Positions 1 to 54,128 of a stretch of DNA of 54,128 nt are shown piece after piece. A model generated the notes under the pieces. It ran no database searches. It was not told the DNA's origin and worked only from the letters and a program-made list of their open reading frames with translations. Positions within the stretch are counted from its first letter, which is position 1. Every line of letters starts with the position of its first letter. The DNA comes from Planctomycetes bacterium GWF2_41_51 (lineage in GTDB: Bacteria > Planctomycetota > Phycisphaerae > Sedimentisphaerales > UBA12454), in contig MHXZ01000045.1 of assembly GCA_001825665.1 (NCBI GenBank), forward strand, positions 1 to 54,128. Reading direction: 5' to 3'. The position numbers were made by a program, and so were the translations under genes.

Positions 1-457
1 CGCAATATGGCAAGTCAAAGCCTTGATAAATTTGAGGCATTTGAGAAGGATGGCCAAACATATCGCAGGCATACGCAACAGGCATCGGTTCGACTCCCCA
101 CTTATTGCTTTCCTGAAGACCTTTCAAAAGATTGCGCACAAGTGCTTCATCACCAACGCAAAAAAAGTCAGGCAGAGTAAACCAGGGACCGATTATTATC
201 CTTTTTTTATGTATGAGCGATTGTAGTCGTAATTGATTTTGAGGTCTAATTGCAAGATAGTCTGACAATAAACAAGTTTGTCCATCTAAATGAAAATATA
301 AAAAATCATCATTTTTTTCCATAAAATCAAGAAGATTATCAATAAGTTTAACAAGCATAAAACGAAATTCCTGAAATGGCCTATACCATTCACGATCCCA
401 ATGTGTACCTGAAATATAATGAATATGGAATTGCTGTGTCAAATTTGCCTTTTTCAT
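1..457 (-). CDS. GH38 alpha-mannosidase, N-terminal part (runs off left edge)
   Basis: The minus strand reads 152 codons from an ATG at 457 to the window edge without a stop. The protein has the GH38 N-terminal signature THWDREWYRPFQEFR (about residues 18-32), whose His and Asp belong to the HxD zinc-binding pair. Further in it has GPWFTLPDFFCVGDE and, near the edge, ACDMFGHPSQMPQI, where the Asp before M-F-G-H aligns with the family's nucleophile. GH38 enzymes remove alpha-linked mannose with retention using zinc. No signal peptide is visible, so this one is probably cytoplasmic. An AAGGA lies about 8 bases before the ATG. The gene is divergent from the regulator at 863, so the two probably share a control region. 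The family call is firm; the substrate and the C-terminal half are unknown. Confidence 0.9.
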   Translation of the reverse strand, partial: MKKANLTQQFHIHYISGTHWDREWYRPFQEFRFMLVKLIDNLLDFMEKNDDFLYFHLDGQTCLLSDYLAIRPQNQLRLQSLIHKKRIIIGPWFTLPDFFCVGDEALVRNLLKGLQESNKWGVEPMPVAYACDMFGHPSQMPQIYQGFDLPYC

Positions 458-862
458 AAAAAACATCCTTATCGGCCCCCTTAAGAGCAAAATAGTAAAA
501 AAATAGTATCTGCTTAATTCTATAACATTTTGTTTTGTTTTTTTCAAGGTTATTTTGTGAAATAAGAATAAGTGGGAGCAATATAATGAACTAAAGGAAT
601 ATATAAAGTCTTGTTATGGATTTCGGAAAAAGTGCCTTTATTTTCAAAATATTAGCCATTTTAAAAATAGAAGAACGAGAAAGGTTATAGTTTTAATAAA
701 AGGAGATTAAAAGCAAATTAAAAACAAAATAAAAGCAGAGTAAATTAAAAATATTTAACAACATCTTGACAATTATAATTTAATAGCATATAATGTAACC
801 GGCTTAAGAAAGTTTAAATGTAATACACAAGTTTAATTTACTTTTAAGGTTTTGAGAGGTAA
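458..862. other. divergent intergenic region
   Basis: This is 405 bases of very AT-rich DNA between the GH38 gene (leftward) and the AraR-like regulator (rightward). It holds the regulator's promoter (766-794) and both ribosome binding sites. I could not identify a convincing promoter for the leftward gene or a clear palindromic operator. Short ORFs on either strand here look like chance. Confidence 0.6.
766..794 (+). promoter_or_regulatory. consensus sigma-70 promoter of the AraR-like regulator
   Basis: TTGACA at 766-771 and TATAAT at 789-794 are both perfect consensus hexamers, exactly 17 bases apart. The predicted transcription start is near 801, giving a leader of about 60 bases before the ATG at 863. 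A promoter this strong in front of a repressor-type gene suggests autoregulation by a bound repressor, but no operator palindrome is obvious. Confidence 0.8.
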
Positions 863-2026
863 ATGATGCACAAAGTAATTCGAGGTATTGTGCTCGATAA
901 AGGTCAAGGCAAAAAAAAGCCTTTGTACGAACAGCTCACCCATCAGCTTGAAATGAGTATCGAATCCGGCAAGGTATCGCCAGGTGAACGGCTGCCATGC
1001 GTAGCTGAAGTTGCCAGTTTTCTACAGGTCGGATACAGCACGGTTGATAATGCTTTTCAGATTATGGGAAAAAAAGGATTGTTGAGGGTTGAACCGGGCC
1101 GTGGGAAAGGACCTGTTGTTATGAGCAATATCTGCAGCAAAAAGTATTCTCTTATGTTTATCAAAAGATTTAATAATGCCCTTGATTTAAAGATAGCGGA
1201 GGGAATTAAAAAATATGTCTGCGAGATGGGATTAGAATCCGTTGTTGTAGATATACCAATGCCTAAGGATCATGAAAGTTTTAGAGATGCCGTAAGGCAT
1301 GCTGATTCCGATGGAGTGATTCTTCTGCCTTGCGAAGAGATCGAATGCGTAGAAGCAGTTAAGCAGACGCTTGAGAGAGGGACTTCAATGGTGTTTGTGG
1401 ACCGTACTATTGAAGGCGTTGATGTAAGTTCGGTTTCTGTTGATCATACATCCGGCGCTTATATGGCTACTCTGCATCTTTTGGGCATTCACAACATTCC
1501 TGTATATCATCTTAGTTATTCATCGCCTCCAAGCTCCGCAAGGGATCGCATTCGCGGCTGGGCGATGGCTATGCAGGAACATGGTTTTCACGATCTCAAG
1601 CCTTATTTGTGGGCAGTAAAGCATTGCGAATCGGAGTTGACTTTTTCGATCAATGATACATGTATGGATTTGCAATATAATTATGTTTGTGAGGCGGCAA
1701 TTGAATTGTTCAAGACACGAAGGGAAAGCAAATATTGCATTTTCGCATTGAATGATTTTGTGGCGCAGGGGATTTATCTTGCTGCTGAAAAATTGGGATT
1801 ACAAATCGGCAGAGATGTTTTTGTTGTTGGTTTCGGTGATTATCCTCTTTGTGAATATTTAAAAGTTCCGTTGAGCAGCGTTAATCAGTCCCATGAACAG
1901 GTAGGTTATGATGCCGCCAAATTGCTTCATATGAAATTGATCGGAGTTTCAAAGCATTGTTCGATACACAAGAGAATACCCGGAGAATTATGTATAAGGG
2001 CAAGCAGCGTTCTTCAAAAGAAATAA
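863..2026 (+). CDS. GntR/LacI hybrid (AraR-like) transcriptional regulator
   Basis: The 387-residue protein has a GntR-type winged helix at about residues 15-85 (PLYEQL...ESGKVSPGERLP, then STVDNAF and a GRG-containing wing). A periplasmic-binding-protein-like sensor follows, with FVDRTIEGVDVSSVSVDH, the ALNDFVAQGIY segment and VVGFGDYPLCEYLKVPLSSVNQ. This is the layout of AraR-type sugar-responsive repressors. There are two adjacent ATGs; the GAGAGG at 854-859 is 3 bases from the first and 6 from the second, so Met2 (866) may be the true start. It sits at the head of the glycan locus and probably controls it, responding to a released sugar. The effector cannot be read from the sequence. Confidence 0.85.
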   Translation: MMHKVIRGIVLDKGQGKKKPLYEQLTHQLEMSIESGKVSPGERLPCVAEVASFLQVGYSTVDNAFQIMGKKGLLRVEPGRGKGPVVMSNICSKKYSLMFIKRFNNALDLKIAEGIKKYVCEMGLESVVVDIPMPKDHESFRDAVRHADSDGVILLPCEEIECVEAVKQTLERGTSMVFVDRTIEGVDVSSVSVDHTSGAYMATLHLLGIHNIPVYHLSYSSPPSSARDRIRGWAMAMQEHGFHDLKPYLWAVKHCESELTFSINDTCMDLQYNYVCEAAIELFKTRRESKYCIFALNDFVAQGIYLAAEKLGLQIGRDVFVVGFGDYPLCEYLKVPLSSVNQSHEQVGYDAAKLLHMKLIGVSKHCSIHKRIPGELCIRASSVLQKK

Positions 2027-2048
2027 TCGCATTAGGCAGGAGCGTTAT

Positions 2049-2954
2049 ATGAAAAAACAAAAGAATAAATTAAAAGGGTTTACACTTGTAGAGCTGCTTG
2101 TCGTAATTTCGATAATCGCGGTATTGCTGGCTGTTTTAATGCCTGCGTTGAACAAGGCCAGAGATAATGCCAAACGCGTGATATGCAATTCTAATTTGCA
2201 TCAATGGGGCATTGTTATGAAACTGTACGATACGGATAATAAGGGGCTGTTCGGACCTTTCTATGGATGGGGGCCTCCGGCTGGTCCATATCCCTGTGCG
2301 GCATGGATTCCGTCAAAAACGGGTGTTGATGGCCAGTTTAGGGTAGACCTTGTTAGTAAATATATACCTGGGTTTAAATGGAATCCGAGTAAACCGTTAG
2401 ATAGTGAATTTGGTGATATATGGAGGTGCCCTGCAAATTTCATGACTATGAAAGGGTTGAATCAAACGCATATCCCAAATGGATATATGACTCTTCAGTA
2501 TTCTTATTATGGAAGAGCCGACACTTGGGATAAGAAAGCACCAGTGAACGCTTGGAATAATTACGAATCACGAATATCAGCCGCACATCTAAAGAAAGCG
2601 ACCGAGCGTCAGTTGACGGGTACCAGAGTGATCATGGCCGATAGCTGCTATTTCTGGAACAGTGCATGGTCTTACAACCATGGGAAAAAAGGCGCTTCGA
2701 TTCACGATGGTGCAAGCACTTCAAATTTTGTCGATAAAGGCGGGCTTGGCATAGGTCCGATGATTACCGGTATAAATGTTTTATATGGCGACGGTCATAC
2801 TATATGGAAAGGCAGGGGCACCGGAGAAAATCAAATGAACCCGCGTATAATGAATTTCATTGATTGTGGTCCTAGTGCCAGGGATGAGCGGAGTCATGAC
2901 AGGCAGCCCCATGTTCATGGAGCGAGACAAGGTCAGGAGTTGTGCTTCTTTTGA
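2049..2954 (+). CDS. pseudopilin-like protein (prepilin N-terminus, H-X9-DG type end)
   Basis: The N-terminus is a type II pseudopilin signal: Lys-rich leader, then G|FTLVELLVVISIIAVL followed by MPALNKARDNAKRVIC. Cleavage after Gly would leave an N-methylated Phe and a membrane helix. The 301-residue body is Trp/Tyr rich and contains the late VLYGDGHTIWK block typical of the abundant short 'prepilin-type cleavage/methylation' proteins of planctomycetes. AGGAG stands 6-7 bases before the ATG. The last ~30 residues (Arg, His and Gln rich) are unlike the usual ends of this family and may reflect drift or a late frameshift. It lies between the regulator and the GH2 enzyme, which suggests a surface role in glycan use. 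Its biochemical role is not known. Confidence 0.8.
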   Translation: MKKQKNKLKGFTLVELLVVISIIAVLLAVLMPALNKARDNAKRVICNSNLHQWGIVMKLYDTDNKGLFGPFYGWGPPAGPYPCAAWIPSKTGVDGQFRVDLVSKYIPGFKWNPSKPLDSEFGDIWRCPANFMTMKGLNQTHIPNGYMTLQYSYYGRADTWDKKAPVNAWNNYESRISAAHLKKATERQLTGTRVIMADSCYFWNSAWSYNHGKKGASIHDGASTSNFVDKGGLGIGPMITGINVLYGDGHTIWKGRGTGENQMNPRIMNFIDCGPSARDERSHDRQPHVHGARQGQELCFF

Positions 2955-3028
2955 TAGAGAAGGTTTGCTCTCGGTTTTAATTTATTTTTGGTTAGCAATC
3001 GCCTAAATTATGCAAGGAACAGAGTTTC

Positions 3029-6000
3029 ATGGTTTGTAAAACGCATAAAAATTTACAGGATGGAAAGTCAGGAGTCAGCAAGTTTTTTTCGGTGCCGACC
3101 ATAGTGGTGATTTTGTGCATTACAAATTTCTCTGTGAATGCAGAACTGGTTTGTCATTATAAATTCGATGGAAATCTTCTCGACAGTTCAGTTAATGCTT
3201 ATCCGGCAGGCAATGGGACATTGTATGGTAATACGCTTTATGTAACAGGCAAATTTGGTCAGGCTTTGAGTTTTGACGGGGCAGGTGATTATATAAAAAT
3301 CATGGTCGCTTCAAATGGAAGCAGCGGCTGGACTCCCCGCACAAAAATCTCCAATGCCATTACCATAGCAATGTGGGTCAAGATGAATTCATATCCTGCT
3401 GATGCAGCAGATTTCATCGCATCGAGAAGCTGGCAGCCCGGTGATAACAATTTTGAATTTCATCAGGGCGGTTTTGGCATGGATACTCCGTTTTTTGTTG
3501 TTCAGCAGGGAATCTTTATGACCGAATTCCCGCACAAAAAAATTACGAGCGACAAATTGGGAAAATGGTTTCATATCGCGGTTACTTACGATGTTGTCGC
3601 GGGTGAATCTTATATGTATATAGATGGAGTTGCCGGCAATGTTGCCCCTATAACATCCGGTGCGTGGGTTACGATTGGAAATTATTCAATTGGCGGCAAC
3701 GAGGCATTAAACTCAAGATATTTTAAGGGGCAAATCGACGATCTGCGTATTTATAATCATGCGCTTTCACCTGCAGAAATACAAACTGTTTATAACGAGG
3801 AAGTGGATTTGTGCGGCAGTCAGGGATATTTACAATCAGACCTTAATCGTGATTGCTATGTAGGATTTAAAGATATTATATCCATTGCAAAAGATTGGTT
3901 AAAAAATACAAAATCGGATTCTAACTCTGACAGTTTGCCCGTGCCGGGTACAGTTTTATATCCGGCTAATCAGGATATTCCCACGTACGAAGCGGGAATT
4001 CGCGAAACTTTTTCTTTGGCAGGCAAGTGGAAATTGATGACCGAAAATCCGATTCGGATGTACAATGTAAATGTTCCCGGAGTATGGCAAAATCAGGGGC
4101 CGGGGATGGCTTTTCATGGTGTCGGCGCATATCAAAAAACATTTGATTTCCCGTCTGTTCCGCAAGGAAAGCGATTATGGCTGCATTTTGAAAACGTCGC
4201 GACTAAAGCAGATGTTTTTCTCAATGGTCAAAATTTGGGTTCACATTTAGGCGCTTGGACACCGTTTGAATTTGATATTACAGAAATTGTACAGAACAGC
4301 AACAGCCTGCAGGTCAGGGTAGATGAAAAACTGGGCCATTTTACAGCAGGATTTTTGCCGGTGGTCGCGGGTTCTTTTGGCGGAATCTGGGGTGATGTCT
4401 GGATAGAGGCTCGGCCGGAATCATTCCTTAAAGATGCGTTTGTAACACCTGAAATAGCGACAAGCACCGCTAAATTGAATATCAATATAAGTAATTCAGC
4501 TTCTTTGCCGCAAGGCGCAAAAATCGAGGCAAAAGCTTTTTCAATTCCAGATAATGTTTTAGCGGGAACGGCAACTATTAATGCGTCAAATCTGAACGAT
4601 GGTATCGGTTTGATTGCGGTTGCGTTATCCAACCAGAAGCTATGGTCTCCGGAACAGCCAAATCTGTATAATATGGAGATTAGAATTTTAGATTCACAGA
4701 ATGCGATTATAGATCAGGACGTTTTGAAATTTGGAATGAGAGAATTCAAGGTTCAGGGGTCTAAATTAGTTCTCAACGGCAGTCCCATTTATATTGCAAG
4801 TGCGCTTCACTGGGGAATTTATCCGCAATATCTGGCACCATCCTGCACGAAAGAAGAATTCAGGCAGGAAGTATTAAAATTAAAAGAGTTGGGATTTAAT
4901 GCAGTCAACGTGTGCCTGTTTATGTTTCCTGAAAGATATTACGAAGTCGCTGATGAAGAAGGACTTATCCTGTGGCAGGAATATCCGTTCTGGAATAACT
5001 TCGCGAATGCTCCAAGACCTCAGACGCAGGCAGAGAAGGCAGCTTTTGTCGAAGAGTACAAAGAAATGTTTATAAGAGACAGACGGCATGTCAGCGTATC
5101 GATGAGAAGCATTACTCTTGAAGACCACAATATGGATGTGGAACTGATAGGCGGATTGTATCATCTTGCTCATCAAATGATTCCCGGTGCGGTTGTGCAG
5201 GATAACAGCACCGAATTGCATCAGGTAAATGAAATCGCTGATTGGGTTGATCATCATCCTTATGTCGAAGTGAACGCATGGAAGAGTGAGATGGCATCGT
5301 GGATGAATAAGGTAAATACCACCTATGGCGGTAAACCTTTCCTTTTCGGTGAAGCATTTGATTTCGATACATTCCGAGATGTTAAAGGTATTTTAGCTCA
5401 TTACGGCGAGGAAAGACCATGGTGGACGATCCTTGAACATGCAACTGGAATCGCATCTGTACCGGGAAATTTTGGTTCAGGTGATTTCTGGGGTCATGAA
5501 ATGAAAACGGAACGTTTGGAAAATGAGTTGGGAGCCGAAGGTTTAGCGAAAATCAAGAATGACTCATATAAACATTCAATGGCATGCAGAAAATATGAAT
5601 GTGAACAAAGCCGTCTCTATGATGGTTTTGCAGGCTTGAGCATTACCTGTATAAGAGATAATAAAGTTACCAGACCTGGTTTATACGACGATATTGGTAA
5701 TCTTAAATTTCCAAAGGAAGACCTGAAGAGATTTAATGCACAGACAATACCGCTGATTGATACGAACAGGCAATCAAGGTGCTACAAGTCAGGTGAATCG
5801 ATAAATGTTAAATGCTATGTATCGCACTATGAACCATTTAATATCGCAAATGGTATATTGAACTTTGAATTGTTATCAAGCGATGCTTCGAAAGTTTTTT
5901 CCAATGTGAATATCAATAAAGGTTCAGTTGTTAAAGTTGGTGAATGGGATTTTTCAGCACCGCAAGTAACAACGCCAACACAATTTGAGTTAAAAGCGAC

Positions 6001-6562
6001 ATTGAATTATGGCGAGAAAGTTTTAGTTAATAGCTGGCCCGTTTGGATATACCCCGCGAAAGGTACAGGCATAAGTGAGAATATCACAATATATGATCCG
6101 CAGGGGAAATTAAGCACTTTGAATATCGGTGGGATAACCGCAACTCAGCAAGTTATGATAACTTCTGTATTGAACAGCACCGTAATAAATCATCTCAATT
6201 CAGGCGGTAAAGCTGTTTTGATTGATGTGTCGGCAACTGCTTTTGCTTCTCACGATACTCCATTCTGGAGAGAGGTTGCGGTTGAAAGGTATTCACAGGA
6301 GCTTTTCAGTACGTTTCCATGGGATGGCTTTGTGAATTTGCAGTTTTTCGATATGACGTCATATAAAGGGTATAACACAGATGTAAATAATACACCGATG
6401 CTTAGGACAATAAATTGCCGATGGCTTGGGCAAAATGATGTCATCATAAAAAGAAATTATGGAAACGGTCTGTTGATAGCTACAACGTTGAATCTTTGCG
6501 GACAGAATAATGCCGCAGGTCAAAATCTTTTAGAAAACATCTTAACCTATTTGTGTCAATAG
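3029..6562 (+). CDS. secreted LamG-dockerin-GH2 glycoside hydrolase
   Basis: This is a 1177-residue exported enzyme. A signal peptide ends near residue 38 (SVNA). A LamG-like jellyroll follows (about 40-245, beginning LVCHYKFDGNLLDSS), then a dockerin-like tail (DLNRDCYVGFKDIISIAKDWL region, about 270-290). GH2 modules come next: sugar-binding domain (GVGAYQKTF...VFLNGQNLG), an immunoglobulin-like linker and a TIM barrel starting at LVLNGSPIYIASALHWG. The predicted nucleophile is Glu775 in LFGEAF. The acid/base position is Glu698, but it sits in a T-L-E-D context where GH2 enzymes normally have G-N-E. The last ~170 residues resemble a glutamine-amidotransferase-like fold (inference). GH2 covers beta-galactosidases, beta-mannosidases and beta-glucuronidases; I cannot choose among them. 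The jellyroll is a paralogue of those in the next three genes. Confidence 0.85.
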   Translation: MVCKTHKNLQDGKSGVSKFFSVPTIVVILCITNFSVNAELVCHYKFDGNLLDSSVNAYPAGNGTLYGNTLYVTGKFGQALSFDGAGDYIKIMVASNGSSGWTPRTKISNAITIAMWVKMNSYPADAADFIASRSWQPGDNNFEFHQGGFGMDTPFFVVQQGIFMTEFPHKKITSDKLGKWFHIAVTYDVVAGESYMYIDGVAGNVAPITSGAWVTIGNYSIGGNEALNSRYFKGQIDDLRIYNHALSPAEIQTVYNEEVDLCGSQGYLQSDLNRDCYVGFKDIISIAKDWLKNTKSDSNSDSLPVPGTVLYPANQDIPTYEAGIRETFSLAGKWKLMTENPIRMYNVNVPGVWQNQGPGMAFHGVGAYQKTFDFPSVPQGKRLWLHFENVATKADVFLNGQNLGSHLGAWTPFEFDITEIVQNSNSLQVRVDEKLGHFTAGFLPVVAGSFGGIWGDVWIEARPESFLKDAFVTPEIATSTAKLNINISNSASLPQGAKIEAKAFSIPDNVLAGTATINASNLNDGIGLIAVALSNQKLWSPEQPNLYNMEIRILDSQNAIIDQDVLKFGMREFKVQGSKLVLNGSPIYIASALHWGIYPQYLAPSCTKEEFRQEVLKLKELGFNAVNVCLFMFPERYYEVADEEGLILWQEYPFWNNFANAPRPQTQAEKAAFVEEYKEMFIRDRRHVSVSMRSITLEDHNMDVELIGGLYHLAHQMIPGAVVQDNSTELHQVNEIADWVDHHPYVEVNAWKSEMASWMNKVNTTYGGKPFLFGEAFDFDTFRDVKGILAHYGEERPWWTILEHATGIASVPGNFGSGDFWGHEMKTERLENELGAEGLAKIKNDSYKHSMACRKYECEQSRLYDGFAGLSITCIRDNKVTRPGLYDDIGNLKFPKEDLKRFNAQTIPLIDTNRQSRCYKSGESINVKCYVSHYEPFNIANGILNFELLSSDASKVFSNVNINKGSVVKVGEWDFSAPQVTTPTQFELKATLNYGEKVLVNSWPVWIYPAKGTGISENITIYDPQGKLSTLNIGGITATQQVMITSVLNSTVINHLNSGGKAVLIDVSATAFASHDTPFWREVAVERYSQELFSTFPWDGFVNLQFFDMTSYKGYNTDVNNTPMLRTINCRWLGQNDVIIKRNYGNGLLIATTLNLCGQNNAAGQNLLENILTYLCQ

Positions 6563-6617
6563 TGTTGTTTTAAAATGTACGTTAATTGAAGAGAAATTTT
6601 ATTTAGGAGTAAAGGTC

Positions 6618-7562
6618 ATGAAAAGAAGAATTATGATGTTGCTGGTATTGTTGGCTGTAGCAGGTATTGTTGAGGCCAGTCTTGTATGTCACTATAAATT
6701 TGATGGCGACCTGGTTGACAGTTCTGCCAATGCTTATCCTGCTGGCGATGGAACGCTGATTGGAGACACTCAATATGTAACAGGAAAATTTGGACAAGCT
6801 CTGGAGTTCGACGGATTGCAGGATTTTGTTCAACTCATGGTGGCGCCGAATGGCTCGGGCGGATGGTACCCGCTTTACAGACTGAACCAGCCAAAGGTTT
6901 CATATGCAATGTGGGTTTGGATGGATGCGTATCCAACGGCAGACACAGACATTCTTGCGGGCAGATATTGGTGGCCGGGCGATTCTAACATCGAATTTCA
7001 TCAGTACGGATTTGGTTATCAAATGCCGTTTTACATTGTTGCACAACAACCAGGAACCCTGTCGGAATATGCTCATAACCACATTCCTTCAGAGTTGCTT
7101 GGCCAGTGGTTCCACCTTGCAATAACTTATGATGTTAATGACATAGGCGAAGGGGGCAAAGCCTACATGTACATTAATGGCGTTCCAGGTGATGTTGCCC
7201 CACTCACATCAATGTCGTGGGTACATATTGGCAATTACACACTTGGAGGTAATGCTGGTATGGACGGGCGATGGTTTGACGGCAAGATCGACGAACTCTA
7301 TATTTACAATCAGGTACTAACTGCCGCCGATATCGCTACTCTTATGACAGGAGTGGATGCGCCGGAAACTCCGGGGCGGGCAGTATGCGGCGATGCGGGT
7401 CGTTTTGCAGGGGACGTAAATGGAGATTGCGTTGTTGATTTTATAGACTTCGCCGTGATGGCGGAACAATGGCTTAAATGTTCGGATATGAGTCAAGAAG
7501 GTTGTGTAGTTCCGCACTATTCCGAACTTCAGGGTTACCCATATTATGAGCCAAGAAATTAA
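6618..7562 (+). CDS. secreted LamG-like jellyroll protein with dockerin-like tail
   Basis: The 314-residue protein has a signal peptide (to about residue 20, GIVEA), a LamG/concanavalin-like jellyroll (LVCHYKFDGDLVDSSANAYP to IDELYIYNQVL, about residues 22-240) and a C-terminal dockerin-like calcium loop (DVNGDCVVDFIDFAVMAEQWL). No catalytic domain is present, so a carbohydrate-binding or surface role is likely. AGGAG is 7 bases before the ATG. It follows the GH2 enzyme by 55 bases and is clearly a duplicate of that enzyme's N-terminal module. The dockerin-like motif has no cohesin partner in this window. Confidence 0.8.
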   Translation: MKRRIMMLLVLLAVAGIVEASLVCHYKFDGDLVDSSANAYPAGDGTLIGDTQYVTGKFGQALEFDGLQDFVQLMVAPNGSGGWYPLYRLNQPKVSYAMWVWMDAYPTADTDILAGRYWWPGDSNIEFHQYGFGYQMPFYIVAQQPGTLSEYAHNHIPSELLGQWFHLAITYDVNDIGEGGKAYMYINGVPGDVAPLTSMSWVHIGNYTLGGNAGMDGRWFDGKIDELYIYNQVLTAADIATLMTGVDAPETPGRAVCGDAGRFAGDVNGDCVVDFIDFAVMAEQWLKCSDMSQEGCVVPHYSELQGYPYYEPRN

Positions 7563-7627
7563 TTAATAAGGAGCAATCTTGAGCCTGATTATGTTGCTAA
7601 AGAGCAAGGAACGTAAGACTGTAAATT

Positions 7628-8509
7628 ATGCCAACTAAAGAACTAATCTTGACGAGTGCTGTGCTTATCCTGCCTTTCTTGATGAGCGTTACGAATGCGA
7701 GCTTAGTCGCTCACTTCAAGTTTGACGGCAATGTACTGGACACTTCCGGTAATGGATATTTGGCCGGCGACGGACAACTTTATGGAAATACTCATTATGT
7801 TGACGGCAAATCGGGGCAAGCACTTGCTTTCGATGGTTCTGGCGATTTTATTTATGTGATGGTTGCTCCAAATGGTTCAGGCGGATGGATACCGCAGGTT
7901 ATTCCAGGTTCAAATGCGATATCAATTACTATGTGGATTAAGATGGATGCGTACCCGACTGCTGACACCGATTTCATTGCCCCACGTTCATGGCTGCCGG
8001 GCGATCATAGTATTGAATTTCATCAGTATGGGTTTGGCTACCAGACACCGTTTTTTATTGTATCCCAAGCTCCTGGTCTGCCGGAATATCCGCACAAGCT
8101 AATTAGTTCGGATAAACTGGGAAATTGGTTCCATCTTGCGATAACGTACGATGCCTCGGCTGGCCAAGCATATATGTATATCGATGGAGCAGCCGGCGAA
8201 AAGGCGATTATTACTTCCGGCTCTTTGGTCAAGATTGGAAATTACACCATTGGAGGCAGCGCTTATCTGAACAGCCGATATTTCAACGGTCAAATTGATG
8301 AAGTTCGGATTTACGATCACGCCCTTAGTCCGACAGAAGTTCAGGTGCTTTTTAATGAATTTGGTGAAATATCCGAGCAATGCAGTAATTTGGAATATCT
8401 GCGTGGCGATTTAAATTTTGATTGTTTTATTGACTTAAAAGATTTTGCGATTTTAGCTAACGATTGGCTTAAATGTACAAAGCCGGAAGATTTTAGATGT
8501 CAGAATTGA
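7628..8509 (+). CDS. secreted LamG-like jellyroll protein with dockerin-like tail
   Basis: This 293-residue third paralogue has a signal peptide (MSVTNA, about residue 25), a jellyroll starting LVAHFKFDGNVLDTSGNGY and ending IDEVRIYDHALSP, and a dockerin-like end (DLNFDCFIDLKDFAILANDWL). It is predicted to bind carbohydrate outside the cytoplasm. The ribosome binding site of the chosen ATG is weak. A good AAGGAG (7568-7573) lies further upstream and instead serves a TTG at 7579 in another frame, giving a 19-codon ORF that overlaps this start. That could be a coupled leader or a remnant of an older start. Dockerin function is inferred from motif shape only. Confidence 0.78.
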   Translation: MPTKELILTSAVLILPFLMSVTNASLVAHFKFDGNVLDTSGNGYLAGDGQLYGNTHYVDGKSGQALAFDGSGDFIYVMVAPNGSGGWIPQVIPGSNAISITMWIKMDAYPTADTDFIAPRSWLPGDHSIEFHQYGFGYQTPFFIVSQAPGLPEYPHKLISSDKLGNWFHLAITYDASAGQAYMYIDGAAGEKAIITSGSLVKIGNYTIGGSAYLNSRYFNGQIDEVRIYDHALSPTEVQVLFNEFGEISEQCSNLEYLRGDLNFDCFIDLKDFAILANDWLKCTKPEDFRCQN

Positions 8510-8579
8510 TAGTAGTGTAATATTTTTAGTATGTAAAAGATGTAAACTATTTTATTAACTTTTTTGGAGGTAGAAGAAA

Positions 8580-9338
8580 ATGTGTAGAAGTAAGATTGTT
8601 GTTTTAATAGCATTGTGCTTGATTGCGGTTAGTGCACAGGCAGTTCCAAATCAATTGGTAGCTCACTTCACTTTTGATGGGAATTTGCTTGACTCATCGG
8701 GCAATGGGTACACAGGCGGAGCAGGCGGGTTGGTCGGTCAGACTCATTATGTGGATGGCAGATTTGGTCAAGCTCTCGATTTTGACGGTGATGCCGATTT
8801 TATCCAGTTAATGGTTGCCTCGGATGGAATGGGCGGATGGGTCGGAGAGGGTATCAATGATCAGACGGCTGTATCATATGACATGTGGATCAAGATGGAT
8901 GCTTATCAGACGCATGATGCTGGTATACTCTCGAGCCGTGAATGGTACTGGGGCGATACGAATCTTGAAGTCCATAGTTACTTTGGTTTTGATAAAGTAT
9001 ATTTGATTAATGTTCAGGGTGCCGTTCCGGCGGAAAATCCAGTCGCCACGATTCCACAGGCGAAACTTGACCAGTGGGTTCATCTCATAGCAACATACGA
9101 TTCTGTTGCAGGTGAGGCGAAAATTTATCTTGACGACGTTCTTGTTAGTCAGGTTGCGATTGCTCCAGGTCGTGTTGTCGATATCGGCAATTACACCCTC
9201 GGCGGCAACGCTCTTTTTGGCCGGTGGTTTGACGGCCAGATTGACGATCTTAAAATTTATAACTATGCGATACCTGAGCCTGCAACAATTAGTCTTTTAG
9301 TAGTTGGCATTTCTGCTCTGATTCGCCGCAGAAAATAA
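8580..9338 (+). CDS. secreted LamG-like jellyroll protein with PEP-CTERM tail
   Basis: This fourth member of the LamG series has 252 residues. A signal peptide ends near AQA (about residue 21) and the jellyroll runs from LVAHFTFDGNLLDSSGNGY to IDDLKIYNYA. The tail IPEPATISLLVVGISALIRRRK is a classic PEP-CTERM signal: PEP motif, hydrophobic helix, basic end. It therefore replaces the dockerin-like tail of its neighbours with an exosortase-type sorting signal, implying processing at the membrane and a different final location. GGAGG precedes the ATG by about 10 bases. A strong hairpin follows 48 bases downstream, so the first transcript of the locus may end here. Confidence 0.85.
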   Translation: MCRSKIVVLIALCLIAVSAQAVPNQLVAHFTFDGNLLDSSGNGYTGGAGGLVGQTHYVDGRFGQALDFDGDADFIQLMVASDGMGGWVGEGINDQTAVSYDMWIKMDAYQTHDAGILSSREWYWGDTNLEVHSYFGFDKVYLINVQGAVPAENPVATIPQAKLDQWVHLIATYDSVAGEAKIYLDDVLVSQVAIAPGRVVDIGNYTLGGNALFGRWFDGQIDDLKIYNYAIPEPATISLLVVGISALIRRRK

Positions 9339-9385
9339 ATTAGTTCTTGTATTAAGATGAGTAGAATGGATTGACACAAATATCG

Positions 9386-9416
9386 AAGCAGCCAATTCAA
9401 TGTGAGTTGGCTGCTT
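9386..9416 (+). terminator. terminator-like hairpin after the LamG series
   Basis: AAGCAGCCAA (9386-9395) and TTGGCTGCTT (9407-9416) form a perfect 10-bp stem with an 11-base loop, between the PEP-CTERM gene and the symporter. The following T-run is short (TTTATATT), so termination may be partial. Confidence 0.6.
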
Positions 9417-9473
9417 TATATTCAAAAATAGAATATATCTGAACGTTTTTGTCAAAGAGAATATGAGAGAGTT

Positions 9474-11276
9474 ATGAATTTCAATCTGCATTTATATGAT
9501 TATCTAATCATCGTCGGCTATCTTGTAGTTGTTATTTTTTTGGGCTTATGGCTGCAAAAGAAAGCAACAGGCGGGCTGGATTCATATTTTCTTGCAGGCC
9601 GTAGTATGCCGTGGTGGATGTTAGGATTAGCCGGTTGTTCAAGCTATATTGATATTGGCGGAACAATGGCAATGGTGGGCGTAATGTATTACCTTGGTTT
9701 GAAGTCAATCTGGGTTACACACATTTTCTGGGGATTTTTCATTTTATCCTTTTATATGGCATTTCAGGCCAAATGGATACGCTCTTCAAATGTAATGACT
9801 TTTGCCCAATGGAATGAGACTCGTTTCGGAAAAGATCGTGATGCTGAATTTGCCAGAATTGCCGCGGCAGTATTTCTGCTTTTACTTATGATTTTTAATC
9901 TGATGTTTCTTGCGGTCGGAGTTGGTAAATTTGCTGAAAGCTTCTTTGGTTTTGAGAGATGGATTACAACATTGGTTGTTTTTTTGGTGGTTGGAATATA
10001 TGTAACCATGGGAGGATTTTATGGGGTTATTTTCACAGATATTTTCCAGACCATTCTAATAATCGCTGGTGCTCTTGTACTTTCAGTAATGGTGTTCCAA
10101 TCATATCAGCCCGAATCCATTGCCTCAATGAATCCGGATTGGCATTCATTGAAACTTGTATGGAAACTTTGGCCTGATTATTTGAAGGCTACTCCCGCCA
10201 GTTACCATCACTTCGAAGCTTATGGAGCAATACTGTCTGTTGGCTTTTTTTGGATGATTTTCCGTATTCTGGCCGGCCCGAATGTTTGGGATTTTCAGTT
10301 TTTTCTTACCGCCCGGAGTGTCCGTGACGCAGCCTTGGCAGGTGGAATGTGGACTTTTGGATATTCAATAAGGTGGGTACTTGCTTGTGCTTTTCTAATG
10401 TTAGGCATTTTTAATTTTAATGCTGAAAGCGGTTTTGATGCTGAAAAAATTATGCCTCTGGTGTTAGGTTCTCTACCTGTCGGTCTGCGCGGATTATTTA
10501 TAGCCGTGCTTTTGGCTGCTTTAATGTCGACGCTTGATGCGATGATAAACGTTTCAAGTTCGGTAGTTACAAATGATTTTCTAAAGAGGTATTTTGTAAA
10601 AAACTTCACTGAGAAACAATTAGTAACAATAGGGCAGTTTTCTTCTATTGCAATTCTTATAGTTGGATATCTCTTCAGCTTGTTTTTTAAAGATATCGTA
10701 TCCGCATGGGAAACGATGATTTTTATGGTAGTTACGATGATACTTGTACCTGCTACGATGAGATGGCATTGGTGGCGATTCAGCGCAAAGGCATTTGTTT
10801 GGGGGATGATTGCTTCATCTGCGATAATTTTTGTTCAAAAAATATTTTTCAAAGATTGGCCTGTTACCGCCTCAATCGGATTTTGTATAGCAGGTTCTTT
10901 GACAGCGACAGTGATTATTGGCTTTTTGACCAGGCCGACAGAGATGTCAGTTCTTGTCAGGTTTTATGAGCGAATACGTCCATTCGGTTTTTGGGGACCT
11001 GTTCGGAGGGAGGCTGTCAGGCAGGGGCTTGTGCCAAAAGGAGATTTGATGCCATATATCGATGCGTTCAACGGTATCGGCTCGATGGTTTTTCAGATGT
11101 GTCTTGCAATAATAGTTTTTAATTGTTTTCTTAAAAAATGGAATCAGGTGATTGTCTGGACAGCCGTTGAAGTTGTTGTATCAATTATTTTATATTTTAC
11201 ATGGTATAAAAATCTTCCCAAGCGGGAATGTGAAGAATCAAAAAATAAAAAAAATGTTGAATTTATTTGTAATTAA
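9474..11276 (+). CDS. sodium:solute symporter (SSS/SLC5 family)
   Basis: The 600-residue polytopic membrane protein has SSS-family marks: an N-terminal helix followed by DSYFLAGRSMPWWMLGLAGCSSYIDIGGTM, the segment VGIYVTMGGFYGVIFTDIFQ, and LLAALMSTLDAMINVSSSVVTNDF in the helix 8-9 region that carries sodium-site residues in this family. About 13 transmembrane segments are visible. SSS transporters couple sodium entry to uptake of sugars or other small solutes. Its place after the LamG/GH2 genes suggests it imports a sugar released by these enzymes. The start is ATG 9474 after AGAGAG. Confidence 0.88.
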   Translation: MNFNLHLYDYLIIVGYLVVVIFLGLWLQKKATGGLDSYFLAGRSMPWWMLGLAGCSSYIDIGGTMAMVGVMYYLGLKSIWVTHIFWGFFILSFYMAFQAKWIRSSNVMTFAQWNETRFGKDRDAEFARIAAAVFLLLLMIFNLMFLAVGVGKFAESFFGFERWITTLVVFLVVGIYVTMGGFYGVIFTDIFQTILIIAGALVLSVMVFQSYQPESIASMNPDWHSLKLVWKLWPDYLKATPASYHHFEAYGAILSVGFFWMIFRILAGPNVWDFQFFLTARSVRDAALAGGMWTFGYSIRWVLACAFLMLGIFNFNAESGFDAEKIMPLVLGSLPVGLRGLFIAVLLAALMSTLDAMINVSSSVVTNDFLKRYFVKNFTEKQLVTIGQFSSIAILIVGYLFSLFFKDIVSAWETMIFMVVTMILVPATMRWHWWRFSAKAFVWGMIASSAIIFVQKIFFKDWPVTASIGFCIAGSLTATVIIGFLTRPTEMSVLVRFYERIRPFGFWGPVRREAVRQGLVPKGDLMPYIDAFNGIGSMVFQMCLAIIVFNCFLKKWNQVIVWTAVEVVVSIILYFTWYKNLPKRECEESKNKKNVEFICN

Positions 11277-11303
11277 TTCGAGAAGATTTAATCGGATTGA
11301 CAA

Positions 11304-12326
11304 ATGGCAGTAAAATTTTCCAATGAAAAAAAATCCATGAAGTCCGAACAAATAAAACTTAGTCCTCGGGAAAAGTTCATTATGGCCCTCGAAGGCAGGC
11401 AGCCGCCGGGAAGAGTGCCGCATTTTGAACTTGTTTTTTTTCTGACAATGGAGTCTTTCGGACGCGTTCATCCTCTTCATCGTTGGTTTGATCAATGGGA
11501 TCAAATGTCTGAGTCTGAAAGAAGATTGCATCGTTATGATATAGCGGAGATTCATGTTCAGACTGCTCGGAAATACGAACATTCGGCAATTTTTTTTCAT
11601 CCGCCGAAAGGGTGGACTAATAATGAAATCGAAAATGTGAATGCGGCGTTAGACGCTATCCGGGAAATTTCAGGAGATGATTATTTTTTGATGTTGCACG
11701 GAGATGCTACCTATGAAATTCCAGATGGAAATAAACTTATGAATTTTATAGAGGATATCGCCGATGATCCTCAAAAAGTAAAAGATACTGCGCAAAAAAA
11801 AGTGGACATGGCACTTAAACGAGCTGCTGAATTTAAGTCTTACGGTATGTTAGACGGTTTTGGCCTGTGCAGCGATTATTGTTTTAACAGCGGCCCGTTT
11901 CTTTCACCTGCAATGTTCGATGAGTTTGTTTTGCCATATTTAACTCAACTAATCAGCGGCTATCGCGAAATGGGATTTTACACGATAAAACACACAGATG
12001 GAAATATTATGCCGATTTTGAAGTCGCTCGTCTCGGCCAAACCGCATGCCCTGCATAGTCTTGATCCGCAGGGAAATATTGATATCGCAGAAATAAAACA
12101 TTTATGCGGAAGTGAGATTTGCCTTATAGGAAATGTAAATTGTGCTCTTATGGATAACGGCACCGATGAAGAAGTTATCGAATCATGTCGATATGCCTTA
12201 AAACATGGAATGCCCGGAGGCGGTTATATATTCTCAACAAGTAATTGCGTTTATACCGGAATGAAGTTGGAGCGATACGAATTGATTTTAGATGTCTGGC
12301 GAAAAGAAGGAAATTATGAAGATTGA
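11304..12326 (+). CDS. URO-D/MtaA-like family protein
   Basis: This is a 340-residue soluble protein with a uroporphyrinogen-decarboxylase-like TIM barrel. The early segment LSPREKFIMALEGRQPPGRVPHFE is typical of the family. Later blocks include LCSDYCFNSGPFLSPAMFDEFVLPYL, IKHTDGNIMPIL and GGGYIFSTSNCVYTGM. Family members include heme-pathway decarboxylases and corrinoid methyltransferases; divergent members are common in planctomycete sugar loci with unknown roles. A heme role is unlikely here given the context. The first ATG (11304) lacks a good ribosome binding site and Met12 (11337) is a possible start. The 3' end overlaps the following gene by 11 bases, so they are probably co-translated. 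Confidence 0.75.
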   Translation: MAVKFSNEKKSMKSEQIKLSPREKFIMALEGRQPPGRVPHFELVFFLTMESFGRVHPLHRWFDQWDQMSESERRLHRYDIAEIHVQTARKYEHSAIFFHPPKGWTNNEIENVNAALDAIREISGDDYFLMLHGDATYEIPDGNKLMNFIEDIADDPQKVKDTAQKKVDMALKRAAEFKSYGMLDGFGLCSDYCFNSGPFLSPAMFDEFVLPYLTQLISGYREMGFYTIKHTDGNIMPILKSLVSAKPHALHSLDPQGNIDIAEIKHLCGSEICLIGNVNCALMDNGTDEEVIESCRYALKHGMPGGGYIFSTSNCVYTGMKLERYELILDVWRKEGNYED

Positions 12327-13923
12327 AAGATGCAAATCAATTCTGCTTTGCCTTAAATTGATATTGCTGGTTATATCATTCAATTGCCAGGCGGCTCTAA
12401 CGATGAGTCCGTGGACTGATATATTCAAAGGGGTTCAGCATGCAACCGGCTGGACAGATACTCCGCGTTTGCAGCGGGTTACTGCTGTCAGAATTGACCT
12501 TCAGGATCCTGATATTGCTTTTGTTACGACTCCTTCCAATGGCAGCGAACCCGAAGATACTAATCGGCAAACAGGCAGTCAATTTATGGCCGGCTCTGGA
12601 GTACAGATTGCAATTAATACACAATTTTATGAAAGCCCTTCTGGAATAAATTATGCAGATTTGCTTGGTGTATCAGTAAGTTGCGGACAAATTGTTTCTG
12701 CACTTGAAAATCGTAATGATAGAGCTTGTACGTTGTTAATAACGCAAAATAATCAGGCTCGCTTTCAGCATACATATACTTCAACTGATCTTACCAGTGT
12801 ATGGACCGCTATCGAAAGCTTTTCTTATATTTTGGTAAATGGCAGTCCATGGATTGACTATGGAGATCCATTGGCGACAAACGCGCATCCTCGTTCTGCG
12901 GTAGGAATTTCGTATAATCAAAGATACCTCATACTTCTTACGATAGATGGTCGCCAAACAGGCTATAGTGAAGGGGCTACTTTTTACGAAGAGGCGATTT
13001 GGCTCATTCGCTTTGGCGCATATAACGGTTTAAATCTGGATGGCGGCGGCTCCACTCACATGCTCATGTCTGATGGACATGGCGGATCAATAACATTAAA
13101 CAGTCCCTCGGAAAACAGAGCCGTTGGAAGTCATCTTGGCGTGTACGCTGCTTCGCTTATCCAGGAATTCGATGATGTATATGTCTATGCGGATTTCGAA
13201 AATGGAAATGAAGGCAAGTTTAGTTATTCGCCGGGATATTCCGGAAGCACGACAGGTATTAATGAGTCATTATCTACCGCTGACGCAATATCAACCGAAA
13301 GCCGTGCAGGAAATTGGTCGCAAAGACTTATGATTTATGATGATTCGACAGTAAGCGGCGGCTGGCTGGTACGTCATGTTTCAGGTGGAAGTGCGACAAG
13401 GTCTGAAAATGTTATTCGGCCGACAAACGGTTTTGTTGGATTGTATGCAAAGACCACCGCTTTAGGCAAAGCTATATCTATTGCGATAGATAATACAAAT
13501 AACATAACCGCCGACAGAGGCGTATTTTGGCCTCTAATCTCTGATGGTCAATGGCACTTATATGAATGGAATCTGGAAGATAATTCTCATTGGACAGGTT
13601 GGAACAACGGCGATGGAATCATTGATACCCCGGATTTTACAATAGATTCAATACAGATAACCGGCGGCGATTCGGATGCCGAAATTTTCATTGACCATAT
13701 AGCGCATAGTAATGACATCAGTCTGGCATATCTTTTCAGTATACCAGGCGATTATGAGCCGGATGGAGATGTGGATTTTATAGACTTTGCGAGGTTTTCA
13801 GCCGACTGGTTGAAAACTTCTAATTTCAATCCCATTAGTGATATGCATAATTCCGAAAATTATATTATTGATTTATTCGATTTGTCTGTTTTTGCACAAA
13901 ATTGGTTGAACGGATTAAACTGA
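12316..13923 (+). CDS. secreted phosphodiester glycosidase (NAGPA family) with dockerin-like tail
   Basis: ATG 12316 is preferred over an in-frame ATG at 12292 because AAGGA stands 4-5 bases before it. The 535-residue protein has a signal peptide (to about CQA), then a NAGPA/DUF2233-type domain with the hallmark NLDGGGSTHM (Asp242). The animal founder removes GlcNAc from GlcNAc-1-phosphodiesters, so cleavage of a sugar-1-phosphate diester is predicted. A beta-sandwich region follows (YVYADFENGNEGKF onward), with two dockerin-like loops at the end (DGDVDFIDFARFSADWL and a shorter second copy ending FAQNWL). A second NAGPA gene at 24759 carries a different C-terminus. The exact substrate is unknown. 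Confidence 0.82.
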   Translation: MKIERCKSILLCLKLILLVISFNCQAALTMSPWTDIFKGVQHATGWTDTPRLQRVTAVRIDLQDPDIAFVTTPSNGSEPEDTNRQTGSQFMAGSGVQIAINTQFYESPSGINYADLLGVSVSCGQIVSALENRNDRACTLLITQNNQARFQHTYTSTDLTSVWTAIESFSYILVNGSPWIDYGDPLATNAHPRSAVGISYNQRYLILLTIDGRQTGYSEGATFYEEAIWLIRFGAYNGLNLDGGGSTHMLMSDGHGGSITLNSPSENRAVGSHLGVYAASLIQEFDDVYVYADFENGNEGKFSYSPGYSGSTTGINESLSTADAISTESRAGNWSQRLMIYDDSTVSGGWLVRHVSGGSATRSENVIRPTNGFVGLYAKTTALGKAISIAIDNTNNITADRGVFWPLISDGQWHLYEWNLEDNSHWTGWNNGDGIIDTPDFTIDSIQITGGDSDAEIFIDHIAHSNDISLAYLFSIPGDYEPDGDVDFIDFARFSADWLKTSNFNPISDMHNSENYIIDLFDLSVFAQNWLNGLN

Positions 13924-13968
13924 CGGTTTTAGTGTATACAAACATAAAAAATTTATTTAAGAGAAAAA

Positions 13969-15102
13969 ATGAAAAATCTAATTTTAATTTCATTGTCAGC
14001 AATCGTTTTTGGGATTTGCGGTTGTTCTTCAGAGATGAGAACTGAAAAAAAAGAAAGTACCCGCTGGACAAGTAAACAAGCATGGCAATGGTATAATGAC
14101 CAGCCTTGGCTTGTTGGATGTAATTTTTCCCCGTCCACAGCGATTAACCAGCTTGAGATGTGGCAGGAAGATACCTTTGATTTGGAGACGATTGACCGTG
14201 AATTGGACTGGCTCAATGCAATAGGTATGAATTTTGTACGAGTGTATCTGCACGATATGCTTTGGACGCAAGACAAGGAAGGTTTATTGGAACGCATTGA
14301 AAAATTCCTTCAGGTTGCCGAAAAGCATAATGTCAAAGTGATGTTGGTATTATTGGATAGTTGCTGGAATCCGCGTCCCCAGTTAGGCAGACAGCCGGAA
14401 CCTATGCCGCATGTTCACAATTCCGGGTGGGTTCAGTCGCCGCATATTGATCTGCTGAAAGACCCGAACAGATATGATGAATTAAAAGACTACGTTGTGG
14501 GCATATTGAGAGAATATAAAAATGATGACCGTGTGCTGCTTTGGGATCTCTATAATGAACCGGGGAATATAAATGGGCCTGCTTTTAAAGAATATGAGTT
14601 GACAAATAAACAGGAATTAGCATTAAAATTAATGCATAAACTTTTCAGTTGGGCACGCGAAGTTGATCCCAGTCAGCCTGTCAGCATTTGCGTCTGGAAC
14701 TGGGAACGAAAGAAAGACAGTGATTTTCGGTCTCTCAATAAATTCGCTCTGGAAAATTCTGATATTGTAACATTCCATGTTTATACAGCCGCCAAGAAAG
14801 CACAATCAAAAACTTTGCAATTAAAAAAGTATGGCCGGCCTATAATCTGTACAGAGTATATGGCTCGCACACAAAAAAATACTTTTGAAACGATGCTGCC
14901 ATTTTTTAAGCAGAATAAAATCGGGGCCTGCAATTGGGGTTTTGTTGCCGGAAAAACACAGACACAGTATCCCTGGGAAAGCTGGGATAAAAAATATACG
15001 GCCGAGCCTGAAATATGGTTTCATGATATTCTTAGACCTGATGGAACGCCGTTCGATCAAAATGAAATTGATTTGATTAAAACCTTGAGTCGCTCTGAAT
15101 AG
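13969..15102 (+). CDS. GH5-like glycoside hydrolase, predicted lipoprotein
   Basis: The 377-residue protein begins with a lipoprotein signal (hydrophobic stretch then GICGC, lipidated Cys about residue 19). The TIM barrel shows clan GH-A features: GMNFVRVYLHDMLW, VKVMLVLLDSCW and the acid/base block LLWDLYNEPGN (Glu197). The nucleophile is in IICTEYMART (Glu296). GH5-type enzymes cut beta-glycans with retention, but some subfamilies act on arabinofuranosides or galactofuranosides. I cannot place the subfamily. Lipid attachment suggests work at the periplasmic face of a membrane, downstream of the secreted enzymes. It lies six bases before the next gene's earliest ATG, so it is in one operon with it. 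Confidence 0.82.
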   Translation: MKNLILISLSAIVFGICGCSSEMRTEKKESTRWTSKQAWQWYNDQPWLVGCNFSPSTAINQLEMWQEDTFDLETIDRELDWLNAIGMNFVRVYLHDMLWTQDKEGLLERIEKFLQVAEKHNVKVMLVLLDSCWNPRPQLGRQPEPMPHVHNSGWVQSPHIDLLKDPNRYDELKDYVVGILREYKNDDRVLLWDLYNEPGNINGPAFKEYELTNKQELALKLMHKLFSWAREVDPSQPVSICVWNWERKKDSDFRSLNKFALENSDIVTFHVYTAAKKAQSKTLQLKKYGRPIICTEYMARTQKNTFETMLPFFKQNKIGACNWGFVAGKTQTQYPWESWDKKYTAEPEIWFHDILRPDGTPFDQNEIDLIKTLSRSE

Positions 15103-15131
15103 TTTTAATGGATTTTAAAGGAAACTCTATA

Positions 15132-17663
15132 ATGCCGGTTTTTTTGTTAAAGAGTTACAGGTTTTTTGCTATTGTTTTTTTGCTTATTTTCTCACAGATT
15201 GTCATGGCAAAAGAAATTTCTTTCGCTTCGCTTCTGGAAGAAATGACCAATCGTCAGGAAGTTGCACGTTGGCCAATCCCTGATTATTCATGCGGTCAGT
15301 TCAGCAGTTATGATCGCAATTCCACTAATCCAGAAACACCAGGCTGGTGGGCAAATTGGGACAGGAGTCATTTTTTGCGTGTCGAAGAAAATCAGGGACG
15401 CAAAGAATATGTTCTTATGGATGCCAATGGCCCCGGCGCTGTTGTTCGATTTTGGACAACCTGGCACGGTCCAGATGGAACAGAATTCAGTAACGGTCTT
15501 TTACGCGTTTACCTCGATAAAAATCCTGAACCTGCGATAGAAGCTCCGGCGGAGGATTTTATCGATAAAGGACATTTAGCCGGCCCGCCTTTGTCTCAGG
15601 GAGTTTCGCCCCAGACGGAATATCGATGGCAGGGACACAATCTTTATCTGCCGATTCCTTACGCAAAACATTGCAAAATTACTTACGAATCAAAGACGTT
15701 TATCGACGTTGGCGGCCAAAAAGGCGAAGCGCTTTATTATCAAATTAATTACAGGAGCTATAAAAAAGATACGCTGGTTAAAACGTTTTCTATGAATGAT
15801 TTGAAAAAATATTCGGCTTTGCTGGAAAAAACACAGAATATTTTGAAAAACGGTTATGATTATAAAGGTAAGACAAATAAGTTGATCGGCACGCTGGCTC
15901 CAAATGGTTCGCTTTCGACAAATATTGAAGGAAGACAGGCCATTCGTGCTATGCAATTTAAACTCAATGCGGAGAACCTCTCGCAGGCACTTCGTTCTGT
16001 AATTTTGCAAGTTGAATTCGATGGCCGGAGAACAATTTGGTGTCCGATTGGTGATTTCTTTGGTACCGGTTATCGAGTTCATCCCTGCTCTACATGGTAT
16101 ACTGATGTCAGTCAAGACGGGACTTTATCATGTTTTTGGGTGATGCCGTTTAAAAAACAGGCAAAAGTAACGCTTCAGAATTTAAGCGAACAAAAAGTCG
16201 AAATTGAAGTCGGCAGCATTATAACTGATAACTGGAAATGGGATGACCGGTCGATGTATTTTCACGCCGGCTGGAAACAATGGTCGGACATTCGTACACA
16301 CAGCAACCCTGCAAATCCTGAAAACGGCGCCTCTGATTTGAACTGGATTACGATTCAGGGACGCGGTAAATATGTCGGCGATGCACTCACTCTGTATAAT
16401 AATGCGTCGCAATGGTGGGGCGAAGGCGATGAGAAAATTTATATCGACGGAGAATCTTTTCCTTCGCATTTCGGAACAGGAAGCGAAGATTATTACGGCT
16501 ATGCCTGGTGCAGACCGGCGCCTTTCAGTGCACCATTTCACGCGCAGCCTTGTGGCCAAGGCGACCTGACAATAGGATTCTCGGTGAACAGCAGATTCCG
16601 ATCGCTCGATTCTATACCTTTTACTAAATCGCTAAAATTCGATATGGAATTATGGCACTGGGTCGAAACCACAATGGATTATGCGCCGACTATATTCTGG
16701 TACGGCGATTTGAACGCTTCCGACAACATACAACCAATGCCGCTGGAAGCGCAACGACCTGTCAGAGCAGCGACAGTTGCTGAAAAAACTTATCGTAATC
16801 CCATTATTGATAAAATTGGCCCCGCTGACCCTGATGTTTTAAAATATAAGGGTAAATATTATTTATATCCGACATGGAATGGCAAAGGTTATCACGTTTT
16901 TGTTTCTGAAGACCTGATTAATTGGAAACAGGAATCAATATGTTATACTGATTCACGCGGCGGATTATGGGCGCCGGATTTGTTCTACAATGAAAAAGGC
17001 GACGGCAGGATATATCTTTATTATACCGCGAATAATCCACAAGGCGGCAAGCTCATTGGAGTTGCGGTCGGTGACAATCCTCTTGGGCCTTTCGTTGATA
17101 AGGGTAATATTGAGGATAGTAATATAATTGACGCTCACCTGTTTTCAGACGATGATGGCAAATTGTACCTTTACTATGTAAAGCTCGGCAATCCATTTAT
17201 TATTTTTGTCCAGCCGATGAGCGACCCTTTAACTAAACAAGGAGAACCAAAAGAAGTTCTTCGTCCAACAGTTGAATGGGAACAGCGTCGCGGCCGTGTT
17301 ACAGAAGGACCATTCATGCTCAAACACAAAAATACTTATTACCTGATGTACTCCGGCAGTGGAGCCAATGGGCCGGAATATGCTATTGGTTATGCGACCA
17401 GCAAATCGCCTCTTGGCCCTTTTGTAAAATATGAAAATAATCCCATCGCAAAACAGGGCAATGGAGTTTATGGCCCGGGACATCATTGTGTTACTGAAGG
17501 GCCAAATGGAAAATTATGGATGATTTACCATCAGCAGAACAGCGAAAAAGTTGGTTGGGACAGATTTATTGCGATAGACCCAGTATGGTTCGACGAAGAG
17601 GGACTGCTTCATGCAAAAACCACACGAGGCACTAATGAGAAAATGCAATGGAATGCTAAATAA
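15132..17663 (+). CDS. secreted GH172-GH43 fusion enzyme
   Basis: ATG 15132 is preferred (AAAGGA 9 bases upstream; signal peptide to MAKE) over the in-frame ATG at 15108. The 843-residue protein joins two catalytic domains. Residues about 20-540 are GH172 (formerly DUF2961). Glu431 in WWGEGDE and Glu452 in GTGSEDYYG lie 21 residues apart, the same spacing as the catalytic pair reported for the founding difructose-anhydride synthase. Residues about 555-835 are a GH43 five-bladed propeller with its three acids: Asp566 (PADPDV), Asp667 (IIDAHLF) and Glu725 (VTEGPF). GH172 includes fructofuranosidases and arabinofuranosidases; GH43 includes arabinofuranosidases, xylosidases and galactosidases. 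Two exo-enzymes on one chain suggest sequential trimming of an arabinofuranose-containing glycan. Confidence 0.87.
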   Translation: MPVFLLKSYRFFAIVFLLIFSQIVMAKEISFASLLEEMTNRQEVARWPIPDYSCGQFSSYDRNSTNPETPGWWANWDRSHFLRVEENQGRKEYVLMDANGPGAVVRFWTTWHGPDGTEFSNGLLRVYLDKNPEPAIEAPAEDFIDKGHLAGPPLSQGVSPQTEYRWQGHNLYLPIPYAKHCKITYESKTFIDVGGQKGEALYYQINYRSYKKDTLVKTFSMNDLKKYSALLEKTQNILKNGYDYKGKTNKLIGTLAPNGSLSTNIEGRQAIRAMQFKLNAENLSQALRSVILQVEFDGRRTIWCPIGDFFGTGYRVHPCSTWYTDVSQDGTLSCFWVMPFKKQAKVTLQNLSEQKVEIEVGSIITDNWKWDDRSMYFHAGWKQWSDIRTHSNPANPENGASDLNWITIQGRGKYVGDALTLYNNASQWWGEGDEKIYIDGESFPSHFGTGSEDYYGYAWCRPAPFSAPFHAQPCGQGDLTIGFSVNSRFRSLDSIPFTKSLKFDMELWHWVETTMDYAPTIFWYGDLNASDNIQPMPLEAQRPVRAATVAEKTYRNPIIDKIGPADPDVLKYKGKYYLYPTWNGKGYHVFVSEDLINWKQESICYTDSRGGLWAPDLFYNEKGDGRIYLYYTANNPQGGKLIGVAVGDNPLGPFVDKGNIEDSNIIDAHLFSDDDGKLYLYYVKLGNPFIIFVQPMSDPLTKQGEPKEVLRPTVEWEQRRGRVTEGPFMLKHKNTYYLMYSGSGANGPEYAIGYATSKSPLGPFVKYENNPIAKQGNGVYGPGHHCVTEGPNGKLWMIYHQQNSEKVGWDRFIAIDPVWFDEEGLLHAKTTRGTNEKMQWNAK

Positions 17664-17693
17664 AATTTATGATAGCAAATAAAGGAAATTAAA

Positions 17694-18812
17694 ATGAAAA
17701 CTTGTCTAAAAATTGTATGTATGATTGTTGCGGTTGGTTTAGTTGGAGGATGGATGGGTATTGGCGGAATAAAAGTAAAAGACTTTGACAGCATCAGATT
17801 GTATTCAATCAAGAACAAGGCCGGCACAGAAGTCAAAATTACAAATTATGGGGCAACTGTTACCTCTATCATCGTTGCTGACCGTAACGGAAAATTCTCA
17901 GACATCGCTTTAGGTTACAACAGTCTGGAAGGTTATGTCAATGCGGTTGATAAGCCTTATTTTGGCGCAATTGTCGGTCGTTACGGAAATAGGATTGCCA
18001 AAGGCCGTTTTGAACTTGAAGGTAAACAATATACTCTTGCGGTTAATAACGGACAAAATCATTTGCATGGCGGAGTCATCGGCTTTGATAAAGTGATTTG
18101 GGATGCCAAACCAATCAAAGGGGATGGATTTACTGGCCTCGAACTTGCTTATTTGGCTAAAGACATGGAGGAAGGCTACCCCGGCAATCTTAATATAAAA
18201 GTTACATATAAGCTTACCGATGAAAATGAATTAATCATAGATTATGAAGCCTTAACAGATAAAGCCACCCCTGTAAATCTTACTAATCATACGTACTTCA
18301 ATCTCTCAGGCGAAGGCAATGGCACGATTCTTAATCATGAGTTAATGATCAATGCGGACTCTTATACTCCGGTTGACGAAACATTAATACCGACAGGTCA
18401 AATAGAGCCTGTAAATAGAACTCCATTTGATTTCACAAGCCCAAAACCAATTGGCCGAGACATTAACAAAGAAAATGAACAACTCAAATTTGGCGGCGGT
18501 TACGATCACAACTTTGTATTAAATAAGGCAACGGATAAAAAAATGTCATTAGCTGCGACCGTTTATGAGAAATCAAGCGGACGTTTTATGGAAGTCTTTA
18601 CTGAAGAACCTGGGATTCAGTTTTACAGCGGAAACTTTCTTGACGGACGATTAAAAGGAAAATCTGGCAGAACCTATGTTTATCGTGGCGCTTTCTGTCT
18701 GGAAACTCAACATTATCCGGATTCGCCAAACCAGTCAAATTTTCCATCAACTATTTTATACCCTAACCAAAAATATCAGACGAGTACTATTTATAAGTTT
18801 TCTGCCAAATAG
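17694..18812 (+). CDS. galM: exported aldose 1-epimerase (mutarotase)
   Basis: This 372-residue GalM-family protein carries the catalytic His pair, His125 (QNHLHGG) and His198 (NLTNHTYFNL), and the general base Glu337 (FCLETQHYPDSPNQ). It interconverts alpha and beta anomers of galactose-like sugars. Unlike most cytoplasmic GalM proteins it starts with a hydrophobic signal-like segment (residues 5-25), so it should act outside the cytoplasm, supplying the anomer used by the symporter encoded next. AAAGGA stands before the ATG. It is 30 bases after the GH172-GH43 gene and 61 before the symporter, in one apparent operon. Confidence 0.9.
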   Translation: MKTCLKIVCMIVAVGLVGGWMGIGGIKVKDFDSIRLYSIKNKAGTEVKITNYGATVTSIIVADRNGKFSDIALGYNSLEGYVNAVDKPYFGAIVGRYGNRIAKGRFELEGKQYTLAVNNGQNHLHGGVIGFDKVIWDAKPIKGDGFTGLELAYLAKDMEEGYPGNLNIKVTYKLTDENELIIDYEALTDKATPVNLTNHTYFNLSGEGNGTILNHELMINADSYTPVDETLIPTGQIEPVNRTPFDFTSPKPIGRDINKENEQLKFGGGYDHNFVLNKATDKKMSLAATVYEKSSGRFMEVFTEEPGIQFYSGNFLDGRLKGKSGRTYVYRGAFCLETQHYPDSPNQSNFPSTILYPNQKYQTSTIYKFSAK

Positions 18813-18873
18813 TTTTTATTGGAAAATTGCTGACTGGTATTAGGAAAAACTTTATTCAGGGAAAGGAATAATT

Positions 18874-20904
18874 ATGGCGCTTAATTTTTTGGATATCCTC
18901 GTATTTTTAGTTTTCGTTGTTTCGGTTGTTAGTATCGGGATTCTTAAGAGCAGGCACGAAAAGACCAGCGAAGATTACTTTCTTGCGGGCAGAGGTTTAA
19001 GCTGGTGGCTAATTGGATTTTCTCTGATAGCTGCAAATATTTCTACCGAACAATTCGTCGGCATGAGCGGAAATGCGGCAAGCCATGTGGGGTTAGCAAT
19101 CGCAAGTTACGAATGGATGGCAGCGATAACACTTGTGGTTGTTGCATTTGGATTTTTGCCATATTTTTTGCGAGCGGGCATTTATACAATTCCGGAATTT
19201 CTCGAATATCGCTACAACGCATCCGCCCGTACTATTATGGCTGTTGCCACAATTTTTATATATATGCTTCTGCTTGGCTCGGTTACATATTCTGGCGCAC
19301 TTACGATCAGAACATTGGCGGGGCAGATGGGATACGATGTAAGTTTACTGACAGGTTCCATGGTAATCGGAATTATTGCGATGCTGTATGTTGCGGCAGG
19401 CGGTTTGAAAGCCTGCGCATGGGCGGATTTAATTCAGGGCAGCGCACTGATAGTCGGTGGCGCAGCTATTATGATTTTCGCATTTATTAAATTAGGCAGC
19501 GCAACTGAAGCCGCAAAAGTAATCGATATAAATACCGGAGCTGTCGCGATAGAAACATTTACAAAAGATACCGGTGTTATCGAACGCTTTATGAGTTTGA
19601 ATAAAGTTCGTATGAATATGTTCCTGCCCAAAACTGATACGATTTTGCCTTGGACAGCGCTTTTGATGGGTCTTTGGATTCCCAACTTTTATTATTGGGG
19701 TTTGAATCAATACATCACGCAAAGAACTCTCGGCTCACAGTCGCTGGCACAGGGTCAAAAAGGCATTGTTTTCGCGGCCGCGATGAAACTGGTAATACCT
19801 TTTGTTATAGTTATTCCCGGAATCATTGCGTTTAACCTTTTCTCGAAAGATATGCAAGCTGAGGCCGCTTATGACAATGCTCCTGTGATTGCTAAATATT
19901 ATAAAGCAAATCCCAATACTGCAATTGTCGAAGTAGCTCAGGCTCCCGATGCAAATACAATCTCAAACTGGCAGCCCGGTCGATTTATGATTGCTCTTTA
20001 CGAAAATGAGAAAGCGGCAAAGGCGGTAAAGGTTCAAAATCCATTTGTGCTGCCGCTTGACAGAGCTAAATTCGAATTGGCAACTCCATCAGCATATACT
20101 GTTTTTGCATCAGATGATAAATCATGGAGAAGCGCATTTCCAGCTCTTTCAGATGAATTGGACACTTATAACGCATCGGTATTGCAGGTAGCCAAAGCGG
20201 CAGGAAAGATTACATTTACGGAGAAATTCATCGCTTATAAATATGATACCGCTCTTGCTCAATTGCTTGGCAAAATTCTGCCGCAGGGAGTTGGTATTGT
20301 CGGGTTCGTACTGGCTGCACTTTTAGGCGCTGTTGTAAGCTCATTGGCGGCAATGCTGAACGCGGCATCGACAATTTTCTCGATGGATATTTATAAAAAA
20401 TATATGTCCCCAAACGCATCGCAAAAATCGATTGTGTTTATCGGGCGATTATGCGTTGTGGTATTTACATTTGTGGCGATAATGCTCGCTCCGCAGTTAG
20501 GTAATCCAAAAATCAGTAACAGTATTTTCACGATAATTCAGGAAGGCCAGGGATTTATATCTCCGGGCATTTTGGCGGTATTTGTATTTGGTTTCATTAT
20601 TCGTAAAGCTCCGCCGGCTGCTGGTGTTCTTGGCTTATTAACAAACGTTGTAGCTTATGGTTTGCTGAAAATTGGTGTACCGAGCATTCAGTTTCTTAAC
20701 CGTATGGCGATATGTTTCGGATTATGCATTGTAGTGATGACGATTATTACGCTGCTCAAGCCATTAGCAAAACCAATCGAATTCAAGCATAACACCTCGA
20801 TTGCGCTGACAACCTCGAAAGGCGCTGTGTTTGCGGGAATAATTATAGTTATTATTACTTTGCTGTTTTATGTGATATTCAGTCCGCTTATGGTGGCAAA
20901 ATAA
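18874..20904 (+). CDS. sodium:solute symporter (SGLT-like) with an enlarged loop
   Basis: The 676-residue SSS-family transporter has DYFLAGRGLSWWLIGFSLIAANISTEQFVGMSG at the N-terminus, as in sugar symporters, then GGLKACAWADLIQG and YWGLNQYITQRTLG. The helix 8-9 region, LLGAVVSSLAAMLNAASTIFSMDIYKKY, is also typical. About 14 membrane helices are expected. Between FSKDMQAEAAYDNAP and FTEKFIAYKYDTAL (about residues 325-450) it carries a hydrophilic loop near 130 residues long, roughly 100 more than common SGLT proteins. A strong ribosome binding site (GGGAAAGGA) precedes the start. With galM upstream and a GH43 downstream, the cargo is probably a monosaccharide released by these enzymes. Confidence 0.88.
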   Translation: MALNFLDILVFLVFVVSVVSIGILKSRHEKTSEDYFLAGRGLSWWLIGFSLIAANISTEQFVGMSGNAASHVGLAIASYEWMAAITLVVVAFGFLPYFLRAGIYTIPEFLEYRYNASARTIMAVATIFIYMLLLGSVTYSGALTIRTLAGQMGYDVSLLTGSMVIGIIAMLYVAAGGLKACAWADLIQGSALIVGGAAIMIFAFIKLGSATEAAKVIDINTGAVAIETFTKDTGVIERFMSLNKVRMNMFLPKTDTILPWTALLMGLWIPNFYYWGLNQYITQRTLGSQSLAQGQKGIVFAAAMKLVIPFVIVIPGIIAFNLFSKDMQAEAAYDNAPVIAKYYKANPNTAIVEVAQAPDANTISNWQPGRFMIALYENEKAAKAVKVQNPFVLPLDRAKFELATPSAYTVFASDDKSWRSAFPALSDELDTYNASVLQVAKAAGKITFTEKFIAYKYDTALAQLLGKILPQGVGIVGFVLAALLGAVVSSLAAMLNAASTIFSMDIYKKYMSPNASQKSIVFIGRLCVVVFTFVAIMLAPQLGNPKISNSIFTIIQEGQGFISPGILAVFVFGFIIRKAPPAAGVLGLLTNVVAYGLLKIGVPSIQFLNRMAICFGLCIVVMTIITLLKPLAKPIEFKHNTSIALTTSKGAVFAGIIIVIITLLFYVIFSPLMVAK

Positions 20905-20921
20905 TTCTAAGAAAGGCAAAG

Positions 20922-21968
20922 ATGAAACTTACGGAGCTTTTAAAATGTTTATTGCATACAGTTGTTATTTGCATTTTTGCTGGGGTAGGTTTTGCTGAAA
21001 ATAAAAAACAACAATCGATTATTTTAAAATATACCAATCCGGTAAGTGAACATTATTTGGCCGATCCTTTTGTGCTGTATACGAATGGATGCTGGTATGC
21101 TTATGGCACAGGACAAACAGAAGATGGAAGTCAATTTCCTATTCTGAAATCCAGTGATTTTGCGAACTGGCAATTTGTCGGCGGCGCATTGAAACCACTG
21201 ACAGACCCAAATCTGAATTTATACTGGGCTCCCGAAGTTGCTCATCATGATGGTAAGTATTATTTATATTACGCAGGCGATATGAAAATGCGTGTCGCGG
21301 TTTCAAATAATCCCGAAGGGCCTTTTGAAGATGCCGGTGTGTTACTGTTCCCGAATTTGGAATTTTCTATCGATGGCCATCCTTTTTTGGATCCTGTTAG
21401 TAGAAAGTGGTATCTGTTCTTTGCCCGCGATTACTTCGACCAGCGTCCCGGCACTGCTTTGGCCGTTGTCGAACTTGGCAAAGATATGATTTCTACACAA
21501 GGGACTGTGTACACTGTTATGCGAGCCTTTGCCGACTGGCAGATTTATGAACGCAACCGAAATCTTTACGACCGTCTTTGGCTGGCGTGGTACACTGTGG
21601 AAGGCCCATTTGTTATTTATAAAAATGGTCAATACTATTGCTTTTATTCCGGCGGAAACTGGCAGACAAAAGGATATGGTGTTGGCTGCGGGATTTCTGA
21701 CAAAGTCACCGGCCCCTACAAGGATTCCTGGAGCAAAAAATCGGCTTCAGTTCTTAGTACTATTCCGAATAAATTAATTGGCCCCGGCCACAACTCTGTA
21801 ATTCTTGGCCCGGACGAAAAGACATATTTTATTGTTTATCATTCGTGGAACACACAACAAACAGTTCGCCAGATGTGTATTGATCCGATCGTCTGGACTA
21901 AAAATGGCCCTAAATGTTATAAACCCTCAAGAGAGACTAAGGTGATAAACCTGCCATTAGCTGATTAG
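20922..21968 (+). CDS. secreted GH43-family glycosidase
   Basis: This 348-residue protein has a signal peptide (to about residue 25, GFA) and a single five-bladed propeller. The three GH43 acids are visible: Asp48 (LADPFV, base), Asp151 (SIDGHPF, pKa modulator) and Glu227 (TVEGPFV, acid). GH43 enzymes invert and release arabinofuranose, xylose or galactose units. It is only distantly similar to the GH43 half of the fusion at 15132, so the two probably have different linkages or positions to cut. It starts 18 bases after the symporter stop, in the same operon. Confidence 0.87.
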   Translation: MKLTELLKCLLHTVVICIFAGVGFAENKKQQSIILKYTNPVSEHYLADPFVLYTNGCWYAYGTGQTEDGSQFPILKSSDFANWQFVGGALKPLTDPNLNLYWAPEVAHHDGKYYLYYAGDMKMRVAVSNNPEGPFEDAGVLLFPNLEFSIDGHPFLDPVSRKWYLFFARDYFDQRPGTALAVVELGKDMISTQGTVYTVMRAFADWQIYERNRNLYDRLWLAWYTVEGPFVIYKNGQYYCFYSGGNWQTKGYGVGCGISDKVTGPYKDSWSKKSASVLSTIPNKLIGPGHNSVILGPDEKTYFIVYHSWNTQQTVRQMCIDPIVWTKNGPKCYKPSRETKVINLPLAD

Positions 21969-22057
21969 AATCGACTCTAAAATATGTGGAACAAGTAAAA
22001 GCGCGCGTATTCACAAAAAACAAAGTTGAAATGCTTGAATAAACAAGGAGTATTGAG

Positions 22058-24586
22058 ATGAAGAGATTGAAGACGGCAGCTGCGGCAGCGATTGTGCTCT
22101 GGCTAAGTTTCTCGACGGTTGTTGATGCCAAAGACCAATCGTATTTTAAGCGAACGAAAGATTCATTGCGGGAAATCGCCTTTCCATTGGGCGGTATAGG
22201 TGCAGGGAATATCAGTATTGAAGGGCGAGGTGCGTTGCGGGATTGGGAAATTTTTAACCACCCAAACAAAGGCTGCATTCTTCCGATGACGTTTCCCATC
22301 ATCTGGTGCAAAGCACAGGGGCAGCCCGTTCAATGTCGTGTTATTCAGGGGCCGCGGAACAAGAATTTTATCGGAGAATCGCTCGGCGGTGATCCTTTCT
22401 TTGGCTATGGTTTTGGCAAAATCCAGGATCAGGGCGACGGTTTGCCTTGTTTTTCCAATGTGATTTTTGAAGGAAAATTTCCTGTTGCCCGTTTGACTTT
22501 TGAACAACCCCAATTTCCTCTCGATGTTAGCTTGACGGCCTTTAGCCCGTTTATTCCACTGGACACTAACTCTTCGAGTATGCCGGTGGCATGTCTTGTA
22601 TATCAACTTAAAAACCGCACCAATGTGCCTGTCGAAGCTACCGTTGCATTGAATATGCAAAATGCAACAGAGAGGGCATATAACGATCAAAGTGGAGAAA
22701 AAGGCAAAGCGCTGACGATTTTTCGCAAGGGTGAACATTGTCGCGGCCTGTGGATGACTTCGCAGCGATGGCCTCAGGAAGACAAAAATTACGGCACAAT
22801 GGCCATGACAACTGACTGGCCTGATGTTACGTATCTTCCTCAGTGGCAGCGGGGGCCATGGTTTGATCCGACACATCATTTTTGGGATCAATTCAGTACA
22901 ACCGGCATGCTTGATCCCAACAGCGCTTCGGGAGAAATGGGAGAGCCGGTCAATGGCACTCTTGGATTGCGTGTAAAACTTGCGCCGGGTGAATCTGCCA
23001 AGTTGCCGATACTGATAAGCTGGTGTTTTCCGAAACATGAAAATGGAAGCATCAATGCGTATTCCAAAATGTGGCCGACGGCATGGCATGCGGCCGAAGA
23101 CTTTTTCAAAAATCGTGAATCGTTAACTGCGCGCACGGTAGCTTTCGAAAAAGCTTTCTACGAAAGTACATTGCCGCCGGAGGTTCTTGATGCGGCAGGT
23201 TCAAATGCCTCGACATTGCACAGTCCGACATGTCTGCGGTTTGAAGACGGCATCTTATGGGGATGGGAGGGATGTTCTGTCAAAGAGGGCTGCTGCGCTG
23301 GTTCATGTACGCATGTCTACAATTATTCACTTACACCTGCGTTCCTTTTTCCCGAACTGCATCGTACGATGCGTAAATCCGAGTATAACAGTTTTGATTC
23401 CGGCGAAGAAGGCAAAAAGGGCGCAATTGTTTTTCGCATTCCGCTGCCGCTCGGAACAGAGGCTAAACTTTACCATGCTGCAGTTGATGGTCAATTGGGC
23501 GGAGTGGTGCAGTTATATCGCGATTGGCGATTTTGCGGCGATGATGAATATTTGAAGTCGATGTGGCCGGCAGCGAAGCGTGCTCTCGAATATGCATGGG
23601 TGAATTGGGATGCCGATAAGGATGGCTTAATCGAGGGCGAACCTCAGCACAACACGTATGATATTAACTTCAAAGGCCCCAACCCCTTGTCGCAGTTCTT
23701 TTATCTGGCGGCCCTCAAGGCCGGAGAAAAAATGGCGGCATATTGCGGTGATGCAAACAGCGCCGCTGAGTATAAGCGCCTTTACGCAAACGGCAGAAAG
23801 AAAATGGAGAAAGACCTTTATAATGGTGAATACTTCGAACAGCAATTGGATTGTCTTGCGCCGGATACGCCCAAATACCAGTTTGGAAAGGGCTGTCTCA
23901 GCGATCAGCTTTTTGGTCAGCTCTCCGCTAAAGTAGCGGGTCTTGATTATCTCGTTGAGCCGGAAATGGTTAAATCAGGTTTGAAATCTGTTTACAAATA
24001 TAATTTTCGCGACCCGCTCGGCGACCATGCGAATATGCAGCTAATTTATGCCGTTGGCGACGAATCAGGTTTGCTGCTGTGTTCATGGCCGCGCGGCAGC
24101 CGTCCGCGATATCCCTTTGTGTACAGCGACCAGGTCTGGACAGGCATCGAGTATCATGTCGCAAGTCATCTGATATACGAAGGTATGGTTGATGAAGGGC
24201 TCAAAATTGTTCGCGCGGTACGAAAACGCTACGATGGTCTTCGGCGAAATCCTTACAACGAATTTGAGTGCGGCTCACATTATGCTCGTGCTATGTCATC
24301 GTGGGGACTGGTGCTTTCGCTCTCCGGTTTTCACTATGATGCAGTTGACAAAACTTTATACCTCAATCCCCGCTGGCAGGAGAACAAAAAAACGAGGTGT
24401 TTCTTCTCGACCAACACTGCCTGGGGCCTGTTCGAATATACGCCGGAAAATTTTAAACTTATGCCAATCGAGGGTGAGTTTACTGTTAATCGTGTGGTAA
24501 CTGATTCGGGCACGTTTGAAGTGCCTGCGGCAAACCAAAAAACGAGCTTTGCGAAACCCATAGACTTAGCTATCTCCGGCCGTTAA
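22058..24586 (+). CDS. secreted GH116-family glycoside hydrolase
   Basis: This 842-residue protein has a signal peptide (to about residue 25, VDA). The GH116 N-terminal domain follows (REIAFPLGGIGAGNISIEGRG, LRDWEIFN), then the (alpha/alpha)6 catalytic domain with WGWEGCSVKEGCCAGSCTHVYNY and DGLIEGEPQHNTYDINFKGPN. Asp535 in the latter is the likely acid/base. Beta-glucosidase and beta-xylosidase activities are known in the family, and as I recall GH116 members also appear among D-arabinan-degrading enzymes. AAGGAG is well spaced before ATG 22058. It closes the run of carbohydrate enzymes. The substrate is open. Confidence 0.85.
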   Translation: MKRLKTAAAAAIVLWLSFSTVVDAKDQSYFKRTKDSLREIAFPLGGIGAGNISIEGRGALRDWEIFNHPNKGCILPMTFPIIWCKAQGQPVQCRVIQGPRNKNFIGESLGGDPFFGYGFGKIQDQGDGLPCFSNVIFEGKFPVARLTFEQPQFPLDVSLTAFSPFIPLDTNSSSMPVACLVYQLKNRTNVPVEATVALNMQNATERAYNDQSGEKGKALTIFRKGEHCRGLWMTSQRWPQEDKNYGTMAMTTDWPDVTYLPQWQRGPWFDPTHHFWDQFSTTGMLDPNSASGEMGEPVNGTLGLRVKLAPGESAKLPILISWCFPKHENGSINAYSKMWPTAWHAAEDFFKNRESLTARTVAFEKAFYESTLPPEVLDAAGSNASTLHSPTCLRFEDGILWGWEGCSVKEGCCAGSCTHVYNYSLTPAFLFPELHRTMRKSEYNSFDSGEEGKKGAIVFRIPLPLGTEAKLYHAAVDGQLGGVVQLYRDWRFCGDDEYLKSMWPAAKRALEYAWVNWDADKDGLIEGEPQHNTYDINFKGPNPLSQFFYLAALKAGEKMAAYCGDANSAAEYKRLYANGRKKMEKDLYNGEYFEQQLDCLAPDTPKYQFGKGCLSDQLFGQLSAKVAGLDYLVEPEMVKSGLKSVYKYNFRDPLGDHANMQLIYAVGDESGLLLCSWPRGSRPRYPFVYSDQVWTGIEYHVASHLIYEGMVDEGLKIVRAVRKRYDGLRRNPYNEFECGSHYARAMSSWGLVLSLSGFHYDAVDKTLYLNPRWQENKKTRCFFSTNTAWGLFEYTPENFKLMPIEGEFTVNRVVTDSGTFEVPAANQKTSFAKPIDLAISGR

Positions 24587-24758
24587 TCGTGCAGCCCAGT
24601 GTGAATATTTTGTTTTAGAATAAAATACGTGTAACCCAAAATACAAATAAAAGTGCGTTTGGCTTTGACGTGTCATTTTGCCTGAATCGGCAAAAACACG
24701 ATTATATATAAAAGGAAAAGTATTTTGGAAAGAGTTGAAAGAAAGGAAAGGTGCAAAA

Positions 24759-26399
24759 ATGAAAGGTATTAAATTAATTTGGCAACTATGTGTGTTCGCG
24801 ATTGTTATTTGCCTGCAGATGTCTGCGGCTCAGGCAAAATGGTTCAATCCTTGGGTTCGTGTTTATGAAGGCGTTGAGTATTGCGAGGCGGGTGAAACTA
24901 ATCCGCTGCAGAGAGTCTTTGCATGCCGGATCGACTTGTGGAATCCAGAAGTCAGCATTAAAATCACACCAGGAAACGGCGGTGCTATCTACGATACCGT
25001 CATGCAGACAACCCCGGCTTTTGCCAACCAGTATGGCGTAGAAGCCGCTATAAATGCCAATTTTTGGTGGCAGACAAGCGGCGGCAATGCCGATCTTACC
25101 GGGCCGTCTGTTTCTGACGGCAGCATTGTCTCTTACTCCGGGCCATTCAATTATGAGTCTTGTAATATCACCCAGGATAAAGTGCCATCGTTTTTCTACT
25201 CCACCAGTGATCCGGTAGGTTGGTATGATGGCGTAACGGGCGATGTAAGAATGCTCATCAACGGTATTCCCAATGACGGATGGAAGACGGAATACCAGCC
25301 TCGTACCGCACTATCTGCATCGGCTGATGGAAGGTATTTATTCTTTGTAGTAGTCGATGGCCGTCAACCCGGATGGAGTAATGGCGCAACCTGGATACAG
25401 TTAGGCCAGTGGTGTAAAGACTTTGGTGCTTGGAATGGAATTGCGCTTGACGGCGGTGGTTCGTCAACAATGGTGGTCGGCGGTTTGGTTAAGAACCGAC
25501 CAAGCGATGGTTCCCCGCGAACCGTCGGCAATAATATGGGCGCTAACACTTCGGCATGCAACACAACCGGCGCTTCTGCCTGTGCAATGAACTCCGGCCG
25601 TCTCGACATAGTTAATCGGGACAGATATAGCGGGATTATGCTTAGAACATGGACAAGTTCAGGCGGCTGGGTAAATACTGACATGGGCGGTGTCACTTAT
25701 GAAAGTCCCGCTATAGTTTCTCGCACCAGCGGAATTCTGGATATTTTCTGCCGCAGCACAGATGGCATTCTGCATCAGAATCATTACGAAAACGGCAACT
25801 GGAGCGGCTGGCAAAACTTAAATCAAACTCTGGCATCCGGTCCTTCAGTCTGTTCTCAAAACTCCAACAATATAACAATTTGCGCAAGGAATGGTGGTAA
25901 TAATCAGGTTTATGTAAGAAACTGGACCACTTCCGGCGGTTGGGGTTCTTGGGTGCCATTGTATGGTACCACTTATGATAGCCCTTGCATTGTTTCCCGT
26001 GCCAGCGGAACACTTGATGTGTTTGCCTGCGGCCCGGATAATAAGCTGTATCAAAAAAGCAGCTATGACGGCGGCGCTACATGGACGGCTAACTGGTACA
26101 ATCATAACTTTGTTATAGGTTCTGCGCCTGCCGGCGTTTCCAGGAATTCAAATAATATCGAGCTTTTCTATCGCGGAACCAATGGCAATCTGATGGCTTA
26201 TACTTGGAATTCTTCTACAGGCTGGAGTTCCGCCAATCATGGTGGCCAGCTTGCAGGTGTTCCGGCTGTATGTCGGCGAACTTCGGACTCCTTGGATATT
26301 TTCGTTCGTGGCACGGAAGACAATATGTACCAGCTTGGATGGACTGCCGGTGGTGGCTGGTGGACAGGATTCTATGATATGGGAGCTTTTTATTGGTGA
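24759..26399 (+). CDS. secreted phosphodiester glycosidase (NAGPA) with PLL-like propeller
   Basis: ATG 24759 is chosen because AAAGGAAAGG precedes it and a clean signal peptide follows (cleaved near AAQA, residue 26); an upstream in-frame ATG at 24678 has neither. The 546-residue protein has a NAGPA domain (to about residue 250, hallmark ALDGGGSSTM with Asp231) that predicts cleavage of sugar-1-phosphodiesters. From about residue 275 to the end are six propeller repeats of about 45 residues, each ending in a GxW/GW pattern and starting PxxVSR. They resemble PLL-type (DUF346) sugar-binding beta-propellers. The same propeller ends the proteins at 27520 and 29156. A hairpin follows the stop. 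Confidence 0.85.
   Translation: MKGIKLIWQLCVFAIVICLQMSAAQAKWFNPWVRVYEGVEYCEAGETNPLQRVFACRIDLWNPEVSIKITPGNGGAIYDTVMQTTPAFANQYGVEAAINANFWWQTSGGNADLTGPSVSDGSIVSYSGPFNYESCNITQDKVPSFFYSTSDPVGWYDGVTGDVRMLINGIPNDGWKTEYQPRTALSASADGRYLFFVVVDGRQPGWSNGATWIQLGQWCKDFGAWNGIALDGGGSSTMVVGGLVKNRPSDGSPRTVGNNMGANTSACNTTGASACAMNSGRLDIVNRDRYSGIMLRTWTSSGGWVNTDMGGVTYESPAIVSRTSGILDIFCRSTDGILHQNHYENGNWSGWQNLNQTLASGPSVCSQNSNNITICARNGGNNQVYVRNWTTSGGWGSWVPLYGTTYDSPCIVSRASGTLDVFACGPDNKLYQKSSYDGGATWTANWYNHNFVIGSAPAGVSRNSNNIELFYRGTNGNLMAYTWNSSTGWSSANHGGQLAGVPAVCRRTSDSLDIFVRGTEDNMYQLGWTAGGGWWTGFYDMGAFYW
25772..26149 (+). repeat. propeller DNA repeat, copy 1
   Basis: This 378-base tract aligns without gaps to 30001-30378 in the amidase gene. 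I count about 18 differences by eye (about 95% identity), most of them in the middle; the first ~180 bases differ at only two sites. It encodes blades 2-5 of the propeller. The identity exceeds that of the flanking parts of the same two genes, which suggests gene conversion or recent recombination. Confidence 0.85.
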
Positions 26400-26439
26400 G
26401 AATCATTACTTGTCTTTCTAAGTTTGTGAGTTAATTTTA

Positions 26440-26473
26440 TGAATCGTCCGGTATGTCTTTTCCGGACGATTCA
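26440..26473 (+). terminator. terminator hairpin after the NAGPA-propeller gene
   Basis: GAATCGTCCGG (26441-26451) pairs perfectly with CCGGACGATTC (26462-26472), and T26440-A26473 extends the stem to 12 bp. The T-rich stretch is in the loop, not after the stem, so Rho-independent termination is uncertain; it may instead protect the 3' end. Confidence 0.6.
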
Positions 26474-26582
26474 ATCCTCGAGGAATAGCTGAGCAATTAG
26501 TAAAGCGTGTATTCTGCGGAGATTCTGCGCGCGGAGTACTAAAAAATTAAAACTATGAATACTTAAATTAAGGAGATAACAG

Positions 26583-27488
26583 ATGTATCACAAATCAATA
26601 CTTTCTACTTGTGTGATATTACTTATCACTGCCGGTGTTTTTGCCGGCCGGTACCAATATCAGCAGGTTACAACCTTACAATATGGTTCAGCATCTGACC
26701 AGATCGGCTTGATCATAGAAGACAACATGCCGCCATCAGGCCCTGAATCTTTCTGGGTCGATAACGCTGGTTGTATCTACGTATGCGACTCTGTAAATAA
26801 GCAAATTAAAAAGCTCAATCCTGCGGGTAAAATCATGGCTCAAAAGGCTGTTGACTTTTCAGCTAATGATATAGCAGTGGATGATTCTGGTAATATATTC
26901 TTATTTGACAGGTCAAGAAGAGTTATCCAGCAATTCTCATCTGATGGCAAAAAGAATGAGATTAATATCAGCAAAGAATTAAATGACACCGCATTCGGTT
27001 TGAAGATAGTTGACGATGAACTGGTATTTGAGACAGGCCTCCAGAGTCAGGTTCAATTAACAGAGAACAAGGCTCTAAAGAGCAATGGCGCTGTTAAAAA
27101 TGGAATCAAAGGCAACAATGGCAAACGTTTTAATGTCCTTAGAAATATGGAAAGAAAAGGTGAGATAGATGTTACAGATGAAAATGGTAACATCCAGGAT
27201 CTTCTTGTACTTCCTGTTGATAATGTTGCTTCAATAGTATTCCTCGGTCAGGATAAAAAGGGCAACAGCTATTTCCAGGTTGAGATTTCCAAACAAGACA
27301 TTCAGGGTGTATCGTTAAATGTATATTGCTTAAATATCGATGGCGATATTGACAGTATCATCTCTGACATTCCAAACAACTACAGTGTATGGACAGCTAA
27401 ACTTCTTCAGCTATGTAAAAATGGTGATATCTACCAGGTTCTGCCTACAGAAGAGAATGTCCAGGTAAATGTTTGGAAACGTAAATAA
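26583..27488 (+). CDS. secreted NHL/SMP-30-like propeller protein
   Basis: This is a 301-residue protein with a signal peptide (to about residue 21, VFAG). It contains NHL-like repeats: FWVDNAGCIYVCDSVNKQIKKLNPAGKI and IAVDDSGNIFLFDRSRRVIQQFSSDGK, with a weaker later one around LGQDKKGNSYFQVEIS. NHL propellers usually mediate binding, and no catalytic motif is apparent. AAGGAG precedes ATG 26583. It sits between two genes for propeller-bearing hydrolases on the same strand, 32 bases before the next start. It could be a partner, a self-protection protein or an unrelated binding protein; I cannot tell which. Confidence 0.6.
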   Translation: MYHKSILSTCVILLITAGVFAGRYQYQQVTTLQYGSASDQIGLIIEDNMPPSGPESFWVDNAGCIYVCDSVNKQIKKLNPAGKIMAQKAVDFSANDIAVDDSGNIFLFDRSRRVIQQFSSDGKKNEINISKELNDTAFGLKIVDDELVFETGLQSQVQLTENKALKSNGAVKNGIKGNNGKRFNVLRNMERKGEIDVTDENGNIQDLLVLPVDNVASIVFLGQDKKGNSYFQVEISKQDIQGVSLNVYCLNIDGDIDSIISDIPNNYSVWTAKLLQLCKNGDIYQVLPTEENVQVNVWKRK

Positions 27489-27519
27489 ACGCATTTAACT
27501 TTATATAGGAGATATACCA

Positions 27520-29004
27520 ATGTTTAATATTAATAAATATAAAATGGCATCTCTTGTGATGCTTATTGTTAGTTTGGCTCTCAGCACTGTCAGTTTTGGA
27601 TGGTCAGGGGTAACCTGGGGCAATATGGAACGTGAAGAGATCGTCAGAATTGCCGACGACATGATCGATGTTTCATGGAGACCTTTAAATAATATTTATA
27701 ATTATCGTTCGCCATCAGGCGGTTATACATGGTTCTATTCAAACACTACATACTATGGTGTTGCGTACATGATGAATAATCCAGTTGATGACCTTGCAGA
27801 GTTTTTGGCTCATGTCAATACCACACCCGGCGGAACAACCTATTATGGCAATGACTGTTCTGCTTTTGTAAGTATGTGCTGGAAGATGACACAGAGGCAT
27901 ACAACCAGCAGTATCGAAGGTGCTACGAGTTATGTAACACTCTTAGGCTCTGATGGCCAGTGTGATGATGTTTCGCTTATTATTGGTGATGCCTGCAATG
28001 ACAATGGCAGCCATATTATTCTGTTCGATTACTATTCCGGCAGTGGTGGTATGTATTCTATGGAACAGACTCCTGCTACCGCTACAAGAAGATACTGGTC
28101 ATGGAGCAGCTTGGCATCTTACAGACCGCTAAGAAGAAAAAATCTGGTAGATTATTCTCAATATGACGGTCCAGCCGCATGTTCAATGAACTCTGGCCGC
28201 ATTGATGTAGTTTCGCGAGGCAGCGCAGGCCAGGTCAAACTTAGAACATGGACAAGTGGCGGCGGATGGACAACAGGCAGCCTTGGTGGTGTTACTAACC
28301 AAAGCCCAACTATCGTTTCTCGAACCAATGGAATCCTGGACGCTTTCTGCGCCAGCACAGATGGCATTCTGCATCAGAATCATTACGAAAACGGCAATTG
28401 GAGTGGCTGGCAGAACTTAGGCCAAACTCTGGCTTCCGGTCCTGCAGCATGTTCGCAGAACTCTACTAATATAACCATCGCCGCTCGCGGTGTCGGCAAC
28501 AACAACGTGTGGGTTAGAAATTGGAACTCCTCCAGCGGTTGGGGTTCATGGGTAAACCTCGGTGGTATCACTTACCATAGCCCCTGTATTGTTTCCCGTG
28601 CCAGCGGAACACTTGATGTGTTTATCCGTGATGGAAACGGTTATTTGCAGCAGAACAGCAGCTATAACGGCGGCAGCACATGGAGCGGGTGGGCCAGTTA
28701 TGGCTTTATTATTGGGTCCTCGCCGGCCGGGCTCTCCAGGAGCTCAAGCAATGTTGAGCTTTTCTATAGGCAAAGCTTTGTCTATGGCAACGGCAATAAT
28801 TTGATGGGCTACTACTGGAATGGTGCCACCGGCTGGGCTGTTGCTGGTCATGGTGGCCAGATGGTAGGTGTCCCCTCGGTCGCAAAGCGAGACTCCAATA
28901 CCATGGATGTTTTCGTTCGCGGCTTAGATGGCAATTTGTACCAGCTTGGCTGGACTGCCGCTGGCGGATGGTGGACAGGATTCTATAATATGGGAGCCTA
29001 TTAA
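27520..29004 (+). CDS. secreted NlpC/P60-like peptidase with PLL-like propeller
   Basis: This is a 494-residue protein. The signal peptide ends near residue 26 (VSFG). An NlpC/P60-like cysteine peptidase domain (about 35-205) has the nucleophile region YYGNDCSAFVSMCW (Cys113) and a downstream GSHIILF (His165). Such enzymes cut peptidoglycan stem peptides, typically between D-Glu (or D-iGln) and the diamino acid. From about residue 215 to the end is the six-repeat PLL-like propeller shared with the neighbouring NAGPA and amidase proteins, but this copy is more diverged and has a short insertion (QSFVYGNGNN). GGAGATATACC precedes the ATG. It is probably co-transcribed with the NHL-like gene 32 bases upstream. 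Confidence 0.8.
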   Translation: MFNINKYKMASLVMLIVSLALSTVSFGWSGVTWGNMEREEIVRIADDMIDVSWRPLNNIYNYRSPSGGYTWFYSNTTYYGVAYMMNNPVDDLAEFLAHVNTTPGGTTYYGNDCSAFVSMCWKMTQRHTTSSIEGATSYVTLLGSDGQCDDVSLIIGDACNDNGSHIILFDYYSGSGGMYSMEQTPATATRRYWSWSSLASYRPLRRKNLVDYSQYDGPAACSMNSGRIDVVSRGSAGQVKLRTWTSGGGWTTGSLGGVTNQSPTIVSRTNGILDAFCASTDGILHQNHYENGNWSGWQNLGQTLASGPAACSQNSTNITIAARGVGNNNVWVRNWNSSSGWGSWVNLGGITYHSPCIVSRASGTLDVFIRDGNGYLQQNSSYNGGSTWSGWASYGFIIGSSPAGLSRSSSNVELFYRQSFVYGNGNNLMGYYWNGATGWAVAGHGGQMVGVPSVAKRDSNTMDVFVRGLDGNLYQLGWTAAGGWWTGFYNMGAY

Positions 29005-29073
29005 CGCTGGTCTTTTTGTATTTTTTCATAAGGCCTGCTGCTGAAGTAGCAGGTGGATATCTTAGTTGATTCC

Positions 29074-29108
29074 GGAATCGTCCCTGAAGATTCTCTTCGG
29101 ATGATTCC
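29074..29108 (+). terminator. terminator-like hairpin after the NlpC/P60-propeller gene
   Basis: GGAATCGTCC (29074-29083) pairs with GGATGATTCC (29099-29108) with one G-T wobble, and an inner GAAGA/TCTTC stem closes the loop. The outer arm resembles the GAATCGTCC arm of the hairpin at 26440, so the two look like related elements. No strong T-run follows. Confidence 0.5.
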
Positions 29109-29155
29109 CTTGCGACAATAAATTTTGAATATTTAGAGAAGGGAGAATGATTATC

Positions 29156-30625
29156 ATGATTAATAAGCAAACGTTATCCATTAAAATTGTTGTAATTTTT
29201 TTAGTATGCATATTAACGGCTATTCCGGCCTTTGCATTGAAGGTTTATGTCAATCCCAGTATTCAAACCGGTAACTACAGTCCTGATGGAGCTTATCAGG
29301 AAGCCGCAGGCATGCAGGATGTGGCTGTTCGGCTTGTCAACAAACTTATTGGCCGCGGTATAGAGGCTCGTAATTCAGGCTGGTTGAGCCTATCAGGGGC
29401 TTGTACCGATTCAGAAAATTGGGGCTCTGATTGTTTTGTTGCGCTGCATACCGATGCATCAGGATCTGGTTGGACATCTACTCATGGCACGACAACACTT
29501 TATTGGTACAACAATCCAACCTCTGCTTACTTTGCTGGAATATGCAGTGATCAAGTGTCACGGCATTTTACTAAATTTGGCTTGAATTATAACCGTGGGA
29601 CTTCTGCCAGAAGCGATTTGTATGTTCTTAATCCATCGAACCAATCTGCCGTTCCAAGCGCTTTGGTTGAGGGATTGTTCCATACAAATTATAACGATGT
29701 GTATGGCGCATTGATGAATGATAGCGGTCGTCAGGCTTATGCGGAGGGTGTATGTGCGGCGGTATGCAAGTATTACGGCATAATCTACAATGAGGACGGT
29801 CCGAGCGCTTGTTCAATGAATTCTAACCGAATTGACATGGTTTCTCGGGGTGCATATGGTCAGGTTGTCCTTGATACATGGACAAGTGCCGTCGGCTGGT
29901 CAACGGTTAGCTTAGGTGGTGTTACTTACGAGGCTCCCGCTATAGTTTCTCGAACGAACGGAATTCTGGATGCTTTCTGTGCCAGCACAACCGGCGTTCT
30001 GCATCAGAATCATTACGAAAACGGCAACTGGAGCGGCTGGCAGAACTTAAATCAAACTCTGGCATCCGGTCCTTCAGTCTGTTCCCAAAACTCCAACAAT
30101 ATAACAATTTGCGCAAGGAATGGTGGTAATAATCAGGTTTATGTAAGAAACTGGACCACTTCCGGCGGTTGGGGTTCCTGGGTACCCTTGTATGGTACAA
30201 CCTATGACAGCCCTTGCATTGTTTCCCGTGCCAGCGGAACACTTGATGTATTTGCCCGCGGCCCGGATAATAAACTGTACCAAAAGAGCAGCTATGACGG
30301 CGGCGTGACCTGGACGGCTAATTGGTACAATCATAACTTTGTTATAGGTTCTGCGCCTGCCGGTGTTTCCAGGAATTCTGGTAATGTCGAGCTTTTCTTT
30401 CGCGGGACCAACAATAATATGATGGGCCATAACTGGAATTCCGGTGGAGTCTGGACTTTAGCTGATTACGGTGGCCAGATCTCAGCTGTCCCCGCGGTCG
30501 CTAAACGGGATTCCAATACCATGGATGTTTTCGTTCGCGGTACAGATGACTATTTATACCAGCTCGGGTGGACTGCTGCCGGCGGTTGGTGGGCAGGATA
30601 CTATAATATGGGATACTATTATTGA
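29156..30625 (+). CDS. secreted Amidase_3-type muramoyl amidase with PLL-like propeller
   Basis: There are three ATGs in a row of codons (29147 and 29156 in frame). AAGGGAG at 29139-29145 is one base from the first but 10 from 29156, so 29156 is preferred. After a signal peptide (to AFA, about residue 27), residues 28-210 look like an Amidase_3 domain: Glu49 (GAYQEAAGM), His98 (VALHTDAS) and Glu172 (LVEGLFHTN) match zinc-ligand and catalytic positions. The usual first ligand in DPGHGG is replaced by NPSIQTGN, as in a known divergent subgroup. The family hydrolyses the MurNAc-L-Ala bond of peptidoglycan. The rest is the six-repeat propeller, nearly identical in its middle to that of the protein at 24759. 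Confidence 0.8.
   Translation: MINKQTLSIKIVVIFLVCILTAIPAFALKVYVNPSIQTGNYSPDGAYQEAAGMQDVAVRLVNKLIGRGIEARNSGWLSLSGACTDSENWGSDCFVALHTDASGSGWTSTHGTTTLYWYNNPTSAYFAGICSDQVSRHFTKFGLNYNRGTSARSDLYVLNPSNQSAVPSALVEGLFHTNYNDVYGALMNDSGRQAYAEGVCAAVCKYYGIIYNEDGPSACSMNSNRIDMVSRGAYGQVVLDTWTSAVGWSTVSLGGVTYEAPAIVSRTNGILDAFCASTTGVLHQNHYENGNWSGWQNLNQTLASGPSVCSQNSNNITICARNGGNNQVYVRNWTTSGGWGSWVPLYGTTYDSPCIVSRASGTLDVFARGPDNKLYQKSSYDGGVTWTANWYNHNFVIGSAPAGVSRNSGNVELFFRGTNNNMMGHNWNSGGVWTLADYGGQISAVPAVAKRDSNTMDVFVRGTDDYLYQLGWTAAGGWWAGYYNMGYYY
30001..30378 (+). repeat. propeller DNA repeat, copy 2
   Basis: This is the partner of the tract at 25772-26149, in the same orientation and 4229 bases downstream. Direct repeats of this length can recombine, which would delete the NHL and NlpC/P60 genes and leave a NAGPA-propeller chimera. 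Confidence 0.85.
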
Positions 30626-30674
30626 TAATGATTCCAATCCTCCAAACTTTTTCTAAGATTGGATGTGGTGTTTG

Positions 30675-30707
30675 CACAGACTCCGGCGGTTATCGTCGGA
30701 GTTTGTG
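30675..30707 (+). terminator. terminator hairpin after the amidase-propeller gene
   Basis: CACAGACTCCGGCG (30675-30688) pairs with CGTCGGAGTTTGTG (30694-30707) over 14 bp with two wobbles, around a 5-base loop. It lies 50 bases after the stop and separates the propeller genes from the next promoter. Confidence 0.65.
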
Positions 30708-30747
30708 TATGCACGGTTCTTCTGCCAATTGTATAACAGAGTTTTTG

Positions 30748-30776
30748 TTGTTATTTAATTGCCGGGCTGTTAAAAT
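30748..30776 (+). promoter_or_regulatory. candidate promoter of the second pseudopilin-like gene
   Basis: TTGTTA (30748-30753) and TAAAAT (30771-30776) are 17 bases apart. The predicted transcription start (about 30782-30784) falls within a few bases of the ATG at 30786, and no ribosome binding site is present, so the mRNA may be leaderless. Confidence 0.4.
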
Positions 30777-30785
30777 ATATTCGTT

Positions 30786-31538
30786 ATGAAAAAAAATGCG
30801 TTTACATTAATTGAATTGCTTGTCGTTCTCGCGGTGATTGCTGCGCTAATCGCTATCCTCATTCCTGCGCTCGGAACAGCCCGTCAAACCGCATATAAAT
30901 TATTCTGCCTCAATAATCTCAAACAGCTCGGAATAACTGTGCACTCCTATACTCAGGGGTATAAAGTTTATCCGGTATGTGTCATTGATGCAAATGTAAC
31001 CTGGCCTGAATTTCTTGCAAATCCCGATATCGCCAAAAATAAAATGCTCGGCGTGCCTGTTTCGCTTTGGCCTTATCATAAAGAAAAAAATCTTTACGAT
31101 TGCCCAATGCTGAAAAGAAAAGAAGCCTTGATTAGTTATTGCTATGACAGCAGGGCAGGCAGAGAGATTCCGTCAGCATCATCTGGATACGCCTCGCTCG
31201 TACCTTTATTTACTCCTCCGGGTTCAACAGAAAAACCCAAAAAAAATTATGAAGTCCTTGTCCCTGATAGAGTAAAATCGCCGAAAACTTTCATTATTTT
31301 ATACGACCTGCCTTTAGTTCCCCAGCCCGGTGATGCGAATCTCTATAAGAATATAGACCCCGATGATTCCATTACCGAAAGTTTTATTGACCCCAACGAA
31401 CAGGGATTCCTCTTTAACTACAAAGGACAACACGTCAATGGCCCTCATACAAAGGCTTTTAATATTCTTTTTGCCGATGGTCATGTAAAATCGTATAAAA
31501 AGTGGAAAGCCTCAGAAATGACTCGAAATCCGAATTAA
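30786..31538 (+). CDS. pseudopilin-like protein (prepilin N-terminus, DGH end)
   Basis: This 250-residue protein has a short basic leader and AFTLIELLVVLAVIAALIAILIPALGTARQTAYKLFCLNNLKQLG, a type II pseudopilin signal followed by the usual conserved block. Cleavage would fall after the Asn/Ala junction, not the common Gly, which is unusual. The C-terminal FNILFADGHVKSYKKW is the family's DGH block. Such proteins are numerous in planctomycetes and are thought to be exported by a type II-like machinery; their individual roles are unknown. No ribosome binding site is seen. It is followed 45 bases later by a methyltransferase gene on the same strand. Confidence 0.8.
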   Translation: MKKNAFTLIELLVVLAVIAALIAILIPALGTARQTAYKLFCLNNLKQLGITVHSYTQGYKVYPVCVIDANVTWPEFLANPDIAKNKMLGVPVSLWPYHKEKNLYDCPMLKRKEALISYCYDSRAGREIPSASSGYASLVPLFTPPGSTEKPKKNYEVLVPDRVKSPKTFIILYDLPLVPQPGDANLYKNIDPDDSITESFIDPNEQGFLFNYKGQHVNGPHTKAFNILFADGHVKSYKKWKASEMTRNPN

Positions 31539-31583
31539 TCTTTTTCGTTTTTTTTACAAATTAAATTCAGGCAGGGAAGCGAA

Positions 31584-32339
31584 ATGGAACGAGAATATTG
31601 GAATGGATTAGCTGATACGTATGAAGATGAAGTCTTCAGCGTTTTGGAAAATGACAAACAAAATCTGATTTGCGGTCTTATTGAAAAATACGGTTCATCA
31701 GAAAAAACCGTTAACGACTTTGGCTGCGGAATCGGGCATTTTCTCGGGATTCTGTCGGATAGTTTCGGACTTGTAAACGCGATTGATATTTCTTACAGGT
31801 TCATTCAAAGAGCAAAAGAAAAATACAGCCGGCTGAACAACATAAATTATTTTACAACCGATGTTGCAAATAATGGCTTAAAGATTGAAAAGGCGGATTT
31901 CGCATTATGTGTGAATATGCTGATTATGCCTTCGCTTAAATGCAGATTGAAAATCCTTGATGTTATTATAAATAGTATATTAAAAGATGGTCATCTGCTG
32001 CTGGTTACGCCTGCGATTGAATCGGTTATGCTCACAAATTACAGGCTTACTGAAATGAACCTGCGAGACGGTCTTGAACCAGCCGCCGCAATTCGTGCCA
32101 ATTTTACCGACCCGAAAACATACAGCAAGAATCTTCGGCGGGGGATTATCCCAATCGATGGCGTGCCCACGAAACATTATCTCAAAGAAGAGCTTTATTC
32201 GATGCTCGAGAGCAGAAATATGAATATTATCGATATATGCAAAATCGAATATTCATGGGATACCGAATTTTCGTCACCTCCAAAATGGATGAAAGCCCCG
32301 TATCCTTGGGACTGGCTCGTTCTCGCCCAAAAAAAATAA
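31584..32339 (+). CDS. class I SAM-dependent methyltransferase
   Basis: This 251-residue cytoplasmic protein starts EREYWNGLADTYEDEVF. It has the SAM-binding motif I (VNDFGCGIGHFLGIL, about residues 42-56), the acidic end of strand 2 (VNAIDISYRF) and a motif-IV-like block (ADFALCVNMLIMPSL). These mark a small-molecule or cofactor-type Methyltransf_11/25-like fold. The acceptor cannot be predicted. A purine-rich CAGGGAAG precedes the ATG. There are no pathway genes nearby. Confidence 0.8.
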   Translation: MEREYWNGLADTYEDEVFSVLENDKQNLICGLIEKYGSSEKTVNDFGCGIGHFLGILSDSFGLVNAIDISYRFIQRAKEKYSRLNNINYFTTDVANNGLKIEKADFALCVNMLIMPSLKCRLKILDVIINSILKDGHLLLVTPAIESVMLTNYRLTEMNLRDGLEPAAAIRANFTDPKTYSKNLRRGIIPIDGVPTKHYLKEELYSMLESRNMNIIDICKIEYSWDTEFSSPPKWMKAPYPWDWLVLAQKK

Positions 32340-32382
32340 TTTTGCGGTAAAGACCTATAAAAAAATCAATTTAAGCAAATAA

Positions 32383-32628
32383 ATGACAAAAATATTCCAG
32401 GTTAAGAACCCTCAAAATACTGCCGATAGCTTTATCGTTATGATAGCTATAGAAAAAACAAAGAAATGGAAAATTTTGAATCGGCTTTTTAGCACGGTAA
32501 AATCAAAAGCCGTTTCAGCTTTCCAGTGGTATCCTAGCAGCAGGGGAACTATCGGCGAATCGACACCGAACACAAAAACAATTCAGCTTCCGCCCCTGAT
32601 GGTTCGCAAAGCCGCCTGGCGAAAATAA
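32383..32628 (+). CDS. small hypothetical protein (doubtful)
   Basis: This is an 81-codon ORF after the methyltransferase. I recognise no family. It is basic and has no signal peptide or membrane helix. The segment FQWYPSSRGTIGESTPNTK is not low-complexity, but there is no ribosome binding site before the ATG. It ends just before a convergent gene. It may be real or chance. Confidence 0.3.
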   Translation: MTKIFQVKNPQNTADSFIVMIAIEKTKKWKILNRLFSTVKSKAVSAFQWYPSSRGTIGESTPNTKTIQLPPLMVRKAAWRK

Positions 32629-32687
32629 AGTATTTTTGTTTCTTACCCCTTTCCTCCTCCTTAAATTAACCTCCCGCGAGCATTTTT

Positions 32688-33344
32688 TTATTGTCTTTTC
32701 CGTTTCATCAACAAAACTAACCCTGATATGAACATTATTACTGAGGCAGGCTCCGGTACTAAATCTGCTATTATTGTTACGCCGGTGCCATCCATTGCGT
32801 CTGCATGAATCGCCAAATACAATTCATACCTGTGATCTGTCAAAACAGAAAATTGATTCTCATAGTTCCATTCGCTCCAATTTGCTCCCACTTTCGTTGA
32901 CCAGATAAAATCATCATCACCATAAAATGATGATAAAATCTCTGAAGTCTCCAAATCTTTAAGATAATATTCGAACCACGACCTATAGGGTGATCCACTC
33001 CAGACGCAGCTCTGTGATATCGAAAGCGTCAGCATATCACTGATTGGATTAAAAACATACCATGATTTTGCCTCTGCCCAATAATTCCATGAGTCTCCTG
33101 ATGTAATGCCGTCAACTTTAAGATCACTTGTTTCGCTGTGAGCCCCTCCATGAGATGATGAACAGGAACCTGATACATGTATAGTATCCGAAATATTGTA
33201 CGATACTCCGCCGTTCTCATCGACATCTACATAGCCTTCCACCTGATGATTTTGTGAAATCAGGTTTACCTGAGTTAGGTTTGCCGTTGCCAATGAACAA
33301 AAAATCATCAGAATCGTTGCGCTTACAACATACACATTTTTCAT
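32688..33344 (-). CDS. PEP-CTERM exported protein
   Basis: The 218-residue protein has a signal peptide (to ATA, about residue 21) and a beta-rich, Ser/Trp-rich body with no recognised catalytic motif. It ends VPEPASVIMFISGLVLLMKRKRQ, a clear PEP-CTERM signal. Exosortase-type processing at the membrane is predicted, as for the LamG protein at 8580. AAGGAG stands 7 bases before the ATG on the minus strand. It converges with the small ORF at 32383 and is co-oriented with the giant gene upstream, 159 bases away. Its function is unknown. Confidence 0.8.
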   Translation of the reverse strand: MKNVYVVSATILMIFCSLATANLTQVNLISQNHQVEGYVDVDENGGVSYNISDTIHVSGSCSSSHGGAHSETSDLKVDGITSGDSWNYWAEAKSWYVFNPISDMLTLSISQSCVWSGSPYRSWFEYYLKDLETSEILSSFYGDDDFIWSTKVGANWSEWNYENQFSVLTDHRYELYLAIHADAMDGTGVTIIADLVPEPASVIMFISGLVLLMKRKRQ

Positions 33345-33503
33345 TTTTTTCTCCTTTTAAATTTTACCTCGGACTTTCATAATTTACTTACTTCAATTTA
33401 TCTATTCCATTTACCTATATTTTTTTTAGGATTCCGCCAATAAGTAATTTCCTTAATTTTAATAAATTAAATGCTTAAAAATGAATTCCGGCATACGATT
33501 TAT

Positions 33504-36500
33504 TTACAGCTTTTCAAATTTAACAGCGTCAGCGCACGTACTTGGCGGACTTCCTGTCGGCGCTATTATAATAACGTTATAAGCCGTTCCCGCCTCCATC
33601 TGGTATTCCCCGAGCACGTTCCACTTTCCTCCATCTTTTGTCTGATCGACAAGAACATTATCATATCCACTGCTGTTTTGCACGATTACAGGAACACTCG
33701 AACTTCTGCTTTCCATTGCCGTCCACCACATTGAAACTCTGTACATCCCAGTCTCCGCCGGCGTAAAAGCCCACGCGTAAATCATCCCGCTGTGTCCCCA
33801 TAATGAATTGCTTCCATAAAATCCCTCTGCGTTTGAAACCTGCCAGTTGCCCATAGACGCCGTTCTGACATCGCCGTTGTCGATTATGTAATCGCAGATA
33901 TCAAGTGTTTTCGTTAATGGTTCCGACCATTGCTCTTCATTGTCCTGCACCCGAAACGTAATTACATGTCTGCCGATTGCCAGAGTATCAATGCTGAAAG
34001 CCGATTGTTCGCTTATGACCCCATCAATATTTGATTCCCATTTGTAAGCGATGATTGTCCCGTCGAAATCTGTTCCGCTTCCCGCAAAACAAACCTGCTG
34101 ACCGACTAGCGCAGGATTTGGCGTTATTGATTCTATCGTCGCTCTTGGCGCCACGTTTCCGCTGCCAAGCAAAACAAACTTTACAGCGTCCGCGCTCGTA
34201 TTTGGCGGATTGCCCGTCGGAGCCGTTATTTTTACGTTATAGGGGGCTCCCCCGATAAACGCGTATTCTCCCAAATCGTTCCATTTTCCACCGTTGCCCG
34301 CTTGGTTTACATCAACTATCGACGTTCCCTCTGCATGCTCAATATTTATAGGAACGCTTCTGGCCCGGCTCTCTGCGTATGTCCACCACATCGAAACTCT
34401 GTAATTTCCCGTTTCCATCGGCCGGAATATCCACGTATAAGTCGCTCCATTCGCGCTCCAAAGCGAACCCGTACTGTAAGGTCCCGCCGCAGATGAATAC
34501 AGCCATGTCCCCGTTGACGTCGTGCTTCCGGTCTGCCCGTTATCGATAATTATCGCACCCGCCGGCCAAAACGAATTCCACATATCCCGAATGTACCACC
34601 CGCCCAGCACCTCGCCGCCTTCCGGAACATCCGCATCATACCATCTCTCAACATAATCAAAAAATGCGTCATGCCCCCATAAATCCTCCACGCCCATCAA
34701 TTTAATTGCGATTGCCTCACCAATCCACGCCTTCGACGTACAGCAATTTCGATACTCAGGGCAGCCGTCTTTGATACCCTGAGGATCGCGGCAATCTTTC
34801 GCCCCCAGCGTCCCCGAACACGTTTCCGTATAAGGACTCACGCAGTTCCGTCCCCACAGCGCCTTCGTTTGACCATGATATGTCTGACTATCTTCGCTCC
34901 CGATAATCCTTCCCGTCTGCGCGACATTTTTCATCTCATCGGCATCAAGCATTATACCCGCAAAAATAATCGGCCATTTCCGCCCGTTATCGTGTCCGCC
35001 TCCATTGCCCCACGTTCTTCCATTTTCGCTCAGATAATAAAAATCAATTCCCGTTTGTACAAAATTAACAAGCAACGGCTCCAATTCTTCATCGCTATAA
35101 TCAAGCATCAAAAGACACGCCGCTTCACTGACTTCAGTACCTATTTCCCGCCCGAAATTAGGCATATTCCTCAAAGGATGAATTCTCCTTGGCCACTCAT
35201 CGCCGTTCATATGATCAACCCACACATTCTGAAATTCTTTCGTTATCCCCTTTAGATATCCCGCGCTCGGCCTCGTCGCCAGCGGCAGTCTCGGCAGCAA
35301 TTCTTTCTTTAAAGAATTTTTCGTAAAAAACTTTTTTTCAATTCCGCTATACCCCGGCCGAAAAACATCCCGCATCGGACAATAACTAACCGAAGTCAAA
35401 ACCGCCGCGCTGTAAAGATACGAATGAAATTCACTTGGCCCATAATGAACACAATAATCCGATATATCATAATATCCATCCGTGCACTTCCATGAATTTT
35501 GGTCCGTAATCGACGCCGCCGATACAAGCGAATTAATCCCCTCAAGAACAGCAGGAAAGCCGACATTCAATAATTGAACAAATCCCACCACGCGTCCGTC
35601 GTAGCCCTGGTAATCATGCCCAGTCGGATTCAGCATCGAACCATTTCTAAATTCATTCCCCGCCCCAAAACACGCCGGACTCACATCGTTTATCTCAACA
35701 TAAGGCCCAAGCGCCCAGTAATCCCCATTACAGAACTGCCCAATCCTGCGTTCATCCTCAAACGTCCATCGTATCCCGTTTCGATAAACCGCCTCGCTGC
35801 GATATTCCCTCACCGGCCAATCCTTCACCTCGAACAGCTTCGCCAGATTACTGTCGCTCTCATCATCCGTAACAATATGAATAACATCCCACTCACAGAA
35901 AGAATATTCCTCAATATCAGTGATGGAATTAAATGGATTGTCTTCGCTTCCGTCTCCCGAAACAGCATTGCTCGCCTTCACCCAAAATTCCCTTTGTGCC
36001 GCATAATGAAACCCGATATCCCGCACATCATCATCAATCACACAATTAGCATCGGTCGTATATCCGTACATCGCCGAATCGCCCGCATCGCCGCCATTCA
36101 CCAAATCCGATTCCCTCGGCAAATAAAACCTCCCCGCAAAATCATCCCACCGTTCTTCACCAATAAAATCATCAGCATTTAATTCCCTCGTCCCCGAAAC
36201 AAACGGCAGGGCAGAGCAATCCGTTTCGCTTAACACATCATAACTGTACTCGCCGCTTTTATTTAAAATTCGATGATTTCCGTTTTGATAAAACGCGTTA
36301 TTATTTTCCGCCAGCGACGACCCCGGCTTCAGCCACGTATATTCATAAATCCCCGACCTCCCGTTATTCCTGAAAATGCAATTCCGCACATCATAACTTA
36401 CTTCCGGATTCGACATCACATACAGCCCATAAAGCGTATTCCTCTCGAAATTGCAGTTTATCGCCTCCATATCCGCCCCGAAAGAATGATACATTCCTAT

Positions 36501-38384
36501 ACCGTTACCGACAAACAAACTATTCACAGATTTATTTCCCTGGATGCCCTGGTAATTATTTTTAAAAATATTATCGTGAAATGCCTCATCCGCCGCGCCG
36601 CTCAGTATCCCATACCCCAGCCCCGTAAAATCGCAGAAGCTGAATTCCGCACCCATATTCGCAGGCCGAACAGCCCCGTTGCTTATCTCTCTGTATTTTA
36701 TCCTCTCCCATCCCGCGCTCGCCAATCCGTAATTCATATATTTGATTCTTCCCCCGAAAGGCCTGCCGTTTGAAATAATTTTCCCGCACTGAATCGTTTG
36801 ACTCTGCCCCCCAATCGCGACAACCGTCCCCGGCCATACTGTCAAACTGTTCCCCGAAATATTTACACTCACCCCCGGCAAAATAAAATAATCAATCCTC
36901 GAATGATGATACCCGATGTCAACCGCTCCCACATCGAAATTTTCACTGGGCGTCCAAACCGTATCTTTCGATAAATGCGTCCCCGATGTAAACACGCGCC
37001 TGCTCAAGGCATCATCACAAACCGCCCGCACAGTCCAGTTCTGCTGCTCTGCATAACAATCAGCCGCATTCCCCAGTCCCGCGTTCTTTAATAAACCGCC
37101 TCCGCCGCTGTCATCATTTAAAAAATGCGCTCCGAGATAATCGCCCGCCGTATCGAACGGATTATTACTGCAAACAACATAATTATCTCCCGCCTCCGCC
37201 GCATTATAAAAACCATTATTCAGTATCTGCGCATTGAGCGTATCTGTATAAATCCCGTCAGTATCGCAGTCCGTTACGAGGTTATTAATTATCTCGAAAT
37301 TTCCTCCCGGCCCTCGTTCTCTCTCGCAATAAATCCCGAAACAATTCTTTGCGATTGTATTATTGCTGATTACCGCATTGGCGTTAAGCATATTCAAACT
37401 CGTAAAATAAACCCCGTAGCTTTCGTCTGCTGAATCGTTAAAGATAAGATTATTTTTTATTCGAAATATTCCCTGCCCGCCATAATCTATAAACCCGCCG
37501 ATTCCCGTTGTCCCGAAATTATAAATTATATTGTTCTCAATGCTTCCGTTCGCGTCATTCCGCCACAAAACTTCAGCCGCCGTATCCGCATACCCGATTT
37601 TACAAAAACTTACACAATCATCTTCGGACAGGCACAATCCTCCCCAGCATCCGCGCCAGGGCTCATTGGAATCGATTACCTCTCCCATTAATGAATCGTA
37701 TTTGCTTGTGAATATGATGTACTCGTAAGGTTTGCCTTTCGCCGTCAATTTCCCGTTCTGTGCGTTTATATACGCACCGTCCTCGAACTTGACGATTGTC
37801 CCCGGCTCGATTCTCAATTCCACTCCGCTGCCGATTGTAATAGTAGATGAAATATAATATGTTGCGTCGGAGTACCATACTTCATCTTCCGTTAATATCA
37901 CATTTTCCGGCTCAGATAATGGTTTGTACTTCTCGATTACTTTCGATTTCTCTTCAACCATTATCATTTTATTTGCAATTGGGTCTTTCTTCTCGACCCA
38001 TTTTGATATTTCCCATACCCGAGTATTTTGATTCCGCTGATTTGTTATTTCCGTCCATATAGGTTTTTGCTCATCTCGTGTATCATTGGCCAACGACGAT
38101 TGCACCACAGGCCGCAAAAATGAATAACAAATTAAAAAGGAAACAATAAAAATAACCTCTAATAATTGAATAAAGGTGATTCCGTCATTTCGACCGGAGC
38201 GAAGCGCAGTGGAGAAATCTTTTATAAAAGCAATATTCCTATTTGCCTTAGTCGATGTTTTATTTAAAAAGTTAATTTTTAGAGATATTCTTAAAACTGT
38301 GATAAACTTTACAGCGATTTCACCGGCCCGAAAAAAAATCCCCATTCTAACCTCAGCGAACAATTGTATATTGTTACAATACAA
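33504..38384 (-). CDS. giant prepilin-leader beta-helix protein with two Golvesin/Xly domains
   Basis: The ORF encodes 1626 residues. A prepilin-like segment G68|ITFIQLLEVIFIVSFLICYSF suggests type II/IV-pilin-like export. A right-handed beta-helix region follows (about 130-830; repeated N-N-x-I, 'IENNIIYNFG', 'ISNNTIAKNCFGIYC'), as in pectate-lyase-like and NosD-like proteins. Next comes a helical, Cys-containing region (about 1000-1260) I do not recognise. The end has two Golvesin/Xly CBD-like domains (each YRVSMWW...GGKWN.LGEY...ADAVKF) flanking a PKD-like domain (APRATIESITPNP onward). Xly-type domains occur in xanthan lyases. Codons are visibly richer in G than in neighbours. Residues about 31-67 are encoded by a dispersed repeat, so the annotated start is uncertain. 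Confidence 0.75.
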   Translation of the reverse strand: MYCNNIQLFAEVRMGIFFRAGEIAVKFITVLRISLKINFLNKTSTKANRNIAFIKDFSTALRSGRNDGITFIQLLEVIFIVSFLICYSFLRPVVQSSLANDTRDEQKPIWTEITNQRNQNTRVWEISKWVEKKDPIANKMIMVEEKSKVIEKYKPLSEPENVILTEDEVWYSDATYYISSTITIGSGVELRIEPGTIVKFEDGAYINAQNGKLTAKGKPYEYIIFTSKYDSLMGEVIDSNEPWRGCWGGLCLSEDDCVSFCKIGYADTAAEVLWRNDANGSIENNIIYNFGTTGIGGFIDYGGQGIFRIKNNLIFNDSADESYGVYFTSLNMLNANAVISNNTIAKNCFGIYCERERGPGGNFEIINNLVTDCDTDGIYTDTLNAQILNNGFYNAAEAGDNYVVCSNNPFDTAGDYLGAHFLNDDSGGGGLLKNAGLGNAADCYAEQQNWTVRAVCDDALSRRVFTSGTHLSKDTVWTPSENFDVGAVDIGYHHSRIDYFILPGVSVNISGNSLTVWPGTVVAIGGQSQTIQCGKIISNGRPFGGRIKYMNYGLASAGWERIKYREISNGAVRPANMGAEFSFCDFTGLGYGILSGAADEAFHDNIFKNNYQGIQGNKSVNSLFVGNGIGMYHSFGADMEAINCNFERNTLYGLYVMSNPEVSYDVRNCIFRNNGRSGIYEYTWLKPGSSLAENNNAFYQNGNHRILNKSGEYSYDVLSETDCSALPFVSGTRELNADDFIGEERWDDFAGRFYLPRESDLVNGGDAGDSAMYGYTTDANCVIDDDVRDIGFHYAAQREFWVKASNAVSGDGSEDNPFNSITDIEEYSFCEWDVIHIVTDDESDSNLAKLFEVKDWPVREYRSEAVYRNGIRWTFEDERRIGQFCNGDYWALGPYVEINDVSPACFGAGNEFRNGSMLNPTGHDYQGYDGRVVGFVQLLNVGFPAVLEGINSLVSAASITDQNSWKCTDGYYDISDYCVHYGPSEFHSYLYSAAVLTSVSYCPMRDVFRPGYSGIEKKFFTKNSLKKELLPRLPLATRPSAGYLKGITKEFQNVWVDHMNGDEWPRRIHPLRNMPNFGREIGTEVSEAACLLMLDYSDEELEPLLVNFVQTGIDFYYLSENGRTWGNGGGHDNGRKWPIIFAGIMLDADEMKNVAQTGRIIGSEDSQTYHGQTKALWGRNCVSPYTETCSGTLGAKDCRDPQGIKDGCPEYRNCCTSKAWIGEAIAIKLMGVEDLWGHDAFFDYVERWYDADVPEGGEVLGGWYIRDMWNSFWPAGAIIIDNGQTGSTTSTGTWLYSSAAGPYSTGSLWSANGATYTWIFRPMETGNYRVSMWWTYAESRARSVPINIEHAEGTSIVDVNQAGNGGKWNDLGEYAFIGGAPYNVKITAPTGNPPNTSADAVKFVLLGSGNVAPRATIESITPNPALVGQQVCFAGSGTDFDGTIIAYKWESNIDGVISEQSAFSIDTLAIGRHVITFRVQDNEEQWSEPLTKTLDICDYIIDNGDVRTASMGNWQVSNAEGFYGSNSLWGHSGMIYAWAFTPAETGMYRVSMWWTAMESRSSSVPVIVQNSSGYDNVLVDQTKDGGKWNVLGEYQMEAGTAYNVIIIAPTGSPPSTCADAVKFEKL
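38182..38290. repeat. dispersed repeat (GTCATTTCGACCGGAGCGAAGCG family), copy A
   Basis: This copy begins GTCATTTCGACCGGAGCGAAG and continues through GGAGAAATCTTTT and GCAATATTCC into an AT-rich tail. It aligns over about 110 bases with copy B at 39610. It lies inside the 5' end of the giant ORF, immediately before the prepilin-type glycine codon. Confidence 0.8.
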
Positions 38385-38480
38385 CCTCCTGCTTTATAGC
38401 TGATGTTCTATCAATAAAGATGCTTAAATACCAATAAATTCCTCATTCTGCTTGTTTCTCTTACTCCAAACGGCGTTCTC

Positions 38481-39296
38481 TTACTCCTCTATCCTGCTTG
38501 AATATCGTACTCTGCTCATATCTTCATCGCTTTTTGGTTTTCGAAAAACAAACAAATGCTCGTGCATTATCAGGTAGAATTTATCATTCTTGGATTGTTT
38601 AACCCATCTCCCAGTCGATGAGCAGTTATGCTGCACTTTGACAATATCCTCTTTCAGAATAAACCCGGCCGACAAAAATCTCTTCATCACATTAAACGCC
38701 AGCGGCACAAAATGCCTGCTCTTCCTCGTATCGCCTATCAGGATGGCACAATATCTGTCAGGCTTCAAAACCCTGTAAAGTTCTTTTGCGATTTTCTCGA
38801 TTTCATCGCAGAACATCGGCATACTTCCGATATGCGAAATATCACCTTCAATTTTATTTTCTGAATATTTAATAATATTCAAATATGGTGGATGAGTCAG
38901 AACCAAATCAATGCTGTTGTCTTTTAGAAAATCTAATTTTCTCGCATCGCCGGTTTTTATTATCTGGTTACTCGCGGGATGATGATTAAATTTCAATGCC
39001 TCTTTTGTTATTTCTACAGCTTTCGGATTTATATCAATCCCGATTGCGTTTCTGACAAGCAGTTTCGCTTCGATGATAGTCGTTCCGCCCCCAACCATTG
39101 GGTCAAGAATCGTCTCGCCTTTTTCAGAATACATCTCAATTACATTGCGTGCAATCTGAGGCGCAAAATTCCCCCGATACGTCGGCTTGTGCGTAGCCCA
39201 GTTCCCCCTCTCCGGAAATGACCACACCGTCGTTGATTCATTTTCAAAACGAAATAGCATTTCTGTTCCTCGAGCTGCTGTAATGGAGATAGACAT
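38481..39296 (-). CDS. DNA methyltransferase (N6-adenine/N4-cytosine type)
   Basis: The 271-residue protein has the SAM-binding block ILDPMVGGGTT (about residues 63-73) and the amino-methyltransferase catalytic motif LTHPPY (133-138), with IGIDINPKAVEI between them. The order (SAM motif first, then the PPY motif) is not the beta-class order. It should methylate an exocyclic amine in DNA. Together with the endonuclease-like gene upstream on the same strand (39744-40463) it probably forms a restriction-modification pair. The start is uncertain: ATG 39296 has a weak AAGGA about 9 bases upstream, and Met13 is possible. The recognition sequence cannot be predicted. Confidence 0.82.
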   Translation of the reverse strand: MSISITAARGTEMLFRFENESTTVWSFPERGNWATHKPTYRGNFAPQIARNVIEMYSEKGETILDPMVGGGTTIIEAKLLVRNAIGIDINPKAVEITKEALKFNHHPASNQIIKTGDARKLDFLKDNSIDLVLTHPPYLNIIKYSENKIEGDISHIGSMPMFCDEIEKIAKELYRVLKPDRYCAILIGDTRKSRHFVPLAFNVMKRFLSAGFILKEDIVKVQHNCSSTGRWVKQSKNDKFYLIMHEHLFVFRKPKSDEDMSRVRYSSRIEE

Positions 39297-39441
39297 TGCC
39301 TAAGTCCTTTATAAATAAGGGATTAAAATACGATCAAAAAGATCGCCTTTATTTTTGCGGATCGTAGATCGATTTGGGGAAATGATCAAGTAAAATATGA
39401 AAAAATTTGAAATTTTTTTTTTGCGTTTCTATATCGTTTAG

Positions 39442-39463
39442 CCCTGCCATCACCATGGCAGGG
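39442..39463. repeat. perfect hairpin, 9-bp stem
   Basis: CCCTGCCAT and ATGGCAGGG flank a CACC loop. It is a REP-like palindrome in the gap between the two restriction-modification genes. Confidence 0.7.
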
Positions 39464-39487
39464 TTCGTTTGTTAATAGTTGTTTAGC

Positions 39488-39506
39488 CGTTGCCGGCACG
39501 GCAACG
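39488..39506. repeat. perfect hairpin, 8-bp stem
   Basis: CGTTGCCG and CGGCAACG flank a GCA loop. It lies directly before the GTCATTGCGAGG element, suggesting that repeats target each other or the same site. Confidence 0.7.
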
Positions 39507-39508
39507 CT

Positions 39509-39542
39509 GTCATTGCGAGGAGCGAAGCGACGTGGCAATCTC
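39509..39542. repeat. REP-like element GTCATTGCGAGGAGCGAAGCG
   Basis: This matches the widespread intergenic repeat type GTCATTGCGAG...GAAGC...GCAATCTC. Its inner ends ATTGC/GCAAT are complementary. Confidence 0.7.
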
Positions 39543-39609
39543 AATCGTGCGAATTGTTAACACTGTTTAGATTATAGGGTAATCTATAAAAATCGAACAA
39601 CGTGCCTAT

Positions 39610-39740
39610 GTCATTTCGACCGGAGCGAAGCGTAGCGTTGAAGCGAAGCGGAAACCCTCGTAGAGGGGAGAAATCTTTTTAATTAGCAATATTCCAATTT
39701 GCCCAAATCAATGTTTGATAAAAGTTTATTTTTTAAAGGA
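39610..39740. repeat. dispersed repeat (GTCATTTCGACCGGAGCGAAGCG family), copy B
   Basis: This copy has the same start and the same GGAGAAATCTTTT and GCAATATTCC blocks as copy A, but contains about 30 extra bases after the first 23 (TAGCGTTGAAGCGAAGCGG region). Its AT-rich end stops within a few bases of the endonuclease-like gene's stop codon at 39744. Confidence 0.8.
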
Positions 39741-39743
39741 TAT

Positions 39744-40463
39744 TTAATTTGTTATTAATCTTTGCAAATAAGTTTGTGAATGCTGATTTGAAAGTTGATC
39801 ATAACTTAAGAAATTTACATGTTGCCGGATATCTTTGAAAGCTGTCATAGAAATACTATGTTTGAATTCTTTCATACGGGCGTTATCTGCAACGATATAC
39901 ATTTGCGTTCTGAAATCCTGTAACTCGACAAATTTTAAAAGTGAATTTTTTATATTGGTTGAATGTTCAATTTCAAAAAATGAACATGGCATATTTCTTT
40001 CATTGAACCAGATTACATCGACAGTTTTTGCTTGAGAGACGAACATATCATAGCTGAATCTGTAGATCTCATTGATTGTAGCAATTTCGCCAAGTTTGGT
40101 TTTCCCAAGAAACATTTTATTCTTATCCTGGTTCGGCACAAAAGTATCCAAATGTTGTAACTTGCCTATCTCAAGTAAAAGGCCTTGATAGTAAGTATGG
40201 CTGTATGTCTCTTTTTCAACTTGTGATGCTTGAGGTTTCAATTCTTTTGGAAGTTTATCTTTATATTCTTTTAACGCCCAAAGTCCTGGTTTGATTTTAA
40301 AAATCTCCGGCCTTGTTTGAACTATGCGCCGCATTGAAGCAAATGGCGTTTTTGTTCCCCAATCCACATTGGAAATCTTCAAAGCATTTTGATAAAGATG
40401 TCCTAACGTTGCGAATCCTCCGTTTGCTTCCATGACCTTTATAACAGCCTCATATTGTTTCAT
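39744..40463 (-). CDS. putative restriction endonuclease (winged helix + PD-(D/E)XK-like)
   Basis: This is a 239-residue protein. Residues 1-68 look like a HARE-HTH-type winged helix (MEANGGFATLGHLYQNAL...KIKPGLWALKEYK), a DNA-recognition module often fused to nucleases. The C-terminal half contains TVDVIWF (Asp149) followed by SFFEIEHSTNI (Glu164, Glu166), the spacing expected of a PD-(D/E)XK-like active site with E-x-E in place of E-x-K. It sits upstream of, and on the same strand as, the DNA methyltransferase, which supports a restriction role. Neither the motif assignment nor the function has been tested. Alternatively it could be a DNA-binding regulator or a decayed nuclease. Confidence 0.6.
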   Translation of the reverse strand: MKQYEAVIKVMEANGGFATLGHLYQNALKISNVDWGTKTPFASMRRIVQTRPEIFKIKPGLWALKEYKDKLPKELKPQASQVEKETYSHTYYQGLLLEIGKLQHLDTFVPNQDKNKMFLGKTKLGEIATINEIYRFSYDMFVSQAKTVDVIWFNERNMPCSFFEIEHSTNIKNSLLKFVELQDFRTQMYIVADNARMKEFKHSISMTAFKDIRQHVNFLSYDQLSNQHSQTYLQRLITN

Positions 40464-40556
40464 AGATCAAATCCTTGTGAAATATATTACCCATTATACA
40501 AAAAAATATAGATTTCACAATCTTTAATGATGCTGATAGAAGAAGTTAAAACATGT

Positions 40557-40579
40557 AATTTCTTACGAAATAAGAAATT
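40557..40579. repeat. perfect inverted repeat, 9-bp stem
   Basis: AATTTCTTA and TAAGAAATT flank a CGAAA loop, about 95 bases upstream of the endonuclease-like gene's start. It could be an operator or a repeat end. Confidence 0.6.
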
Positions 40580-40584
40580 GTAGG

Positions 40585-40600
40585 GTGGGCTTCAGCCCAC
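40585..40600. repeat. REP-like hairpin GTGGGC-TTCA-GCCCAC
   Basis: A 6-bp GC stem with a TTCA loop inside the common GTAGGGTGGGCTTCAGCCC-type intergenic repeat. Confidence 0.65.
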
Positions 40601-40695
40601 GCCGAAATAAAGTATATCCAGTGTAAATTTTAAGAATGATGTATTTAAGTACACGAACTATGAGTACCTATTATTAATTATTGATTGTAGCAGGA

Positions 40696-40717
40696 GCCGC
40701 CAAATTCCGTTGGCGGC
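40696..40717. repeat. GC-rich hairpin, 8-bp stem
   Basis: GCCGCCAA and TTGGCGGC flank ATTCCG. Confidence 0.6.
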
Positions 40718-41303
40718 GGGGGAGCAAGTTATAAAATTCCCCCAGCGTTCCTCAAATCTTCGTTTCGGAGCCTGCCCCCGCGAAAGCGTGGGGCGGTGCA
40801 AATTCGTTAGTATTCGGAGTTTACCCTCGAGTAATCGGGGGTGGTGAAAAAATAAAATCTCCCGCGGAAGCGGCTCCTAAACTTTTCACTCTTCGCTCTT
40901 AACTTTTCGTTTCGCGTCTCGAAGCCTGCCCTGCCCGCCCTGTAAGATGCCGTTGCAACATATCAGGGTAGAATTGACTTTGTCAATTCGTATCGGGGTG
41001 GCTGAGTAGTAATGATTAAAATAGTCTCGGCTTCCGAATCCACAACTATTCACTATTCGTTATTCACTCTTCACTAAAAACGAAACACACTTCACGAGAT
41101 GCGATATGCAATCAATAAAGACCCTGAACCTCTATAGAAAATGCCTGATTTTGATATACTTTTTTCACCATTTTTTTCAATTTTTCATCAAAATCGAATC
41201 AAATTTTTGCAAAATTGTTCATTTTTAGCAAATTCGCTATAAGTAATCTATATACAAATACTTATCATTTTAAAATCGTTCATAACTCCTTATTTTACGT
41301 ACA

Positions 41304-41461
41304 TTGTGCCTGCAAGCTGGTTTTGAACGTAAACACTGGACTTACATCAAAAATGGATTTTGAAAAACCTTATTTTCAGCCCAATAATAAGGTGCAAAAC
41401 TTGCGCAGTCTTGTACCCTTGCGGCACAAAGACGGAGTCCCTGTGGGGGCGCATCTTTTTT
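41304..41461 (+). ncRNA. candidate structured small RNA (6S-like closing stem?)
   Basis: TTGTGCC-T-GCAAG (41304-41316) pairs with CTTGCGGCACAA (41418-41429): 12 bp with one bulged T, enclosing about 100 bases. Inside are an 8-bp stem ACCTTATT/AATAAGGT (41367-41374 with 41386-41393) and a TCAAAA/TTTTGA hairpin. After the closing stem comes a GTCCC/GGGGC hairpin region and TCTTTTTT (41454-41461), a terminator-like end. The long closing stem and size (about 160-170 bases) recall 6S RNA, but the interior is not an obvious 6S rod, so identity is open. I found no strong promoter. Confidence 0.4.
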
Positions 41462-41753
41462 CGGTTGCCGCAGCCGATTAGGCCCAGCCTTTAAACTTTC
41501 ATCTGAATTCGCCTTTTATTTTTGTTGACGTCTTATAATCTGTAAAGTAAATTAGTTTATGAATTTAGGGAATTGTTTTATCCTGATTAGAAGTTGAATT
41601 CGGCCGGCGTTAAGCCGAAAAAAAATATAAAAAAAGTTTTATAAGTCTGGGGAAATGCAAGGTTTACAAAACTTGAATATGCGTATCATACACCGGCCGT
41701 TAGCCGGCCAGTCCGTTATTTTGTATAATTTCAATTAATTAAGGAGTAATGAT

Positions 41754-42065
41754 TTGGATATTCAGATAATTGGAAAGCACGTCACAATAACGGATACCAT
41801 CAGGGAAAGAATTGAAGAAAAGGTATCCGGTCTTCCAAAATTTTATAGCAGTGTACTTGAAATTGAAGTCATTGTTGAAAGCAACAAAGATGGAGCTTTG
41901 ACCAGTGTTGAGATAATCGCACGGGCAAAACACAATCATACTTTTGTCGCAAAGACCGATGGCGCAGACATTTATGCTTGCGTTGACGATGTAGTAAAAA
42001 AAATAGAACGACAACTTGTTAAGCAAAAGCAAAAAGAACGCGACAACAAGCACGGAACAATGTAA
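41754..42065 (+). CDS. hpf: ribosome hibernation-promoting factor (HPF/RaiA family)
   Basis: This 103-residue short-form HPF matches the family in length and pattern: MDIQIIGKHVTITDTIRERIEEKVSGLPKF, then an alternating beta-strand block and the basic end VVKKIERQLVKQKQKERDNK. It binds 30S subunits and promotes inactive ribosome dimers in stationary phase. The start is TTG at 41754, 7 bases after AAGGAG; the ATG at 41749 is out of frame and stops at once. It heads a cluster with ptsN, HPr and ptsI, like the hpf-ptsN arrangement near rpoN in proteobacteria. Confidence 0.92.
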   Translation: MDIQIIGKHVTITDTIRERIEEKVSGLPKFYSSVLEIEVIVESNKDGALTSVEIIARAKHNHTFVAKTDGADIYACVDDVVKKIERQLVKQKQKERDNKHGTM

Positions 42066-42093
42066 CAGGCTTTTTAGCAGTTCAGGAGTGAAT

Positions 42094-42564
42094 ATGAAAA
42101 TCGCAGAAGTAATTAGTTCGAAAGCAATCATACCAAGGCTGGAAGCAGTAAAAAGGGATGATGCTATAAAAGAACTAATAGGAATCCTTGAAAAAACGGG
42201 CAAAATTTCAAAGGAAAATTCAGCAGAAATCGCAAAGGCAGTAATTAAAAGAGAAAACGAAGCAAGCACAGGCATCGGCAAAGGCGTCGCAGTACCGCAT
42301 ATAAGGCATAAATTAGTGAAAAAAATCGTAGCCGCCATTGGAATAAGCGCCAGCGGCATTGATTTTTCTTCTCTCGATAAGCAGCCGGTTTATACGATTA
42401 TCTTATTGATTAGCCCCGTAGAAGGTGACCAGCACCTTCAGGCGATGGAATCGATATTTGAGCATCTTCAAAATGATAATTTTAGAAAGTTTTTGCGCCA
42501 ATCTGAAACAGCCGACCAGATTAACGATCTTTTGGTAGAGGCCGACCAGAATCCATCGTGGTAA
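42094..42564 (+). CDS. ptsN: PTS EIIA component, nitrogen type (PtsN-like)
   Basis: ATG 42094 (AGGAG 5 bases upstream) is preferred over the longer in-frame ORF from 42016, which overlaps hpf. The 156-residue protein is a PTS EIIA of the fructose/nitrogen type: STGIGKGVAVPHIRH carries the phosphorylated His69, and the LISPVEGDQHLQAMESI block is typical. EIIA-Ntr takes phosphate from HPr and usually regulates potassium, nitrogen or stress responses, not sugar transport. HPr and enzyme I follow. No sugar-transporting EIIB/EIIC is seen, so this is likely a regulatory PTS. Confidence 0.9.
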   Translation: MKIAEVISSKAIIPRLEAVKRDDAIKELIGILEKTGKISKENSAEIAKAVIKRENEASTGIGKGVAVPHIRHKLVKKIVAAIGISASGIDFSSLDKQPVYTIILLISPVEGDQHLQAMESIFEHLQNDNFRKFLRQSETADQINDLLVEADQNPSW

Positions 42565-42626
42565 TTGAACATAATATTTGCTGTAAGTGTATTATTCTAA
42601 GAGACTTATTTTAGGCAGGAGGCCGG

Positions 42627-42929
42627 GTGTTGGCTGGACAGGTCAGTCAAATCGAAGTGGAAATAAAAAACGCAAACGGAATGCATATGCGGCCGGCAAT
42701 GCAGTTTGTAGATACGGCCAGTCGTTTTCAATGCAAAATAAGTGTCAGTAATAATCAGATAACAGTTGATGGCAAAAGCATTATGCACATGGCAATGCTG
42801 GCAGCGGGAGTTGGGACAAAACTAAAAATAACCGCAGAAGGATCGGATGCACAGGATGCTTTAAAAGAGTTGCACGACCTTGTAGAGGTAAGAATGTTCG
42901 ACGAACCCGGCTGGCAGCCGAAAGAATGA
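42627..42929 (+). CDS. HPr phosphocarrier protein
   Basis: This is a 100-residue HPr with the phosphorylation site NGMHMRPAMQFV (His20 from the GTG start) and a regulatory Ser in GKSIMHMAML at the position that HprK phosphorylates in other bacteria. It passes phosphate from enzyme I to EIIA. The start is non-ATG: GTG 42627 is 4 bases and TTG 42630 is 7 bases after AGGAGG, so the TTG may be used. It is followed directly by ptsI. Confidence 0.92.
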   Translation: MLAGQVSQIEVEIKNANGMHMRPAMQFVDTASRFQCKISVSNNQITVDGKSIMHMAMLAAGVGTKLKITAEGSDAQDALKELHDLVEVRMFDEPGWQPKE

Positions 42930-42935
42930 TAAAAG

Positions 42936-44672
42936 ATGGAAATTAAAAAAGGAATCGCGGTATCGCCGGGGATAGCAATAGCCAAATCCCTTGTTATAGA
43001 TGCGGAAGATTACCGCATACCAAGGCGGTCTATCCTTCCTTCGGTAAAAGTTGCCGAAGTCAAACGCGTCAGGGACGCTTTTAAGAAAGCAATATCAGAA
43101 CTCGAGCATATTCATTCCGAGAAGGATTTCGAAGGCGAAAGAATTAAAGACATTTTCGCCGTTCATCTCAGGTTTTTGAAGGACAAAAACCTGAGAAAAA
43201 AGATTACCGACCTCGTCTATAATGACCTTTTGACCGCCGAATACGCTATATCCACAACCTTGCGCGATGTTGCAAACCATTTTGCCGCCGTCCAGGATAA
43301 ATACATAAGTGAGCGTGCCGCCGATATTTATGACATCGAAAAACGCTTGATGCGGCAGCTATTGGGCGAAAAGCGCGAAGACATCCAGCACATAACCGAT
43401 GAAGTTGTAATAGTTGCGCATGAATTAAGTCCGACACAAACAGCAGGTTTCGACAGGAAATTCATAAAAGGCTTCGCAACGGACGCAGGCGGCAGAACGA
43501 GCCATACAGCTATCGTAGCTCGTTCGATGGGTATTCCTGCGGTAGTGGGACTTGAAGATGTTACAAGCAATGTAGCGCCGTCAGCAACTGTAATCATAGA
43601 TGGCAATCGCGGTGTTGTGATAATAGAACCCGACGAGACAACTCTTAAACAATACCAGGAATTCGCAGTTGAATTCGAGAGACTGGAACGAGAGCTCGAC
43701 ACCTTGCGCGATATGGATGCAATTACCCGCGATGGTGTGATGGTGGAATTATACGGCAATATTGAATTTCCTAATGAAGCTGAAATGGTTCTGGATAAAG
43801 GCGGGCATGGGATTGGACTTTACCGAACAGAATTTCTTTACCTTTACAGCGAAACTGAACCTACCGAAGAAGACCATTACAACGCTTATAAGCAGGTGAT
43901 AAATGTATTCGGCAATATGCCGGTGATAATAAGAACAATGGACCTCGGAGCCGATAAGTTCACGCAGAGTAAAAGATTCGTACGCGAATCAAATCCGTTT
44001 TTGGGTTTGCGTTCGATACGATTCTGCCTGCAAAACCTCGTATTGTTCAAAACACAATTGAGAGCAATTTTACGGGCATCAGTTAACGGCAATATCCGTA
44101 TAATGTTTCCGCTGATAAGCAGTCTTCATGAATTGCGGCAGGCAAAAATGATATTGCGCGATGTAATGGAAGATCTCGATGAGGATGGAAAAAAATATAA
44201 CCCTAATGTTCCAATAGGCATTATGATAGAAACACCATCGGCGGCATTGACTGCTTCAATCCTTGCGGGTGAGTGCGACTTTTTCAGTATCGGAACAAAT
44301 GACCTTATTCAATATACACTGGCTGTTGACCGAGGAAACGAAAGGGTGTCAACGCTTTATTCAGGCGCAGACCCGGCTGTAATAAAACTTATGAGAAGTG
44401 TTATTCATGACGCAAGCAAAGCGAAAATTAACGCGAGTATCTGCGGTGAAATGGCATCGGATCCTGAATTTATAATGCTGCTTTTAGGTTTGGGATACAG
44501 GACTTTTTCACTGGCACCGCCAATGATTCCTGAAATTAAGAAATTAATACGGTCTGTAACAATTGAATCGTGCAATGCTATCGCAAGGAAAGTTCTGATG
44601 ATGAATTCAGAACGAGAAGTTATAAATTATCTTCGAAGCGCTGCTATGAAAGTACTGCCTGAAGTATTTTAA
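42936..44672 (+). CDS. ptsI: PTS enzyme I (phosphoenolpyruvate-protein phosphotransferase)
   Basis: This 578-residue enzyme I has the normal full length. It has the HPr-binding N-terminal domain, the swivelling phospho-His domain with GGRTSHTAIVARSMGIPAVVG (His190) and the PEP-binding barrel (IGLYRTEFLYL, FSIGTNDLIQYTLAVDRGNE) with the catalytic Cys503 in ICGEMASDP. It transfers phosphate from PEP to HPr. It starts six bases after the HPr stop, so the two are co-translated. All residues needed for activity are present. Confidence 0.95.
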   Translation: MEIKKGIAVSPGIAIAKSLVIDAEDYRIPRRSILPSVKVAEVKRVRDAFKKAISELEHIHSEKDFEGERIKDIFAVHLRFLKDKNLRKKITDLVYNDLLTAEYAISTTLRDVANHFAAVQDKYISERAADIYDIEKRLMRQLLGEKREDIQHITDEVVIVAHELSPTQTAGFDRKFIKGFATDAGGRTSHTAIVARSMGIPAVVGLEDVTSNVAPSATVIIDGNRGVVIIEPDETTLKQYQEFAVEFERLERELDTLRDMDAITRDGVMVELYGNIEFPNEAEMVLDKGGHGIGLYRTEFLYLYSETEPTEEDHYNAYKQVINVFGNMPVIIRTMDLGADKFTQSKRFVRESNPFLGLRSIRFCLQNLVLFKTQLRAILRASVNGNIRIMFPLISSLHELRQAKMILRDVMEDLDEDGKKYNPNVPIGIMIETPSAALTASILAGECDFFSIGTNDLIQYTLAVDRGNERVSTLYSGADPAVIKLMRSVIHDASKAKINASICGEMASDPEFIMLLLGLGYRTFSLAPPMIPEIKKLIRSVTIESCNAIARKVLMMNSEREVINYLRSAAMKVLPEVF

Positions 44673-44737
44673 TAAAACTTAAAATTGTGAAATCCCAAAG
44701 GGGATGACTGAAAATATTTAAAAATAAATTTGGAGAT

Positions 44738-45403
44738 TTGCAGATAGAACAAAATGTTCAAACACTTGCTGGAAGATATAAAATACAAGGGAATGTAAGA
44801 TTTTTATCACATCAGGAAGCCATGCGGGCCATTCAAAGGTCTCTGATACGCAGCGGGGTCAACCTGCTTTACAGCCAGGGTTATAATCCACGTCCAAGGT
44901 TGTCTCTTCCTCTGCCCAAAAGTGTAGGGCTTGAGTCAGAAGATGAACTTTTTTGTGCGCAAATTTCAAACAGCGAAAATTCTAATAAAGAGATTTATCA
45001 AAAGATATCCGCTCAATTACCTGAAGGTTTTTCGCTTATCGATATTGCAATTCATAATGGCAAAGTAAGTATCAAACCCATCGAAGCAGAATATGTAGTT
45101 CAATTAAGCAAAGAAGAAATAGATAGTGTTTCGGCAGCAATAAATAAACTTAACGAATCTATCGCAGCCGGTGTAGAAATAATAATAGAAAGAACAGTTG
45201 ATGAAAAAGGAAATGTCAAAACAGTCGATGTCGGCAGATTTATAAAATCAGTCGAACCGATTGCGGAAGGTGTTAAGATTATTAGTCTAATCAGCGATAA
45301 GGGGACGATAAGACCTGATGAGATAATAAAACTTCTGGGACTCGGGGCCGAAAGGCTTGGCATCTCTATGACAAGAAAAAAAGTCAACTGGCAAATGAAT
45401 TAA
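44738..45403 (+). CDS. DUF2344 / TIGR03936-family protein
   Basis: The 221-residue protein has the family opening YKIQGNVRFLSHQEAMRAIQRSLIRSGVNLLYSQGYNPRPRLSLPLPKSVGLES. In many bacteria this domain is fused to or follows a radical-SAM protein and precedes an RNase E/G gene. Here the RNase gene follows by 12 bases but no radical-SAM partner is upstream. The TTG start has GGAG only 2 bases away, which is too close, and the frame stays open back to 44708 with only a CTG as a possible earlier start. The translation start is therefore unsettled. A role in RNA modification or processing is often guessed but unproven. Confidence 0.78.
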   Translation: MQIEQNVQTLAGRYKIQGNVRFLSHQEAMRAIQRSLIRSGVNLLYSQGYNPRPRLSLPLPKSVGLESEDELFCAQISNSENSNKEIYQKISAQLPEGFSLIDIAIHNGKVSIKPIEAEYVVQLSKEEIDSVSAAINKLNESIAAGVEIIIERTVDEKGNVKTVDVGRFIKSVEPIAEGVKIISLISDKGTIRPDEIIKLLGLGAERLGISMTRKKVNWQMN

Positions 45404-45415
45404 GGATAACATCGT

Positions 45416-46942
45416 ATGGCAATTGAAATGCTGATTAATGTAACAGAGGCGGAGGAGAATAGAATCGCCGTTGTTGAAAATGGGAGTCTTGAAGAACTTT
45501 ATATCGAAAGGTCTGCGACTGCGGGCCATGTAGGAAATATCTACAAGGGAGTGGTTGTAAATGTTGAGCCTGCAATACAGGCGGCCTTTATAGATTTCGG
45601 TTCAGGCAAGAACGGATTCCTTCATGTAAGCGACCTGCACCCGAAATACTTTATGCGAAAAGGTGAAGATTACACCGAGCATATCGGAAAAAGAAAGGCA
45701 CTGAAAGAAAGACCGCCGATTCAGCAGTGTGTTAAAAGAGGACAAAATCTTATTGTGCAGGTTACGAAAGAAGGCATCAATACAAAAGGACCCACGCTTT
45801 CTACATACCTTTCTCTTCCGGGCAAATATGTCGTTATGATGCCTTGGATGCACAATTTGGGCGTTTCTCAGAAAATCGAAGACGAACAGGAAAGAGCGAG
45901 ACTTCGGACAATACTCGATGAAATACAGGTGCCTGCTAAAACGGGTTTTATTCTCCGAACAGCAAGCGCAGGATGCTCCAAGAAAGATATTCAGAAAGAT
46001 ATCGAATATATCGGAAGACTGTGGAATGCAATTCAGAAGCGAATAGAAACAGAGCCTGCTCCATCAGAGTTGTACAAGGAATCTGACCTTGTGATTCGAA
46101 CAATGAGGGATATTTTCAATACGAGCATAAGCAGGATAATTTGCGATAGCGAAAATGTCTGCAAGAGAATCAGGGATTTTCTTGGGATTGTCCAGCCGCG
46201 TATGATGAAAAGAGTAAGTTATTATGATGGAAAGATACCGCTATTTCATAAATATAGAATTGAAGAAGAGCTCAAGAAAATAAATTCAAAAAGAGTTGAG
46301 CTTAGAAGCGGCGGTTCGATAATTGTCGAACAGACCGAAGCGCTTGTGGCGATAGATGTAAACAGCGGGAAATATACCAAACATGAAAACGCGGAACAAA
46401 CGGCTCTGAAAATTAATATGGAAGCCGCAAAAGAAATCGCGCGTCAATTGAAGCTTCGTGATTTGGGCGGTTTGATAATCTGCGACTTCATCGATATGCG
46501 CGATGCAAAGAACAGAAGAGAAGTAGAAAAAACATTCCGTAATGCATTGTCAAGCGACAGAGCGCGAAGCAGAATATTAAAAATTAGCGCATTTGGAATT
46601 ATAGAGATGACAAGGCAGCGAATGAGGCCAAGTTTGCAGCTAAGCCATTATCTGAGATGTCCTTATTGCGCAGGAAGCGGAATGATAAAAAGCCCTGCAA
46701 CTGCTGCAATTGAAATAATCAGAACACTAAATATGGCTGCCTCGAGAAAAGAAGTGAAAAAAATTATGCTGTCTGCTGCGCCTGCAATCGCGGATTTTAT
46801 GCTGAACCAAAGAAGAGCGATAATTGCTAAAATCGAATTAACTGAACAAAAACAGATTTTTATCAAACCTGATGAGTCTTGCCCCGCGGAACAATTTAAT
46901 ATAATATGTTACGATGAGCGTGAAGGAATAGTGAAAATCTAA
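45416..46942 (+). CDS. ribonuclease E/G family endoribonuclease
   Basis: This 508-residue protein is the size of RNase G. An S1 domain lies near residues 35-130 (GNIYKGVVVNVEPAIQAAFIDFGSGKNGFLH). The catalytic DNase I-like domain has the two metal-binding aspartates, Asp314 (VAIDVNSGKYT) and Asp357 (IICDFIDMRD). A CPYCAGSG zinc-link motif follows. It cuts single-stranded, 5'-monophosphorylated RNA in rRNA maturation and mRNA decay. It lacks the long C-terminal scaffold of E. coli RNase E. It is coupled to the DUF2344 gene upstream, as in many genomes. Confidence 0.92.
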   Translation: MAIEMLINVTEAEENRIAVVENGSLEELYIERSATAGHVGNIYKGVVVNVEPAIQAAFIDFGSGKNGFLHVSDLHPKYFMRKGEDYTEHIGKRKALKERPPIQQCVKRGQNLIVQVTKEGINTKGPTLSTYLSLPGKYVVMMPWMHNLGVSQKIEDEQERARLRTILDEIQVPAKTGFILRTASAGCSKKDIQKDIEYIGRLWNAIQKRIETEPAPSELYKESDLVIRTMRDIFNTSISRIICDSENVCKRIRDFLGIVQPRMMKRVSYYDGKIPLFHKYRIEEELKKINSKRVELRSGGSIIVEQTEALVAIDVNSGKYTKHENAEQTALKINMEAAKEIARQLKLRDLGGLIICDFIDMRDAKNRREVEKTFRNALSSDRARSRILKISAFGIIEMTRQRMRPSLQLSHYLRCPYCAGSGMIKSPATAAIEIIRTLNMAASRKEVKKIMLSAAPAIADFMLNQRRAIIAKIELTEQKQIFIKPDESCPAEQFNIICYDEREGIVKI

Positions 46943-46970
46943 GAATATCGAATTATACGGGCATAATGAA

Positions 46971-47948
46971 ATGAAATTTGACCTTGAATACGCATCACAG
47001 GTAATAAACGCGGAAGCAAACGCTGTTGCGAAGATGGCTGGAATTGTTGACGGCAGTTTCGAAGCTGCGGCGGATTTAATCTATTCGTGCAGGGGTTCTG
47101 TTATCGTTACCGGAATGGGAAAAGCGGGAATTGTAGGTCAAAAAATCAGTTCAACGATGGCATCAACAGGAACGCCAAGCCATTTTCTTCATCCTGCAGA
47201 AGCCGTTCACGGTGATTCGGGAAGATTAAGAAAGAGCGATGTTGTACTTGCGCTGAGCTATGGCGGAGAAACAGACGAAATCTTACGGTTAATAACTATC
47301 GTAAAGCAGCTTGAAATAAAAATTATCGCCATTACAGGGAATGATAAATCACGAATGGCAAAATACAGCGATATTGTTTTGTGTATGGGCAAACTCGAAG
47401 AGGCCTGTCCGCTGGGAGTTGCACCGAGCGTTTCAACGACGTGTATGCTGGCGGTTGGCGATGCGCTGGCGCTTACGGTTATGAAAGCGAGAAATTTCAG
47501 CGTTGAAGAATACGCGAGATTTCATCCCGCCGGTTCATTGGGCGCAAAACTTATTACAGTCGAACAATCAATGATGTTTCAAAGTGGAGAAAAACTGCCG
47601 ATTGCAAATGCTGATGATAATGTAAAACAGATGCTTGGCAAGAACATCGACGTAAAAAGGCATGGAGCTGTGATGGTTGTTGATTCGAACGGCAAACTGA
47701 CCGGCATCATCACTGATGCAGACCTGAGAAGACTTATAGCGAAGAACGGGACGAATTTGTTCGATTGCAAAGTTAAGGATGTTATGACCGTAAACTGCAA
47801 GAGAATAAAAGCGAGCGCACTTGCGGCGGAAGCTATGGCTATATTTCATAAACACAGAATCGATGATTTGCCTGTCGTTGATGAAGACGATAAACCAGTC
47901 GGAATGATTGACGTCCAGGATGTTGTTTCGATAAAGATTGTAGGTTAG
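46971..47948 (+). CDS. kdsD: arabinose-5-phosphate isomerase (KdsD/KpsF/GutQ family)
   Basis: This 325-residue protein has an N-terminal SIS sugar-isomerase domain (VTGMGKAGIVGQKISSTMASTGTPSHFLHPAEAVHGDSG; LSYGGETDEIL) and two C-terminal CBS domains (VVDSNGKLTGIITDADLRR and LPVVDEDDKPVGMIDVQDVV). It converts ribulose-5-phosphate to arabinose-5-phosphate, the first step toward Kdo in LPS. kdsC follows after three bases, which supports the assignment over gutQ-like roles. Its presence implies Kdo-containing LPS in this organism. Confidence 0.93.
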   Translation: MKFDLEYASQVINAEANAVAKMAGIVDGSFEAAADLIYSCRGSVIVTGMGKAGIVGQKISSTMASTGTPSHFLHPAEAVHGDSGRLRKSDVVLALSYGGETDEILRLITIVKQLEIKIIAITGNDKSRMAKYSDIVLCMGKLEEACPLGVAPSVSTTCMLAVGDALALTVMKARNFSVEEYARFHPAGSLGAKLITVEQSMMFQSGEKLPIANADDNVKQMLGKNIDVKRHGAVMVVDSNGKLTGIITDADLRRLIAKNGTNLFDCKVKDVMTVNCKRIKASALAAEAMAIFHKHRIDDLPVVDEDDKPVGMIDVQDVVSIKIVG

Positions 47949-47951
47949 CGA

Positions 47952-48479
47952 ATGGCGCAAATCAGCAAAACCGACCTTAAAGAAATAAAGCTGCTTGCGA
48001 TGGATGTTGACGGCGTATTGACCGATGGAACGATAACAATCAGTTCCGATGGGGTTGAATCGAAAAGTTTCAATCTGCTTGACGGACATGGGATAAAAAT
48101 GTGGCAACGAACAGGCATGAAAGTAGCATTAATCAGCGGAAGAGAAAGTGTTGTAACGAAAAAAAGAGCTGAAGAACTGGAGATTAGTTTTTTGTATCAG
48201 CCGTGCAAACAGAAACTTTTATGCTTTGAAAAACTCCTTAAAGAAACTGGTCTTGATGCAAAGAATATCGCATATATCGGAGACGATTTGCTGGATGTTC
48301 CAATTGTTCGGCGGGCAGGTTTCGGTGTCGCGGTAGTTAATGGAGTCGATGAACTCAAAAATTGTGCTCACTATGTAACCTCTCGAACAGGCGGGAATGG
48401 GGCAGTTCGTGAAGTTATAGAATATATTTTGAAAAATACAGGGCGGTGGGATGCCTTGATGGAACGGTATCTTATATGA
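47952..48479 (+). CDS. kdsC: Kdo-8-phosphate phosphatase
   Basis: This 175-residue HAD-family protein has the first motif LLAMDVDGVLTDG (Asp18 nucleophile, Asp20), then VALISGRES and YIGDDLLDVPIVRRAGFGVAV, the pattern of KdsC. It removes phosphate from Kdo-8-phosphate. Its stop overlaps the following ATG (ATGA at 48476-48479), so the next protein is translationally coupled. Confidence 0.93.
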   Translation: MAQISKTDLKEIKLLAMDVDGVLTDGTITISSDGVESKSFNLLDGHGIKMWQRTGMKVALISGRESVVTKKRAEELEISFLYQPCKQKLLCFEKLLKETGLDAKNIAYIGDDLLDVPIVRRAGFGVAVVNGVDELKNCAHYVTSRTGGNGAVREVIEYILKNTGRWDALMERYLI

Positions 48480-50626
48480 TTGGCGGCAGAAAATTTAAAA
48501 TCTGGCTGGTTTCGACATGTGCAGTTCTTGCTGCATTTGCCTTATACAAAATGTTCGGTGATACCGGCAATATTCAAATTTCAAAGCCGGATTACAAGAA
48601 TATACTGGACACAAATGGAATACCTGTGGATTCGAATTCGGGTCGAATTGGGCAGGCAAAAGTTGGAGACGTGGGAAAAGCAAGTTTTCGAACAGTCAAT
48701 CCAAAAACACGAAAACTCGAACGCGTAATTGGATTTGAAAAAGTACTGCATAAAACAGGTGACGAATGGCAGCTTGATAAGCCTTATATGAATGTTTACC
48801 AGGAAAATATCCGGTGCGATATAAAAGCTGATACCGGGATAGTTGAAATTGAAAATCTCGAAGGAGCTAAACCTTCAGCTAAACAAGCTGTTATGAAAGG
48901 CAATGTCGTTGTTCATATTCACGGGCAAGGCAAACGTTCGGACAGCTTTATTTATCTTAACGAAGTTGCTTTTGACAACGACCGTTCTATGCTTTGGTCA
49001 AAGGACGATATAACTTTTGTTTCACAGGAAGCAGAACTCGCCGGCAAAGGCATGGAAATAGTTTACAATAATGCAACCAGCAGGCTCGAATTCCTGAAGA
49101 TAAAAAAAGTCGATTACCTGAATATAAAAGATATTGTAAAGAATGCGGATGTCAAAACAACGGAAGTTATAAATGAGCCGAATGATTTGGTTAAAAGTTC
49201 AGAGATGATTGCTTCGGCAGAAGAGCCGCAAACTGAGATACAACAAGGGGAACCGAACGAAACTGCATCGAGAAAAGAAGATTATCTTTGTCTTTTCAGA
49301 GATAATGTCAGAATTGAATACAAAGAAGAAGTTGTTATGGCAGATGAGATTTCTATAACAAATCTTATGTTGTCTCAGAAAAAAGAGAAATCAAAAAAAG
49401 GTCAGCAGCAGTCAGCGAAATCCGAAGACAACACTTTAGTTGAAAAGAAAAAGGAAACTAATACTAATAGTGTAGAAAAAATTGTACAGCCGTCACAGCC
49501 CGCAGTTGAAACTAAGGGCAATGTAATAGCTACTGTTAAGTGCGACGGGCCGATGATAATCAGACCTGTTAACGCAAAAGAATATGAAGAAATAAAGCCT
49601 GCAAAGTTTAAAGGATTTAATCAGTTAAACAGTGCGATGCGAAAAACTTTGGGTGAGCGGAATTTGCTTATCGCTGAAAAGATTAAATATAATATTGAAA
49701 CAGAAACGGCGGACGCTAACGGTCAGGTTGAACTTGTTTTCTATCCTCAAATTCAAACTGATACAGGTAAACAAAAAGTTCCATTTATTATTGCGGCGGC
49801 AGAGGGCGCTAAATTTTCAATTCCTGATAATCAGGCGATTTTCTTCGGCGATGTGAAAGGTGTATTTGTTAAGCAAACCGATTCGTTTGAAGAACAGAAT
49901 ATTTTCTACGGCAGCAAACTCATTGCAGACCTCGCGGAGAAACAGGAAAGCAAGGATGTTATGGCATCTTCAGATATTTCGCATATTACTATTTTGGGAC
50001 CAAACGTCCGACTTGAATCTATTAAAACAATGGGCGAAACAAAATTGAGTCACGCAAGACTCAAGTCTGAAAGAATCGATTATGATCGATTGACGGAAAA
50101 TATAATTGCAACTGGCAAAGGCAAAATCGAATACAGTAATACAGCTCAAAATCTGCGGCAGTCATCAGGCAAGAACAAACTCGATAAACCTTGCTTTACG
50201 CTTGCCGAAGGGTTTACGAAACTTGTGTGGGATACAAACACGATGCACGTTCGGGCAACAAGCGATGAAACCGCGGGAATCCATATAGGTTATCTGCCGG
50301 TACTTGAAACAGGATATGGCCCCAGAACTACTGTCGATACCAAACAGATAGATATAGATTATTATGAACCAACAGCCGGCAGAACCGAATTGAAAAAACT
50401 TGTCGCAAGCGGCGGAATTGTATATCACGAACAGGGTGGTAATGAATTCGCGGGCAAAGAATTGAATTACGATGCGATAGAGGAATATATGACCGTTAAT
50501 GGTTCCGAGGAAATGCCTTGTATGCTGAATGGCGTCTTCGCTGACGGAATCGAATACAATCTTAAAACCGGCACAGCAAACGCAGTTCTCGGCAGCGGCG
50601 TGGGAATTATGCCTGTTAAGGAATAA
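48476..50626 (+). CDS. LptC/LptA-like LPS transport protein, oversized
   Basis: ATG 48476 (overlapping the kdsC stop) is preferred over the upstream in-frame ATG at 48446. The 716-residue protein has one N-terminal membrane anchor (IWLVSTCAVLAAFALYKMF) and a long beta-rich extracytoplasmic part. The part near FEKVLHKTGDEWQLDKPYMNVYQ and AVMKGNVVVHIHGQGK resembles LptC/LptA (OstA-like) beta-jellyrolls, which ferry LPS across the periplasm. Later blocks such as SIPDNQAIFFGDVKGVF repeat the pattern. The E. coli order kdsD-kdsC-lptC supports the role. It is over three times the length of E. coli LptC, so it may combine LptC and several LptA-like modules. A Lys/Glu/Ser-rich linker is near residues 300-345. 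Confidence 0.75.
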   Translation: MIGGRKFKIWLVSTCAVLAAFALYKMFGDTGNIQISKPDYKNILDTNGIPVDSNSGRIGQAKVGDVGKASFRTVNPKTRKLERVIGFEKVLHKTGDEWQLDKPYMNVYQENIRCDIKADTGIVEIENLEGAKPSAKQAVMKGNVVVHIHGQGKRSDSFIYLNEVAFDNDRSMLWSKDDITFVSQEAELAGKGMEIVYNNATSRLEFLKIKKVDYLNIKDIVKNADVKTTEVINEPNDLVKSSEMIASAEEPQTEIQQGEPNETASRKEDYLCLFRDNVRIEYKEEVVMADEISITNLMLSQKKEKSKKGQQQSAKSEDNTLVEKKKETNTNSVEKIVQPSQPAVETKGNVIATVKCDGPMIIRPVNAKEYEEIKPAKFKGFNQLNSAMRKTLGERNLLIAEKIKYNIETETADANGQVELVFYPQIQTDTGKQKVPFIIAAAEGAKFSIPDNQAIFFGDVKGVFVKQTDSFEEQNIFYGSKLIADLAEKQESKDVMASSDISHITILGPNVRLESIKTMGETKLSHARLKSERIDYDRLTENIIATGKGKIEYSNTAQNLRQSSGKNKLDKPCFTLAEGFTKLVWDTNTMHVRATSDETAGIHIGYLPVLETGYGPRTTVDTKQIDIDYYEPTAGRTELKKLVASGGIVYHEQGGNEFAGKELNYDAIEEYMTVNGSEEMPCMLNGVFADGIEYNLKTGTANAVLGSGVGIMPVKE

Positions 50627-50674
50627 TCCAATAGCTAACCTGTTTTGTCGTGTTTTATCATCAGGGAAATAGAG

Positions 50675-50702
50675 TTGACATATTTTCTATTTTAGCTAAA
50701 CT
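50675..50702 (+). promoter_or_regulatory. candidate promoter of the etf operon
   Basis: TTGACA at 50675-50680 is consensus; TAAACT at 50697-50702 lies 16 bases further (4 of 6 match). It is in the only sizeable gap before etfB, about 80 bases before the start. Confidence 0.45.
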
Positions 50703-50780
50703 ATCCGCTCTTTATTGGGCAAAAAATAGGTATGCCCCTACAGAAATAGAAATAATATTCCTTATACAAGGAGGTTAATT

Positions 50781-51692
50781 TTGGCTTATAACTGTGTAGT
50801 AGCAATTAAGCAGGTGCCTGACACTAAGAGAATCACCGGCGAAGCGATGAATGACGACGGCACCGTCAACAGAGGTGCATTGCCGGCGGTATTCAATCCT
50901 GAAGACCTCAATGCGCTGGAACTGGCGCTTGATATTAAAGATAAATTCGGCGGGAAAGTTACTGTAGTTACAATGGGACTGCCCGCGGCGAGCGCAGTTT
51001 TGCGTGAAGCACTTTACCGTGGAGCAGATGACGCAATTCTTGTTACCGATAGACGAGCCGCAGCGAGCGATACTTTGGCGACAAGTTATATTTTAAGCTG
51101 TGCCGTAAAAAAACTCGATTATGATATAGTTCTTTGCGGAAGACAAGCTATTGATGGTGACACCGCTCAGGTAGGTCCTCAGATGGCTGAAAAACTTGGC
51201 ATTCCGCAGATTACTTATGTTGAAAAACTTTTGACTCTTGAAAATCATTATGTAACAGCTCGCAGAAATATTGGCAACGGCTGGCAGGAAGTAAAATGCA
51301 AATTGCCTGTACTGCTGACAGTTGTAGATGAAGCTAACGAGCCGAGAGTTGCGGCCGCGAAAAAACTGATGAAATTTAAAAAAGCAAGAACGGCTGTAGA
51401 AATTCAACAACAATTGAAAAAACAAAATCCTGCCGCAAGCGAAGCTGAATTAAAGCAGCTTGCAGATATGAAAATCAAAGAGCTTTCAGAGCAGGGTCTT
51501 TTAATAAAACAGTGGGACCTTGATCATCTCAAAGCCGATATGCAATGGTGCGGCAGAGACGGTTCACCGACAAAAGTACACCGCATTCAAAGTGTTGTCC
51601 TTACCGCTCGCGAAAGCAAAACAGTCGAAACGAGCGATAAAGGCATTTCAGATATGATTCACGAACTAATATCAGATAAGACTATAAGTTAA
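50781..51692 (+). CDS. etfB: electron transfer flavoprotein beta subunit
   Basis: This 303-residue ETF beta protein starts AYNCVVAIKQVPDTKRITGEA and has NPEDLNALELALDIKDKFGGKVTVVTMG and the CGRQAIDGDTAQVGPQMAEKLG block that contacts AMP/FAD. With EtfA it carries electrons from acyl-CoA dehydrogenases. The start is TTG at 50781, 6 bases after AAGGAGG. It is longer than classic EtfB (about 250 residues), as in anaerobe-type ETFs. etfA follows by 16 bases and an acyl-CoA dehydrogenase after that. Confidence 0.93.
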   Translation: MAYNCVVAIKQVPDTKRITGEAMNDDGTVNRGALPAVFNPEDLNALELALDIKDKFGGKVTVVTMGLPAASAVLREALYRGADDAILVTDRRAAASDTLATSYILSCAVKKLDYDIVLCGRQAIDGDTAQVGPQMAEKLGIPQITYVEKLLTLENHYVTARRNIGNGWQEVKCKLPVLLTVVDEANEPRVAAAKKLMKFKKARTAVEIQQQLKKQNPAASEAELKQLADMKIKELSEQGLLIKQWDLDHLKADMQWCGRDGSPTKVHRIQSVVLTARESKTVETSDKGISDMIHELISDKTIS

Positions 51693-51708
51693 TATTCAGG
51701 ATGATTCT

Positions 51709-52737
51709 ATGATTTCAGTCAACCCCAAAGGTGAAGTATGGGTCTTTGCCGAACAGCACGAAGGTAAAATTGAGGATATCGCTTTGGAGCTGCTCGGAAG
51801 GGCAAGGATGCTCGGCGATAAACTCGGCGTAAAAGTCGGCGCTGTTCTCATTGGCGACCAGATGAAAGCTCTGGCGGAAAAGCTCTGCCATTACGGCGCG
51901 GACAAGGTTTATGTTCTCGAACATCCGCTGCTTGAGCCTTATCAAACTAACAGTTACAGCAAAGTAATTTACGACCTTGTTCATAAACACCAGCCGCAGA
52001 TAATGATTTACGGAGCATCTGCTTGCGGAAGAGATTTGGCACCTCGCGTTGCTAGCGCGATTAAAGCCGGTCTTACAGCCGATTGCACCGATTTACAAAT
52101 CGGCGATCACGAAAATAAGGCGGAAGGCAAAGTACATAAAAATCTGCTCCTGCAGATTAGACCTGCTTTCGGCGGAAATATCATCGCAACAATCATAAAC
52201 TATGACCGCTGGCCGCAGATGGCGACAGTTCGCGAAGGCGTAATGCCTATGCCTGAGCCAATCGGCACAAGAAAAGGCGAGATTATTGTCGAGAAAATTC
52301 ACATAGCTCAGGAAGAACTGCCGATAGAAATTCTTCGCGAACATAAACGCGAAAAGAAAGTTAATCTCAAGGCATCGAGAATTGTCGTAGCAGGCGGAGC
52401 AGGCGTCGGCAGTAAGGAAAATTTTAAACTTGTCTGGGAATTGTCAAACGCACTTGGCGCAGCGCCCGGTGCAACGAGGGCCGCAGTCGATTTGGGATTC
52501 ATTGATCGCGACCACCAGGTTGGCCAAACCGGCACAACTGTTCGTCCGAGTCTTTATATCGCAGTCGGAATAAGCGGCGCTATTCAGCACCAGGCCGGTA
52601 TGAGCGACAGCCAGAAAATTATTGCAATCAACAACGACCCGCAGGCACCGATTTTCGACGTTGCACATTATAAACTTGTGGGCGACCTTAATGACATCGT
52701 TCCAAAAATGATAAAAGCTATTAAAGCGAGAGTATAA
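51709..52737 (+). CDS. etfA: electron transfer flavoprotein alpha subunit
   Basis: The 342-residue protein has an N-terminal ETF domain (VWVFAEQHEGKIEDIALELLGRARMLGDKLG). The C-terminal FAD domain follows, with RIVVAGGAGVGSKENF, GAAPGATRAAVDLGFIDRDHQVGQTGTTVRPSLYIAVGISGAIQHQAGM and INNDPQAPIFDVAHYKLVGDL. These are the family's signature blocks. It forms a dimer with EtfB and holds FAD. The gene ends two bases before the acyl-CoA dehydrogenase start. Confidence 0.95.
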   Translation: MISVNPKGEVWVFAEQHEGKIEDIALELLGRARMLGDKLGVKVGAVLIGDQMKALAEKLCHYGADKVYVLEHPLLEPYQTNSYSKVIYDLVHKHQPQIMIYGASACGRDLAPRVASAIKAGLTADCTDLQIGDHENKAEGKVHKNLLLQIRPAFGGNIIATIINYDRWPQMATVREGVMPMPEPIGTRKGEIIVEKIHIAQEELPIEILREHKREKKVNLKASRIVVAGGAGVGSKENFKLVWELSNALGAAPGATRAAVDLGFIDRDHQVGQTGTTVRPSLYIAVGISGAIQHQAGMSDSQKIIAINNDPQAPIFDVAHYKLVGDLNDIVPKMIKAIKARV

Positions 52738-52739
52738 AG

Positions 52740-54128
52740 ATGGCAAACTTTTACAAAGATAATGAAGATATTCTGTTTTTATTCAAACATTTGGACATCC
52801 CGGGTGTTGCGGATGTAATGGAAGAAGGTTTCAAGTTCGCAAAAGAGTTCGACTACGCACCGGCTAATGCTGCCGAAGCAATCGAAAATTACGATCTTGT
52901 ACTTGATTCGGTTGGAAAACTCAGCGGCGATTTTATCTGGCCGCGCAGCGAAGGTATCGATCGCCAGGGAAGCCATCTTGGTGAAGACGGCAAAGTAACC
53001 TATGCTGATGGAATCAGAGAATCGCTCGATATGCTTGCCAAAGCAAATGTGATGGGTTTTACATTGCCATACCGTTTTGGCGGATTGAATTTCCCAAATG
53101 TTGTTTATTCGATAGCCATCGAAATGGTATCGCGTGGTGATGCATCACTGATGAATATTTTTGGACTTCAGGGCATTGCTGAAACTATTAATTATTTCGC
53201 ATCTGAGGAGATAAAACAAAAATACCTCCCTGATTTTGCTGCCGGCAAAGTTACCGGCGCTATGGTTTTGACAGAGCCGGACGCAGGAAGCGATTTACAA
53301 AGCTGCAAATTAAAAGCGTTTCAGGGTGATGACGGTCAGTGGTATCTGCACGGCGTAAAACGCTTTATTACAAACGGCTGCGGCGAAGTGTTGCTGGTGC
53401 TTTCAAGAAGTGAACCCGACAGAAGCGGCGGACTTGGTTTGAGCTTATTCGTATGTGATCGCGGACCGACTGTTCATGTTCGCAGAATCGAAGATAAACT
53501 CGGCATACACGGTTCACCGACCTGCGAATTGTTTTTTAATAATACACCTTGTGAACTTGTCGGCGAAAGAAGGCGCGGACTCGCTCCTTATGTTATGAGC
53601 CTGATGAACGGCGCAAGACTCGGTATATCCGGCCAATCTCTGGGTATTGCTGAAGCAGCTTACAGAATTGCGAGAGATTACGCGGCAAGCAGAAAGCAAT
53701 TCGGAGCCGCGATTGAAAAATTGCCGGCAGTTCGCGACTTGGTTATCGAGATGAAACTGGAAATCGAAGTCGCTCGCGCACTTCTTTATGAAACAAGCAG
53801 AGTGGTTGATTATGATATAGGTTATACCAAAATACTTGAGCTTAATCCTCCTGCCGATAAAGAGCAGTTGAAGAAACTCAAAGACCTTTCGAGACGTTAC
53901 GGACGTTATGCCGGTATGCTTACGCCGATGACAAAATATTACAGTTCTGAAATGAGCAACAGAGTTACATACAACTCAATTCAGGTTCTCGGCGGCAGCG
54001 GTTTTATGAGAGATTATCCTTGCGAAAGACTCGCAAGAGATGCGAGAATCACAACGATTTACGAAGGCACAAGCCAGTTGCAGGTTGTCGCGGCAGTTCG
54101 CGGCGTTTGCAGCGGTACATGTGAAAAA
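52740..54128 (+). CDS. acyl-CoA dehydrogenase (runs off right edge)
   Basis: The frame is open for 463 codons from ATG 52740 to the window end. Features are an N-terminal helical domain, the flavin-binding TEPDAGSDLQSCKLKAF, RFITNGCGEVLLVLSR, the SRKQFGAAIEKLPAVRDL helix and near the edge RDARITTIYEGTSQLQVV, whose Glu is the catalytic base of many family members. It oxidises an acyl-CoA and passes electrons to the ETF encoded directly upstream (2-base gap). At over 460 residues and still open it is longer than a simple ~380-residue enzyme, as in long or C-terminally extended family members. Confidence 0.93.
   Translation, partial: MANFYKDNEDILFLFKHLDIPGVADVMEEGFKFAKEFDYAPANAAEAIENYDLVLDSVGKLSGDFIWPRSEGIDRQGSHLGEDGKVTYADGIRESLDMLAKANVMGFTLPYRFGGLNFPNVVYSIAIEMVSRGDASLMNIFGLQGIAETINYFASEEIKQKYLPDFAAGKVTGAMVLTEPDAGSDLQSCKLKAFQGDDGQWYLHGVKRFITNGCGEVLLVLSRSEPDRSGGLGLSLFVCDRGPTVHVRRIEDKLGIHGSPTCELFFNNTPCELVGERRRGLAPYVMSLMNGARLGISGQSLGIAEAAYRIARDYAASRKQFGAAIEKLPAVRDLVIEMKLEIEVARALLYETSRVVDYDIGYTKILELNPPADKEQLKKLKDLSRRYGRYAGMLTPMTKYYSSEMSNRVTYNSIQVLGGSGFMRDYPCERLARDARITTIYEGTSQLQVVAAVRGVCSGTCEK

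Follow-up and report, generated by a model that had tools for sequence, protein, structure and literature searches.

In a planctomycete-like bacterium, three neighbouring, co-directional open reading frames on the forward strand, A (24759-26399), B (27520-29004) and C (29147-30625), form, together with a gene for an NHL-repeat protein, the last part of a glycan-utilisation locus of about 30 kb. The locus lies in the window, that is, the whole 54,128-nucleotide stretch of DNA that was analysed, and its features are as follows:

863-31538, + strand: co-directional glycan-utilisation locus with a GntR/LacI regulator, pseudopilins, GH2, LamG proteins, two SSF symporters, NAGPA, GH5, GH172-GH43, aldose epimerase, GH43 and GH116, then A-NHL-B-C (Pfam, gene scan)
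12292-13923, + strand: a further NAGPA gene in this locus that carries no propeller (domain and propeller searches)
24759-26399, + strand: gene A, 546 aa, with signal-like N-terminus, NAGPA phosphodiester glycosidase domain and PLL-type propeller (Pfam, phmmer)
25032-25538, + strand: NAGPA catalytic domain of A, aa 92-260 (Pfam and conserved segments)
25569-26396, + strand: six-repeat propeller of A (repeat and identity analysis)
25719-26168, + strand: conversion-like tract in the A propeller (84-100% nucleotide identity to C; flanks 61-77%)
26583-27488, + strand: NHL-repeat (propeller-like) secreted protein, upstream partner of B (weak NHL/SGL in Pfam)
27520-29004, + strand: gene B, 494 aa, with signal-like N-terminus, NlpC/P60-like Cys-His domain and PLL-type propeller (motif; propeller by phmmer)
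27598-28155, + strand: B-type Cys-His hydrolase domain, with candidate Cys codon 27856-27858, His 28012-28014 and Glu 28063-28065 (unchanged between B and two relatives)
28168-29001, + strand: six-repeat propeller of B (AF2, six four-strand blades)
29147-30625, + strand: gene C, 492 aa, with signal-like N-terminus, Amidase_3 domain and PLL-type propeller (Pfam, phmmer)
29240-29779, + strand: Amidase_3 domain of C, with PSIQ at the first Zn-His site (29255-29266) and Glu 29300-29302, His 29447-29449 and Glu 29669-29671 kept (alignment, AF2)
29798-30622, + strand: six-repeat propeller of C (repeat and phmmer analysis)
29948-30397, + strand: conversion-like tract in the C propeller, partner of 25719-26168 (same comparison)

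Each of the three proteins begins with a hydrophobic stretch that reads as signal-like and ends in a common propeller of approximately 275 aa. The propellers are 67-77% identical as protein, and the three pairs are 82/72/74% identical as DNA over 0.8 kb, which rules out a chance likeness. Each has six repeats of 43-50 aa, with one Trp conserved in 18 of the 18 repeats, and the AF2 model of the B propeller arranges 24 strands into six four-strand blades at a pLDDT of about 80. By phmmer, all three proteins match the PLL/PHL/PLL2-5 lectins, with W-motif repeats and E values from 1e-43 to 1e-20, including matches of A to PLL4 (8q82; E 2.8e-42), of the B propeller to PLL-type lectins (E 4e-35) and of C to PHL (E 9.8e-43). 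Foldseek also aligns the B propeller model with PLL lectins (E 4e-19). The reading frames, identities and phmmer matches agree with the preliminary description of three secreted proteins within 6 kb with the same six-repeat, PLL-like propeller, and both its likeness to a sugar-binding family and its predicted fold bear this out.

The enzymes that precede the propeller differ in how securely they can be assigned. In A, the match to Pfam NAGPA (PF09992) has an E value of 9.9e-26 and 91 bits, against a curated cut-off of 25, and the RTA, VDGRQ and LDGGGSS segments align with those of the solved 6ozd, 6u11, 3ohg and 6pki. Judged by these matches, A is firmly placed in the NAGPA family, as had been claimed for its N-terminus. 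The C domain matches Pfam Amidase_3 (PF01520) with an E value of 1.6e-11 and 45 bits, against a cut-off of 27, and its AF2 model resembles solved amidases, with Z scores of 20.1 to 4rn7 and 19.8 to CwlV. When the amidase domain alone is aligned, however, the His-Glu-His zinc site is incomplete, given that the first His is replaced (PSIQ rather than the canonical PGHG); the Glu zinc ligand, the second His and the catalytic Glu are present. The call of an Amidase_3 amidase therefore holds for family and fold, but one of three zinc ligands is missing, and activity is not assured because the canonical first histidine is lost. Amidase_3 enzymes cleave the MurNAc-L-Ala amide bond rather than one that joins two amino acids, such that the description of this family as a cutter of peptidoglycan peptide bonds has to be corrected.

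The N-terminal domain of B was described as an NlpC/P60 peptidase. A Cys-His pattern (DCSxFV ... GDAxN ... H ... ME) is kept in B and in two distant relatives, from a congener and from Rhizobium, but Pfam names no family for the domain even at an E value of 10, and hhalign to the NlpC/P60 proteins of relatives gives a probability of only 5%. The assignment is at the level of a motif, with the family unproved. In the AF2 model, residues 1-189 have a pLDDT below 50, for want of homologues. The upstream NHL-repeat gene appears to be a regular companion of this domain, as a congener (G002) has a 42% identical NHL homologue directly upstream of its B homologue, and in Rhizobium a B-type domain and NHL-like stretches share one chain. 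The congener homologue ends in an Fn3 and dockerin tail, with no propeller detected on it. Because it keeps the same NHL partner with a different tail, an earlier tail of B was probably replaced by the propeller. Two NAGPA genes lie 13-15 kb downstream of the B homologue on the same congener contig.

The conversion-like tract common to the A and C propellers, with a dN/dS of about 0.3, and the high DNA identity of all three copies suggest that the propeller has spread by copying between A, B and C. The propeller-bearing NAGPA proteins form one clade in the tree (support 88/94), and a second cluster elsewhere in the same genome holds three NAGPA-propeller genes. The fusion of NAGPA with the propeller may be the older one, from which the propeller would have been copied onto B and C. 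If so, a binding module would have been passed between neighbouring, unrelated hydrolases to give them a common target.

The A/B/C-type propeller is absent from six congeners and nearly absent across the phylum, the B-type domain and the propeller are missing from most congeners and most of the class, and none of the relatives searched repeats the three-enzyme set. A search of other planctomycetes for the same propeller on neighbouring wall hydrolases, as the preliminary description had envisaged, found none. Weak matches in three genomes (G057, G061 and G270) look sialidase-like, glycosidase-like and toxin-complex-like, respectively, and the idea that planctomycetes more widely share a family of wall enzymes with this propeller was rejected. 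A pattern scan of contigs, with patterns that proved too specific, returned a single match, an unrelated kinase-propeller protein of Actinomadura. Phages were also rejected as the source of the propeller or B, as neither has relatives in viral contigs and no B relatives were found in phages.

The common propeller suggests that the three enzymes have a single glycan coat as their target, most likely that of bacterial cell walls. With about even confidence, A, B and C can be read as a lectin-tagged set of secreted hydrolases that digest glycans of foreign envelopes or walls, with feeding, and not demonstrated killing, as the purpose. The propeller would bind a glycan of the foreign bacterial envelope and so raise the concentration of the enzymes at its surface. 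In A, the NAGPA domain would hydrolyse a sugar-1-phosphodiester, for example the GlcNAc-1-P-6-MurNAc linkage bond that anchors wall teichoic acid and actinobacterial arabinogalactan (PMC4981717), and C, with its amidase fold, and B, a Cys-His hydrolase with its NHL partner, would cut the peptidoglycan stem. The glycoside hydrolases of the locus could then degrade the released glycans, and its symporters import the products. The literature search found no direct report that a NAGPA enzyme attacks the linkage unit of arabinogalactan or teichoic acid, nor any tested secreted bacterial NAGPA that acts on this bond.

A bolder form of this reading, which is rather unlikely as it stands, is that the whole locus has been extended to the eating of other bacteria's walls, such as the arabinogalactan-peptidoglycan of actinobacteria or teichoic-acid walls. 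A conversion-spread propeller would sit on a NAGPA linkage-unit phosphodiesterase, an amidase and an NHL-assisted Cys hydrolase, and GH172-GH43, GH5 and GH43 would remove the attached polymer. If true, the locus would serve to break down entire bacterial walls and would bring its own enzyme for the sugar-phosphate bond by which wall polymers are anchored. For the GH172 domain, matches include difructose-anhydride enzymes (E 3e-28) as well as D-arabinofuranosidases (E 1.6e-20 and 2e-17), and the GH43 part of the same protein is xylosidase/arabinofuranosidase-like; mycobacterial arabinogalactan as the specific substrate is for this reason a lead only. The glycoside hydrolases of the locus are most like arabinan/xylan-type enzymes, and plant or algal glycans, for which the Planctomycetota are known, fit equally well.

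The same setting makes it possible, though somewhat unlikely, that the genes are an ordinary part of polysaccharide utilisation for a non-wall glycan, such as exopolysaccharide, capsule, mucus or an algal or plant matrix. NAGPA would remove phosphodiester-linked sugars, the propeller would anchor the enzymes, and B and C would act on matrix peptides or amides, or on walls incidentally. The whole block from 863 to 31538 is a glycan locus, the neighbours noticed beside the second NAGPA-propeller trio are SSF symporters, a regulator and DUF4861 but no wall hydrolase, and further NAGPA genes of the genome have sulfatases and GH-like genes for neighbours, again with no wall hydrolases noticed. Since the genome holds nine NAGPA domains, several of them in such loci, NAGPA alone does not indicate wall attack, and A could act on a non-wall glycan. 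However, two of the three enzymes have a peptidoglycan hydrolase fold or motif, the propeller is attached to exactly these, and fusions of NAGPA with Amidase_3 are known from phage endolysins.

A diffusible antibacterial set, secreted to lyse neighbours that display the glycan of the propeller in predation or competition, is distinctly improbable. The nearest published architecture, which joins NAGPA and TelC, with or without NlpC/P60, to variable ligand-binding domains, has been proposed to serve in conflict (PMC12419801), and the exchange between propeller copies would also fit; but the genes scanned name no lysozyme-like glycosidase, no immunity gene and no toxin-delivery element, and the make-up of the locus speaks for catabolism. 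That the producer remodels its own envelope or matrix, the propeller binding its own surface glycan, is more doubtful still: the congener module with dockerin and Fn3 tails hints at a housekeeping surface role, but the absence of the B-type domain and propeller from most congeners and most of the class does not agree with an essential one. The earlier proposal of a wall-dismantling set survives in part, favoured by one propeller on three different hydrolases, by the signs of propeller exchange between the genes and by chains elsewhere that join NAGPA to Amidase_3 or NlpC/P60, and weakened by the glycan-locus setting, the lost zinc histidine of C and the motif-level family of B; feeding is a likelier purpose than predation.

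Among known systems, the Photorhabdus PLL/PHL lectins (PLL, PLL2-5 and PHL) share both repeat sequence and fold with the propellers, but are stand-alone and seven-bladed (PMC6943638), whereas those of A, B and C are six-bladed and fused to enzymes. The six-bladed fucose lectins AFL, AAL and RSL resemble it in the number of blades and in the fold as a whole (Z about 30, rmsd 2.2-2.5 across 269-270 residues) but share only 12-16% sequence identity with the A/B/C-type propeller, whose sequence relatives are the PLLs. PLL-like propellers are also add-on modules of other secreted enzymes, such as a papain-like protease on a Nocardia plasmid and a PIG-L deacetylase on a Deinococcus plasmid, but those are single fusions rather than three different enzymes in a row.

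NAGPA and Amidase_3 are joined in a single chain in four viral contigs and in the endolysin of the Flavonifractor phage Chenonceau (WAK79829.1), and the amidase domain of C is 30-33% identical to those of NAGPA-containing phage endolysins. Like these proteins, their IMG/VR relatives and the CHAP-NAGPA-SH3_3 endolysins of gut phages (PMC13284279), the present set pairs NAGPA with an enzyme class directed against the bacterial wall; the endolysins differ in being one chain with the canonical PGH zinc site, other binding modules and a context of phage lysis. In spore-forming Bacillota, NAGPA occurs with prok-TelC and sometimes NlpC/P60, together with variable ligand-binding domains (lipocone study, eLife 2025, PMC12419801). 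A consists of NAGPA and the propeller only, unlike the Bacillota type with NAGPA and TelC in one chain, and no TelC-like family is named in the genes scanned. Both systems combine NAGPA with a wall-peptidase class and carbohydrate-binding modules, including beta-propellers, and recombine the binding modules, but the Bacillota proteins are single large chains with TelC, whereas here there are three genes with one common PLL-type propeller and an Amidase_3 domain, set in a glycan locus.

Three neighbouring forward-strand genes, here called A, B and C, each join an N-terminal hydrolase-type domain to a common C-terminal propeller of about 275 residues, and an NHL-repeat gene lies between the first two.

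24759-26399, forward strand: gene A, NAGPA domain and propeller
26583-27488, forward strand: NHL-repeat gene, ending about 30 bp upstream of B
27520-29004, forward strand: gene B, Cys-His domain and propeller
29147-30625, forward strand: gene C, Amidase_3 domain and propeller

The preliminary description had given all three proteins the same six-repeat PLL-like propeller, and this is borne out: each has six repeats, and over about 0.8 kb the propeller DNA is 82% identical between A and C, 72% between A and B and 74% between B and C. DNA comparison finds no fourth copy elsewhere in the window. Among solved proteins, the Photorhabdus PLL/PHL lectins come closest in sequence (E 1e-43 to 1e-20), and Foldseek also places this family at the top. 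Those lectins have seven blades (PMC6943638), whereas the AF2 model of the B propeller has 24 strands, as six blades of four (pLDDT about 80), and in whole-domain fold comparison the AFL/AAL fucose lectins, likewise six-bladed, rank first (Z about 30). With six blades, the propeller is therefore related to the PLL lectins without strictly belonging to them.

The NAGPA assignment of A is secure, with 91 bits against a Pfam cut-off of 25 and retention, by alignment, of the segments conserved in solved members. The proposed Amidase_3 domain of C is recognized by profile (45 bits, Pfam cut-off 27) and by fold (AF2 model against solved amidases, Z 20), but is incomplete at the metal site. In an alignment with four viral amidases, C shares the invariant zinc Glu, second His and catalytic Glu, but it reads PSIQ where they have PGHG and thus lacks the first zinc His. 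The Gln may substitute for His, or the putative amidase may be altered or inactive.

The NlpC/P60 assignment of B stands only in part. No Pfam family is found for its N-terminal domain, even at E 10, and comparing profiles with genuine NlpC/P60 proteins gives no confirmation of family membership. A Cys-His hydrolase of NlpC/P60-like type is nevertheless suggested by the pattern DCSxFVS, GDAxN, H, ME, which recurs in a protein of a congener (46-49% identical) and in one from a Rhizobium plasmid (31%). The B-type domain also matches 86 plasmid records, of which the annotated ones are mostly hypothetical proteins. Judged by sequence and gene order, B is paired with its upstream NHL gene: the congener has an NHL homologue (42% identical) immediately upstream of its B homologue, and the Rhizobium protein carries NHL-type repeats and the B-type domain in a single chain (L042:1690-3297), with weak similarity to the NHL gene that is collinear over separate stretches. 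The congener B homologue carries an SH3 insert and, at its end, Fn3 and dockerin modules, in a genome with no detectable propeller; most simply, judging from these two genomes, the propeller would therefore have replaced an older tail of B.

The source genome holds a second cluster (L007:7236-12382), in which three NAGPA-propeller genes stand in tandem next to two symporter-like genes, a regulator and a DUF4861 protein. Identity between these propellers and the C propeller reaches only 28-32%. In a NAGPA tree, the four NAGPAs with a propeller group together as a single clade (support 88/94), and five other NAGPA places in the source genome have no propeller match, so that the NAGPA-propeller fusion probably came first, with later copying of the propeller to B and C. 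Between A and C, codons 51-200 are 84-100% identical in nucleotides and the flanks 61-77%, as gene conversion would give, and dN/dS is about 0.3 over the whole propeller. The propeller was not found in six congeners or other searched genomes of the family; at order level one genome gives a weak match. The suggested search for other planctomycetes carrying it on adjoining enzymes found none: only 3 of 294 genomes in the phylum match, the source genome included, and in the others unrelated proteins carry it. Elsewhere in the phylum, one genome encodes a large toxin-complex-like protein with PLL-like repeats (L075:1476-6827, reverse strand).

The genes end a co-directional glycan-utilisation block (863-31538) that runs from a GntR/LacI regulator through pseudopilins, GH2, LamG proteins, two sodium-solute symporters, a URO-D-like gene, a further NAGPA, GH5, a GH172-GH43 fusion, an aldose epimerase, GH43 and GH116 to A-NHL-B-C.

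6618-9338: three successive LamG-domain proteins, downstream of the GH2, which bears its own LamG domain
11304-12326: URO-D-like gene
15108-17663: DUF2961 (GH172)-GH43 fusion, its GH172 part matching difructose-anhydride and D-arabinofuranosidase structures alike

Beyond it, a reverse-strand ORF of 1626 residues (33504-38384) lies in a region of strongly negative GC skew. DUF1559, PEP-CTERM and dockerin features, along with the wording of the preliminary description, mark the source as planctomycete-like. The block speaks more for a catabolic function than for a pure weapon, as does the congener, where two NAGPA genes and a symporter-like gene lie near the NHL-B pair.

Wall material is favoured as the target because NAGPA recurs in chains with wall hydrolases and because of the type of bond it cleaves. 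The viral-contig relatives of the C amidase are all NAGPA-Amidase_3 fusions (L046-L049), and phage Chenonceau has an endolysin of this type (L041:1383-2720). Published examples add gut endolysins of CHAP-NAGPA-SH3_3 architecture (PMC13284279) and large Bacillota proteins in which NAGPA joins TelC, variable binding modules and sometimes NlpC/P60 (PMC12419801). The bond hydrolysed by NAGPA is chemically of the same kind as a GlcNAc-1-phosphodiester anchor on MurNAc. Such a linkage anchors arabinogalactan and, similarly, wall teichoic acid (PMC4981717). Against this target, the glycoside hydrolases encoded here look like arabinan and xylan enzymes, and other NAGPAs of the source genome lie in ordinary-looking glycan loci. 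Further NAGPA genes in that genome (L073:7859-9649, L073:15112-15957 and L074:7767-9377) have symporter-like, LamG-like or sulfatase-like genes in their loci, and some of their proteins end in dockerin-like repeats.

Of the proposed wall-dismantling set, possibly for scavenging or predation, the joint role is supported in part: the genes are best read as a lectin-tagged set that digests envelopes, a reading to which we give about an even chance, and feeding is a more likely purpose than killing. NAGPA/peptidase sets that unite several enzymes with lectin modules are known from earlier work. Those are single chains from other lineages, whereas here the parts are encoded by separate genes.
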